Part shown: positions 1-64,000 of the stretch, piece by piece
How the letters are laid out: each line of letters starts with the position of its first letter
Position numbering within the stretch: position 1 is the stretch's first letter
DNA from: Whitmania pigra
Lineage: Eukaryota; Annelida; Clitellata; Hirudinida; Haemopidae
DNA: 64,000 nucleotides
Assembly: GCA_021613335.1 (NCBI GenBank)
Contig: JAJTWR010000465.1
Location: forward strand, 441,106 to 505,105
Direction: 5' to 3'
Made by a program: the position numbers and the translations under genes
Notes under the pieces: generated by a model
What the model was told of the DNA's origin: nothing
The model's input: only the letters and a program-made list of their open reading frames with translations
Database searches by the model: none

Positions 1-198
1 TCGTAACAATATTTCTATGCAAAAAAATGGATTTTTGAGGAATTTGCGCTTAATTCTTGATCAAAGTGAAAAAAAATATACGAGTTATGTTCTTTAAGTA
101 TATTACACAGTTCTTCTAAATTTGAGTTTCTTACGATAATTTAAACTTAAGTTATTACAAAAAATGGGGACTGCCGTAACATTTTTTCTAGCACTGTA
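1..198. mobile_element. Right end of a Tc1/mariner-like element
   Basis: The sequence ends at 198 with an inverted terminus that, read on the minus strand, starts TACAGTGCTAGAAAAAATG. The same terminus, followed by related subterminal sequence, occurs at 53160. A TA at the end fits the TA target preference of Tc1/mariner elements. No transposase is visible in the 198 bases present; the rest lies outside the window. The insertion interrupts the protease reading frame of the retrotransposon to its right. Confidence 0.6.
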
Positions 199-679
199 CT
201 TCTTGAAGGTCTGATGTCGAAACCATCATTTCGCAGACTCCTAAGTTCGGGATTGAGTCTCCAGTTGCGGAAATATATTTCGTAGTGGAAGGTGTTAGCT
301 TGGGTTTTCCCCACTTGTTCCATATTTCCATTGAGCAAAAGTTATCCCTGGCTCCGCTGTCCAACTCGAAAACAAATTCTGAATTTGCAATTTGTAATTT
401 TTGTATGAGAGGAAAGTGGCTCGGAATTGTATGGATTGAATTCACTTTTCTCTCTTCTTTGAACTTTTTCTTTAAACAAGCTTTTTCTAAATGTCCTATG
501 ATTCCACAGAAGTTGCATTCAGTTTTGACATGCCTGCAATCATTGGCGTGGTGTCCTTTTGTTCCACATCTTGGACACATCCCTTTCGGTAATAGAAATT
601 TAGAGAGCTGTTGTACCTGGCGTCTTGGTTTGAAATTTACTTTTTCTTGTTTGTTGCCGGCAGGTTTGAACACTTTCAT
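188..679 (-). pseudogene. Nucleocapsid zinc knuckles and start of retroviral-type protease, truncated
   Basis: A 163-residue frame whose ATG overlaps the Gag stop. It holds two CCHC knuckles, CPRCGTKGHHANDC and CNFCGIIGHLEKAC (RNA-binding nucleocapsid), followed by FVFELDSGARDNF, where D-S-G is the active-site triad of an aspartic protease. The frame runs into the Tc1-like terminus at 198 and stops, so the protease lacks its C-terminal half and polymerase is not reached. This arrangement matches Gag-Pro of Gypsy/Ty3-type elements. The copy is dead as an autonomous element. Confidence 0.8.
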
Positions 680-1326
680 TACCGGTTCGTCCGGTGTGCC
701 GTGGCTTTGGCGACCTTAGAAGATTCTTCCACTTGCGTAGCGATTTCAACTGCCCGATTTAAAGTTAATTCATCTTCTGGAATTTTGAAAAGCGACTTGA
801 GAACCGCCTCGTTGTCAACAGAACACATAAATCTTGTTCTCAAGGCTTCGTCGAGTGTGTCCTCAATACTAGGAAAGTCGCACGTAGAAGCTGCTGTTCG
901 AATTTTCGCCGCGAGTTCTTGAATGGTCTCGCCATGTTGCCTTTTTATCTCGGTCCAAAATCTAAACCTTTCTCTCACAATAAATCTTTTGGGGTTGAAA
1001 TTTTCCATCATTACTGCTTGAATTTCCGAAAATTCTAACTTAATGACTTCACATGGAATTGTCTTTTGTGAAGCCGCAGTTTGCAAGAGTTTGTAAATTG
1101 AAGTTGACTGGTTTGTGAGAAAAACTCGAGTAATTTTTGAGGTCGGAATAGAGTTTGCTTCTGTAAAGGTTTGAAACCGACTCATGTAGTCACACCACAA
1201 CTCTATGTTCGGTTCGAAAGGCATGAAATTAGGGATGGTCATAGAATTCTCAGCAATTGAGCGAACCAAGGTTTCCATTTGTTTCGCAAATAGTTCCAAA
1301 AATTTAGCGATATCCGCCATTTTCAC
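679..1326 (-). CDS. Retrotransposon Gag protein (capsid part)
   Basis: A 215-residue frame starting MADIAKFLELF. The stretch around residues 35-50 (PFEPNIELWCDYMSRFQTF) is the type of opening seen in Gag proteins of Gypsy-like elements, where a phrase of the form F-x-x-W-x-x-Y-x-x-R-F precedes the helical capsid core. The later part, rich in charged helices with an ERFRFW segment, fits the retrotransposon Gag family. The stop overlaps the next ATG as TAATG, so the downstream zinc-knuckle/protease frame would need re-initiation or a frameshift. The product would be the structural shell protein of the element, not a host protein. Confidence 0.75.
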   Translation of the reverse strand: MKMADIAKFLELFAKQMETLVRSIAENSMTIPNFMPFEPNIELWCDYMSRFQTFTEANSIPTSKITRVFLTNQSTSIYKLLQTAASQKTIPCEVIKLEFSEIQAVMMENFNPKRFIVRERFRFWTEIKRQHGETIQELAAKIRTAASTCDFPSIEDTLDEALRTRFMCSVDNEAVLKSLFKIPEDELTLNRAVEIATQVEESSKVAKATAHRTNR

Positions 1327-1443
1327 CCAGTTTGAAATTCAAATGCACTGTTTCTGAACAAATTCTGACAAATCTTTTCTGTTGGTTTCCTTGAAAAATA
1401 TCACTTTTCAGACTTTGAAACTTTTCTTTCGCTGACTGCGCCA

Positions 1444-1685
1444 GTTGCTGGGTCTTTGTAACAATAACAACTACAACAGAAAACTTTATTGCTGTCAAAT
1501 ATTCAGGAACAGAAACTAGAACCGAAATATCGCTAATGGCTACCAAGTACGTAATATCACCAACTCGTTCCCGAGGCCAGTTCCTTTTATACCCAAGATG
1601 ACGTCACAACACTTACCAATATTGTCCAATTATTGACAGTATTAGTCACTAATGAATATATGATAATCTTATAAATGAGGCTACA
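1444..1685 (-). repeat. Probable LTR with TATA promoter
   Basis: On the minus strand this stretch directly precedes the primer-binding site and contains TATAAAAGG (complement of 1585-1593), a convincing core promoter for the element. The outer limit is uncertain, and no second LTR is inside the window to confirm it. Confidence 0.5.
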
Positions 1686-1831
1686 AGCATCCCTTAATCA
1701 GAATATAACAACCATCGAAAATTTTTTTATCCAGTTTAACGAAATTTAGTTTGGTGGAAAATATCAAGAATAATTTTACTATAATATTCATTTATTTATT
1801 CACTGGATATTTTCACTTTGAATCATTGCAG

Positions 1832-4800
1832 TTGGTTGATGGAAAGGCAGACATCACATATCCTGCGGAAGAATTTAGTCAAATACGAGTTGGACATCAA
1901 AGTTACAGCCTCTTCGTTCAAGCAAATGTCACCGAAGCAGTGACTGGAATCATTTTGCAAGGAAATAATACAATTCCAATAAAACCTTTTCGATATGAGA
2001 TGAAATTTTTGGATGTTTCTTCAAACAATTTTAAACCTGGATTTCCATATGCAGCGCATGTAAAAATTACTAAATCATTTGACATTCATTGTGATGAAAA
2101 AACTTTTTTTAGAGAATTATTTTCTCTAATGTCGTGTTAATAATTAATATTAGTCAATAGAAATTTGTTGATTTAAAACATTAAAAGAAAACTATTAACT
2201 TTTTACAGATTAAATTATCTCAACCAGATGGTTCGGAACCTAAGCTTTCAGATATACGATATCCCAATGGAACATTCAAATCTCTTGAAGTCAGTCTCAC
2301 TTATCAAAGTAATTATTATTATCATAGAGCACCATTAAGAGAGACACTGCCTGATTCGTCAAGTTTTACTGTGCCGCTGACTGCAAACGGATATGTCTTA
2401 TGTCAAGTACCAATTGAACTGGCTGACAAAGTTACCATAAAAGTATGTGAATAAGAATGACTTCGGTAGAACACGTGCCTTGCATGTCTCACAGCTCCGG
2501 TGATTATTAATTGTAAAAGTGAATAATTAAACGATTAACAGGCGACCTTTTATGACGATGAAAGTCAGCGACCAGTTGAGGCCTCTAAGCAACTCAAGTT
2601 ATTTGAGACTAGGGACGGAAAACACATTCAACTGTCTCTCTTAAGTGGTGACACTGTATTAAAGGTATTTATTATGAATGTGATGTTGTGTATGAGAATA
2701 TGTTTTACTTATTCTATTTTCAGCCAAGATCCTCTCTGCATTTCAATATCAGGACAAGTGAGAACATTAATTCGTATCAACATCAGGTATGTAATGAGTA
2801 CCAATAAAATCCTTCTAGTTTGTAATTTTTTGTCAATTTAATAATTATTTTAGATAATTGGAAAGGGGAAAATACATCATTCAGACCTTCATTATTTGGA
2901 AATTCCATCGAATAACAACACATTCTCAATCTTCGTTTCTGAACACATGGCTTTAAATCTTGCACCTCAAGCAACCATCATTGTATTTTATATTACTAGT
3001 ACTGGTGAGCTTGTGGCCGACAGTCTTTCGCTTCCAGTCACCGACTACATGGCCAACAAGGTTTTATGCTTTGGATTTTAGGATTATATTTTTAATGGTG
3101 TTCAGTTGTTATATTACTTGTATTAATATTTACGTTAGTAAAGTAACAAAGATGCAAATGTTATTCAAAATTTACATAAACTGATAACCCTAATAAAATT
3201 AGCAATAATAATTAAATATTAAATTAACTTTATTGTAGGTGACGCTGTCCATAATTCCAGAATCAACATCACCAGGTGAGGAGGTTTTGGTGCGAGTCAA
3301 TGCATCTCAGGATTCCTTTGTTTCACTGTCTGCAATTGATCAGAGTGTGCTTCTGCTTAGTGCTGGAAATGAAATCAACCGCAAAATGGTAGTTTTTTTT
3401 AACAACTTTATATCATCCTTACACAATGCGTTTACAACATTTATTAGCTTTATGAAGATCTGAATAAATACACAAATGACAAAACTTTGAGAAATGATGA
3501 CTTTATATTTTGGAGATTTTGTTGGCCAATTTGGATTGGCGGGAGTAATACAGATCGTTTGCTAAAAGTTAGTCTGCTTCATCCTCAACTTATTATAATC
3601 GTTGATGACATTTACTAATTGTTTTTAGTTTTTCATCACTAACTATATTGTATATTGATAAATTCCTTTATTTATTATTATTATCAAGGAAATAGTGCCG
3701 TTTATCTTTTTTTTTTTAGAATTCAGGACTCTTCGTTTTGACAAATTTTCACATCGATGCCGAATGGCATAGGGAACCTCCCGTCTATTATTCACCTTTC
3801 CGTAAGGGCAAGTACTTTTTTTATTGCGATAATTTAGTTTAACGTTCTTTTTTTACTTTTTATATTTTAATCTGAAAAAATAAAGTAACTTTTTTTAATT
3901 TTTTCGAACTTTTCATAAAATTTACATCTTGAAATATCAGCTTTTTATTTGATTGTTCATTATTTTGTTCTCGTTCTTGTTTACATTGATTTTAAAAGTA
4001 AAAGATTTTAATACGATACATTATGTCTCATTGGCGATTTATTATTGTCTGGCGAGCAGGTTAGTTTATTTGGATGCAATGTGTTAAGTATGCAGCCCAG
4101 ACTTAGACTCAACCTCATCGTTATTTCATCCATAAGCTATTACTCGCTAAGTTGAAACATAATCGCCCATAGCGCCTTTTATATCTTTTCATAGATATTT
4201 TGGCATTTAAAATAAACAATTAAAGTATACAAACATACAATGTTAATTTAACTGTTTTTAGTGTTGTTGCTATAATTAGTTATTATTATCATGTCGTTCA
4301 ATCCATGGAAACGTAATTAATTGCATAACAAAACCAGTTGATAAAAATGTCAATGAATCCATTTCAGTTTATTTTATCGTACCAATATTTGTTTTAACTA
4401 GCTTTTATCGTATTAAATACTTCTAAACCATTTTTAACTATTAGTCGTCTTACAAATTATTAATAACATTATCATTACGTCTTCAGGTTCTGACAGAGTC
4501 CAAACATCTGCTGGAAGGCCTGGAATGCCTGGAATGCTTGGAATGCCAGCTCCATCCCCTCCCAATTCTCTTGATCCCTTTCCACCTGATTTCGTTTCGA
4601 GTCCAAGGGCTAATTTTCCAGAAACTTGGATTTGGAGTGACGTGCAAGTTAGGTAATCAAAATTAAAATGTGGTGAAACTAAATCTAATTATATACTGAC
4701 TATATAGATTACTAATTTAAAAATACATTTTGTATCAGTAAGTCACGCAAGCAATTAAAGTATATGCTGAAGTATTTTCTTTTTGGTAGTCCTCATTTAA

Positions 4801-7800
4801 AGACATTATAAAAATTTATGTCATTGTTATTTGCACAAATTATTCAACATACTTTGAATATTGCATGAAAAAAGCAATTTTGATCTATGAAGATCTGAAG
4901 GATTGCTTGAGTTGAAGTACAAAGTACCCGACACAATCACATCATGGGTTGCTTCCGCCTTCGCTACAAGCAATAGATTTGGTCTTGGGATTACTGAAAG
5001 TTCAGCCAAGGTGATTTTTCATTTTCAGTTTAAAAAATATATCTAAACAGCTTATTTTATATGTTTGCAGCTAACAGTGATAAAGCCATTCTTCATTTTG
5101 TTAAATCTCCCTTACTCTGTCATAAGAGGAGAAGAATTTGCCTTACAAGTGACTGTTTTCAACTATTTCGGAGCAGATCTACCGGTTGGTATGAACTTAC
5201 CATGTTAGAATATTCAGTTCAAAGACTTATGTCAATGTATTTGATCTCATTTCAGTCGAAACCAGAAATTATTAAATTGTTTATCTTAAATCAATAAAAT
5301 TACCCTCACCATTGATTTTCCACAATTTAAACCATTAATTTAATTTTTGCACACATAAGATTTACTGATTTCTTAAAGCAATTTTTGATAGTCAATATTT
5401 TAATTGTGAACAAATTCGTAAGCACAAGCATTGAATTCCAATAGACTATTTAAAACAAAAACTGGAAATATTAATTTTTACACCATAAGTTATTTTATAA
5501 TTAGGATACAAATACTGTTTTTATTACAATCTTTGTTTTTTGTCTGAGACCTACGGCTTCATTAACGTCCTAAATGCAAATTGAATGTTTGAATATTTTT
5601 TTCCCAGGTAACCGTGACTTTGCCACTGACCAATTACTACCATGTTAAAGAATGCTACATGGGGACAGAAAGAAATCTTGACGAGGCAGCACACAAAAAT
5701 ATATTCGTGGGTTATATTATTTTAAATGAATAGTTTCCATTTATAATAACTTATAAATTTATGTACAAATTGCACATTAAAAGGTGAAAGACAATGACGC
5801 AGTCACAATATATTTTTGGATAGTTCCAACATCTATTGGTCAGATTCCTATCGAAGTGAGAGCAGTCACAACTGTGGCAGGTGATTCGCTCATCAGAAAT
5901 TTGCTGGTTAAGGTTTGTGAAATAATGAGTATGTTTCAAGATTGAAATAAATTATTGTAATTTTAATTTTTAATGATCTCCTTCTAAAACGTCTCCATAT
6001 TATTTAACAGCCTGAAGGAGAACAGCAATCCTACAGCTCTTCATCCCTGATAAGAATTCCTTCAGAGGATTTATCAGTGATAAACTTTGACGTGTCCCTT
6101 CCTCCTCCTGAAATTCTTGTGCCTGATTCCGTCATTATTGAAGCGACACTTATAGGTATATTCTTATTATTAATGATATAATAGTATATTCTTATATATA
6201 ATATATATTCTAATGAATTGATATCTATATAATGTAAATTACACAGCTTTTTTTTACAAATTACGACAAATGCAGGGGATGTCTTGGGTACCACAATCAA
6301 CAATCTTGACAATTTGCTAAAAATGCCTTACGGATGTGGAGAACAGAATATGGTTACTCTTGCTCCCGATGTTTACATCGTCAAATATCTCACTGCCACA
6401 AATCAACTTACTGAGGAGATCAAGAATAAGGCTTTGGAATTCATTAATGCAGGTTATTGAATATTGGAAGCATTGATCTCTTAAACTGCGTGAAGCATTA
6501 AAAAGCGTTTTTTTTTATAATATAAGGAATATTGCATAATTTCTAACATTATAGGATACCAAAGAGAACTAACGTATCAGAGAACAGATGGATCATTTAG
6601 TGCATTCGGTAACAGCGATGAAGCTGGAAGTGTATGGTTGGTACTTTTCCTTTTCATTTTATCATCTTTTTTCATGGTATTTTGATTCGATCTATTAGTT
6701 GGTATTATTTGAATTGTCATAAGCTTTTAAATACAATAAATTTTAAATTTTAAAATTTCACATTGTTGAAGGTTGAGTGCTTTTGTCACAAAAGTGTTCC
6801 GTGATGCTCAAGATTTCATACCTGTTGATGATGGAAAAATGGCTAACACAATGAGATGGATACTTCGACATCAAGATGACATTGGTTTGTTTAGTGAACC
6901 TTCTGGTGGTAAAGTCCTTCATACAGCGATGCAGGTAAATGCTTCTTTAACCATTCCGTATTCTATCCCATATAAACACTTCTCAGGCAAATATTCAAAA
7001 CATTTCTAATAACCTTTATTTACAAATGCATAATATTATAAATTGTAATATAAGTTCATCTAGATACCTATACTTGAAATCATGAAGCAAAAACATCTTA
7101 AATCATCAGAAAATATTTGACTGCTCTATTCTCTGAAAAGTTCTGTTTTTATATCAAAATGTAATTTACTTTTTTATGTTACTGCTACATTTATTTTAAA
7201 TGTAAGACTATATCTTTATTTTGTTGGAAAAGTTTAATTTTAAAACAAATATTTTAAGAGATATCACGTTTTAAAAATAGCTGTAAAGGTATAAAAAGAA
7301 AAAAAATTCGAGCAATAACCGCTAATTTTTGTATAACTTTCTTCATAAGCTGTAATTAAATAAAATTGCAATTATTTGTATTTAGGGTGGTACCTCATCC
7401 GGTATCGGTTTAACTGCATATGTTCTTATATCAATCCTTGTCAACAAAGATATTAATGTGAGTTATTATAAAGTTTGGTATTCTTTGTTTATAACAAATA
7501 TTCAAAATAAAATTGATTTATTTATGATTTAGTTATATAATATCAAATCAGATCTATGGCATGGAAGATAAAATAAAGAAATCAGTATCCTATTTGGAAG
7601 GGCAATTTGAAGCGCATAACCAAGATCCTTACGTATTAAGCATTATTGGATATGCATTATATTTGGCTGAAAGTCCAAGGCTTAATGATGTACTGGCAAC
7701 TCTAAATTTGTTGGCAGTGCAACAAGGTTTGTTTATAATCTAATTCATTAATATTTAATGAAAAAAATTATGTAATCTAAAAGTATATTTAACTTGGTTA

Positions 7801-9407
7801 TTGCTCTTGTTCACGTTGTAAGAAAACGCTTTTGCATCTCCAAAGGCGGCTTGAAGCATTGGCACAAATCAGTTCCCGGAGAAGATTCTCATTCTTCCTA
7901 CTTTAAACCTCAGAGTAATGACATTGAAATGACCTCATACGTGCTACAAATTTATGCTTCACAATTGAGTCTCAACGATGCTATTCCTATTGCAAAATGG
8001 CTCATTTCCAAAAGAAATCCTGAAGGAGGATTTACTTCCACTCAGGTTATTACCATAAATTATCCTTACATTGATAATTATAAATAAAAATGCAATTATG
8101 TGAAGGATACCGTGCTCGGCTTAGAAGCTTTGGCAATGTTCGGGCACATGGTTTCACCATCGGCAAATGCTGATGGCCTCAATGTGCAAGTGACTCAAAA
8201 CGCCAATGAAAATGTGCATACATTTGCCAAGGTCAACAAAGAAACGGCCCTTCTGCTTCAATCTCACCAAGTTAGTCATTTGCGTGGCATCATGAGAAGA
8301 AATGCTTAATTTTGATGAATGTTTCACCATTAATTATTTTGGAATTTAATTTAATTTATTATTAATTAATGTATTATGGATTATTAATTACATCATGAAA
8401 GTCATGATGTCTTTAATTGTTTCACCAGCTTCCTTCGGACGCAAGCAGCGTGTCCTTTTCGGCAACTGGAGAAGGAATGGCCTTGGTTCAAGTGAGAAAT
8501 GCTTTTTATCATGTTCTAGTTATCTCACCGTATTTCCTTTGCAGTATTTGCTGACCAATCATAAATTCAATTTGATGCTTTGTTTCAGTTAAATGTTAGG
8601 TGCAACGTGAAATCTGGGACTGAAAATACCTTCCTCCACCAAGATCTTCAAACAAATTCAAATGACACCAGAATAAATCTTCACATTTGTGCACGGTAGC
8701 AACTGTTATTATCTTCAAACATATTGAGTTCTTTGTATTTAATAGATTATATAAATTGTAGTTGGAATGGACCTGAAGAAACAGGAATGGTACTAACAGA
8801 AGTTAATTTGTTGACCGGTTACACTCTCGCAGAAGATTATTCTGATGTTTTAAAAGAGCAAATTGGAAACATTTTCAAGAAAGCAGAATTTAGCAACAAT
8901 CGTCTTTCCATTTATCTCGACGAAGTGAGTAATTATCTGAGTAATCGGATACAATCTCAAAAATTGCATTTCAAATAAGTTTTTCACTTTTGAATGTTTA
9001 AAAATGATAAATTCAACTTTTCAAAACAATTTAAAAATATCTTTTTTATAATTGAATATTAAATTATTTTGAAATTGTTTATTCAGCTCAGTGAAATATG
9101 TTTCGTTGTTAATTTCAAATCCATATTTCACGTGAAAGACGTAAAACCGGCACTGGTCAAAACCTATAGATATTATTCACCAGGTATAAAGTTTAACAGT
9201 ATTTTGTTTGCAACAACTATATTAATTTGCAGAAACAAAACATGTTGATGTTTCAATTTGACTGATACGACAGATTAAATAATACTTTTAGGAGTATCTG
9301 CAAGCGGTTACTATTCACCAACATCAACATCAGCCAGTGTTAACATTTGTGATTCAATGTTTAATCAACCTGATGATAGCAATAACCAAATTATTACCTT
9401 TAACTGA
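1832..9407 (+). CDS. Alpha-2-macroglobulin-like thioester protein, copy 1 (exons 11-36 visible)
   Basis: Secreted thioester protease inhibitor of the A2M/TEP family. Exons: 1832-2059, 2209-2442, 2542-2664, 2724-2786, 2854-3060, 3239-3388, 3448-3567, 3720-3801, 4487-4652, 4893-5010, 5071-5184, 5608-5706, 5784-5912, 6011-6155, 6276-6452, 6555-6636, 6772-6934, 7386-7457, 7552-7726, 7846-8045, 8106-8270, 8429-8491, 8589-8695, 8762-8924, 9087-9183, 9292-9407. They join in frame to 1185 residues and a TGA. The bait exon (4487-4652) is Gly/Met/Pro-rich and ends FPETWIWSD, the conserved phrase after the A2M bait. The thioester GCGEQ is at 6332-6346. A KVLHTAM segment puts His where C3 has its catalytic His. 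Counterparts of exons 1-10 (signal peptide, first MG domains) are not seen: a retrotransposon occupies the sequence to the left, and they may lie outside the window or be lost. Confidence 0.9.
6046..6466 (+). repeat. Near-identical tract shared with copy 2 (thioester region)
   Basis: From within exon 24 to just past exon 25, including the intron at 6156-6275, this stretch is essentially identical to about 22790-23206 in copy 2. The sequence diverges sharply on both sides: exon 24 differs in its first 35 bases, and the next introns share nothing after GTTATT. This is the pattern of a gene-conversion tract. Confidence 0.85.
7846..8920 (+). repeat. Near-identical tract shared with copy 2 (late thioester domain to receptor-binding region)
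   Basis: Exons 30-34 and all four introns between them match 24241-25319 with only scattered single-base differences. The introns upstream of exon 30 and downstream of exon 34 are unrelated between the copies. Exons 27-29, just before, differ at many positions. A recent conversion or unequal exchange explains this better than uniform divergence. Confidence 0.85.
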
Positions 9408-10460
9408 ACGATTACTTTTAGAACTACATATGAAAAAAACTTGATTTAAATAGTTACAACTCTAACTTAACATTGTTTTATTTTCTGCATTTGCTGATTG
9501 ATAATGAGTTTCAGACTTTAGATTTGATTAATAAATTAACTATTTACTATTGTCTTTTTTTTATTTTTGTTTTAGTTTATTTATTTATTTGATTATAGTC
9601 CGTTGCATAACTGAGATGATTTGGACAATGTTTTTAGTTGCAATGAAAGTACTTAAATATCTGTCTAAAACAGTGGGGCGGCACGTGGCTAGAGGTGTCA
9701 TATCAAAATCCCTAGCCGCGACTCTGGTCTAAAAAAAGGAAGTAAAGCCAGTATCTGTACCAACATTATTTTAAAGCCATTTTATTTGTCAGAATTACTG
9801 ATTTACATTTACAAAGTAAAAATCATTATGAAGTCCACTTAAATAGGTTTTAAATTTTTTCCTTTTTTTTTTCTTTAAAGTTCGAAATCGATTATCTTAT
9901 TTTCCTTTATTGACCAGAGCAAGAAATAAACAACATAAACATTATCAAATTATATAGAATAATTTCTTTTCATAACCGCTGTGAAGAGAACAAACAAAAA
10001 ATGGTGCTCATTCGCCCTCTTCCTCCAAACTTAACATTTTTTACATAAAATATAAAAGTAATACATAAGGTCTCGCCATTTTAGACCATTTTAAACCCCT
10101 CACCCCAGGTAACACTCTGTCTTAAACCTCAGACTCTTAAAAGATGTCCAAACTACAAATTTAGCAACTGACTCAATTAAAATCTAAAATATGCTTAACT
10201 TAAGACATTATACTTAATTATATCTATTTTTTATTTTTAATATTTACGAACTATAAATTTCTTGACATTTACATAAAACACATTATAATTTCTCCATTTC
10301 AGGTCAATTCAGAGACTTTCAAAATGCTGGGAGATAAACGATTAAGTCACTTAAACAAAGTTTTTTTTTAGCAAAATAAGCTCTATCAACCATGATTAAA
10401 AGTAAATTTCCGATATCAAAATCATAATTTCCAGACAAAACCATAATTTTAATTTCTAAT
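9408..10460. other. Spacer after A2M copy 1, no gene seen
   Basis: AT-rich, with short open stretches only. I see no domain, RNA gene or clear repeat that I can name. Confidence 0.5.
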
Positions 10461-10511
10461 TTGTGCAACTGGAACGGCTCTCAAGAGACGGGAATGGTGT
10501 TAATTGAAGTT
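10461..10511 (+). pseudogene. Fragment of a third A2M exon (exon 34 counterpart)
   Basis: Translates as CNWNGSQETGMVLIEV, matching the start of exon 34 in both complete copies ([15 protein letters not shown] and [15 protein letters not shown]), with many differences at the DNA level. It is cut at about 10511 by sequence of a hAT element. It implies a third, degraded A2M unit between the two genes. No other exons of it were found nearby. Confidence 0.7.
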
Positions 10512-11930
10512 GTTGGCACCCCGTCAATATAGCCCGCTGACAAAATAGCCCAGTCGTCACAGACAATGCACGCAACATGATAGATGCAATCGGACGAACT
10601 GATTATGGCCACATACCATGTATTGCACACTGTCTTCAATTTAGCATATTAGCAGGTTTGAAGGCAGTCAACTCATCACCTCATTTGGAAAAATGTCGAC
10701 ACTTAGATGGGCATTTGAAGCATAGCTCGGCCAACTTATCTGAACTGAAGAGAAGCCCTTCCAGTGTCCATCAGATGTCATTTTTCACAAATTACAGCAG
10801 GATACAGCAAATTGTTGGAACAGAACCTATACAATTTTGGCCAGGTTGTTGGAAGTCAAAGATGCCATCTAAAAAAATTACATTGACTATCCAGACAAGC
10901 ACAGTGGGCCTAAACTGGCAGAGTTGGCTTGGGACAAAATGGCTAAATTTACGTCAGTGTTAGGCTCACTTGCAGAAGCTACAAAATATGTCGGGAATGA
11001 ACAATATGTGAAATGTTCTGCTGTTCTTTCGTTAGAGGCCTTTTTGTCAAAGGTGAATGATGATGATCCAGGTTACATTGCGCGTTTCATAAGGTCAGCA
11101 TTCAAAGACTTCTCGGACAGAATTGAAGGCATTGATGCTTTGCCAACATTGCAGTTGGCTGTGGCCTTAGATCCTCGGTACAAGAAATTCACTTTTCTAA
11201 GAATAGCAAAACAAGAAAAGTATGGAAAGCTTTTGACAATTCAGATCCTTCTGCAATAGAAAACAGCGAGCAGGACGTCCAACAGAAGAAAAAAAACAGC
11301 GAAGAAACAAAAACTTACTCTGTTGATGAGAGATTCTGAATCACAGTCCTCAGCTGGCGAATCAGATGCAATACACAATGTAGAGTCCGAGCTGATGAGC
11401 GGTATCATGAAGAAGCTCCCATTCCAGAAACAGAGGATCCCCTCACGTGGTGGAAACTTAATATGAAGAGTAGAAATAAGTTTGGCCCTAGAACACTGCC
11501 TTGAGGGACTCCACTTGTGACAGAAACTTCATCAGAAATAAATCCATTAATATTGACTCTTTGTGTCCTCAAATTGAGAAAATCCATAAGCCAACCATTC
11601 AGATTGTCACTAAAGCCATGTTTGTTTACGTAATGTCTAAAGTGATACCTTCAATAAAGTGACTGATTGATTCTCAGTGTTTTTCTAGAAGTTTTTAAGC
11701 TAATAAACAAATTTACAATGTGTTTGTGAAGTTAAGTCATTGATTCTTTTAGCTAACTAAGATCGTATGGTTGTGTGTAGTGCGTACTGACTAATGCATA
11801 GTGACGATGCAACCAGATCAGCTAAAAGTAGTTGAAATTTATGTGCCTTATAATTAATCGAATTTAATCGATTGATCAATATTTTTCCGATTAATCGATC
11901 AAGAAAATTTTAATCGTACGCAGTCCTATA
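10512..11930 (+). mobile_element. hAT (ZBED-type) transposase relic
   Basis: The stretch VTDNARNMIDAIGRTDYGHIP followed by CIAHCLQFSILAGL (about 10550-10660) is the hAT core in which an Asp-containing TDNA motif precedes CxAH. A second part (10924-11259) has the late helical region with ALDPRYKKFTFL, the conserved LDPRfK phrase. A short PxTWW segment follows near 11440. Frames are broken and no complete transposase remains. Near 11860-11920, repeats of the TAATCGATTAATCGAT type resemble hAT subterminal sequence. Borders are approximate. The element interrupts the A2M exon fragment on its left. Confidence 0.75.
11460..11640 (-). pseudogene. LINE reverse transcriptase fragment inside the hAT relic
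   Basis: Minus-strand translation gives HGFSDNLNGWLMDFLNLRTQ followed by VNINGFISDEVSVTSGVPQG and SVLGPNLF. The phrase VPQGSVLGP(x)LF is the diagnostic reverse-transcriptase motif of Jockey/CR1-type LINEs, just downstream of where the catalytic YADD box would be. Only about 60 codons survive. Confidence 0.85.
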
Positions 11931-12311
11931 TGAAATGTTTCTTCTTATTTTCCTCGATTCAATATAATTATTAATTCACAATTTGGTGAATTATTTTGAA
12001 ATATAAAAATTTTGTTGGGTCTTCTGGGTAACAGTAGATGGAAAACACAGTTGAAGCCAAATTAATTTCTGGCAATGGAGGATATGTGGGCCTAAAGGCA
12101 TCTCATTAATATCCGTTGCCAATGCTTAAACTTTTAAGAAGATAATGTAACATCCAACATCAAGAGAAGAGAAATCGTAATAGAGAGCTACAAGCTGAGC
12201 AAACCATGGTCCATAAATCAAATCCCAACATTAGGAAAATGGCCTAAAAGCTGAAAAATTTTGATTTAATGACTAAACATTAATTTATGATATATTTTCA
12301 GAAGAAAGCGG

Positions 12312-12843
12312 TCAATCATTAACCATATACTCTTTTCACCAAAAAAAGTTAAGTATTTTCAGATTGAGTAAGTAATATTTTTTAATCTTTCCATGTCTTG
12401 AATTGCATTCATTTTAGAAAGATTTGGTGAAATTAATCTGGTCCAAAAATAAATTAACGTACACGTCGATAGCTTGTTGCATTTGATCATCTTCCACTAA
12501 CAGCAAAGGTGCAAAGTTTAGCGCCTTCACGCCTTTATAACACAATGCTAACAGCTAGAGCATCTTGAAAGGCAACATATTTTGACGTACACGGAGGAAC
12601 GTTGGATCAATGGGGTTTAAAATAATATTATTCTTGCTGATATTCTATGTGCTTGAGTCAGCGGCAGTGTTAGTAATTTTTTAGAACGTAATCACGGTTT
12701 ATTTAAATATTTATGCTTCATTCACCATTGATTAATGATTTATGGCTAAGAAAGATCTACTAAAGATATTTAGAAATATGTTTGTAAGTTTATAACATAA
12801 TGATGATGATATAATGTCATCAGTTGCTATTATTTCATAATAC
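12312..12843 (+). repeat. 530-bp direct repeat, left copy (A2M promoter and first exon)
   Basis: Nearly identical to 14656-15184; I count one 3-base GAT repeat difference and one substitution. It contains a TATA box near 12535 and an exon identical to the signal-peptide exon of A2M copy 2 (ATG at 12610, donor after 12668). The right end abuts the LTR element exactly at 12844. Confidence 0.9.
12610..12668 (+). CDS. Duplicate signal-peptide exon of A2M copy 2 (alternative or orphan)
   Basis: Encodes [19 protein letters not shown] plus two bases of a Val codon, in the same phase as exon 1 of copy 2. It could splice over the LTR element to exon 2 at 15399 and act as a second promoter/first exon, or it may be a silent by-product of the block duplication. 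The nearest A2M sequence to its left is only a relic. Confidence 0.5.
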
Positions 12844-13157
12844 TGAAATAACCCGGGGGTCCGCAAATAAGTAAGTTAACTAATAAGTTTATTAGAGCAG
12901 GTATTCAGTTAACGGAACTGAATAATAGAAGTTAAGCGTTTAAGGAATTGAGGTACTTAAGGATGCAAATGGTTATTTGGGCTTCTAAGTTGACTTGATT
13001 CTCGTTGTTTGTCAGGTGATTATCGAGAATGCTTTTCTGTAGCAAAAATAGATCCCACGTGCCCGGAAAAGATGCCAAATATAATTAAGTATAAATTTAA
13101 TTATATTAGCAATATAAACTTAATTAATTTCCAAAAATCTAAGTTTACAACATTACA
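12844..13157 (-). repeat. Complete LTR (3' LTR of the minus-strand element)
   Basis: 314 bases. On the minus strand it starts TGTAATG and ends TTATTTCA, i.e. TG...CA. The polypurine tract lies directly before it. Confidence 0.85.
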
Positions 13158-13379
13158 CCCTCCTTAAATCTGTTCGTCCCGAACAGACTGCTGCTCTCCG
13201 TGGTACTTCGCCAGTCGGCGAATGTGTGCCAGCTTCATTTTTACTCTCGGGACACAATCTCTAACACGGTGCCCATGTACCATCATTGTTTCAATGCGAG
13301 CCCGTCCTCCTCTGGTATCTCTACTAAAACGCTTACTGAAAAAGATCAGCAAAACAGCCAACAGCACTAAATGCTCGCC

Positions 13380-14357
13380 TCAAATCTCCGACGACCTCCG
13401 AAGGTCAGAAAACCCGCCCTGGCTGAGAACTCCACAAATGAACTCCTCAGACATTGATCCAACCTTATCAACCACATACTCACGACCGCCGAGTACCTCA
13501 CCGCCAACATCTCCACCCTCAGTTACAATGACATCCGCAGCTCCAACCTCCACGACATCTACAGCTGAATCAAATTCGGAAACCTCCAACTCAAATCGAT
13601 CGCCACTGTTTTCCGGGTCCAGTTCCTCCACTGATTCCTCAACTCGAGGAGGCTCCACTCTGGTCTCTCCCAAAGTCCCCCCTTCAATTATTTCTTCGGT
13701 TCTCTCCACAACCGATACCAACGAGGCAATCGTGCACGGAACTGGCTCATCGGACACTGGCGCGACTTCTCTGGAGTCTGCGAAACTCTCCCTCAGCTCA
13801 CCGTTGTCCTTATTCTCAACATTTATTGGGAGCTCCACTATTGGACTGTCCCCGTCAACTACCAAACTGGCCTCACTCACCTCAGCAAAGGTCTCCTCAG
13901 CACCGTTCTCCTCACCCAGCTCTTCCCTCAGCTCCTCACTCCATGGAAGAAACACTTCGCTTCCCAAAGTTCTTCCATCTACAATTTCCTCGGTCTCCTT
14001 CTCAACCGAAACCAGTGTGGCAATCGGGTACACTGCTGAGGCCTCAGCTGGCATGATGTTTATGGTGCTTGATGGAGTCTCCTCCGGTTGGTAGCTAGTA
14101 GAGGCCTTGTTGGAGAAAACCTCAGTTACTTTTTCCATCTTTTCTTCAAAGCTTTGCATCATTTTATCCATATTTCCCATCACCCATTTCAGACCCGGAT
14201 CAACAAATATATAAGCTTCTGGATCCTCACCCTGGTCTACTATCCACGACAGCAGGCGATCCTGCAATTCTTCCCTGGAGCCTTTCGAATCCATTTGCCT
14301 CAACTTAAGCTCACGTCTCATTCCAGCAAAAGTTAAATCTTCTAAGACCTTGCTCAT
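13380..14357 (-). CDS. Retrotransposon Gag-like protein with N-terminal SAP domain
   Basis: 325 residues starting MSKVLEDLTFAGMRREL. Residues about 5-45 form a SAP motif (LTFAGMRRELKLRQMDSKGS then REELQDRLLSWI), a helix-extended loop-helix normally used for DNA binding and found at the N-terminus of Gag in some invertebrate LTR elements. A short predicted coiled coil follows (MMQSFEEKMEKVTEVF), then a long acidic, Glu/Val/Ser-rich, low-complexity tail with internal repeats around SVVERTEEIIEGGTLG and SVEKETEEIVDGRTLG. No zinc knuckle or capsid core is evident. The frame runs to about 200 bases from the 3' LTR. It could supply Gag function in trans or simply ride on a full-length relative. Confidence 0.7.
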   Translation of the reverse strand: MSKVLEDLTFAGMRRELKLRQMDSKGSREELQDRLLSWIVDQGEDPEAYIFVDPGLKWVMGNMDKMMQSFEEKMEKVTEVFSNKASTSYQPEETPSSTINIMPAEASAVYPIATLVSVEKETEEIVDGRTLGSEVFLPWSEELREELGEENGAEETFAEVSEASLVVDGDSPIVELPINVENKDNGELRESFADSREVAPVSDEPVPCTIASLVSVVERTEEIIEGGTLGETRVEPPRVEESVEELDPENSGDRFELEVSEFDSAVDVVEVGAADVIVTEGGDVGGEVLGGREYVVDKVGSMSEEFICGVLSQGGFSDLRRSSEI

Positions 14358-14391
14358 GACTTACTTTTTGGGATCCCACTCCTGACACCAA

Positions 14392-14647
14392 TGAAATAAC
14401 CCGGGGGTCCGCAAATAAGTAAGTTAACTAATAAGTTTATTAGAGCAGGTATTCAGTTAACGGAACTGAATAATAGAAGTTAAGCGTTTAAGGAATTGAG
14501 GTACTTAAGGATGCAAATGGTTATTTGGGCTTCTAAGTTGACTTGATTCTCGTTGTTTGTCAGGTGATTATCGAGAATGCTTTTCTGTAGCAAAAATAGA
14601 TCCCACGTGCCCGGAAAAGATGCCAAATATAATTAAGTATAAATTTA
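14392..14647 (-). repeat. Truncated LTR (5' LTR of the minus-strand element)
   Basis: Matches bases 12844-13099 of the other LTR without a visible difference. The last 58 bases (the outer U3 end) are missing, and the flank is unrelated. Confidence 0.85.
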
Positions 14648-14655
14648 TCATTCAT

Positions 14656-15184
14656 TCAATCATTAACCATATACTCTTTTCACCAAAAAAAGTTAAGTAT
14701 TTTCAGATTGAGTAAGTAATATTTTTTAATCTTTCCATGTCTTGAATTGCATTCATTTTAGAAAGATTTGGTGAAATTAATCTGGTCCAAAAATAAATTA
14801 ACGTACACGTCGATAGCTTGTTGCATTTGATCATCTTCCACTAACAGCAAAGGTGCAAAGTTTAGCGCCTTCACGCCTTTATAACACAATGCTAACAGCT
14901 AGAGCATCTTGAAAGGCAACATATTTTGACGTACACGGAGGAACGTTGGATCAATGGGGTTTAAAATAATATTATTCTTGCTGATATTCTATGTGCTTGA
15001 GTCAGCGGCAGTGTTAGTAATTTTTTAGAACGTAATCACGGTTTATTTAAATATTTATGCTTCATTCACCATTGATTAATGATTTATGGCTAAGAAAGAT
15101 CTACTAAAGATATTTAAAAATATGTTTGTAAGTTTATAACATAATGATGATATAATGTCATCAGTTGCTATTATTTCATAATAC
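14656..15184 (+). repeat. 530-bp direct repeat, right copy (functional A2M promoter and exon 1)
   Basis: Second copy of the 12312-12843 block. On its right it continues into intron 1 of A2M copy 2. On its left the junction to the truncated LTR falls within TTTATCATTCATTCAATC. Confidence 0.9.
14878..14885 (+). promoter_or_regulatory. TATA box of A2M copy 2
   Basis: TTTATAAC lies about 75 bases upstream of the ATG at 14954, leaving room for a start site near 14910 and a short 5' UTR. The same element is present in the left block near 12535. Confidence 0.5.
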
Positions 15185-18100
15185 GTTTCATAAGTTGTAA
15201 TTATCTTACATTTATGAACATTAATTAAATGTTATTAATATTAATTATAAGTAAATTTATAATCATAAGAAATTTATAGTAACTAAATAGCAAATTAGTT
15301 TATTTTGTTTTCAATTATCTTTGACTATAAATGTCAAAATAACAATATAGTAAATATATATACTAAAAGACTTACTTATAATCAGCATCACTTTTCAGAA
15401 ATTACACTGTAACAGCCTCTGAAAAGTTTCGACCAGACACCGATTACAAATTCATCGTGACGATTTATGGAGAAAGCAGCGTCAGTTATCAGTTGAAGGC
15501 CAGGATCAAAAATATTCAATCAGAAGATTCAATAGCTGAGGCAGAATTTCAAGTAGAACCTCCAGGTGATTGAACTAAGCAATTATATAATTTTATTTTA
15601 CTTGTATTTAATTAAAAGCACCAATAAAAGAATGTAACGTAATTGATTCGCATTGTGTTGGACCAACGTACAGCTGCGGTTCGGTCTCTCATCGGTCAAA
15701 TAATTGACTCCAATTTTGGCCTTCCTGGAAGTGTTTCATCAGAAATCAACACTCCCTCTTCGCCTGATTTCATTACTTTATATTGGAAATGACTCAGATT
15801 ACGATTGGGACTAATGAGTGCCATTAAAAAGAAAATATATTATAATTAAAGTAATGGCAATTATAATTATTATGGATCTGGATTAGCAAGTACTGCACGA
15901 ATGAACGCTTTGTTACTTGTTAACAACAACAGGGATCCTCGGAGGATTGAATTTATTTACAAATTTTGATTATTTGATGATGTTTCACTTTATCGCTTGA
16001 ATAAAATATTAATCTTTTTTTAATTTAAATAAAAATTAATTAGTGCCACTAACAATTGGACTTATAATTACCTGAATTCATACAGTAACATGTTTCAGTT
16101 TAAATAAAACTCGCATAATCTATTATTCTTTTTTCTATTAAGAAGTTGCCGCTCGACTTTATATTTTCTAAATATCATCAAACGTTTTTAATTAGTTTAG
16201 TAAAGCTTAAACAATTTAAATTCTATAAGCAATTATGGCGTAAATAACTGAACTAATAAATTAATAATTGATAAATAATTATATAAACGACTTAATTTTG
16301 CAGGACTCCACCAAGTCTTTGAGCTGAAGGTAATGATTTTGCGATTTTATGATTTCATGAACTGTGTGCGTGTTTCGTTAAAAGATACCCAGAATAGTTC
16401 AAGCAGGACAATACGTGTTTGAAGTAATTGCACAGGGAGACGTTGTTTTCAACAAATCACATCGCGTGCAACTCAATCAAAAGTCTCATTCGCTCTTTAT
16501 TCAAACTGATAAATATTTGTATAAACCGGGACAAACAGGTTGGTGAATTTATTTTTTCTTAAATTTATAATTTTAAAAATTTAATTTATTAAGGTAATTT
16601 GGTGTTGTCTACATTTATTCACTAATTCTCGAATAAATATGCTAATTAAAGTAATTGCTCTTAAATTTTTTCAAAATATTATTAACAGTATTATTCAGAG
16701 TTCTTGGAATTCAGCCGGATTTGAAGCCTTATACAGATAACATCAATATCACTATTTACGTGCGTAATTCTTTAACTCATACAAATTCATTAATAAGCCC
16801 ACATTAATATGTATCCTTTTTCCAGGAGCAGTCTAACAACAAAATTTACGAGTTGTTAAACCAGAGAAACCAATCAGGTTAGGTAATTTAAAACGTCCAT
16901 AATCCGTTTCTATTACTGAATGTTGAATAACTTTTGTTGTAGGTGTCATTGGTGGAAGCTTAAAACTTTCCCATATCACTCCTTTGGGTAGATGGAAAAT
17001 TGAAGCTAAATCAGAAGTAAACAACTTTTTGTGTTATATTAATGAGGAATGTTAGCCAAATTACTTCTGAAAACACTAATTAAAATATTTCAACAGACAT
17101 TGAAGAAGGAGGTTTTCTTCGAAGTAGCTGAATATGGTGACAACATTTTACGCTTTATTGCTACAAAACTCCTTTAACTCTTAATAAAAATCACAGTCTT
17201 GCCAAAGTTTGAGGTCAAAGTTCTATCACCTAGTTACTTCTTCGCCAACCGAAATAATCCTTCAACACAGCAACCTTTGCATATAGCTGTCACTGCTACG
17301 TAAGATTACAATTCTTCTTTAACTTAAACACTTTACGATTGTCGACGTAAATAATTATAAGGAGAAGTTTAAAATTTGATCAAAATTTGATGAGTAATTT
17401 TTCTCAACGCCTTTATGTATTCAACGCCGTTTGGGGCATTATACACTCGCTGTCTACAGGTACACTTTTGGAAAACCTGTAAAGGGTTACGCCGTGGTGT
17501 CGATCAAAGTTCGGAGCGGATGGGGATTCACGTATGCACCCTCCTTGCTAAAACACGTTGAGGTTTGTTGGCGCTGAATTATATTTTATTTCAACTATTG
17601 TAGCCAAATTGTATCAATGAAAATCATTTAAATCTATTAGAAGCAGTAAACAAGGGAAAACTATTTATTTAAGTACACTTGCTTAATGCATACTTCCGAT
17701 TAGTGATATATGATTGACTGAGACTGTTTAAGACACCAGATTTCATTTTTAAATTATATTTCAACCAAAAAGACACGAATGACCACTAACACAAGTCGGT
17801 TGGTTTTGTAGAATGGTACAGAAAAAACTTAAAATCATTTAATTGTTAGGTATTTTTTTAGATCAGTACATGTACTAATAACTTAATTTAATTGTCAGTT
17901 ATTTGTTGAGATCAGTAGATGTACCAGCTTGAAATCTAGTAGTTTGATTTTATTAAAATTTTAATTTTAATTTTGAGCCAATCACCCGTTTGAGATCTCT
18001 CCTAAATTTCAATATAACATTGTTTTAGAATTTGTCAACAATTTGTTTTGATATTTTGTTTTTTTATATTGCATTTTTGAAAAAAATATGATAATATGCA

Positions 18101-21100
18101 TGTTGATTGCAATAAAATCAAGAACAGAGGCAGTGACTCTGGACGATTTTCTTTTACTAATTTTTAACTTCTTCATAGACCGTGTTAACCAAATTAATTT
18201 AAATAATTTTATATTCTTATAATGATGTAACAATTATAATGTACTTTAACTTTACTTAGATATGACATAATATTTATAATATCCGCAGCTGGTGGATGGC
18301 AAGACCGATATTACAGTTTCTGTTGAGGAAATGACACAATTTCATACTGAAATTGGAACTGGTTGGAATTATCACAATCTCTTTGTCCAAGCAAATGTCA
18401 CGGAGGCAGCAACTGGGATCATATTGCAAGGAAACAAAACGATTCCAATAAAATTTTCCAGATACGAGTTGAAATTTTTGGAAGTTTCTTCAAATAATTT
18501 TAAACCTGGTTTTCTATACAGAGGCCATGTTAGTATTGTTATCTTTTAAATTTGAGTTGTTGTCAACCATTACAATGTATTAATATTTCTAAATTAAATC
18601 AATTAACAGTCAATTTAAATTTCAGCTCCAACTCTCTCAAGCTGATGGTTCAGAGCCAAAACTTTCTGATATAAGATTTCCAAATGGAACTTTCAAATCT
18701 GTTGAAGTTCAAGTCAGTTATTTCAATAATTTCCATTTTGACACCAACAAGACAACACCGAGTCCCTCAACATTTAATTTGACTCTCAATGCAAATGGAT
18801 ACGTTTTCTTTGAAGTACCAATTGAACAAGCAGATGATGCTGTCATAAGAGTTAGCATGAAAATTGTTTTGAATTCTAGGTTTATTTCAATGTAATTTCT
18901 TAATTTTCAGGCAAAGTTTTATGATGAGGAAACTCAAAACAACGCCGAAGCAGTTAAGAACATCGAACAATTTATGACAAGGGATGCGAAGAACATTCAG
19001 CTGACTATTGTTGGTAGCGACGCTGGTATAAGAGTAAGCCTCGTACTTATTTATAATAATAATATTTATAATAATGTCAATAAACTTCATTTACATAGCG
19101 CTATAAGCTTATCGTCATATCATGCTATTTACATAGCATGTCATCCCAGGGGTGCTTGTGGCGTCTATTGCCGATACCTCCGCAAGCAGGAATCAACCAT
19201 CTGAACTTGCACACCATAAATATCGTTTCATTATATAAATAAAAATTAGATATTTGGATCTCAATTATTTATGGAAACAATTCCTGATGATGATGCTAAA
19301 TAGAGACTTTCAAGATGACAACTATTCACGTTAAACTACTAATTTACTAATTTATCATTTCATTTCAGGCATATTCCACTTTGACGTTTGATGTCAAGAC
19401 AAGCGAACCCATTCCGTCGCTCCAGTATCAGGTATTCCAATATCAAATATTACCAACCGCAGCATTATGTGATTATTTTTATTTGTAGATAATTGGAAAA
19501 GAAAAATTAGTTTATTCCGACTTCATTCATTTCGAAACGGATTTGAATAGAACTTCGTTCTCAGTATTTGTGGACGAAGACATGGCTTTAAATCTTGCAC
19601 CTCGAGCGACCATCATTGTATTATATATTACAAGTACTGGTGAACTTGTGGCCGACAGTCTCTCTCTTTCAGTCACCGACTATATGGCCAACAAGGTTTT
19701 TAAGATCATTTAGAATTTAATAGTTTCTTTAATTTGAAAATAGTTACTCATACTCATCATCCCTTTCGTTTTTATTATAAAAGCAACACCTGGAAGTTAT
19801 ACGTGTATTAGACATTCATTGTTTGGAACGGAAAATATAAATCGCGCATGCTAACTTGCACGCTGATGAATTAAAAGTTCAAAGAACTATCTCTAAATGC
19901 AACACGGGTTGACTTATAACCAGAATAAATCTGCAAATAAATATGTTTAACGCATCATCACCATTGGTGATTCACCAATGATAATTCAACATCATGTATT
20001 TTAGTGAAAATTTTTTTATTTACTATATTCATCAAATGTCCATTTAGAAGCTTTTTTGTCTAATCCAAGGATATGAAATCGAATAAATAACGATCTTATA
20101 AGTGTAAGGATATTATAAGTATTGCGTAAAAATTATTTTAAAGTAATAAACATTAAAAATACTTTGCAAATAGGTGTCGCTGTCCATAAATCCAGAATCA
20201 ACATCACCAGGTGAGGAGGTGTTGGTGCGAGTCAATGCATCTCAGGATTCCTTTGTTTCACTGTCTGCAATTGATCAGAGTGTGCTTCTGCTTAGTGCTG
20301 GAAATGAAATCAACCGCGAAATGGTAGTTCAACTACTAATTTTGGAAGTTATTTATTAGAACTACTATTAAATTATTTATTAAACTATTTTGCAATCATC
20401 ACATGAGAATTGCGTAATTATTTTAAATATTATTTAGCTTTACAAAGAACTCAAAAAATATACACGTGATAGAAGTTTTGAAAGAGACGATTTCGTATTT
20501 TGGAGATTTTGTTGGCCAGTTTGGGTTGGAGGAAGTAACAGTGAACTTCTATTACGAGTTTGTATGGTTGTTGTGCTAATAAATTCCTCGTGATTGTGAT
20601 AAGTTGCTACTTCGTTAAAATGCTTTTAATTATTTTTTTTGTGTTTAAAGTAAATTTGCATAAATAAAGGTTTTGTAATAAATAATTTTATTATAATATA
20701 ATATATGTATAACATAATTGAATTAAAATTATTAAACTACATAATTAACTTTTAAATAATCCTATTTTAATTGAATTCTTATCTGTCATTTATTTTTTAA
20801 TAAATCAAATTTAGTTTAATAGCAAATTTAATGTCATTTTGCAGAATTCAGGACTATTTGTTATGACAGAGTTTCACATTTCGGATATGTATAAGCGTTT
20901 ACCTTACGTTTTCAGTATGTATACATTTTTAACTTTCTAAGAGATTTAAACAATGCTACTATTATATTGATATGCAAATGAATTTGGCGTATTCTTTTAT
21001 AAACTTAGATTTTTAATGTATTTAAATTATTTACGTATTTGCAAAGGCATATAGAAAACTATAGAAACTGAATAATTAATAAATTTATAAATAAAATAAA

Positions 21101-24100
21101 CTTATCATGATCTCTAAATACTTGGATGAATATTAAGATTGGTTTGAATTTTATGGAACACCACCTAGTGGCCTCATTTGAGACACATGCATACGACAGT
21201 CCAATGCTTACAAGTCGCTCAAGTTTATCAAGATCATCATCATCATCTCCCCGTGGCCTCGATCCTCCAAGGAAAAATTTTCCAGAAACTTGGATTTGGA
21301 GCGATTTACAACTGGGGTGAACTGGATTTAAAGATTTATAAAAATTACTCTTTATGAGCCCATAATATCGAATAATTACCTCGGTTTAAGTTAGTGTCAA
21401 ATATTAATAATATTAATAATGACTTAGAATTTAAAAAATGATGATTATTATTATTATATTTGCTAAAATTAATAAACTCCGCCTTAAATTAAAGTTTTAA
21501 TACTGAGATCAGGATTGTATGATGAAAGTGAATGCTTTAAAAATACCGATTAAAATTTCATTCAAGAGTGTAAAATAGTATTGAGGCTAGGCAGTAATAA
21601 GTTTAATAATTGTACTTTGCTTTTAATTTTGAAAGACCCGAAGGTTTGTTGGAGTTGAAGTACAAAGTACCCGACACAATCACATCATGGGTTGCATCAG
21701 CCTTCGCTACAAATAGCAGATTTGGTCTTGGGATCACTGAAAATCCGACAAAAGTATTGTAATTCTAAATTCAAACAAAATCAGTTTAATTATTTTTTAA
21801 GATGAGATAAGTTGAGTAAAGTCAAATGTGAATTTCATACATTTCATTTGATGACTTCCTGAAATTACAGATCTGTTTAATCTCACAAAATATATTTGTA
21901 AATACTTAAAACTTTTGATAGTTTGACCATAAAATAAACTTTTAAAGTTTTAATACTGAGTTTTAATTATCCTTACAGCTGACTGTGATAAAGCCATTCT
22001 TCATTTTGTTAAATCTGCCTTACTCTGTCATCAGAGGAGAAGAATTTGCCTTACAAGTGACTGTCTTCAACTATTTTGGAACAGATCTACCGGTTTGTGT
22101 CAAAATGAGAAGCATTTTAAACTTTTCTAAAACTGTTTATTAAAAAGATTAATGTGGAAACTTAAAACGTCTGATAAGAGTCATCAATCACTCCCGCTAT
22201 GACAACATATCCAAAGTATCTAAATATTTAATGTAGGTCACTGTGACCTTGCCAAAGTCCAATTATTACCACGTCAAGGAATGCTTGCAAGGGACCGAAA
22301 GACCTCTCGTTGATGTTGACGCACACAAAAATGTATTGGTTAGTATTTGTAATAATATAACAAATTTATTAAAATATTATCGAGTTGATAAATAATTTTA
22401 GATTATCAAAATAAATTCTAACTCAAGGTAAAAGACAACGACATGGTAACCATTCATTTTTGGATCGTTCCCAAATCTCTTGGTCAGATTCCAATTGAAG
22501 TCAGAGCAATTACAGCATTGGCTGCTGATTCACTCGTTAGGGAGTTACTCGTCAAGGTAGGGGAATATTGTCATTGTATTAACAAATTATTCTTGCCTCA
22601 GATATAAGTGAGAAGTAATAATATTTAAAAAAAACAATCGTCGTCCTTAAAAGTACTTCAAAGTTTTTGTTATTTTTTTTATCACAAATTCTGAAATGCC
22701 TCTTTTATCGAGGATGATCAATTTAACTTAATATTAAATAATAATTACTTTAAGCCTGAAGGAGAACAGCAGTATCAGAGTTTTTCATCCCTGATAAGAA
22801 TTCCTTCAGAGGATTTATCAGTGATAAACTTTGACGTGTCCCTTCCTCCTCCTGAAATTCTTGTGCCTGATTCCGTCATTATTGAAGCGACACTTATAGG
22901 TATATTCTTATTATTAATGATATAATAGTATATTCTTATATATAATATATATTCTAATGAATTGATATCTATATAATGTAAATTACACAGCTTTTTTTTA
23001 CAAATTACGACAAATGCAGGGGATGTCTTGGGTACCACAATCAACAATCTTGACAATTTGCTAAAAATGCCTTACGGATGTGGAGAACAGAATATGGTTA
23101 CTCTTGCTCCCGATGTTTACATCGTCAAATATCTCACTGCCACAAATCAACTTACTGAGGAGATCAAGAATAAGGCTTTGGAATTCATTAATGCAGGTTA
23201 TTAAACACTTGTAAATGGTTTATCAGTGTCAACAAGCAATATCGCCATCACGAAGAATTACAACATTTTATAATCAAAATGTATTTAATTTTTAATTTTA
23301 CTGATTATTGCCTAATTATTAAAATTGCAGGCTACCAAAGAGAGTTGACTTATCAGAGAACAGATGGATCATTTAGTGCCTTTGGTAACAACGATGAAGC
23401 TGGAAGTGTGTGGTTGGTATTTACTTATTCGTTTTACCACTTTTGCTGCAATTTATTTCTTGAGTTTTGTATCTTGGATACGAAAAACATTTGTCAGTTA
23501 TATTAACAATCCACATTGCTAAAGGTTAAGCGCCTTTGTTGCGAAAGTGTTTCATGAAGCCAAAGATGTCATACCTGTTGATGATGAGAAAATGGCAAAC
23601 ACAATCAGATGGATACTTCGACATCAAAGTGATGCTGGTGCATTTAGTGAACCACCAAATGGAAAAGTTCTTCATACAGCAATGCAGGTAAATGTTAAGC
23701 AGAGGTTCGAGATTATTGTACTGAATTATGAATTTTGTGTAAGATGTCAAAATGATGATTATTGTAATAATATTAATAAATAAAAAATAAAACTTGCCTG
23801 AAATTTAGGGAGGTGCTTCATCGGGAATTGGTCTAACAGCTTATGTTCTTATATCACTTCTTGTCAACAGGAATATTAGGGTGAGTTCATTAGGAAATGC
23901 AACGTGCATCCATATGTAGTGTTACATAAATTCAATCAGGTCGATGACATGAATGAAAAGATCAGCAAAACTGTGTCCTATTTGGAAGGACAGTATGAAA
24001 CACACGTTCAAGATCCGTACGTTCTGAGTATTATTGGGTACGCATTTTATTTAGCTGGCAGTCCTAAACTCAACGACGTCCTGGCAAGTCTAAATTCTTT

Positions 24101-25786
24101 GGCAGTTCAAGAAGGTCCGTAAAAGTTACATCTTCATTAGTTAATTAAAGTAGAATTTGCATAGTTTTAAAATAAATTTCACTATTTTTATCATTTTTGT
24201 GTAAAAAAAATTAAATGCTAACACTTTTGCCTACTCAAAGGTGGCTTGAAGCATTGGCACAAATCAGTTCCCGGAGAAGATTCTCATTCTTCCTACTTAA
24301 AACCTCAGAGTAATGACATTGAAATGACCTCATACGTGCTACAAATTTATGCTTCACAATTGAGTCTCAACGATGCTATTCCTATTGCAAAATGGCTCAT
24401 TTCCAAAAGAAATCCGGAAGGAGGATTTACTTCCACTCAGGTTATTACCATAAATTATCCTTACATTGATAATTATAAATAAAAATGCAATTATGTGAAG
24501 GATACCGTGCTCGGCTTAGAAGCTTTGGCAATGTTCGGGCACATGGTTTCACCATCGGCAAATGCTGATGGCCTCAATGTGCAAGTGACTCAAAACGCCA
24601 ATGAAAATGTGCATACATTTGCCAAGGTCAACAAAGAAACGGCCCTTCTGCTTCAATCTCACCAAGTTAGTCATTTGCGTGGCATCATGAGAAGAAATGC
24701 TTAATTTTGATGAATGTTTCACCATTAATTATTTTGGAATTTAATTTAATTTATTATTAATTAATGTATTATGGATTGTTAATTACATCATGAAAGTCAT
24801 GATGTCTTTAATTGTTTCACCAGCTTCCTTCGGACGCAAGCAGCGTATCCTTTTCGGCAACTGGAGAAGGAATGGCCTTGGTTCAAGTGAGAAATGCTTT
24901 CTATCATGTTCTAGTTATCTCACCGTATTCTTTTTGCAGTATTTGCTGACCAATCATGAATTCAATTTGATGCTTTGTTTCAGTTAAATGTTAGGTGCAA
25001 CGTGAAATCTGGGACTGAAAATACCTTCCTCCACCAAGATCTTCAAACAAATTCAAATGACACCAGAATAAATCTTCGCATTTGTGCACGGTAGCAACTG
25101 TTATTATCTTCAAACATATTGAGTATTTTGTATTTAATAGATTATATAAATTGTAGTTGGAATGGACCTGAAGAAACAGGAATGGTACTAACAGAAGTTA
25201 ATTTGTTGACCGGTTACACTCTCGCAGAAGATTATTCTGATGTTTTAAAAGAGCAAATTGGAAGCATTTTCAAAAAAGCAGAATTTAGCAACAATCGCCT
25301 TTCCATTTATCTCGATGAAGTTAGATTTTGTGAATATCGGATCAATCTCTAAAAATACTTGCAAATTGTAATTGCTGAAAATCAGTAGATATTTAAGAAT
25401 CATTAAAGAGAATGCTGCTTCAATTTCAAATTTATATCATTCTTTATTTATTTATTTTTTTCACAGCTGACTGAAACTTGTTTCAACGTGAATTTAAAAT
25501 CAATATTTTACGTCAAAAACGTAAAACCAGCGCTCGTTAAAACCTACAGATATTATGCAACAGGTTTGATTTTCTTATTCTTATTATTTTATAGGCATGC
25601 TATTCAACAGTCATTTAAAGTTTTTATTGAGTACTACGATTCAAACAAAGAAATTCGTAATAAATTAAAGGAGCATCAGCAAGTGGTTACTACTCACCAA
25701 CATCAACATCTACAAAAGTTGACGTTTGTGATTCCTTATTTAATCAACTAGATGATAATGGAAATCAAGTGGGGCCCTTCAAATGA
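14954..25786 (+). CDS. A2M: Alpha-2-macroglobulin-like thioester protein, copy 2 (complete, 36 exons)
   Basis: 1460 residues; human A2M has 1474 residues and also 36 exons. Exons: 14954-15012, 15399-15565, 16304-16329, 16385-16538, 16689-16759, 16826-16877, 16943-17016, 17097-17136, 17197-17299, 17460-17562, 18289-18528, 18626-18850, 18911-19033, 19369-19431, 19489-19695, 20174-20323, 20438-20557, 20845-20914, 21169-21316, 21636-21753, 21979-22092, 22237-22338, 22428-22556, 22755-22899, 23020-23196, 23331-23412, 23525-23687, 23809-23880, 23940-24114, 24241-24440, 24501-24665, 24824-24886, 24984-25090, 25157-25319, 25467-25563, 25671-25786; all phases agree. Features: signal peptide; [15 protein letters not shown] (MG1/MG2 signature); Ser-rich bait exon ending FPETWIWSD; thioester GCGEQ at 23076-23090 (Cys955); His1071 in KVLHTAM at the position of the C3 catalytic His; receptor-binding domain at the C-terminus. 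A protease cutting the bait would collapse the cage and activate the thioester. The His suggests ester-forming TEP-like chemistry. Confidence 0.93.
17755..17830. repeat. Dispersed repeat fragment in A2M intron 10
   Basis: Shares TTTCAACCAAAAAGA and GACCACTAACACAA with 62946-63000, next to a LINE relic there. It is probably the 3' flank of the same repeat family. Intron 10 (17563-18288) otherwise shows nothing. Confidence 0.4.
22790..23206 (+). repeat. Near-identical tract shared with copy 1 (thioester region)
   Basis: Counterpart of 6046-6466, covering most of exon 24, the 120-base intron and exon 25. Confidence 0.85.
24241..25319 (+). repeat. Near-identical tract shared with copy 1 (exons 30-34)
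   Basis: Counterpart of 7846-8920, introns included. Confidence 0.85.
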
Positions 25787-26630
25787 AAGCCTAAACTATG
25801 TGTTGATGAGTTGTGTTCAATTAGCCACATTAACATGGACTTTAACAGCGCTTTCCACTAATTTGAATTTTTATTGAAATAAATTGACATCGAACGCATG
25901 TCCAACGAATTGAAGGTCTATAATAGCTTTTTGAGTTATCGATAAATTTTTTGATTGTCATCTTAAATCAGATTTATTCTCCCAATGGCACGTATGTTCA
26001 TCTTTTTTTCCTGGAATTCCGCAGAGCACGTTTCTATAGAAAGGCAACAAAAAAATGATTCTAGATACCAGAGCTGTCACTAAAGTCAAAACTAATCACT
26101 CTTTAAACTGTAAGGAATTTAATAAGTGACCTCAGTAAAAAGCCTCCATAATGTAGTCTACCAACTCAATTGTCCAAATTTTCTTCACAAAATATTAAAC
26201 CCCTTCGAATAAGGAGCACCAAAGCATCTACATCGAAAAATCCCAATTCTCTATCTTTCTATCCCTAAGCCAATCAATATTCTCTTTAATTTTTTTCAGT
26301 AAAAGCGGCACATTTTCGTGCCTGAGCACCTGAATTATTTTCACTAATGTCATCCAATACAATAACGATATTAATATTATTTTAAACTCAGAGTTATGCT
26401 TATTCAATGTACCCGTTTATTAAAAGTCTACAATATTAACGTAAGATGAGATAGACTTTCAGTGACTAACATAAACACTATGCTATAAACACTATTTACA
26501 GTTTAACATCTTATTTATAGTAGTTTAAGAAGACTAATGTCTGTGTGATAAACAAATCCTACGTTTTCAATCGTTATCCATATTTCAATAGCCTTAAATA
26601 GTTCCACCTAATCTGAATATTTTGTTTCCT
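25787..26630. other. Intergenic, nothing recognised
   Basis: The 3' flank of A2M copy 2. An AATAAA at about 25877 could end its transcript. No other feature supported. Confidence 0.4.
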
Positions 26631-26631
26631 C

Positions 26632-26765
26632 ATGTGCTCTTGTGCTTAAGTAATTGATAGTAGCCATTGCCGTTATCGTTTCCTTCGTAGCCCACATCCA
26701 TGTCCTCCCGCGGAACTGCTTTTGGTGGCGTCAAAGAAATGTTCAGTTTTTAAATTATTCTTTCC
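26632..26765 (-). other. Coding-like stretch downstream of REC8, unassigned
   Basis: On the minus strand an AG acceptor-like site near 26768 is followed by a frame reading ISLTPPKAVPREDMDVGYEG and then NDNGNGYYQLLKHKST and a stop. The composition looks like a terminal exon, but a second frame is also open here and I recognise no family. It may be part of the REC8 3' UTR or the last exon of an unseen gene. Confidence 0.25.
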
Positions 26766-27044
26766 TGTTAAAAGTTCAGAAGTTCAGAATCGATAAATCA
26801 TAACAATGCCTCATTATAATTGTTTATGAGACCTTCCAAATTGATCGTAAAAGCTTCAAAACAACCACATAACAACAATCAGGAAAAGTCCTTGTTAAAA
26901 AGTTATAGAAAAGCAATTGAAAACAAACATTTAAAAACGAAAACCTAACAAAAACATCTAAAAAATATATTAAAAAGCAAAAAAAACTAGATAAAAATCA
27001 TTTCAAAGCAGTAGAAAATAGAAAATGATTCATCGACAGCAGGA

Positions 27045-30000
27045 TCAATTGTAGATCTCGATGTCACCAAATGGTTGCTCTTGACGACAGCTCCACTTGC
27101 CATCCTTGATTCCTCCTTCATTTCATCGTGAAACATAATGCTTATTATTAAGCACTAAAATAAAACTTATAATCAAAATTATAAGCAAAAAAAATTTGTA
27201 CAAATATTATCCAACTAATTGCCATAAATCCAAAATTGTTAATTTGAATGACATAAACCTAAAAGTTCTGTAAAGCACTTTGCTGCATCTTTCCTGCTCA
27301 CTGATGTTGGACAAATGTCTTTAAAGGTGAGCTTCTTCTTGACGTGTTGGTATTCTTCCATCAACCTTCACAAATTGCAAACATAGTTCAACATCAAACA
27401 CTAAGCCCTAGGATTATTTAGTGGGCAACTTATACTGTATTAACAGAAGTAATAATAACAGCTAAATTTTAATTAATTGGTGCAGAGGAAATAAGAAATA
27501 AAGATTATGGACCATCTTAAGGTGCAAATAATTGAAAAACTAATTCCTAAAGAACTCATTTTTACCTCTGCACAACCTTCTCAAAGGTAGGCATGACAGG
27601 TTGGTCCTCATGTGACATAACAGAGTCCCTCAACTGCTCCTCTATGAAACTCTCTCTTAAACTGTCATTGAACACTGGCTGAGGAACAGGTGGAAATCTG
27701 CAAGGAGTTGTTAAGCTCAGTTGTAGACTTCTCGAGTAAGACTCAGGTGTATGATATAACTCATGTCATATTTACATGAATTGCATTGTTTACTGCAAAG
27801 AAGAAATTCTCTAGAGTTAATAAAATAATGGCTCAAACTTATCAAAAACCCAATATTACAATATTACAATTACACACTAACAAGTGTATAAATGATTTTT
27901 TAATATTTGCACATCTCTATCCATCCATGCCACATGTCATGTTCTGCGTTGGACATGAGGTGATACAACACACCTGGAGCAAAATAGACCAACATCAAGA
28001 GTAAAAACTTCTCACTCTTGAATTCTGCTTATAGATCTTGAGCCGATGGTGCTTATGTTTGATCTGCTGAGCAGGTGAACAGAATCTTTGAACGAGGAAG
28101 CATCCCTTAGAACTTGCATCGAGGACTCTGGTTTGCTCAATTCCGCAGCTCCAGTCCTATCGAGAGGTGTGCTCATGTGCTGAGTGGGAATTCAAAGGAT
28201 ATACCTAATCAAGCTGAATCAACTCGTTAACTTATGGCAAAACAAATAGGATCCGCAATGGCTTTTGTAACTGTGATTAAGACAACAATTAGTAGCATTA
28301 AAGCTGAGAGATAAAATGTTAACTTTTGGTAGATCAAGTCTCCTCCTGACAGGTAGATTACTTTTTTCTGTTTGAACATCGATTGGTAGAATAGGCTCAG
28401 GTGTTGTATCTGAATAAGTAATCTTGGTTAGCAGGATTGGAGTGCTCAACTTTTTAGCATTTATTTATAAATTAAAGATAATGTCCTTCTGATAGAATTA
28501 ATTTGTTAACTAATCAATTCTTAATATAAATGTTTTCTTGTTTCTTTGAAAAGCCAAGATAACACGAACCAAAATGTCTCTGGCTTCTTAATTGAGTTAT
28601 TAACTGTTATTGTTAACATTATCATGATCACAGTGACTGTGTATCATAGTCGTCGTCGTCGTCATCATCACCACCAACACTATCATCATCATCCTTACAA
28701 TCTTATTAATCCATTGGCATAATAAAAAGTTTAAAAATTAATTACATTTCAGTAGTTAATGTTAAAAATGAAATTCCCTGCCCCAATTAAAAATAATCAC
28801 AAATTATGGCCAACGTGTGATAAACAAACCCTGAACAAGTCTCGGGTGAATGGACATGTTCCTTTTCATCATCTTCTTCAGAGGAACCTCAATCATACCT
28901 TTAAAAAAGTCTTCAATTGAAATCATTAAAATAAAGTGCATACAACATGTCATGGTGAATTGATGGTTGATCGTAATAACTTAAAAAATAAAATGTTAAA
29001 AGACATTACTTGATCTCATTGGTTCACTCATCAACCAAGCAGCACTTTTAAAGTGGTTGTCAATTCTTTCCTGAAGTGAGGAATCATTCAATAGTAATTA
29101 TTTCGAGATCCATAAAAATCCAGTCAAGGATACTAACGATGAATGGACAAACAATTGAGGAAGTATCCCTAATGTTTTTGCGAATGTCATCCTTGGTGAA
29201 TTGTAATACCGAATCAATAAGCAAGGCCCTGGGTCTTTTCCTTCTTTTTAGAATTGGAACATCCACCAGAGGGGAGAGACAAATGTCCAGCAAAGGAACC
29301 TAATGGAAGTTTATTTACATTAATTCGTTCAAAAAAAACAATGAAAGAATGAGCACTGATAACCTCAACAATGCGTTCAGATTGACTTTGTCTTCTAGGG
29401 GGTACTTTGGGTCTCAGCAAGGGGATATATTCTGGTTCTGAAGCATCAGCTTTTCTCGCAGTAGCAGGTTCTTCAATGTTGCTAAGATTGTTTAAAGACA
29501 AATTTGATTCATGACAAGCCATTGCAGTCATATTGTATAACGGCACTGACATCCAATTCAACATAAATTTTAGGCTAAATAAACCATTAAAATCTTGATT
29601 CAAAGTTAGAATATAATTAATTAACTAGTTTCGATAAAAATTTCTAATTGAATAATACAATTGTTGCAACAAGCACGAATTTAAGATCAGATAAAATTTT
29701 AAAAAAATAGGTGCACCTTAAATAATCTTTAGATATCTCTTTTTCAAGAAGCAAATCACTTTTAAACATCTCCTCTTCATCAAACAGTTCGACCTGAGAA
29801 TTGGATTAATGCAAGCTGTATTATTGTTACTAAAACACTTAATAATGTTGAAAAAGTCTGGCAAACCTGCACATGGGGCATATTAGGGGGATCTTCTAAC
29901 AAGGTGATCTCCTCACGTGGCACAGTATGGGCCAGAGAATCTTTTAAAAATAAATCATCATCTGTTGCTTACCACTTTACATTACAACACAATTAATTTA

Positions 30001-31553
30001 ATAAAAATAACCACACATCTACGTTCTTACCATCCAAAACAGGCATTTCGGTGGGAAGCAAAAACTCCTAAAGGGCAACAATTGATGATTTAGAGCATCT
30101 TAAAGGCTCAAAAAAATAACTAAGATGACCATGGTTTAACAAATTTAAATGATATTAAAGGTATCATTTGATATGCAGATTATTATGAAATCTTAAAGCT
30201 AATGCTACCTATAAACTCCAAAACATTCCTCACTTCTACTGCTGGCAATTCAGAAATGGAGGGAAGATTAAGAGAGGAGTTTATATCAAATCCCATAATG
30301 TCCATCATGGGCAGTTCAATTGTATATTTTGGAGACTCTGTTTGAGATTTCCTCTTTTTCCCTCTCCTTATTTAAATAAGGAAATAATGTTAAAAAACAA
30401 GTGTTAATAAAGTATTAAATAGTTTAAAATAAATTCAAATTTAGTAACAAGCCTGACAGTCTAATTTTAATGTTTTAATGTGCAATAATTAATTGCAATC
30501 TAAAAGTAATAACTTATTGCACAAGATATCTTTTTCTAGAAGCAAATCACTTTTAAACATCTCCTCTTCATCAAACGTTATGTTGATAACTATTCATAAC
30601 TTTTACTTTGCACAAAATGATTACATAAAAACCTTGGTGTAACATCTTGAATATTAAGCACTACAGATGGTTGATATCGAATTCGCATAAAAAGCTCCAT
30701 AGTATCTCCTTGGTTGAAAATGTTAAATATTTTTATTCGTACAATTTTTTTGAAAATCTTTTAGGTTATAAAACCTAATAAATATTTGATCTGTCGACTG
30801 TAAACTTTGATTGCTCCATACAACAACTGAGAAGAAAGGTATAGAGACAAGCGAGGTCTGTTCCTCTCATGCAATATGTAATCCTTCAAATCTGAGCTGA
30901 AAGGCACAGTATAAAGTTGAATATTTGGAAATGAAGTAGCTTGCATTCAATTAATGTAACCATGTTTTATCCAGATGAACCAGCATAAAGTCTCGTTTCT
31001 TCAGACTATTTTCTTTGGTTGCTGCTAGCCTGTGAAAGTAACATTTACGTCAATTAATTGCCTAAAGGTAGTCGAAATTTAACCTAATTGTTGATTAGGA
31101 ACTTAAGCTATGATGTAACGACTAAGGCTATAGATGCAATGATAACCTGCCACTCGAAACAAATATGATATGACATTAAAGATATATAATAATCTTAGAT
31201 GAAACAATGCCACCCCAGCAGTAATAATACGACAATCTATCAGCAAAAATATTTAGGTTAAGATCATCAACATTATTCCAGAGCCACTAACTTCAAATTT
31301 CTTATGCTTATCTCACTAAATGCTAATTTGTTTACCTGTTGCCAAGTATAATGTTAAATTAATAGAGTTTTATCAGTAGCTCCAAGTCTAGCGTGCAAAT
31401 CTTGTGCTAACAATCATGTAGTAAAGTATAAATCATATGATGTTTCAAATTACGATACAAATTAAGAATTAAAAAGTTTGATGGGATCGAAAATTCTTAC
31501 CATATTACACTAAATTTGCCGTTTTTTCTTAACAGATCTATGCAATAAAACAT
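27045..31553 (-). CDS. REC8: REC8-type meiotic cohesin kleisin subunit
   Basis: Kleisin that closes the cohesin ring around sister chromatids in meiosis. Exons (minus): 31553-31501, 31029-30961, 30896-30775, 30708-30633, about 30365-30234, 30067-30031, 29940-29867, 29793-29717, 29574-29364, 29299-29153, 29070-29010, 28898-about 28835, about 28453-28340, 28179-28016, 27697-27566, 27365-27259, 27115-27045. The N-terminus starts MFYCIDLLRKNGKFSVIW and continues LAATKENSLKKRDF, then RPRLSLYLSSQLLYGAIKVY: the SMC3-binding kleisin head, closer to REC8 (PRxSLYLSxQL) than to RAD21. The middle is acidic and carries KRRKRPRALLIDSVLQF, the RAD21/REC8 'LIDxV' segment. The last exon ends RQEQPFGDIEIYN, the winged helix that binds SMC1. 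The boundaries of exons 12-13 are uncertain. RAD21L is the main alternative. Confidence 0.85.
30524..30585 (-). pseudogene. Partial duplicate of REC8 exon 8 inside intron 4
   Basis: The minus-strand sequence encodes FDEEEMFKSDLLLEK, identical to exon 8 (29793-29717) over about 50 bases with one or two substitutions, and then diverges. Both copies keep an open frame. No strong acceptor directly precedes it, so it is probably unused, but inclusion as an extra acidic exon cannot be excluded. Confidence 0.75.
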
Positions 31554-32399
31554 ATCTACTATCGAAAAAACACGTCAAAACAATTCAAACCCAAGCACGA
31601 AAAGTCGTCTGCCAACTTCGCGCTTTCAAGGGAAACCAATGACATTATTGTTTATGAACAATTTATAATTATTCACTGCTTAAATCAAGTTTTTTTAATT
31701 TTTAAATTAAATTATCAGTTTTGAAACAAACAAGCATTTATCTAAAAATACAAACTCAATAACTGAATATTATAATTGACTTTTTACACTAACAGTTCGA
31801 GTACCCATGTTAGACGCAAGATATCTTTCGGCGAAACATTGGATAAACAGTTCCAATCCCACAATTTTGTAGAGCATTGTCTTTTGATTTTTCCAAATCA
31901 GATTATTTTGGCACAACGCCGCGAATCGAAATGTTATTCGTTTGACTTCATACGATATGGGAGTTGGCTCCTTAAAATTTCATGGTCTCCCTCACGCCCA
32001 GTACAGAGTAAATTAACAAGTACAGGTTTGACTCTTTTGGTCCTAATCTTGAAACTAGGCTTGCCTGCAGCTTAAATTCACTCAATCCACTGCTCCCATT
32101 TTGCCATTGAGAGGAACTGACCCAACCCAACGTCAAAAATGGATGTAGTATCTGGATCAACCAACAATGCATCAACAGCTTGAACAAATTAACCAGCTGC
32201 AGATAATATTTGAAACAGTTAACACAAAGAATGTTTCAGAAATGTGATATAATTATACCAAAAACTTAATATTTCTGATAACTCATCAATAACTGATGTT
32301 GCAATTTTTTTCCAAAGTCTGGCTGTACGAGCCTTACACAAATCAAACAAATAAAGCATTTATTATTAATTAAAATGGTTTTATTTACATGCACAGACA
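31554..32399. other. REC8-TFIP11 spacer with unassigned open stretches
   Basis: Contains two minus-strand open stretches (about 32187-31972 and 31965-31780) that resemble coding sequence in length, but I recognise no domain and find no consistent splice chain. It should also hold the REC8 promoter and the 3' end of TFIP11. Confidence 0.35.
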
Positions 32400-35300
32400 T
32401 CAGAGACCAGCCTTACTGAAAACCAGTTCAAATGATGGAGTAGGATGCCACCTCAAATTCTCAAAATAGTAAACAAAATTTCCTTCAAAGTATATTAGCA
32501 GCTGGCCAAGTTTGTAAATTTGTTGTTCATTCTGGCTGTTGTTCATCATGGGAAGAAGCGCTATTCCATTTTCATAGCAAATATGTTCAAGTCTTTCTTT
32601 TGTTGTCATGTGGTGAGTAGGTCTGTTGGGAAATGAAGAGACCTCTGCCTGACCATAGTATTGCGAACTCACCCTAGGTGGCTGTGGAATTCTTGTTCCG
32701 TGGTTCATGATCATAACAGCTTCACTGAGACATCCTGATAAAGTTTAAACTATGTCAATAAAAGAATAGGTGATAAAAGTAATTCATGACAACTTAAAAA
32801 TAATTCAATTTTTACTAATTAAGTAGAAGCAATGTAAAATGGCTAAATGACATTCCATGACCAAACTAGGATGTCAAAAATGACTATGACAAAAAACAAG
32901 TGGAAACAAATTATAAAAAGAAATCAATAAAATAAAATAAAACCAGTGTCCCACCATTACCATTAACAACATCAATACTTTGATTTGCCCACCTTTTATA
33001 GAAGGATCATTCTTTAACTTCTCAGGGAAAAGTGCCAGCCAAGAGGTGAACCAATGATTCATTTCTACCATGCTGTAGTTACCAGAGGAGGCCCATGAAG
33101 AAACAGTCCTTAGGAAAGTTGGAAAGAAATTCTCTTTCACAGCTTCAACCATGTGCTGGTGAGGTATGATGTCTATCCAATCCATAACCCATTTCCATGG
33201 TTCTAATTTTCAAAAATCATTCATATAGATTATAAGATATGAGACGTCATGTTCACATGTGAATTTAAATGCTGATTTAACTGTAAATGTCATAAAATAA
33301 CTAAAGTTGCTTACCACATGTCTGATCCTGGAGATTAAAGGAAATACTTTGTAGACAGGTGATCAACTTGGGGAGTATGTGCTTGACCACAAAGACATCC
33401 ATATGACCCTGGTCAAAGAGGCCTACCCAAGAGCTGATGATGACTCTGGCAGAGGCATCGTCTGGCTTCCAGCAGACCAGGGTCTTGCCAAGCTTCTGGC
33501 GGATCATAGAATATAGGGTCGACATCCTCTCCCCCATGATAAAAACCCAAGGTTGGATCCATGTCTGTATGGGTATGTGATCTTTATTAGGCTCCCACTT
33601 GTCCAAAGCAATCTGAAGTTTCATGTAAATGCACTGATCAAGGACATTAGTCAACATCCATTGGGGCATGACGGGATGCCAGTACTCGAGGAGATCCAAC
33701 ACGGGATGTGGTTGCTTCACGTTCCACTGGCTTCACATGCAATATAAACATATCAATAATTATTCCAATAATGCTACTAGATGGACCAAAAAGTGGCCAA
33801 AAAAATCATTAACCTTATGGCAGATCTAATCTTTGGCATTATGACCTCCCACAATAAGTTGTCAAAGGGTTCCATAAGTTGAGGCACACCATTCATGCTA
33901 CCAAAGTTTTGTTGGTATGACTGAGAAGATCCTGCCAGTACCTCTTTTATAAAGACCATAACTTCAGTACCTTGTTTTGGGTTTCGGAGGGGATCCCAGT
34001 CCCTGAACTCTTGCTTGACTGAGGGCGTGATTATATTTAAAAGCTCTAGAGAAAGATCATAGAGCAGATACTCATGTTCATAATTTGACTTGAGTTTCTT
34101 GAGTTGGTTTGAACAGCTTTCCATGGCCTCCACCAATGCGACATTAGTGCACACGATTCTGCACCTGCAAATTTCAGATGTAATCAGAACTTCTTTTGAA
34201 CTTAATAATACAAACAAATAAAAATTGAGGAAATGCATCATTTTAAGAAACTAAAAAAGAACTCACTCATCAAGAATGTTAACTACTTCTTCCAATCTTG
34301 AAATTTGAATTTTCTCTTCCTCACAGGCATCATTTGCCTTCCTCAACTCATACTCCAGATTAACCAGCGTGTCTTCCTCACTTGATAGTCTGCAAATTAC
34401 AAGTTCATGGCGATGCTTGATGTAGTGCACATTAATGTCATCAAAAGCATCAATGTCACAAAACTTGATTAAGTTAGCAATTAGTTACTAATCTAATTTC
34501 AATAATCTGCATCACAATATTGCAAATAAGTTTAATTTGAATTTGTTTTTCCTACTGACTTCCGATGATTTTTGATGAGGCGATCTTCAGTCATTTCAAT
34601 GATAAGTTCGAGATTGTTGAGAAGTTCAGGGAGATTAAACAACTTTGGCTGTGACGGCAATGCTGATGCTTCTTCATCCAATGGCCTGTTGTGCCTCTTG
34701 CTGATAGCTTGATATCCTGAAGAAGATAGCATAAGATATCAGCTTGCTTCTTTCAAATTCATACTCCTACATCCTTTGGCTAAGCTATGCTTTCCGTGAT
34801 GTATTGACATATCAAACGAGAAGCAAGTTGATGGAAAAGTGATAATAATTAATGAAATAAATGACATGCCTTAAAGGTAGGAAAGTGATTATTAGAGAAG
34901 CAACATTGTGACAGCACAATAAAATTAAGGTTTTGTGAGGTACCTGTTAGAACACGCTGTTCTTTTCCAGTCATGTCAATAACTTTCACCTTGGCAAGGT
35001 TAGAATCTAACTCAGAAAAAGAATGTTTGCTGGATTGTGCCCTTGATGCTTTCAATTTTATAAGCTCCTCTGCTGTTACATATTTCTTCCCTGATATTTT
35101 GTCTTTCTATAAATAAATTTATCTTTGAAATATTTGAAATGAATGCAATTGTTTAAAAATAAGATATTATTTAGATTAATAATCAATAATTATATTGTAA
35201 TACATTGATGCAACATAGTGTGACTTGTTTGAACTACATTTATGGTTAAAGGCAAAATGTTTTAAATTCCAACATATCAACTTCCAACTCCAAAGTTCCA

Positions 35301-38209
35301 ATTTCATAAATTAAATTGTAGTACAATAGCAAAAGAAGTGAAATTAAAGCAAAATTATTCAATTAAAAATCACCTCTCCCTTTTTCCATCTCCTAAGTTT
35401 GTGTTTGAATTCTCCCTCCTCCTCTTCTTGAGGTTCATCTTGAAACGGCTGAACCTTCTTCTCGGCCCCATAAATACCGATGGCTCCCCTGCCCTTCCTC
35501 TGGACCGCTTCAATTGGTGTGGCAATACCTTGGAGATTTTTACCCAGGCCCTTACCGGCCACGTGACCCATCTGTAAAAATGGAAGCGGTTACCAGTTTT
35601 TACTTATAACCAAATTAACTAAAAAATAATAATAAATTATCAAGGAACTATTAAACAACTTTTTGAGGATCTGAAAATAAATAGAAAAATGAAATAATAG
35701 ACATAATATTATTATCTTCACAAACCTTCTCTAGCAGTTTCTGACCGATGCCTTTGGTATGCCTTTCCCATGAGCCTACTTCATTACTGGAATGAAACAA
35801 AAGCCTTGGAAAATGTATATAAAACCCAGATTTTATTAATTGCACTGCATGTTTGATTGCTTTTAGTTCTACATTAAAAACACCTGCAAATTGCAAGTAA
35901 ATTTCAAGATATGTAAGAATTAAAATCTTAAAGACTTATTGTTTGCTCAAACATCTTAACATTTGTTAGCATCATTAAAATTGCATGCTCTCTAACATTG
36001 TATTTTTTTTGCATCGATTAATCAAAATTTGTGATATCCCATTTATAAAAAGTATGTTTGGTGCTTTTTAAAACATTTGACAATCCCCAATAAGCTGCAA
36101 ATGCATCTCCTGAGATAAAAATATGAAATAATTTGAAACAAATATCATCAAATACTTTTTTGCTATGGCAACAGGTTTCGAACCTGCATAACCTTTAGAG
36201 GATTTAACTGAACGTTTTTTTGTCTCTTCCGCAATTTCTTCCTCTTCATCAGAATCCTGCAAATCAAAATCAAATTGAGATGTCTGTGGGATTGGAGTAT
36301 GATGTATGGATGCTAGAATAAGTTGATATGCATGTAATTCGTTACTGTAATTAATTACGTTTTTTGGTAATTTTTACTTGTAACAATTACAAAAAAAAAT
36401 TTGTACTCTTACTTGTAACAAATTACTATTTTTGGTCATACTTTTAATTCGTTACCTTTTTGGCGCAAGACGTTACAAAGTAACATAAATAACATTTTAA
36501 ATTAGTTTATTTTATTTTAAAACTTTATTAAAATTCTAGATTGTTATTCTTTGGTTCATTCAAAAACCTTCTTTCCGATCATCGCTCATTTGTTATTGTG
36601 GTTATCGCCGGTCGTTTTTGTTAAATCGGAAATTGTTGATTAATCATACCGAAGCTTTTTTAATATATAATATTGTATGTATATAATAATATAAGATTTA
36701 ATATATCGTAGTATGGATTCATTTGAAGCCAGTTTGAGTGTCGTTAGCGAAGATAAGAGGAACAAGGGTGAAGATAGTCCGTGGCCGTATTTGAACAAAA
36801 TGTTCAGATTTCAATCAAAGGAAAATCATATAAGTATGCATGCCTACTCTGCCAACAGAAACAAAAACTACATGTTCAGCATATGAAGGTTCTTCATCTA
36901 ACTTGAAGAAGCACGTGGAACGCATGCATCCAACAGAAGTTAAGGAATATGGTATATCTGTTGCTAACGATTGTCAAGCTTGATGAGAAACTGGTAGCCA
37001 AAATAGCATCTTCTAATGCAGCAAAGATGGACGAGCTTTGAGCTCTCGTTCATATGATGCTGACAGTATTGAAGACAGTTTCTTCAATTGCACAAGGTCA
37101 ATTGATATTCTGATGCAGTATCTTCGAGACCGATCAGTTGACATGAACATTATTACTGGAAGCGATACCCTGAAGAAATTATTTATCCAGTTGAACACTC
37201 CTCTGCTAGCTAGTGCAGCTGTTGAACGTTTATTCAGCTCTTCTGGTATGACAAAGAACAGCTGAAGGACCATAATGAGTGACAAACTATTCGAGGACTT
37301 AGTTATGTTAAAAATTAACAAAAATTTGTGATTGTAATGTAATAAATAATAAAAACACCAAAAAAATGCATTAGTTCAAATGTTATTACTTTATGACTGT
37401 TAGTACTAGCAGTTAATACCAGTAATTGTTTTAACGATAAGAGAAACAATTTCTTTTAAATAATACGGAATGATGTATGATCACAATAATGGCGGCATCA
37501 AAGTTACTTGTAATTTTTACTTAAACTTTTAACTTTTACTTGAGTAAATTTTTGAGACAATACTCTTACTTAAGTAGCTTTTTGAGGTATTACTTTTACT
37601 TGTAACTAGTTACCGAAATGAGGTAATTTTTACAACACTGTTGATATGGATGACTGAGTCAACAGAAGACTTGACATTCTAATTCAAGCTGAACAAATAT
37701 TAAGACCTGTCAGAGTTTAATTTTGTGTAAAACAAAAAAGACCAAGTCAATTGCATTATTGCACATACCAAAGCTTATCTCTTTAATACATTATTCACTG
37801 ATTATTGGCAGTAACTTAAAATTTTGCCATAAATATTTCAATAGAAAAATTTGTTGGTTAAATCACGATATCATTGAATCAACGGATTGTCATCCAATAA
37901 ATGAACAAATGCAAAAAAGAAATAGCTAACTGGTGCTACATCATCTTCCTCTTCAGTTTTTGTGACCTTGTCCCCCACTTTGACTCCCCCACTCACAAAT
38001 GCCACAGGAGCCGTGTAGTCCCTGTTCTTTCTCTTCCCACCAGCAAATCCACTCCTCTCCCTTCCACCATCATCCTCATCTTCACTATCTGCCCATATTC
38101 CATATATTGTCTTGTTTTTGGACATCCTAAACTTTTTTCTGGTTGGATCATAGAGATCCTCTATGTCCTTCTCATTCATTTCAAATTTTTCATATTCTGG
38201 TGAAGACAT
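32400..38209 (-). CDS. TFIP11: Tuftelin-interacting protein 11 homologue (G-patch spliceosome disassembly factor)
   Basis: Partner and activator of the helicase DHX15/Prp43 in releasing the intron lariat spliceosome; nuclear. Eleven exons: 38209-37931, 36256-36156, 35786-35726, 35571-35374, 35106-34944, 34716-34560, 34389-34267, 34164-33814, 33730-33315, 33202-32993, 32734-32400. All phases agree, giving 797 residues (human 837). The N-terminus has [12 protein letters not shown] and [13 protein letters not shown] (TIP_N region). The G-patch follows: [20 protein letters not shown], then [24 protein letters not shown] comes next, then the GCFC domain with W-rich repeats ([23 protein letters not shown]). 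The start ATG lies just after a 5' UTR splice acceptor. The first coding intron (37930-36257) carries a hAT element. REC8 lies downstream on the same strand. Confidence 0.95.
36331..37640 (+). mobile_element. hAT element in TFIP11 intron 1, with 8-bp target duplication
   Basis: The element is flanked by TTGATATG at 36323-36330 and 37641-37648, the 8-bp duplication expected for hAT. The right terminus reads ...TACAACACTG, the hAT CAGTGTTG end inverted; the left terminus is decayed. The inner ends are mirror images rich in GTAAC/TACTTG. It is oriented + strand, opposite to TFIP11. Inside are a broken BED-finger region from ATG 36713 ([13 protein letters not shown]) and a C-terminal dimerisation piece (37038-37265) with [18 protein letters not shown], the hATC signature. 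The catalytic middle is deleted, so it is non-autonomous. Confidence 0.9.
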
Positions 38210-39352
38210 TCTGAAAGTAAACATTGAAAAGGTAATCCACTGGTTTCATCTCGAAAATTAATTATAATTCCACTGCCTGATAACCATAAGTTAACTTTCT
38301 AAATGCCATTTATTACATTAATTACTCAGATTGTTCAACTGCTTAGAAGCACATTTGGTGTGTATATCCGTTTAATTAAAGCCAATTAAGCAAACTTTTA
38401 GTATAAGTGCAAATCAACACTTGCAAATTGCAAGTAAATTTCCTAAACAAATTATTGCCTTTATACCTCAATTTTTAGAATAGAACTCCGATTTAGAAAA
38501 TAAACTAGAAAATCGCAACCAAAATACAATTTAAATTCGTCAATATGTACCTTTATACCAAAGTACTTGTCGTTAGATGACGGCTAGTATTTCAGTCAAA
38601 TTTTATAAGTGCAATGTGTACAGAATAAATCAAAAACAAACAAGACTTTTCCAAACTCCTCGTGAAAACATTAAAAGAAGCCACACAGCAACCTTTATAT
38701 TGACGCTATTTGTCACTTTTCTAAGAAAAACATTAACTTTTTAGCGTTTTACTAAATTTTAAATTAAATTAAAAAAGAATAAACTTTCATGCCAATGAAT
38801 GTTCATTAAACGTCGATACAATACAGCATAAGTACCTTTACAAAATGATTGCCTAAAAATATAATAATATATAATATAATATAAAATAAAAATTATTTCA
38901 GTTGTATATAATTTACTCACTGTGTCAAACATCTGAGGACCCTATAAAGTTCAGACTTAATTAGAAGGTAAGGTAGTAAGATTTGTGTATTTTAAAAATT
39001 TGAAAAGTAGCAAATTGAGCCGCTTAGCTTATACTTAACACCCAACGTTTGGAGATGCAACCATTTCCATATGGAGTTTGCGTGTATGGCTTGCATATGC
39101 TTAAAAACTTAAATATGTATATTGTTAGATATAATCAGCATTCTTACTTAAGTAATGCTAATTGAGAAATGTAACGTGTGGGCCCGAGGACAAATTCATC
39201 AGAATCATTGTCTCATTAACGATACGTCCTTGATATCATATTTAGCATTGATGTACGTCATATTTATTAATAGCTTGTACATTATTGTGTTATAAATTCA
39301 TTAACTTCAAAACAAATTTGATAAAACAACATAATGTCTCAATATAACAGGT

Positions 39353-39390
39353 TATATATATATATATATATGTATATATATGTAAATATA
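39353..39390. repeat. AT dinucleotide microsatellite
   Basis: About nine uninterrupted AT units followed by GTATATATATG. Confidence 0.85.
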
Positions 39391-39950
39391 ATTATAAAAT
39401 ATTATTTTAATTTATATTGACTAATTTTATTTTATTTTACAAATATTTGCAATGTATGATAAAATTACGGAATTATTAAACTTTATGGATTTTTGACAAC
39501 CAACTCCCATTCATAGACTATTTCCTTTATCGGTTTTGTGTCCGCTTATTGCTAGAGCTTCCGTCATTATAGTTGTGGCGTGTCTATGATGTTGATTTTC
39601 TTACTCATCTTAGATATAAAATGCAGATTGACGTAGTGGTATTTCTGAGACACGCGTTTAATTTTCATTACTTTGCCTCTGTGTTACCTTAGTAATTGAT
39701 TTAGTGTTGCTAAAGTGTCAAACGAGGCGCATACAGAAAGTCTTTGGGTTTTTTTAACTCTCTGTTGATTTTAACGACATAGATTAGACCTAAGGCAACA
39801 TTATTATTACCTTCTCAGAAAGTTTGACTGGGCTTGCGATTGACAAGCAGGTTCGGATAGATCTGAGATATATAATTTCGTGCAGTCTTCGGATAGAAGC
39901 ACAAATGCTTTGTTCCTGTTTAAAGCATGGTACAATGTTCTATATTAAAT

Positions 39951-40270
39951 TAGCTTGCATTCCAACCCTGAATGACATCTTTTATGAGTTCATTCCAGTG
40001 GTTGCAAGTGAGATTGACTAGTGGCTTAACTTCGATTATCAGCCTGTGGTTGCTGATGATCATCCTCTGAATCCATACAATTGGTTTTATTTCTTAGGGA
40101 TACGCCCCATGTTCAGAGTTATATGGTTGTTATTATTTTAGCTTGCATTCCAACCCTGAATGGCATCTTATATGGGCTTGTTCCAGTGGTTGTAAGTGAG
40201 ATCAAATAGTGGCTTAACTTCGATTGTCAGCTTCTGGTTGCTGGTGACCATCCTCTGAAGCCTTACATTT
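39951..40270 (+). repeat. Imperfect tandem duplication (about 190-bp unit) with decayed coding look
   Basis: Units 39951-40095 and 40141-40270 share GCTTGCATTCCAACCCTGAA, TTCCAGTGGTTG and GTGGCTTAACTTCGATT. Both translate to LACIPTLN..I.Y.....VV.SEI, then a stop, then WLNFD.Q..VA.DHPL.PY. The shared in-frame stop and preserved reading suggest that a protein-coding fragment was duplicated after it had already decayed. Family unknown. Confidence 0.7.
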
Positions 40271-40443
40271 GTTTTTTTTTATCACCTCATGATGATGAAA
40301 TGCTACTGATCACTTTAGTGCTAGCTCTGGTCTGTATTGTGTATATGCTGTTCAATGTATTTTGTTTGTATTTTGATGTATTTTGACCATGATGCTAGTT
40401 CTAAAGGCTTGTGATGGTAGGATTATGAGAACTGAAGGTGATT

Positions 40444-43400
40444 TTATTGTATGCTCCAAGAATTTTTTATTATATTTTCAAAGTCAAGGTCAGAATCAGT
40501 AACCAGGCTTAAGCCCTCATAAAATTCCTCAAAGTATATGTATGGAATGTCTTCACTCATTACATCGAATGCACATAAAAATAGTTGAATGACTTGATAA
40601 CTTTCTTTGAATCCTGAAACAATTTAAGGTAAAAGTAACTTTGTAATGTTGTAATATATATCTTTCACCTGATTTGACCCAGGGGTGGGAGTAAGCATTA
40701 AAGTATTTGGTAATTTCCTTTATGTTGGTCATTCCACGTTTGTTTGTGTTAATCTTTGCAAATGTCTGAAGAAAAAGATAGCTCAACTGAACAATATGTC
40801 ATTTTTCTAAAAGACGTTGATTTAACAAACCTTTATAACTAGTTTCTTCCTTTGTTCTGACATTTCACCTATGAAATATCTCAGGAATTCAAGATATGAC
40901 ATTGAGTTTATGCCACATGTATTCAGCATTGTCACAGAATCAGAGAATTTCTTATGTAAATTGATGTGTGTTAAATTGTTTAGTCTTAATGTTTAAGTTA
41001 ACTCACTTCATGGGGGATGGCTATGCCTGCCTCAGATAATGTCCTTCCTAATGTGTGGATGTCAAACATGTCCTTACCTCTTGTTTTGACCATATCCCTA
41101 AATTGGTGACCAAGTCTAATGTAATGCTTTATGCCCATGTTTTTCCATTGTATTCTTATATCAGCTGAAGATTTGACCAATTAGAAATGGGCACTGCAGT
41201 TTCTATTTGATGTTGTGAGCTTGTCTAACCTCTTACTTGGTGTTGTGCCTCTAAAAGTTTTTCTTCCATTTGATTTTGCGGGCAATGTAAGTCATTCCAA
41301 ACAACATCATGCTTGTATTGGTCAACATTGTGCAATCTTCAAATAGATATTTGATAAGTTTGAGCAGATTCCATAGTGCTAGGTCAATTATAATGCTTGT
41401 TTTAATAGACTTTGAACTGACTCCAGCAACCCTTTTTGGACTTAGTGCATTTTTTTAGTATGACTCGAATGAAGTGTTTGTGTAATGCTACAACTAAAAG
41501 CAATTTTGAAGATTATACCAACAATATTTTTTTCTTTGCCTCGACATCCACTTTTCCAATGATCAATTTTATGCTTTTTTGCTGTAAGAGTGAATCAGAA
41601 AGAGGTTGATGGGTGGTTTTAAATTCAAGTTCTCCCTCCTGCAAATACATTTTATTTTTAAGATGTTTGTTAAATCTTGGAATGTATTTCATTGTTCTCG
41701 TTGGTATTTGAAATTCCAAAATTAATTATAAGGTATACTAAATTTTAATCATAATGACTTTTTGCAAATCAGATCAGGTAGTTAAGTTGCTTTATTTATT
41801 GTTTAACTTCATTGTGGATTAGAAAATTCTGCTATTATTCTAGAATTTTGGAGAATTCTGATAAAATGTTTTGGGATAACTTAAAACTCAATCATGTTTG
41901 GTTTCTTAGTTCTTTGTGTTGTTAACTGACTTCCATTATGTCTGTGAGTTTGTAAGGTTCTCCTGCTCTTGGTCCTCTGAGATGTGCATAGATATCTCTT
42001 TGGATAAATGGAAGGGATTTCCATCTGAAGGCAAACTTAAAAATTATAGTGCATCTGAATTTAATCAAATATGATCAAATAATATCAATAAAAGGCATCC
42101 AAAATATTTTGCCAGTTTTTGCCCCTCTCCATCTGTAAGCTTTTGGTATACCTCGTTCCCCATATTTTACAGACATTGCATTTTGAAAACAAATATTTTT
42201 TCAAAGGATGAATCTTGTTGCAGCTGTCAAAACTATAACCAGAGCCTTTGAGCACATTAAGATGGTTTTGAAGCTGCTTATGGCCCCTAAGTCATTTTGT
42301 TATTTCATTGGCTAAGCTAATTTACATTTGTAAAACAAATTTTGCTTAATTTCGTAGCTATATTTTATTTTAATATCAGTTATCCAAACTTACGATTTTC
42401 CAAAAGTCTTCAATTCATAGATTGTTAAGCTTCCATCAACAGCAAAATAAAATCCAGTCAAATTTCTCATTACATCTTTCCCAATGCTGTTGATGAAATG
42501 TTTAGAATCATTTTGTATAGAATCATTGTTTACTTGATTGCTAAAGTTAATATGTTTGGTAAATCCATTAAAATATATTATTTTACTCTGTGAACATTCT
42601 TGTTTCAAATTTGGCAAACTGTGACAAGGATTCCTCTGTGTTGCATGAAATGACATTCAATCTGAAATTAAGTATGTTTATTTATTATTATTTATTTATG
42701 TAACAGATGAATTAATTATATTCTAATACCTCGATTATGTTTTAAAGTAGTTGATGTTATTCAAAGGTTATGAAATTTAGATATTTTATTCTCATAATTA
42801 AATCAAGAGTAAAACTCAGAAGTTATATGACAACTTTTAGAACTCTTATTTGCCAGTCATAAATGTGTTGCAGGCATGCACTTTACCAGTAACATGCTTA
42901 TGTGGAAGATATATAGGCATCTAAGAATGTAATAAGTAACTTATTTCTAAGCTCATAGATACTCCCATATATAAGGCCACATAATGCTCTTGGACTTGTG
43001 AAAAGATGAATATTGGCTGAATTTGAGCTTGCTGCACTTTTGATGTTTGCATTACTGATATGATCAAATAAGGGGTTTTGGTATACCTCTAGTTCTAGTT
43101 GAAATTCTAACAAATTGTATTTAAAACTGCATAATTTGATCAATTATCAATAGTTTTTTGGCTTGGAAGTAAGTTTGCCTGCTGTGATGGAGAGATCTAA
43201 TGTCCTTTGACTGTCCTGATAGAAATTTCTGTGGTCCAGAAATTTGTGTGGGGCTGCTGATGGTAGATCTGTATTAAATCACGTTAATGTACTGACATCT
43301 AATAAATAAGTGGAATAATCTAATATTATTTCATTTAACAGATAAAAATTCTATATCTAAAAGCTTACATCTGCATGATTACCTGCACAATTGATCAGTC

Positions 43401-44491
43401 ATTACTGCTTCAATAATCCTTAGTTCTCTATTTCTTTCTTCTAGTTCATTCTTTAAAAAAACTGTTTTATATAACTAAGGTACAAATAAATTTACTGATG
43501 GTTTAAACCATCTTTTACCTTGTCATTTATTCTCTTGAGTTCAGCTTTTGCATATGGAGCACTGGTCCATTCTTTCATCATCATCTCTAGTAACTCATCG
43601 CCTTCATCTTTTCGGTGTTCTAACATTTTAGCCCCTTGAGTTTGTTTATTTTTACTATCTCCCGTGTATTTCTCTTTAGTCTAAATGTTTGAGTAAAATT
43701 GTTTTTCTTATTGAGGCAAACAACCTTACAAAAACTATAGAATAAGGAATTCTATTAATGATGTAAACTCATTAATTATGTCTGTATTTAATCAGCATAA
43801 ATTCACATTTCAACTTCACCTACTCGAAATGATTTTGAATTGAATCTTAATTAAACTTAATCATTTGATAACTTAAGAAACATATGTTACCAAAATTGTT
43901 AACACCTACTAGAAATTTAAGAGCACAGACTCACATTTACCACAATCGTATCCATTGCTGAATCCATGCTAGAAAAATTCAATTTAGAATCTTTTAACAA
44001 ATTTCAATAATTTAAATTTCAATTTGGTTTACTTAATGGCCAACCTAAAGTGGCTTTGAGGTGTCTTGACTTTCACTTCAATAAATGAGGGTGAGCCATT
44101 TCCATCCTCATGTTCATCAATTGAAAGATTTAGGGAACTGAAGTCCAGAGGAGGCACTGGGCTGTTTTAAGTAAGCTTTTACAATAAAACCAGCACTCTA
44201 GGTTTAGTTTTTTTCAAGTGTTAACATCATTCAATAATTTATGATTGAAAAATAAAGTGCTACATCAACCTTGGCTTAGGAGGGTTTTTGAAATGGTGTT
44301 TTCCATTTACACCTGGTTGAATGTTTCTTGTGGATAGCATGGCATTTTCAGAAAAAATGTCCTTACCCTTTGTATGTCAATAGGTGATAAATGTTACTAA
44401 CACGTTAAATGTAAGGTTAGTTTCAATGATTTGTATTTACTTCTCTAACCATGGTAGGAATCACCTTAACCGTAGGTTTTGCTCCTTTCAT
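40444..44491 (-). CDS. CAPS2: Calcyphosin-2-like protein (DM10 segment plus EF-hand region)
   Basis: Probable ciliary/flagellar protein. Exons supported (minus): 44491-44441, 44367-44270, 44161-44045, 43968-43941, 43680-43519, 43474-43383, 43268-43179 (GC donor?), from 43126, one ending 42394, 42024-41931, 41638-41519, about 41334-41229, 41164-41007, 40765-40669, 40613-40444. The N-terminal third is charged and helical (EWTSAPYAKAELKRI). A DM10-like part reads NLTGFYFAVDGSLTIYELK, then SLPFIQRDIYAHLRGPRAGE. The C-terminal EF-hand region has MGIKHYIRLGHQFRDM and RTLSEAGIAIPHE, and ends FEEFYEGLSLVTDSDLDF, then IIKNSWSIQ, the calcyphosin ending. The EF-hand loop INTNKRGMTNIKE lacks most acidic ligands, so calcium binding is doubtful. 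Some middle exon borders are unresolved. The stop TAA overlaps an AATAAA. Confidence 0.7.
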
Positions 44492-47400
44492 ATTAACTGA
44501 TTAAAACGCTGCCGTAGCAATACAAGACAACGATAATATTGTTGTCGTTTTCATCAGTCACTATAGTAACGAGAGAAGCAGATGCCCGTCATTTTTGTTG
44601 ATTTCTTTTTTAAATGAAATGTCTCAAATTTTATAAAAAATTAAAAAAAATATTAAACGTAACATATATTTATATTTAAATAAATTCCCCTCAAGAAAAG
44701 ACGAAGAATGGAAGCTCACATGAAACTTTGGAGTTTGGTTAAATTGTTGCTGAAGGCCTTACATCACTTACATGTATTTTCGGCCGCATTATAAGAGGGA
44801 TAATACTTGAAATAAGAAGCTAGCAAATATGGCGGGGCGTTTGGAATTCTACATCCTGGACTCCTGGTAAAAGACACAAAACGTTTGTCTTTTTGCTCTG
44901 ACACTTGTTCTGATTGCAACAATTTCTCTCTGTTAGTTATTTAATTTTTATTCGCCTTCTTTGGTTTTTGGTTGCTTGCGCCGAAGGACCTTAGAGGTCT
45001 TCATGCCCTTTGTCGGAGCTGGTTAATAAATTAATGAATAAATCTGCATTTAATTGACTATTTAAAAAAAAAATTTCAAAATTTACTCAAATTCAATAAT
45101 TATAAATTATTATAATAATTATAATATAATTACAATATAATAATAATTATAAAATTCAATAAATTCAAATTTAATAGAAATTGAAATTTCACCTTTAGAA
45201 ACAGTTAAAAATAGTTCTTTGTAGTTACCTTCTTAGAAGTCTATCCTTAAGGCACAATCTATTTTTATCAATAAATTTTCATTATAACTACAAGCAGTTG
45301 CATATTTGTGAATAAATAAATCTGCAAAATAAAAATTCGATAAACTCAATTTAAGGTTGTCTTGATTAAAATATTATTTCATGAATAAGTGATAAAATGT
45401 AAATTATCTGGAATGTCTGAGTTTAATTAATTAAAAAATAACAACAATAATAATAATGTGTTTATACTGCATTTATTACATAATAAGTTTCTACAAAGGT
45501 TTCCAATAGCAAGAACATCTGATCACTGTCTGGAGACTAAGTACTTCGCTAAGCTGATGATAACAATATTAATAATGTTTGCGATAGTAACATCAATATT
45601 GCTTTGGTGTAGTTGATAATAACGACTCTGCCAGCATCATCATCGTCTCTGTCATCGTCATCATCATCACAAGCACAATTATTATAACGAAGACGGTAAC
45701 TAGTGGTAACAATAGCAACGCTCTTGGAAACAATTACTAATCGCTGAGAACTAATGAAAAGCATGTTTAACAATGATTGTTAAACAATCAACAGAGTACC
45801 GGGTAGGCGGAGTGTGTGAGATTATAAATGACGTCATCTGACGCCAAAAATAGAAACATCGGAGACTAAATTCGTCTAACTTTTGCTGCTCATTTGCCTT
45901 TTGGATGAAATCAATTAACTCTAGAGTTAGTGCTTAATTTTTAAAGAATATTTTTAAAATATTAAACATAATTATTAAGTTATACAAAATACAAATTTAA
46001 TTGGACGCAACACTCTCATGCGAGTGCCAAAAAGAATAGAGTAATATAACAAGATCGCTGGTAAAAACTGGTAAATTAGAATGGCACGCAAGCCCCGATA
46101 ATTAAAACCACGGCACCAATAATGACTATCAGATGTACAGGAGCAAATGTTTAATTAATTCTGAAGGCAAACAGTTTTTTAATCATAAAGGAAATTAAAC
46201 GTGAATGAATAATGGGTCCAAGTACCTGTCGTTAACCTGCTGTAGCTGATCAGCATTGTCATCTATGCCGTCAGAGCAGAAACAATAATAGCATTCATTA
46301 TCGTCAACATCGTAATCGTCGTCATCGTCATTGACGTCACTGTTCATCTATGAAATGGTTCACAGACTTCAATGAGACGTGAAAAGCTGAACACGACGCG
46401 AGTCCGAATTCCCTTTTAATTGCCAATGACGTCATTCAAGCGAGATCAAAAATGACAGGACAATGGTAACAGACAACTAGATAGATGTCTAAGCTGGCAT
46501 CCTCGGTGCTGGAATGATGGCCAACCCTGGTATCGGAAGATTTGCTAAATGGCATCGCGTGATGACTTCATCTTCTTTGGAGATTGCATCAAGCCAATAA
46601 AAACAAGTCGAAGATCTCATAAGGAGATATTGCAATAACTCTCCTTACTTGATTCCGATAAGGAAGCGATTTGTTAAAAATCCAATCAATAATGGAAAAA
46701 AGTAAATAAGCAGTTTTATTATTATTAAATTACTTAAATGAACTGTAATTCCAGACAAGTTTAGTAGGAATGAATAGACGCTTTTTTGGAAACGCTTAAA
46801 AATTCATTTTTTTTTAAATTCTTATTAAATATTTTTTTAGATCGGGTTGTTGCCCTTAATGTTATTATAGTGGGAAAGTGCAAAATTAATTTTTTGAATG
46901 AAATTTTAGATGATGCAATTTCAAGAAAGTCGATGATAAGAGCTGCTTGTGTTTGCGCGATGATAAATATGCAGATACACAATCGAGATATACATTCACA
47001 AACCTGCCAATACTTCCTTCCTACAATGACGTTCCAACTCTAAATATTGCATCAGCTTTCTGGTCTTTGGGACCACACGAGACGCCATTGTCATTGATAA
47101 GGACGGCCTTGAGAAATGGAAAGTCTTATTTGCAATAGAAGAATAAATAAAATTGTCCACTTTTTACACTCGTGGGTCTGATACGGTCTTCCGTCGATCA
47201 TATGCACCATCACTATCTGATGATTGATAAGATCTATTGCTTTCTTAATAGCTTCTTCGTGCATCTTGACTTTTTAAAGATATTCTGGGTAATAATTGAA
47301 TAAATAAATGTCAAACTGTGGTCGGTGCTGCCAAATAAAATTTATAAAAACTCTACTGGCCTACTTAATAAAATTAGGTCTTAATAAAATCTAAATTTTT

Positions 47401-47930
47401 TTTACGAAATGTAATTAATTTGCATTTCCTGTTTACGAATGTGGCTTTGAAATTCTTTTAAAGATAATAGATAACAAGAAATTATCTAAACTAGAATGTG
47501 GGTTTCTACGCTAGCAGGATACCAATTATGTTGCATCATGTAAGTGGGTGCGTTGCGTATGAGTGACTGTCATTGGGCAACTTTCTACTTTGACCTAAAT
47601 GTCTTGAATGAGATTGGTCACGTTTAAATCAAACACATTCATATTAATGTGTGACTAGAAGTATCAGAAAAATTTAATGCAATACTCCAATTGTCTCCGC
47701 TAACCAGGAGATTAAAATCTTAAATGTTTTGGCGATTATTGATTAATTTTGTAACTGCTTGAAAATATCGAAACAAAGTAAACTGTAGGCAGTTCAACAT
47801 ATTTAAATTCGTTAACTGTTGATAGCAGTCCAACTACTGGTAAGCCAATATTTAACAACAACGAATAATTTGCCTATTAACCACAAAAATTAGTTCAAAG
47901 GCATACGTGATCAGCTCTTCGACGCTTTTC
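44492..47930. other. Intergenic with simple repeats; no gene recognised
   Basis: Contains GTC/CATCAT-type trinucleotide runs near 45635-45670 and 46310-46335, a short decayed repeat near 44970-45045 ending in TTAATGAATAAA, and a + strand open stretch at about 46955-47138 (ASAFWSLGPHETPLSLIR) that I cannot assign. Confidence 0.4.
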
Positions 47931-47940
47931 TATATAAAGG
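47931..47940 (+). promoter_or_regulatory. TATA box of cysteine-rich peptide gene 1
   Basis: TATATAAAGG. A short 5' UTR exon follows (about 47961-48020) with donor GTGAGTATAA and acceptor CGCAG at 48107, the same layout as gene 3. Confidence 0.75.
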
Positions 47941-48144
47941 CCGTGATGCCGCTAACGTTTAAGTTAAGCGTCGTGTATTGGGCGAGTTTGTGTTGTTAAA
48001 AAGTTCAGGGCGTCGAACGAGTGAGTATAAAATTTGTTATTTTAAGAACAAATAAAGATTACTTGTTCGTAAACGAATACTTTCGAATATATTTTTGTCG
48101 AACGCAGATATTTTATCCAGTCACAACAATCTGAAAATTATAGC

Positions 48145-48991
48145 ATGTTCGCGTTAAAGAAAGACATGGCGATCCTTCTGCTCATCTCCCTAATTTCTGT
48201 CCTGACCATTGTACAGTCTTATCCCAGGTTAGGGTACTACGAATGCTGTTGTCCAGATAATCCTGCCTGCAAGGGTTGTTACAGTTGCATGAACGTCGTA
48301 TTCTCCTGCTATTGTGACATTTGTTCATGTTATCCCGATGACGAACCCCCAGGTTAGTTATAGAACCCTCTCTTTTTAAGACTATTGCATGATTTTGCCA
48401 TTGCACTTAATTTAGTTAACTAGCTTTTAACATTTGTTGAACAGTTGAATGGTTGTTTTATTAAAAAATGTGTTTATGTTGTGATGTTTGGATTGTTCTT
48501 GATTTCGGATGTATTGGTATGTGGTAATTTTGACAAAAAAATATTATAAAAATTAGGGTTGGAAATGTGACATTGCATCTTTTATATGGTTTTATGTTGA
48601 AATTATGACGCTATGTTTCTTACATGCTTTCAGCACTTTAATGAATTATATCTGAAATAATGCAACTCCAATTCAATTCTTTTTTTAATCCAATTTTTCA
48701 CTTTGAGACATTTTTATAATTTTGACAGAAGTTTATCAAATGTCACTTACATCATCACAAAGCCTTTCTTAATTAGTCTCTCTTTTGGGTCATTTAAATC
48801 TAATTAGCAATAAATCTTATTGTGTCCCCTGATTCTTTCAATAACGAGCGCATGAATTAGTTGTCGTTTGTGTTATTTATTCAAAAGTTTATTCTCCGAA
48901 TCATTGTTACTTACTACGAAATATTATTTATTTTTCAGAAGATCCAAATATTATCTTCAACAGATATGGAAAAAGACATTTTAGGCACTGA
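48145..48991 (+). CDS. Secreted ten-cysteine peptide with amidation tail, gene 1
   Basis: 86 residues from two coding exons (48145-48352 and 48939-48991; phase-1 intron) behind a spliced 5' UTR exon. A signal peptide of about 25 residues ends ...LTIVQS, then YPRLGYYECCC opens a ten-cysteine core with spacing CCC-x5-C-x2-C-x2-C-x6-C-x-C-x2-C-x-C, then the acidic YPDDE. The last exon adds EDPNIIFNRYGKRHFRH: Gly-Lys-Arg after Arg-Tyr is a standard prohormone-convertase site with Gly as amide donor, predicting a mature peptide of about 55 residues ending in Arg-Tyr-amide. I know no family with this cysteine pattern. A peptide hormone, or a secreted defence or venom-type peptide, are all possible; the role is unknown. 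Confidence 0.85.
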
Positions 48992-51900
48992 TCCGATTAA
49001 AGAACTGTTAATAATAATGACTCAGACTATAATATTGTTTCTTGTTGTTGATGCTCTTAGTCAAAAGTTAAAGTCATTGTTGAAATAAAAGTTTACTCTT
49101 AAAGAGGTTTTTCTCTTCAAAATAGCTCCTCTGTGAGATTTTCGAAATGATTGATTTTTTAGGGGTCGCCAGTGAATTGACAACTAAGATTTGAATCTCA
49201 GATATAGATCTCCAGAGAATCATTTAAGATGGAGTGATGGAGTGGGTGAATAATTTCCCGCGGATCGCATCCTGCCTTTCAACGTTTAATGTGGCCCATA
49301 GGCGCAGTCGGCTGATGCACTTTCCTGGGACGAATTTCTAAATTTATAATGCAAACAAAATGGTCAAGTAAAATATCGGATAAAATGAGATTTGACCGAT
49401 AATCATGACTTATCTTCTTTGATTGAACTGGTTAATTGGTATTTCAAGAAGATAACCAGAAAGTATGTCGTCGTTTTACTTAGGAAGACTTAGAACTTTT
49501 GTTTTTTTTTTATTTTATTTTTTATTAGCTAACATCAATTCAATGTGTTTGATACGTCCAGAAACTGTTAATACAACTTCAAAGACAATAAGGGCCTTTC
49601 GCAGACAAAATTATTTTTTGACCGATCGATTATTAACAGATCATTCTGAGCATCCTAAACCCATGAAATTCTATGAAGTAGTCTGATTGCTTGAGGGCAC
49701 TTAGAAGAGATTCACAGATTTCAGTTTTACTACATAAATTGTAATATAATAATAACGTTTAGTTTTAAAAATATTAATAGTATTAATTGTATCCCACCGA
49801 TTGGTTTAAATCTGTTTTTATTTGACCTATTTGAATAGAGACTTTGCGTCCAAATCATCTAGTTACGAAATGATCGTTAATAAAATATCAAGCAACCATC
49901 CAGAGACTGACAAAATATAATAGGTGAAATCTATTACAAACATCATTCGAGTCAATAAAGTTATTAGTCAAAGCATTGCAGTGGTCAAGTCCGTTACAAG
50001 CAATAGAAGCTGCTGCTAGTGAGTTAGGATGTCTTAAATGAACCGCATCAAGACCTATTACTGAAGCTTACACCTTTTGACAATCAAGGTTCTTTGGTGC
50101 TTAAAGATGAACCTTGACTTCGTTGAATTGGATCAATTATCAGTACTTCAAAGACGCAAAACTTATGAACATTTTTCCCATGGACAATAAAAGCTTATAA
50201 TGTCGTAATCAACATTCCAAAATAAGCATTTTCCAACAACAAGTTGACACTTGACTTTTCACACGATCCTATTCATTTTAGTGGCATGATAAATACTGAG
50301 ATAAATACTATCATGGTAATGCAAGCGAACTATTCCGTGTGAAAACATTATTCAAATCAGTTTTTTAGGCTATTAAAAATCTGAAGCGATGTCGAATTTT
50401 AAAGCTTCATGAGTATTCGGTGATTAAACTGAAAATAAAATATGAATTTAAAATATAAAATAACTAAACGAACGTAATGGGGTGAAATTATGGTATAATG
50501 TTGCGCGACGTTTCAAAGTTTTGTAGGATACTCTAATTCTACATTTAATTTGCATTCTAATGACCATTTCAAAATCTTAAAGCACAGTTTTGTTTTCCTA
50601 TATTATAATGCTTATATTATATTACAAACATTTGCATTTGTAATGAAGACAGCTGTTGATATTAAGATGTACTTTTTATGCACGCAAATCTTTGGTTATG
50701 AATACTATTACTTTTATATCAGTTTATTGATGATGATAATAATAATAATTAAATTACGTATAATATAATGATAATTTAACAATTATTACAACAATAATAA
50801 TAGTTATTGTTAATTTAATAATTCTAGTAATTTACAATTTTTTAATATAATAAAATAATAATAATTATTACTACTGCAACCTATCACTATTTATTCTGGT
50901 GAATACAGTGGCGTTCAAACAACAAAGTATTTTTAACCAAAGTTATTTAGACAATGTTTTTTCGACCATGTTTCTTCAATTATGAAATGTTTGTTAGCTG
51001 AGATTAAAAATTCATTAAGTGACGATAAATCTAAGACTTGGACAAATTGAGTCGAGCAGCTCATCATGCGTCATAAGGTTAAGAACTTCCTCATAACTTT
51101 CCATCAACTCCGTCGTCAAAAATATCTGATCTTGACATTTGTCACTGATTATTGCATCAAATGCTAATAAATTTAGCATCAATGTACCAAAATATTGTTG
51201 TTATTGCATTTACTGAAAAGATTTCCGATGCTAATTTTAATCTTGTTACATTCTGATAGCTCATATTTGACACAAATTTGATCGTCTAATGCCATTTTCT
51301 TCTGATGTTGAAGCGAATAAATCTAGTTCACAACAAAACAAAGATGCTTAAAAAGGTATTTTAGAATTTAACATCATGATTAGGTTATTTTTGCTCCTAC
51401 TCATGAATTCTCATTTCCTTCGAATGCTTTCTCGAAGAACCTTTGCAAGTTCATAGCAAACAGTTTTTCTATTTTTATGTGGATAGATAATTAACAGCCA
51501 TCATTATCACAAACATTGTTTATTTAATTAAACATTTCTATTTTTAAAATATAAAATGTTCGTCCTTGCGGCATTATATATGAAAAGAATGAGATTTCAG
51601 AAGACATAGAAATTTTGAAAGAATCAATTTAACGGTAAAATTGTAACTTTGAATTTCATAATAAAGCAAATAATTTTTTTATAGATTTTAATCTGTTATC
51701 CCGAAGCTGCATCGGATTATAATTAAATGATTATTTACAAAATACTTATTTGTCACCAAATTTCTCACAAACTTGAGATTTTAATAATTTCATATGCCTT
51801 TAAAAATTTCTTAGTAATTATTTTAGTTTTAGGGGCAGTTTTAATTGCAAGTTCATAATAACGAAATATAAAATTGTTATTTAAAACGACTCCGATTACA

Positions 51901-52102
51901 CCAATAATATTAACATTAGTAATTAATAATAATAACACGGTACCTCATATGAAATCTATATGTTATATGAAGGATCTATTCTCACTAGAACATTTAATAT
52001 CTCATAATTTCTTATCGACAAAAAATATTAGATTGGATTTAATTATAATTTGATAATATAACATGAAATTATAAATTATATTTCTTCACCATTAACTTTC
52101 AG
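48992..52102. other. Spacer between peptide genes 1 and 2
   Basis: AT-rich, without a recognised gene. A 73-codon frame at 49465-49686 begins with a signal-like hydrophobic stretch (FVFFLFYFLLANI) but has no supporting context. A minus-strand stretch near 51020-51130 (ELMESYEEVLNLMTHDELLD) looks like decayed coding sequence. The 5' UTR exon and promoter of gene 2 should lie here but were not located. Confidence 0.35.
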
Positions 52103-52129
52103 AGCATAGAAAAGATTGGTAGGGCCGAT

Positions 52130-52534
52130 ATGTTCGTATTACCAAATACTTTATTAATCATTTTGCTAGTCAGCATATCGCTGATAAAATTAGAAGCAGT
52201 AAAATATCCGAGGCTGGGGTATTACGAGTGTTGCTGCCCAACAAACCCAACGTGTCAAGAATGTTATGGCTGCATGAACGTTGTCTTCACCTGTTATTGT
52301 GATATTTGTTCCTGCTATCCAGATGATGAAGGTTTATGATTACAACACTATCTACTATTATTGCAAAATATTTAAATATAATTTACATGACTATTTACAT
52401 TACTTAAAATATCGCAAATTCAATTTTGAAAAATAAACAAATTAATAATTTTGTTTTATTAAATAAAGCTTGATGCTATTTATTAGCATGATAATATATT
52501 TGCTTAATTTTCAGATATGGTACCTAGGGATTAA
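52130..52534 (+). CDS. Secreted ten-cysteine peptide, gene 2 (no amidation tail)
   Basis: 73 residues from exons 52130-52331 and 52515-52534, after a splice acceptor at 52101-52102 in the 5' UTR. Signal peptide, then YPRLGYYECCC and the same ten-cysteine spacing as genes 1 and 3, with substitutions only between cysteines (CCCPTNPTCQECYGC). The intron position and phase match the other genes, but the last exon reads only DMVPRD before the stop, so the Arg-Tyr-Gly-Lys-Arg tail is missing. The peptide would end with a free acid after the YPDDE segment. This shows that the core can evolve independently of the tail. Confidence 0.8.
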
Positions 52535-53159
52535 AGATAAAAGAATTCCATTGAATCGTGTCGAAAATCTATTACATTTCCATCATTAAACTGATCGGAT
52601 TTAAATTTAAGATTTCAGATTTCAATCATTGCGACAACTGTATTCCTTGCTTATAATTTGCAATGAAGTTTATTTCATTTATCAACAAAAGAAATACGAA
52701 ATTAAAATCGAGACATCAAAAACTCTTTCCAAATTTCAAAGTTATTGTTTTGGCATCAACGATATTTGTAGGTGATTTGACAATTAAATAACAATTAAAT
52801 AGCAAAACAATAGACTCATGCATTTAATGGCATAATTTCATCATTACATTAATGATGCACTACTTAAATTTGACTTTTTCAAATGCACTTAAAATGACAA
52901 ACGTTCTAATGACCGGTGTTAAGAAAATGTTTTTATTCCCACATATAGTTCACAACACATAGTATATAATAAATATAATTTGTAATGAGATCTTTTAGCT
53001 GAAACTAACAATAATCACTAACTGCTGAGAAATAATAATTTAAAACATTTCAACAGTTTTGTTCCGATTAGAAAAAATATTTAAACCGCAAAAAAGCTGA
53101 AATAAAACTCAAGGTCAACCTTAAGGAAAGGCTTGCTTCCGCTACAAGGCTGACCCACA
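52535..53159. other. Spacer, nothing recognised
   Basis: AT-rich; no feature supported. Confidence 0.4.
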
Positions 53160-53520
53160 TACAGTGCTAGAAAAAATGTTAAGTTTTTTTCAACAGTTTA
53201 AGCTTAAAATATCGCAAAAGCTCAGCATTTCAGCTTTCCACTTGAATTAAGATAGTTGCAGGCTGTCTTCATATAGACATCCAAATCTAGCTTATCGTTT
53301 AGCTGCTTACATAATTTTTCTCCTCGTATAGCCTTCCTGATGAAACGTTTCTGAATCTGATTCGAGAGTTTTTTAGGTCTTCCGCCAATGTACTTATTTC
53401 CTTAGAAGAAAGGATTATCTAAAAAACATTTGACGACAGTTCTTGACCTATTAAACTCATTTTCAATCTTTCTCATCGAATAGTTTACTTTTCTGAAGCC
53501 CTTAAGTTATCCTCTTTCTC
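53160..53520 (-). mobile_element. Tc1/mariner-like fragment (terminus plus transposase N-terminus)
   Basis: The + strand terminus at 53160, TACAGTGCTAGAAAAAATG, matches the inverted terminus ending at 198. On the minus strand from about 53510 the sequence reads MRKIENEFNRSRTVVKCFLD, then after one stop KYIGGRPKKLSNQIQKRFIR: the paired-like helix-turn-helix DNA-binding domain of Tc1-type transposases (the GRPKKLS linker is typical). The catalytic DDE half is absent, so this is a dead, internally deleted copy. Confidence 0.8.
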
Positions 53521-54282
53521 CTCCTTTCCTGCTTTTCCTCGTGATGAAATGAATGTAAAAGGAAGTTTTGAAATTCACACATCTTTACATAGCTTTCTTA
53601 ATCACAATTTAATGTTTGATATTTCCAACAAAACCTTGAAATTGATGAAATGAGCCCAAACCGGAAGCTGTCTTAATAATATTTCCCTCAAACGGTCTCT
53701 GCCTGAATGGGGAGAACGTTCGGGATCGCGAACCGTGAAGGTCCCATCGTAAAAAAAGCACAAAATAAAAAATAGCGCTCCGTCCCAAGGTTAGCATGTA
53801 ATTTAAAATGGCCATTAAATTACTATTTTTAATTTAGCAACAGCCCGAATTCTATCTTGTTAAATAAAGAAAATTGGAAATGGAAGGTAATAGAATAAAT
53901 AAGGTCCATCAAAAGCAAGTCATTTTGTTCTAAATATCATGTAAGTTGTTTTAAATATTTATTTAATATTTAAATTATGAAAACATTAAATTTGACGAAA
54001 GCGATCAAAATTATTTTAATTTATAATTATTATTTAAGCATAAATTTAATAATATTAATTTGATAATATTAGAAATTTTGATTCTCAAGTTGACAAGGCC
54101 ACCGTTAGGTGAAATAAATCAAAACATCTGACATTAATGTTTTCCATTAATCCAGACAATACATCTCTTGAGTTGTTTTCTGTTGACATTATTCTTGGAG
54201 CGTTTAATTCTTATGGAGTGCATCAATTTCTTAATGATATTTCTACAATGCACGAATCTGCCTTGCATGACTGAAAATTGTG
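53521..54282. other. Spacer, nothing recognised
   Basis: May include the other end of the Tc1-like fragment; I could not place it. Confidence 0.35.
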
Positions 54283-54290
54283 TATAAATA
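54283..54290 (+). promoter_or_regulatory. TATA box of cysteine-rich peptide gene 3
   Basis: TATAAATA. The 5' UTR exon ends at 54335 (CTAAG, then GTCAGT) and splices to 54652, 17 bases before the ATG. Confidence 0.75.
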
Positions 54291-54668
54291 GGTGCGATTA
54301 TGCTGTCCAGTAGCCTTCGCCAACACAACTCTAAGGTCAGTACAGTATTTTACTTCATTCCAGCAAAAATATATTTAATAAATTCTGTGTAGGTATAGTT
54401 TTTCTATTTTTCTTTCTAAATTATGAATAAAGATAGCTGGTCACTAGAAGTTCAGATGACTGGGACAATCGAACATTATTGAGTCAGGAAACGCATCCTA
54501 TTAATAATAATAATATTATTAATAATCATAATTTATTTATAAAACGCCATGAGCATGGCGTTCTAAGAATAATCTCGCAATTCAATAAATTCGAAGCAAT
54601 CAGTTCATTAAAAAAATAAACTTAAATAAAATAATCCAATTTAATCTACAGGTTTTCAACGAAAAAAT

Positions 54669-55102
54669 ATGTTTGCATCTAAAAAGAGACTGACATTCAT
54701 TTTCTTGTTATCCATTTTTTTCGTGACCAATTTGGTGCAAACATATCCTCGATTCGGATATTACGAATGCTGTTGTCCAGACAATCCCGCTTGCAAGGGT
54801 TGCTACAGTTGCATGAATACAGTCTTCTCCTGTTACTGTGACATCTGCTCATGCTATCCTGATGATGAGCCGAAAGGTTAGCAATACAGTTTTTGTCATT
54901 TCATGCTGATAGTAATAGTAAAATCATATTCAGACATTTTATTCCACTTATCAGATGTTTTATTTTATCTACTTGTGAATATCGAGACAATGTCGCATTA
55001 CTTATCAAATGATTCGATCTAAAACTTATGATGCTTCCTTATTTTACAGAGGAAATCGATCCAAACATTCTCAACAGATATGGTAAAAGAATGAAGCATT
55101 AA
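54669..55102 (+). CDS. Secreted ten-cysteine peptide with amidation tail, gene 3
   Basis: 86 residues from exons 54669-54876 and 55050-55102, exactly the lengths of gene 1. The signal peptide ends ...NLVQT, followed by YPRFGYYECCC and the shared core. The last exon encodes EIDPNILNRYGKRMKH, again with Arg-Tyr-Gly-Lys-Arg, predicting an Arg-Tyr-amide C-terminus after convertase cleavage. In the core, codon differences from gene 1 are almost all at third positions (for example GAT/GAC, CCT/CCC, GCC/GCT), the mark of purifying selection on the protein. The untranslated first exon, intron phases and TATA box are shared with gene 1, so these are functional tandem duplicates. Confidence 0.85.
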
Positions 55103-56585
55103 AAGGAATTTCAAGCAAAAGACTTGGAAATTATGTTAATCTTAGTGAATTTTAAAAGCCAAACCTTTTTTTTCAAAGCTACATACTAAATAAATTGAGA
55201 TCAGTAAAATGCGTTTACTTTGTTAATTTTAATAATTTCACAACATAACTTTAACTCAACAGCATAAACTATCAATACAGGAACTGGATGCATCCGACGA
55301 TTTGCTCAACTAATTTGAAAAATGCAATTAAAGTAGTAGTAGCGAAGAAATACAAGCAGATGGCTAATAAATTTTATGTTATTAGAGGGAGCAAAAAATG
55401 TTGCAAACTGATTTTAATGAAACACATCTTCGTTCCAACAAAACTTGAAAAAAATACCAAATGTTCTAGTCACAAGGAATTCATTTGTGATGCTTAAATC
55501 ACAAAATCGATATGCAATAAATTTAGTTTGTAATATTTAAATTAGGTAATTTAAAAACTGTTTAAAATTTTTGAAATATAAATTAAAATGTAAATGTTCC
55601 AATTCAGCTGAGAATCAAATCGATTTCTTCTTTCCATCATTGTTGAGATTGGGATTGCAAATATTCACACTAACAGAAGTTGATGATGAATTGTATCCAG
55701 TTGCGAAAACACTTACAATAGTATGGGTGATATGTTAAAACTTCATTTGATAAAACAAATTCAACTGAATGTTTAAGTTTACATGAATTTCAGTTTGAAT
55801 ATCATACCAGAGGAGTAATATTGATAAGTCTTCACCAAAGCTGGCTTCACATTGTTTACATAGAATGCTGATTACATTTGTACTTTGAAGCACAGTACAT
55901 ATGAAATAACCTTTAAAACATTTAATTATTAATATTGGATTGAAATTTTGATTTAATAAAGCGTAGATTATTAGATTATGACAACTAGTCCATTCTATTT
56001 TCACGATGGTAAAAGTGACACATTGAAATAACGAATGACATTTAAGATGCAGATAGCAAAAAAAAAAAGAAATGCCAAAATTGAAAAAGGCTTGATGGCA
56101 TGGTCATCAAGCTTGGAGTATTGAGTAATAGATAAAGATAAGCCAAATCAGTAATCATAAAGTCGGTCTTACGTTTTTTTTACAATATCTGGTTATGTGG
56201 TAATGATGGTGGAAATCTGCTGAAAGGACGACGGAAGTCATAACAATTGTTACATGTCAGAGATCAATCGTTCCGCCAATATTACTTCTGAGCTACCTCT
56301 GGATTCGAATAGTAAAAATAAAATATTTTATGAAATACTCTCATTTACTTACATTCATCAAGAACGTTGGAGTCCGTTACGATAAACAAGCCAACACTCT
56401 AAATATGCACTTTATGTTGGCAATATAAAAACATTTGTATGTCTAACAAACACCCCTTGCATAAGCTCCCAACTGACCGGGGCCACGCCTATAAAAACAT
56501 GGAACCTTTTACGGGTTTACTGTAAATATTCATATTCATTGAGGTCATAAGTAACCGAATGTAAATTAACATGTTGTTCTTAAAA
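55103..56585. other. Spacer, nothing recognised
   Basis: AT-rich; short frames only. No cysteine-rich relic was found. Confidence 0.4.
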
Positions 56586-56910
56586 ACATAGTTGCTTGCA
56601 ACGCAATGGCGTTGATACTCTCAATCTTTCTTTTCAATCGTATGATTTTGCTGCTTCAATGTCGGGAAAGTTTAAAGGAGCTCAACAGAAAGTATCTGAG
56701 TTGGTTGGCCATTTTGTATCATATGCTCCTTGTCAAGCACACAGAACAAACACCGCAGTTGAACAATGTTGCCGTGCCAGAACGATCATTTCCGATATGT
56801 TTAATATTTTAAAGAATTTTTGGAGTTGGGAAAAACTGTTATTCATGCCCCCCAGCGACGATTCAACGATCTTCGGTATAATCTTGTTGTCTTTTAGGCA
56901 TTTTAATTAA
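56586..56910 (+). pseudogene. hAT/ZMYM1-type transposase fragment
   Basis: Reads QSYDFAASMSGKFKGAQQKV, then APCQAHRTNTAVEQC. The pattern G/S-x-YD-x-A-x-x-M-S-G-x-x-x-G-x-Q followed by a C-x-A-H box is the hAT core found in ZMYM1-like (DUF4371) proteins. The surrounding parts are missing, so this is a relic of a family different from the other hAT elements in the window. Confidence 0.75.
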
Positions 56911-57500
56911 CAATTCTAGATATGTTTTACTTTGCAACAACAATATAGATACATACCCAAGCAGAAACGATTGAAAAGGAATTTGATTCAACCTTTTACT
57001 AATCAAAATTAATTAAATTAAATTTTATATAATCAATTTTATTAAATTATTAGTTAATATAAAAATTAACGATTTAGGGATTTTTATTCATTTTTTGGGC
57101 CAAGATTATTTGCTAGGCGGAGTTTATTTTAACCAATCAAAACGATGTTGGACAGGATGCAGACTCTTGATTCTGAGTATGTAGATTATTTAGTAGATGA
57201 CATGTAAAAATTCCAGAGTTTTGTTTATTTTACATAACAAAGGAGATAAATAACAGAATTACAAAAAAATTAACAAAAAAATAACAATGTTGCTGTTTAA
57301 ATTGCCCAAAAAAAAAATTAATTAAAAATTAATGAATTTATTAATTTTGAATATTAAACAATATTTGGAATCTTTTACTGTGCTCTTCTGATACAACAAA
57401 CAAATGAACAATGAAAGATCTTATTTAAGCTGCCAAATAACAGTCATAATAGCAATTCATTTCTTTAACATTTAAAAGAACTCACTTTTTACAAACTATA
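56911..57500. other. Upstream region of the HECT gene
   Basis: Very AT-rich. No clear TATA box at a fitting distance and no splice acceptor needed before the ATG. Confidence 0.35.
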
Positions 57501-60020
57501 ATGGATCTTTACACTAAGATTAAACAAATGGACGTAAATAAAAATGATCCTTTGTTAGAATTCGAAAACATTTTTGGGTGTGCATCGCTCAAAAAATGGC
57601 TGCAAAGTGGCTTCGGTGTTGTGCTGCATGCATGCTTATCAGAGCTTGTCAAAGGATGGAGTAAGTCAGAGATATTTAAGAAAAAGGTGGAATTGGTTAG
57701 TAATAATCCAATTCTTTCAACATATATGTCCATTCTCGATGCAGTTATTCCGCCTATGCAAAATATCTTCGACATCAAACTTGAGGAAAATTCTAAATCT
57801 TGTTACAAACATTGTGTTGACACAGACACAGTCGATAGGCTTATAAGCCAAATCATAAAGCCCTTATTCATTTTATTTTGTGAAAATCCTCACGATGTAG
57901 AAATTATGTCAAACGTCTTTCTCAAAGCCACTTTTCACGCCAGTGAAGCAACTATAAAAAATAATGGTGATGCATTTTTAAAGCTTTTTCCTTTCATATG
58001 TGAATTTTTGAAACCATTTTGCTTCGCTGGAAGCCACACCGTGATAAAATTTCTCGCCATATTAAACCACAAAATGAAAGGTCCATGGCTTCAAAGTATT
58101 TTGGAAACCAAAATTATTTTTTCTATAAGATACACTGTATTGAGAAATGGAGAGAACTTATGTCCTTATGTAAATTATCTGAAAAAACTTTATTTTGATT
58201 TGGATCTCGAAAAAGTGATTGTAGCGAGGGATCCATCGTGGAAACTAATGCTTAAAGCGCAGCCATTGGTTCCAAAAGAAAAAATGATGGGGATCATGAT
58301 ACTTTCAAGAAATTTATTCAACGTTAAGATAAAGCCTATACGGAAGTTTATTCAGAGTGGTCTTCTGCATAAATATCACTTTATCTTATGCAATAAATTT
58401 GAGATTGTTCACACAAAGTTTGTGATCAGGTGTTTTCTCGAGTGGTTTATATACTTTGAGAGGGGGATTGATAATAGTTATTCGTGGATCAGTACTCGCA
58501 TTGAGAATTTTGTTGAAGTTCTTAAAGATACTTTGGTACATAATGTTTATCTTTTGAGGGATTTATTCGGAAATAGTAAAAGAGAGCACGCAGATTCTCC
58601 TTTAAACACTGAACCCTTCGAAAAGGAAATTGCCATTACACTGGACCTATTACATGCTTTTTATATTTTGAACAGCAGCTGGTACCAATGGTTTGATATT
58701 GTACATGAACACGAATTAATTGAGTGGGATTTATTTGAATGTCACGGCTTCGAATGGTGTTTGGAAGAAGAGCTGAATCGTAAAAGCGGAAGATTGCCTT
58801 GGTTTGTCGACATGATAAAACTGTTTCCTGATATTATCAAAACGAGCCACAGGATAAATTTGTTCTATGATTCAATACGGGACGAAACAGTTCTAAATTT
58901 TGAAGTGTCAAGAACAAACGTGCTTCACGACATTTTTGAGATATTTCAAAAGAACAGTAAACATTTCTCTGCTTGTTGGAACTTAAGTTTCAAAGATGAA
59001 ATAGGGCAAGGAATTGGAGTAACGAGAGAGGTTTATTCTATTTTATCCCAAGAGTTGCAAAGAGATGACATCAATCTCTGGCGAGAGGAACCATTGTTAG
59101 AATCGGGAACGCCTAACGACCTTTTCCCGAAATTAAGCAAAGATATTCAAACATTTGAATTAATGGGTCAAATTATGGCAAAAGCCTTAATCGATGACTA
59201 CTATCTCGATATACCATTAAGTAACGAAATATTCGAACAGCTGAGACCTGTGCAGTATTCCCATTTAAGACGGGAACATTATGGCTTACAACAAACCTTT
59301 CCAGTGCTAGAATATCTTATCAAAAAACTTATTCCAGTCAAACAAAAAATAGAGTCCATCAAAAAAAAATTCTGTTATTTTGAGCATAGAGAAATAAGCA
59401 ATCTGACTTTCGATGATGGTAGTTCATTCGATGACCTGTGCCTTAATTTCACTGTTCCAGGGACAGATGTTGAACTGATGGAAGGGGGAAGTGAGATTAT
59501 ACTTTCTCCTCATAACATCGATTTATATTTGGAAAAGTTATGCGCTTACAAATTTCAAATGGAACCCAAAGATCAATTCGAAGCTATCAGACGAGGGTTT
59601 GACCAAGTTTTGCCTCTTGAAAGAATTGAATTATTTTTACCATACGAATTAAAATCGTTCATTTGTTGTCATAAATTCAAAAGATGGACCATGGACGAAT
59701 TAGTGAAATACTGCGTCTACGAAGATTCACAATCAATTCAATTTCTATTCGAATGCCTTGCCTCGTTTGATATCGAACATCAACAAATGTTCCTTAAGTT
59801 TACTACCGGAATGACGGGATTGCCATGTGCAGGTTTGGATGGCTTGAAACCCCGACTGACCATCTCAAGAGTAGATCTCGATAATCCTGACTCTTACTTG
59901 CCGAGAGCAGCGACTTGTTTTAGAACTTTATATTTGCCAGATTACAGCAGTTTGAACGTAACCAGCCAAAAACTAATGTATGCCATTTGTTATGGGAACG
60001 ACTCATTTCAATTTGTCTGA
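57501..60020 (+). CDS. Intronless HECT E3 ubiquitin ligase, TRIP12/UFD4 type
   Basis: 839 residues in one exon. The HECT domain covers about residues 470-839: FEVSRTNVLHDIFEIF starts the N-lobe and FKDEIGQGIGVTREVY follows; the C-lobe carries KFTTGMTGLP and LKPRLTISRVD, then YLPRAATCFRTLYLPDYSS. The catalytic Cys is residue 806 (59916-59918), 33 residues from the end, and the C-terminus FQFV resembles the hydrophobic HECT ending. The phrases TCx..L.LPDYSS and LxPRLTI fit the TRIP12/UFD4 subgroup, which acts on N-degron and ubiquitin-fusion substrates. Residues 1-460 are helical without a domain I recognise. TRIP12 is about 2000 residues with many introns, so this looks like a shortened, diverged retrocopy, yet the frame is intact over 2.5 kb, so it is under selection. 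Confidence 0.85.
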   Translation: MDLYTKIKQMDVNKNDPLLEFENIFGCASLKKWLQSGFGVVLHACLSELVKGWSKSEIFKKKVELVSNNPILSTYMSILDAVIPPMQNIFDIKLEENSKSCYKHCVDTDTVDRLISQIIKPLFILFCENPHDVEIMSNVFLKATFHASEATIKNNGDAFLKLFPFICEFLKPFCFAGSHTVIKFLAILNHKMKGPWLQSILETKIIFSIRYTVLRNGENLCPYVNYLKKLYFDLDLEKVIVARDPSWKLMLKAQPLVPKEKMMGIMILSRNLFNVKIKPIRKFIQSGLLHKYHFILCNKFEIVHTKFVIRCFLEWFIYFERGIDNSYSWISTRIENFVEVLKDTLVHNVYLLRDLFGNSKREHADSPLNTEPFEKEIAITLDLLHAFYILNSSWYQWFDIVHEHELIEWDLFECHGFEWCLEEELNRKSGRLPWFVDMIKLFPDIIKTSHRINLFYDSIRDETVLNFEVSRTNVLHDIFEIFQKNSKHFSACWNLSFKDEIGQGIGVTREVYSILSQELQRDDINLWREEPLLESGTPNDLFPKLSKDIQTFELMGQIMAKALIDDYYLDIPLSNEIFEQLRPVQYSHLRREHYGLQQTFPVLEYLIKKLIPVKQKIESIKKKFCYFEHREISNLTFDDGSSFDDLCLNFTVPGTDVELMEGGSEIILSPHNIDLYLEKLCAYKFQMEPKDQFEAIRRGFDQVLPLERIELFLPYELKSFICCHKFKRWTMDELVKYCVYEDSQSIQFLFECLASFDIEHQQMFLKFTTGMTGLPCAGLDGLKPRLTISRVDLDNPDSYLPRAATCFRTLYLPDYSSLNVTSQKLMYAICYGNDSFQFV

Positions 60021-60264
60021 TCTATCAGAATGTTCTTTTTAATGTGACCTTTCAACTGCCGGATATGAAGTAATTTAAGGTTTTAAGTCATTAAATACGA
60101 TAAAAACATACTTTCAAAACATTTTAAGCACGTTTTAAATGCATAAATATAAAGAAAAACTAAATATAGAGATGTTAATGTTAACAAAGCTTTAGTGAAA
60201 ATGTTTATGCCAGACTTATTAATCCAAATTACTAACGCCAATTGTTATGGGCGCGCATGCTAAC

Positions 60265-60475
60265 CAGCCTTTAACATAACATAACATAACAATTATTTAT
60301 AGTGGCTAAGAAGACCTGGATCTGTGTAATAACCACTCTTTTTAGTCCTAATAGCCGAATTTACTTAAGTACATTTTAAATTTATCTATTGTGTCAGCAT
60401 GGATGGTTTCCTTATCTAGTTTATTCCATAAGGAAACCACCCTTGAACTGAAATAATTGTTTTTCAAGTTTCCCG
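60265..60475 (-). mobile_element. 3' end of a Jockey/CR1-type LINE
   Basis: Minus-strand translation NNYFSSRVVSLWNKLDKETI, then DTIDKFKMYLSKFGY and a stop, is the usual C-terminal tail of LINE ORF2 (the FSxRVVxxWNxLP and FKxxLdkf phrases). It is followed by a (TTATG)n tail at 60268-60291. Truncated on the 5' side. Confidence 0.85.
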
Positions 60476-61424
60476 AAATTATGAATTTTTCTAACAATGT
60501 ATGGGTGAATAATTGCTTGTAAAAACTTCACCCATCAACCGCCAATCTTTCGCGGTTGGCAGAATTCAGGCTAACTTAGGTATCTTAATTAACAGTCATT
60601 AAATATTATCAGTTTTTTTCTCGAAAGTACTGTTTTTAAGTGCGATTTTCGTTAAAGGGATTGATATGAATAAAAGTTGACTTTATTTCATAAATTTCCT
60701 TCAAAAAGCTGGAAAACGACGTAAAAAATAAAACTTCCTGAGCAAAGAGTTATTATCTAAAAAATACGTCAGAGAATGTTCGAATATAATGATAATTCTC
60801 TAGAAAGTTTCTGCAAGTTGCCTAAAGAGGTGTTAATTGCTGGTTGCTAGTTCTGCTTAATACCAAGTCATTGTTTTACAAATTTATATAAATTTTTCGA
60901 TTTGTTCGAAAAAACTGTTACAAGCGAGGAGAAAACTGAAATGGTTGGCGACGGTTTTGTTTTAGCAGATTATGGCAAATACTGCATTTTTGTAACTTTT
61001 GCATAAATGTTCAGCAACTATGGGGTTTTGAAAATCTAAAAATTTTTTTAAAGTCATAATGCACATACATATTTGTGTTCCAATCAGAAAATCCAAGCAA
61101 GGCTCCAGAGTTGATGACTGAATTCCTTGATTATTTTCTGCACAACCATATATTTTAAATTAACTGAATAAAATAATGATCCAAGCTCAACTTTCTTGTC
61201 GATATAAGGAAATATCAAATTTCTGGCATAAATCCATTCCCTGCTAATTGACTCCCACATCGGCATATCCTAGTACAGGTTTTACTGAAAAAAGTGTAAC
61301 TTTCAAATAAATGTTATTTATTTAATAAGCAAAATTTTAAACTATAGGAAAGCAATATCAACAATGAAGTATGATCGATAAAAATTAGAACATTTAAATG
61401 CATCCTAACGTGACCGTTGCGGTA
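60476..61424. other. Spacer, nothing recognised
   Basis: No gene or named repeat seen. Confidence 0.35.
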
Positions 61425-61700
61425 ATTTCTAAATGCTAATAAGTTGACTAATAAGTTATTGAGTTTATTCAATGAGTAACTGTTCAGTGAACAGAACTAA
61501 ACAATTGAACCGAGTATTTATGTGGATGTTTAGGATTTTTAGGTGATTCTTAGGATTGTGAGATTCCAAAAGTTGAATAACTGGTATGGAATATGGAAGC
61601 TGGAAATTTAATTGCAAAATTTTTTTAACGTTTTCGCCATGGTTACAACAGTATTTTAAAGGTCTGTTACCAATGAAAGTGGGCCGAATGGGTTTAAGTT
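61425..61700 (-). repeat. Diverged solo LTR of the SAP-Gag element family
   Basis: AAGTTGACTAATAAGTTATT, then the CAGTGAACAGAACTAAACAA stretch, parallel the intact LTR at 12870-12925 (AAGTTAACTAATAAGTTTAT, CAGTTAACGGAACTGAATAA). The order of blocks is the same, with many substitutions. No internal sequence is attached. Confidence 0.55.
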
Positions 61701-62359
61701 CCTGCAAGCGGCGGTGATAACAAAAGTAATGTGTCGTGTTCTCAACCCAGCATACACCTTCTCGGATAGAGTACTACATAAATGGTTGAACGATTAAAAA
61801 GTGTCTTCATATTCTATCCGGATACATAAGGCACTCAAAAGATCGGGTAAATACAATAATATTTCCATATTTAGTAAGAGTGGCATTCAGATACGGACTA
61901 GGTGTAAGTATGGATGTAACGCCAGAGATTCAGGCACGTTTGCTAAAGAGTTGCTTGCTAAAAATAATTATTAAATTTAATCATTGACAGCTCCTACGGG
62001 TTTAATATGTTTGTGCTTAGAATTTACCGTTTGTGCTCAAACTTAAAACGATGAAAAAGTGTAGCTCGAGAGCTAATCTGCAAATTTTCTTCACGAAAAC
62101 ATGCGTAAAAAGTCTCGTAAACAACTTAAATTAATGTTTATTTTGGATTTTTCGAGAAGAGATTATAACAGAATAATATCTATAGGATAAAAGTTTACAA
62201 TTGGGTAACTACGTATAATTTTAGTGCAAAATGATATTTCAAAATTTTATTTAGCTTCGTCGCAAAATCAATGTTTATTCTTAAACGTCATATTTAAATT
62301 AAAAACAATAAAAACATAAACATGCATCCGATTAATAAAAATGAAAAATTTGTGTTATT

Positions 62360-62789
62360 ATGAAATTGAATTTAACATGCAACATCATACTAATAACGTG
62401 TTTTGTTACTTCGGATTCCATTGCCTGTTTCAAATGCAAGCATGCGACAAGTTTTCGCGAGAATGATGAAATCCCCGAAACATGCGATGGCAAAAGTTGC
62501 GTTAAAATAGAAGGACATTTGCTCAGTAAGCCTTTAAATGAGATTTATTTGGGTAAAGAGTTCTACATAAAATTTATTGATAAAATTTCTAGATAAAAAT
62601 GTTGAAGTTAAATTCTGCAGTTTTTATGAAATATCCCAAGAGTCTTGCCAGAAAGGTTTAAGATTTGGAATATCGGGAATAATTTGTAAATGTAAAAAAG
62701 ACCACTGCAACCAATCAACTCTTGTGCGGAATTCTGAAATGACAATTTATTTTGCACTGCTATTTAGCCTTTTAAATGTGTATTTGTAG
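62360..62789 (+). CDS. Ly6/uPAR-like three-finger protein, probably GPI-anchored
   Basis: 129 residues from exons 62360-62552 and 62593-62789, joined across a 40-base GT-AG intron that restores a single frame. The signal peptide runs to about residue 22 (...VTSDSIA). The ten cysteines read CFKC, ETCDGKSC, KFCSF, ESC, then CKCKKDHCN, the last being the CxC...DxCN ending of Ly6 three-finger domains, with Asn after the final Cys. A hydrophobic C-terminus (MTIYFALLFSLLNVYL) without a basic tail fits a GPI-attachment signal. Such proteins sit on the cell surface and often modulate channels or receptors; the target here is unknown. It is also possible that the intron is a small deletion artefact, but phase and splice sites fit well. 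Confidence 0.75.
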
Positions 62790-62945
62790 ATAATTGAAAA
62801 CATGGTTCATATTTTTAAACAGAAATGATTTAATGTAAAAATTCGACAAAAGTAACTGTTGGATATCACACAAATATCAGAAATCTAACTGATTTTTAAT
62901 CTCACCAAACAATAATTAGCTTCTATTAATTTAATTTAATGTTTT

Positions 62946-63060
62946 TATTTCAACCAAAAAGAAGTCACAATTGACCACTAACACAAATTGTAGTCAGTTA
63001 ATATATAGATGTAGAGTGCGTAGACAAAATTTAAGTCATTAAGTTAGAAACATTTTTAGA
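62946..63060. repeat. Dispersed repeat fragment shared with A2M intron 10
   Basis: Shares two short blocks with 17755-17830. It adjoins the LINE relic and may be its 3' flank. Confidence 0.4.
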
Positions 63061-63079
63061 TCGGTGCTGGAAATGCAGA

Positions 63080-63460
63080 CTTTAAATCTATGGGCTGTGG
63101 AGCTGGTAATATCGGGGTCAGAGTTCAAGAGTTTTATGATTCGAACAACGAAAAAATGGTGCCTGTGAGTGGTGGAGAATTTTTTCTTGGCGTATGAGGG
63201 AATGACCAAGTGTGCGAGATAATATAAAAATGGGAAAGGTGCAGTGAGTGAAGCTGTGTAATATTTTGTGATAGATGAGATGTCGGTGTTCGAGTGTCTT
63301 AAGTCCGAGTTTCTGAAGCCTATGGGGTGCAGTCCGAAATCCTCGAATGGCTCTTGTTAATAAGCTTTGGACACAACGATCTTAGTTATGAGCTGCTTGT
63401 TGTGGGACCCAGAATGGGCAACAATATTCGAGGATTGGACAAACATAAGTTCAATATTCT
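63080..63460 (-). mobile_element. LINE ORF2 C-terminal fragment (CR1/Jockey type)
   Basis: On the minus strand: CPILEYCCPFWVPQQAAHN, a stop, then RCVQSLLTRAIRGFRTAPHR, LQKLGLKTLEHRHLIYHKIL. The phrases RPILEYccpvW.P, VQR..TR.I.G and L.L.TLE.RR mark the region after reverse transcriptase in these LINEs. It carries one stop and is truncated at both ends. Confidence 0.85.
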
Positions 63461-63494
63461 TTGGTTAATATTTGTTTCGAAAGTTCCTTTAGAA

Positions 63495-64000
63495 CAACGG
63501 TGGCCAACCTGCGGCTCTTTTGTGTTCAAAGTGCAGCTCTCAAAAAATCTTGAAAATATTTTTTTACATTTAAAATAAGCTTTCCAAAAACATTGTTGTG
63601 AACACTTCTGTTGCAGAAATGGAACTGTTGTAGTTACATCAAGATCAGGGTTTAGCAATGATGCACAGTCACTACCTACTGTGGATTTCTGGAAACTTGT
63701 GCCAGAAGTAAAGTATCCTCAACTTAAGATAGCCCGTTGTCGACTTATATCCATTTTTGGCACCACCTACTGCTGCGAATCGCTGTACTCAACAATGAAA
63801 TTTATAAAATCAAAACACCGAGTAATCAAAACCTGACAGAACTTCTTCGTACCTCAACTACAAACTATCAACCAGATTCTTTAAATCTAAACTTTCCGGT
63901 TCAAAAAACATATTGAAATGTCTATTAATGACATAAACGTTATCATGCGGTGGTTACCGATTGGGGTCGCGACTCATAGTGGTTTAATGTGGCTCGCAGC
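63495..64000 (+). mobile_element. hAT (ZBED5/SCAND3-like) relic running off the window end
   Basis: The left terminus at 63495, CAACGGTGGCCAACCTGCGG, resembles the CAGxGGTGGxCAA ends of hAT elements; an inverted form (GTGGCTCGCAGC) appears at the window edge. At 63680-63840 the frame reads FWKLVPEVKYPQLKIARCRL, then FGTTYCCESLYSTMKFIKSK: the C-terminal dimerisation region (FGsTY.CE..FS.M). The rest of the transposase is deleted. Confidence 0.8.

What the first reader, a model, noticed from the sequence alone, without database searches (positions are those of the whole stretch)
47931..55102. Tandem family of secreted ten-cysteine peptides with a predicted Arg-Tyr-amide C-terminus
Three + strand genes in 7 kb share a signal peptide, a nearly invariant core (CCC-x5-C-x2-C-x2-C-x6-C-x-C-x2-C-x-C, then YPDDE), a phase-1 intron right after the core and a spliced 5' UTR exon. 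In genes 1 and 3 the separate last exon carries NRYGKR, a textbook convertase/amidation site. Differences between genes 1 and 3 in the core are nearly all silent. I know of no described family combining this cysteine pattern with an amidated tail. A new class of disulfide-rich amidated peptide hormones or effectors is possible.
Basis: partly seen in the sequence, partly recalled or inferred. Interest (0 to 1): 0.85.

Follow-up and report, generated by a model that had tools for sequence, protein, structure and literature searches.

The report
Three-gene family of ten-cysteine secreted peptides
A small animal genome, probably a leech's, carries three neighbouring genes for a tightly conserved ten-cysteine secreted peptide that matched no family in the libraries searched; two copies end in what looks like a standard hormone-processing tail, and the third has lost it.

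Summary
Three + strand genes (CDS 48145-48991, 52130-52534, 54669-55102) encode a signal peptide and a 42-residue core with the stated ten-cysteine pattern. The core is under strong purifying selection: genes 1 and 3 differ at 23 bases but only 2 amino acids. Genes 1 and 3 join in phase 1 to a tail exon ending NRY-GKR. Gene 2's tail exon looks like a decayed remnant: CAGATATGGTA, which spells part of gene 3's N-R-Y-G, now serves as splice acceptor, so the amidation site is gone. Two protein queries found only these copies in the 178 Mb genome. No credible match in Pfam, NCBIfam, PDB or a 5.8-billion-protein set that seems thin in animals.

The genome looks spiralian, most likely leech. It encodes an amidating enzyme and a convertase. 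Features tested for agatoxin-like/CCWamide, luqin/RYamide, NKY, NPY, macin and antistasin families are not met.

Best reading: a lineage-restricted disulfide-rich peptide signal whose core is the main ligand and whose amidated tail is dispensable. Amidation, disulfides, tissue and receptor are inferred; a salivary or defence role is not excluded. Disulfide-rich amidated peptides are a known kind; this would be a new family of it.

The parts
47931..47938 (+). TATA box of gene 1
   Evidence: Read by eye
48021..48120 (+). Predicted 5' UTR intron of gene 1 (GTGAGT ... CCAG)
   Evidence: Read by eye; no transcript
48145..48352 (+). Gene 1 coding exon 1: signal peptide and ten-cysteine core
48939..48991 (+). 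Gene 1 tail exon, ...DPNIIFNRYGKRHFRH*, predicted amidation site
49084..49089 (+). AATAAA signal behind gene 1
52130..52331 (+). Gene 2 coding exon 1: signal peptide and ten-cysteine core
52515..52534 (+). Gene 2 last exon, DMVPRD*; probable frame-shifted remnant of the NRYG tail exon; acceptor lies in the 11-mer CAGATATGGTA at 52512
54283..54290 (+). TATA box of gene 3
   Evidence: Read by eye
54336..54651 (+). Predicted 5' UTR intron of gene 3 (GTCAGT ... ACAG)
   Evidence: Read by eye; no transcript
54669..54876 (+). Gene 3 coding exon 1: signal peptide and ten-cysteine core
55050..55102 (+). Gene 3 tail exon, ...DPNILNRYGKRMKH*, predicted amidation site
55189..55194 (+). AATAAA signal behind gene 3

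Best explanation
A lineage-restricted family of secreted, disulfide-rich peptide signals of a spiralian worm, most likely a leech. The signal peptide is cut before Tyr26. The ten cysteines pair in the secretory pathway. In genes 1 and 3 a convertase cuts after GKR, the basic residues are trimmed, and the PHM/PAL enzyme turns the exposed Gly into an amide. The products are 54- and 55-residue acidic peptides ending FNRY-amide and LNRY-amide; there is no dibasic site between core and tail, so the tail stays attached. The core is the conserved, target-binding part; the amidated tail adds stability or a second contact and is dispensable, since gene 2 lost it and kept the core. Shown: gene structure in DNA, selection on the core, conservation of the tail site in two copies, its loss in the third, presence of the enzymes. 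Inferred: signal cleavage, convertase cleavage, amidation, disulfides, a signalling role.
For: Core conserved at saturated silent sites. NRYGKR tail conserved in genes 1 and 3 while introns do not align. Remnant of it in gene 2, so the site is ancestral. A frame with two PHM units and NHL repeats, and a convertase gene, in the same genome. Acidic, pI 4.05 to 4.16, unlike typical cationic antimicrobial peptides (general knowledge). Related themes in worm and mollusc neuropeptide papers.
Against: No transcript, peptide or expression data. No relative in any library, so no functional transfer. GTT donors in 3 of 3 genes are unusual and gene 2's GTTTAT is weak, so splicing may be partial (my reading). 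Structure models were poor (mean pLDDT 57.7 and 57.8). High conservation of a core does not by itself mean a hormone.
Confidence: 0.5

Rival explanations
1. A secreted effector rather than a signal: a salivary (prey- or host-directed) or antimicrobial/defence peptide of the animal, with the amidated tail adding stability.
For: The genome is rich in secreted cysteine-rich families: 58 antistasin-domain matches and 5 macin matches. Small tandem gene clusters are common for effectors. An oyster paper leaves an antimicrobial role open for its cysteine-rich CCCGS peptides.
Against: Core is nearly frozen instead of diversifying. Only three copies found. No macin or antistasin model match and no similarity to an antistasin domain beyond shuffled controls. 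Acidic, not cationic.
Confidence: 0.28
2. The genes are mostly translated unspliced: products end right after the core as -EPPG, -EGL and -EPKG, and the tail exon is used rarely or not at all.
For: Donor is GTT in 3 of 3 genes; stop codon directly behind the donor. Gene 2 has lost the tail without losing the core.
Against: The tail exon is conserved between genes 1 and 3 while the introns are not, and each acceptor opens in frame to NRYGKR.
Confidence: 0.12
3. A secreted metal-binding protein of metallothionein type; cysteines bind metal instead of pairing.
For: 10 Cys in a 42-residue core with CCC, CxC and CxxC motifs.
Against: Signal peptide and oxidising secretory pathway; aromatic-rich core; no Pfam match at E 10; the amidation site has no role in this reading.
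Confidence: 0.05

Closest known systems
Agatoxin-like peptides / CCWamides (protostomes)
   Same: Short precursor, cysteine-rich peptide, predicted amidated aromatic C-terminus (PMC8557429 section 9).
   Different: Eight Cys, a spacer peptide and basic site before the Cys peptide, Cys peptide in the last exon, intron between second and third base of a basic codon. Here ten Cys, core directly behind the signal peptide, phase-1 intron behind the core.
Oyster FYFY, CCCGS and GSWN precursors
   Same: FYFY: a ten-Cys long peptide plus a C-terminal peptide that one of two oyster paralogues lacks; CCCGS: 8 Cys in 42 residues; [quoted passage not shown]
   Different: FYFY's end peptide is a separate peptide named for FYFY, not NRY-amide; sequences could not be compared.
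Annelid prokineticin precursor
   Same: Joins amidated short peptides and a Cys-rich domain in one precursor (PMC3890597 passage).
   Different: Amidated LFVa peptides come first and the prokineticin/colipase domain follows; here the order is reversed and no Pfam model matches.
Luqin/RYamide peptides
   Same: C-terminal RY-amide; worm LURY-1 peptides AVLPRY-NH2 and PALLSRY-NH2 also have a bulky residue three before the Arg-Tyr's Tyr (PMC5576490 passage).
   Different: Short free peptides with a two-Cys motif later in the precursor; annelid luqins end WRPQGRF-NH2 (PMC7041311 passage).
NKY peptides (lophotrochozoan)
   Same: Long peptides, up to 43 residues, described as sharing an RY/F-amide motif (PMC8557429 passage).
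   Different: NKY consensus core motifs are absent; no ten-Cys core is described in the passages seen.

Membership tests
Agatoxin-like peptide / CCWamide | Eight conserved cysteines in the mature peptide | tested here: not met
   Ten in 3 of 3; definition
Agatoxin-like peptide / CCWamide | Spacer peptide and basic site between signal peptide and Cys peptide; Cys peptide in last exon | tested here: not met
   Core follows the signal peptide in the same exon
Agatoxin-like peptide / CCWamide | Intron between second and third base of the basic codon before the peptide | tested here: not met
   Phase-1 intron behind the core
Agatoxin-like peptide / CCWamide | Amidated aromatic C-terminal residue | tested here: inconclusive
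   NRY-GKR predicted in 2 of 3; amidation itself not tested
Luqin / RYamide | Precursor's C-terminal part with two Cys, usually ten residues apart, behind a short amidated peptide | tested here: not met
   No Cys behind the RY site in either precursor; definition
NKY | Central motif FW[RQ]P[LM]G[YG] or G[YF]WIWMPAQG | tested here: not met
   Absent from all three; definition
NPY/NPF | Match to Pfam PF00159 | tested here: not met
   No Pfam match at E 10; the genome's 3 PF00159 matches lie on other contigs
Macin | Match to Pfam PF14865 | tested here: not met
   No match; the genome's 5 macin matches lie on C344 and C211
Antistasin-type inhibitor | Match to Pfam PF02822 | tested here: not met
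   No match; none of 58 genome matches lies on C377; alignment to one domain no better than shuffles (774 to 1110 of 2000 shuffles score as high)
CLCCY (lophotrochozoan) | Literal CLCCY string | tested here: not met
   Absent from all three; family name
CLCCY (lophotrochozoan) | Conserved cysteine spacing of those precursors | not testable with these tools
   Sequences are in files that could not be read
Oyster FYFY / CCCGS / GSWN | Sequence and cysteine spacing | not testable with these tools
   Text only; sequences in figures and supplements

The most novel reading that the evidence does not exclude
A new hormone family built as a two-part ligand: a frozen five-disulfide core carrying a tethered RY-amide tail that could also engage an RF/RY-amide-type receptor, with a natural tail-less paralogue (gene 2) that separates the two functions within one gene cluster.
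Probability: 0.2. Interest if true: 0.7.

Novelty: new variant of a known kind. Interest (0 to 1): 0.42.

Why it matters
If expressed in neurons or endocrine cells, it would add an unrecognised disulfide-rich amidated peptide family to a worm group that includes a classical neurobiology model (leeches; recalled). The cluster offers a built-in test of what an amidated tail contributes to a disulfide core, because one paralogue has lost it. It also shows how a small peptide family can be overlooked when its processing site sits in a separate 17-codon exon.

Tried and rejected
Arthropod or nematode origin: judged unlikely. No arthropod cuticle domain (PF00379) and no nematode cuticle collagen (PF01484) was found, but the named control genomes did not ring either, so those negatives are not validated. 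Neurophysin exons with upstream exons spelling CFIRNCPLG and CYIRNCPRG and the antistasin and macin sets point to a spiralian, most likely a leech. That the first nonapeptide is a leech peptide is recalled; a paper search for it found nothing.

Structure: AlphaFold2 on three sequences gave mean pLDDT 57.7 with and 57.8 without the signal peptide; Foldseek of the second against PDB gave 0 matches. No fold is claimed.

Homologues elsewhere: none among 5.8 billion proteins by single sequence (no candidate) or by alignment (18 candidates, none at E 10); none confirmed in viral contigs (49 pattern matches) or prokaryote genomes (31 pattern matches). The protein set seems thin in animals: a HECT query brought 13 hits, one of them named and that one fungal. 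PDB by sequence gave one chance match at E 1.8 and none with the profile. NCBIfam gave only a chance match to a DNA polymerase subunit (2 of 3 members, best E 0.17). None of six core strings occurs in the open-access papers. NRY-amide strings brought 5 papers (listing; one opened in passages).

Antistasin kinship through the shared closing C-x2-C-x-C: rejected. NPY kinship through the RY-amide: rejected. The FMRFamide model found nothing, but it is 11 positions long and says little.
Full report
What is there. Three genes lie in tandem on the + strand of the window, which is bases 441106-505105 of contig C377 in a 178,173,256-base genome of 381 contigs. Spliced products are 86, 73 and 86 residues. 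Each starts with a hydrophobic stretch that reads as a signal peptide (no predictor was run), and conservation begins at Tyr26 in all three. The 42-residue core has the pattern CCC-x5-C-x2-C-x2-C-x6-C-x-C-x2-C-x-C and ends YPDDE; 34 of its 42 positions are invariant. In open segments of 20 or more residues, no other place in the six frames of the window has 7 or more Cys in 32 residues. Protein queries with gene 3 and gene 2 find only these three loci in the genome; the tool scores only its best candidates, so very distant copies could be missed.

More than chance. In the core, genes 1 and 3 differ at 23 of 126 bases, 20 of them third positions, with 2 amino-acid changes. Placing 23 changes at random gave at least 10 non-synonymous codons in all 2000 trials. 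NG86 could not compute dS for the core (saturated), so the duplications are old, while dN is 0.03 to 0.12. The signal peptides changed far more (dN 0.50 to 1.07). Selection therefore acts on the mature core.

The tail. Genes 1 and 3 have a phase-1 intron behind the core and a last exon giving EDPNIIFNRYGKRHFRH and EEIDPNILNRYGKRMKH. blastn finds no similarity between their introns, yet the tail aligns (36 columns at 83%, E 1.6e-5). Gene 2 ends DMVPRD. Its last exon begins inside CAGATATGGTA, which in gene 3 spells the end of N, then R-Y-G; this 11-mer occurs at these two places in the window and nowhere else on either strand, and MAFFT aligns them there. blastn between the gene 2 and gene 3 regions does not report the tail, so the case rests on the 11-mer and its position. 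The simplest history is that gene 2 lost the front of the exon, the CAG inside the Asn-Arg codons became the acceptor, and the frame shifted. The amidation site would then be ancestral in the cluster and lost once. Gene 2's core stayed under selection, so the core has a function without the tail.

Alternative ends. The donors read G|GTTAGT, G|GTTTAT and G|GTTAGC. In genes 1 and 3 the unspliced reading is Gly-stop, so a retained intron would give a peptide ending -EPPG or -EPKG. T at the third intron base is unusual in animals (general knowledge), so partial splicing is possible. This can only be settled with transcripts.

Whose genome. No arthropod cuticle domain and no nematode cuticle collagen was found, though the control genomes could not validate those searches. 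Two neurophysin exons have upstream exons spelling CFIRNCPLGGKKR and CYIRNCPRGGKKR. Antistasin domains give 58 matches and macins 5, four of them on one contig. The Hirudo medicinalis assembly covers 78.67% of an estimated 230 Mb (PMC7303139, passage), a similar size. A leech is most likely. This is inference; the mitochondrial and rRNA requests did not complete.

Processing machinery. One frame of at least 968 residues holds two PHM units (both copper-monooxygenase domains, two stretches each) and NHL repeats (E 2.6e-11). Another locus matches part of the PHM N-terminal domain. A convertase gene with P-domain and subtilase matches is present. So the predicted steps are available to the animal; that they act on these precursors is inferred.

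Comparison. Pfam, NCBIfam (one chance match), PDB by sequence (one chance match at E 1.8, none), PDB with a poor model, 5.8 billion proteins, viral contigs and prokaryote genomes gave no relative. The agatoxin-like/CCWamide family is the nearest in kind but fails on cysteine number, precursor order and intron position. Luqin/RYamide fails on precursor layout, NKY on motifs, macin and antistasin on models. Oyster FYFY shows the same theme, ten Cys and a C-terminal peptide lacking in one paralogue, but its letters were out of reach.

What I saw of each paper: PMC8557429 section 9 in full and passages; PMC8398477 section 24 in full and passages; passages only of PMC6425005, PMC3890597, PMC7041311, PMC5576490, PMC5996578, PMC4770511 and PMC4888303; abstract and passages of PMC7303139 and PMC7191736. 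Others in the listings were not opened.

Verdict. A real, selected, so far unmatched family; the amidation site is credible and probably ancestral but not essential. I hold a peptide signal at 0.5, a salivary or defence effector at 0.28, a mainly unspliced product at 0.12 and a metal binder at 0.05. It is a new family within the known kind of disulfide-rich, partly amidated secreted peptides.

Noticed in passing
window 1709-8978 and 18280-25352, + strand: Two tandem copies of a thioester-protein (alpha-2-macroglobulin type) gene. The frames at 6233-6460 and 22977-23204 translate identically, and the second matches the Pfam TED domain.
   Followed up: partly
window 57453-60020, + strand: Single-exon HECT ubiquitin ligase frame of 855 residues. 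Of 13 relatives found, 7 list the same longest contig length, 5546610, which suggests an intronless HECT family in another animal genome.
   Followed up: partly
window about 32400-38245, - strand: Broken-up coding exons with a GCFC match; by recall a TFIP11-type splicing factor.
   Followed up: no
window 62345-62789, + strand: Two frames that look like a signal peptide and cysteine-rich Ly6-type protein with a hydrophobic end; no Ly6 Pfam match when scanned apart, so this is recall only.
   Followed up: no
L008 1-2904, - strand (own genome C329): One frame carries two PHM units in tandem plus NHL repeats, an unusual-looking amidating enzyme without introns in at least 968 residues.
   Followed up: partly
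L017 and L018 (own genome C381, 2470779-2479586): Two vasotocin-type genes within 9 kb, with nonapeptides CFIRNCPLG and CYIRNCPRG in exons upstream of neurophysin.
   Followed up: partly
own genome C344 232603-249408: Four macin matches in a 17 kb cluster, a fifth on C211.
   Followed up: no
window 188-1338, - strand: Gag-like frames with zinc-knuckle matches below the curated cut-off: probably a retroelement; described only.
   Followed up: no
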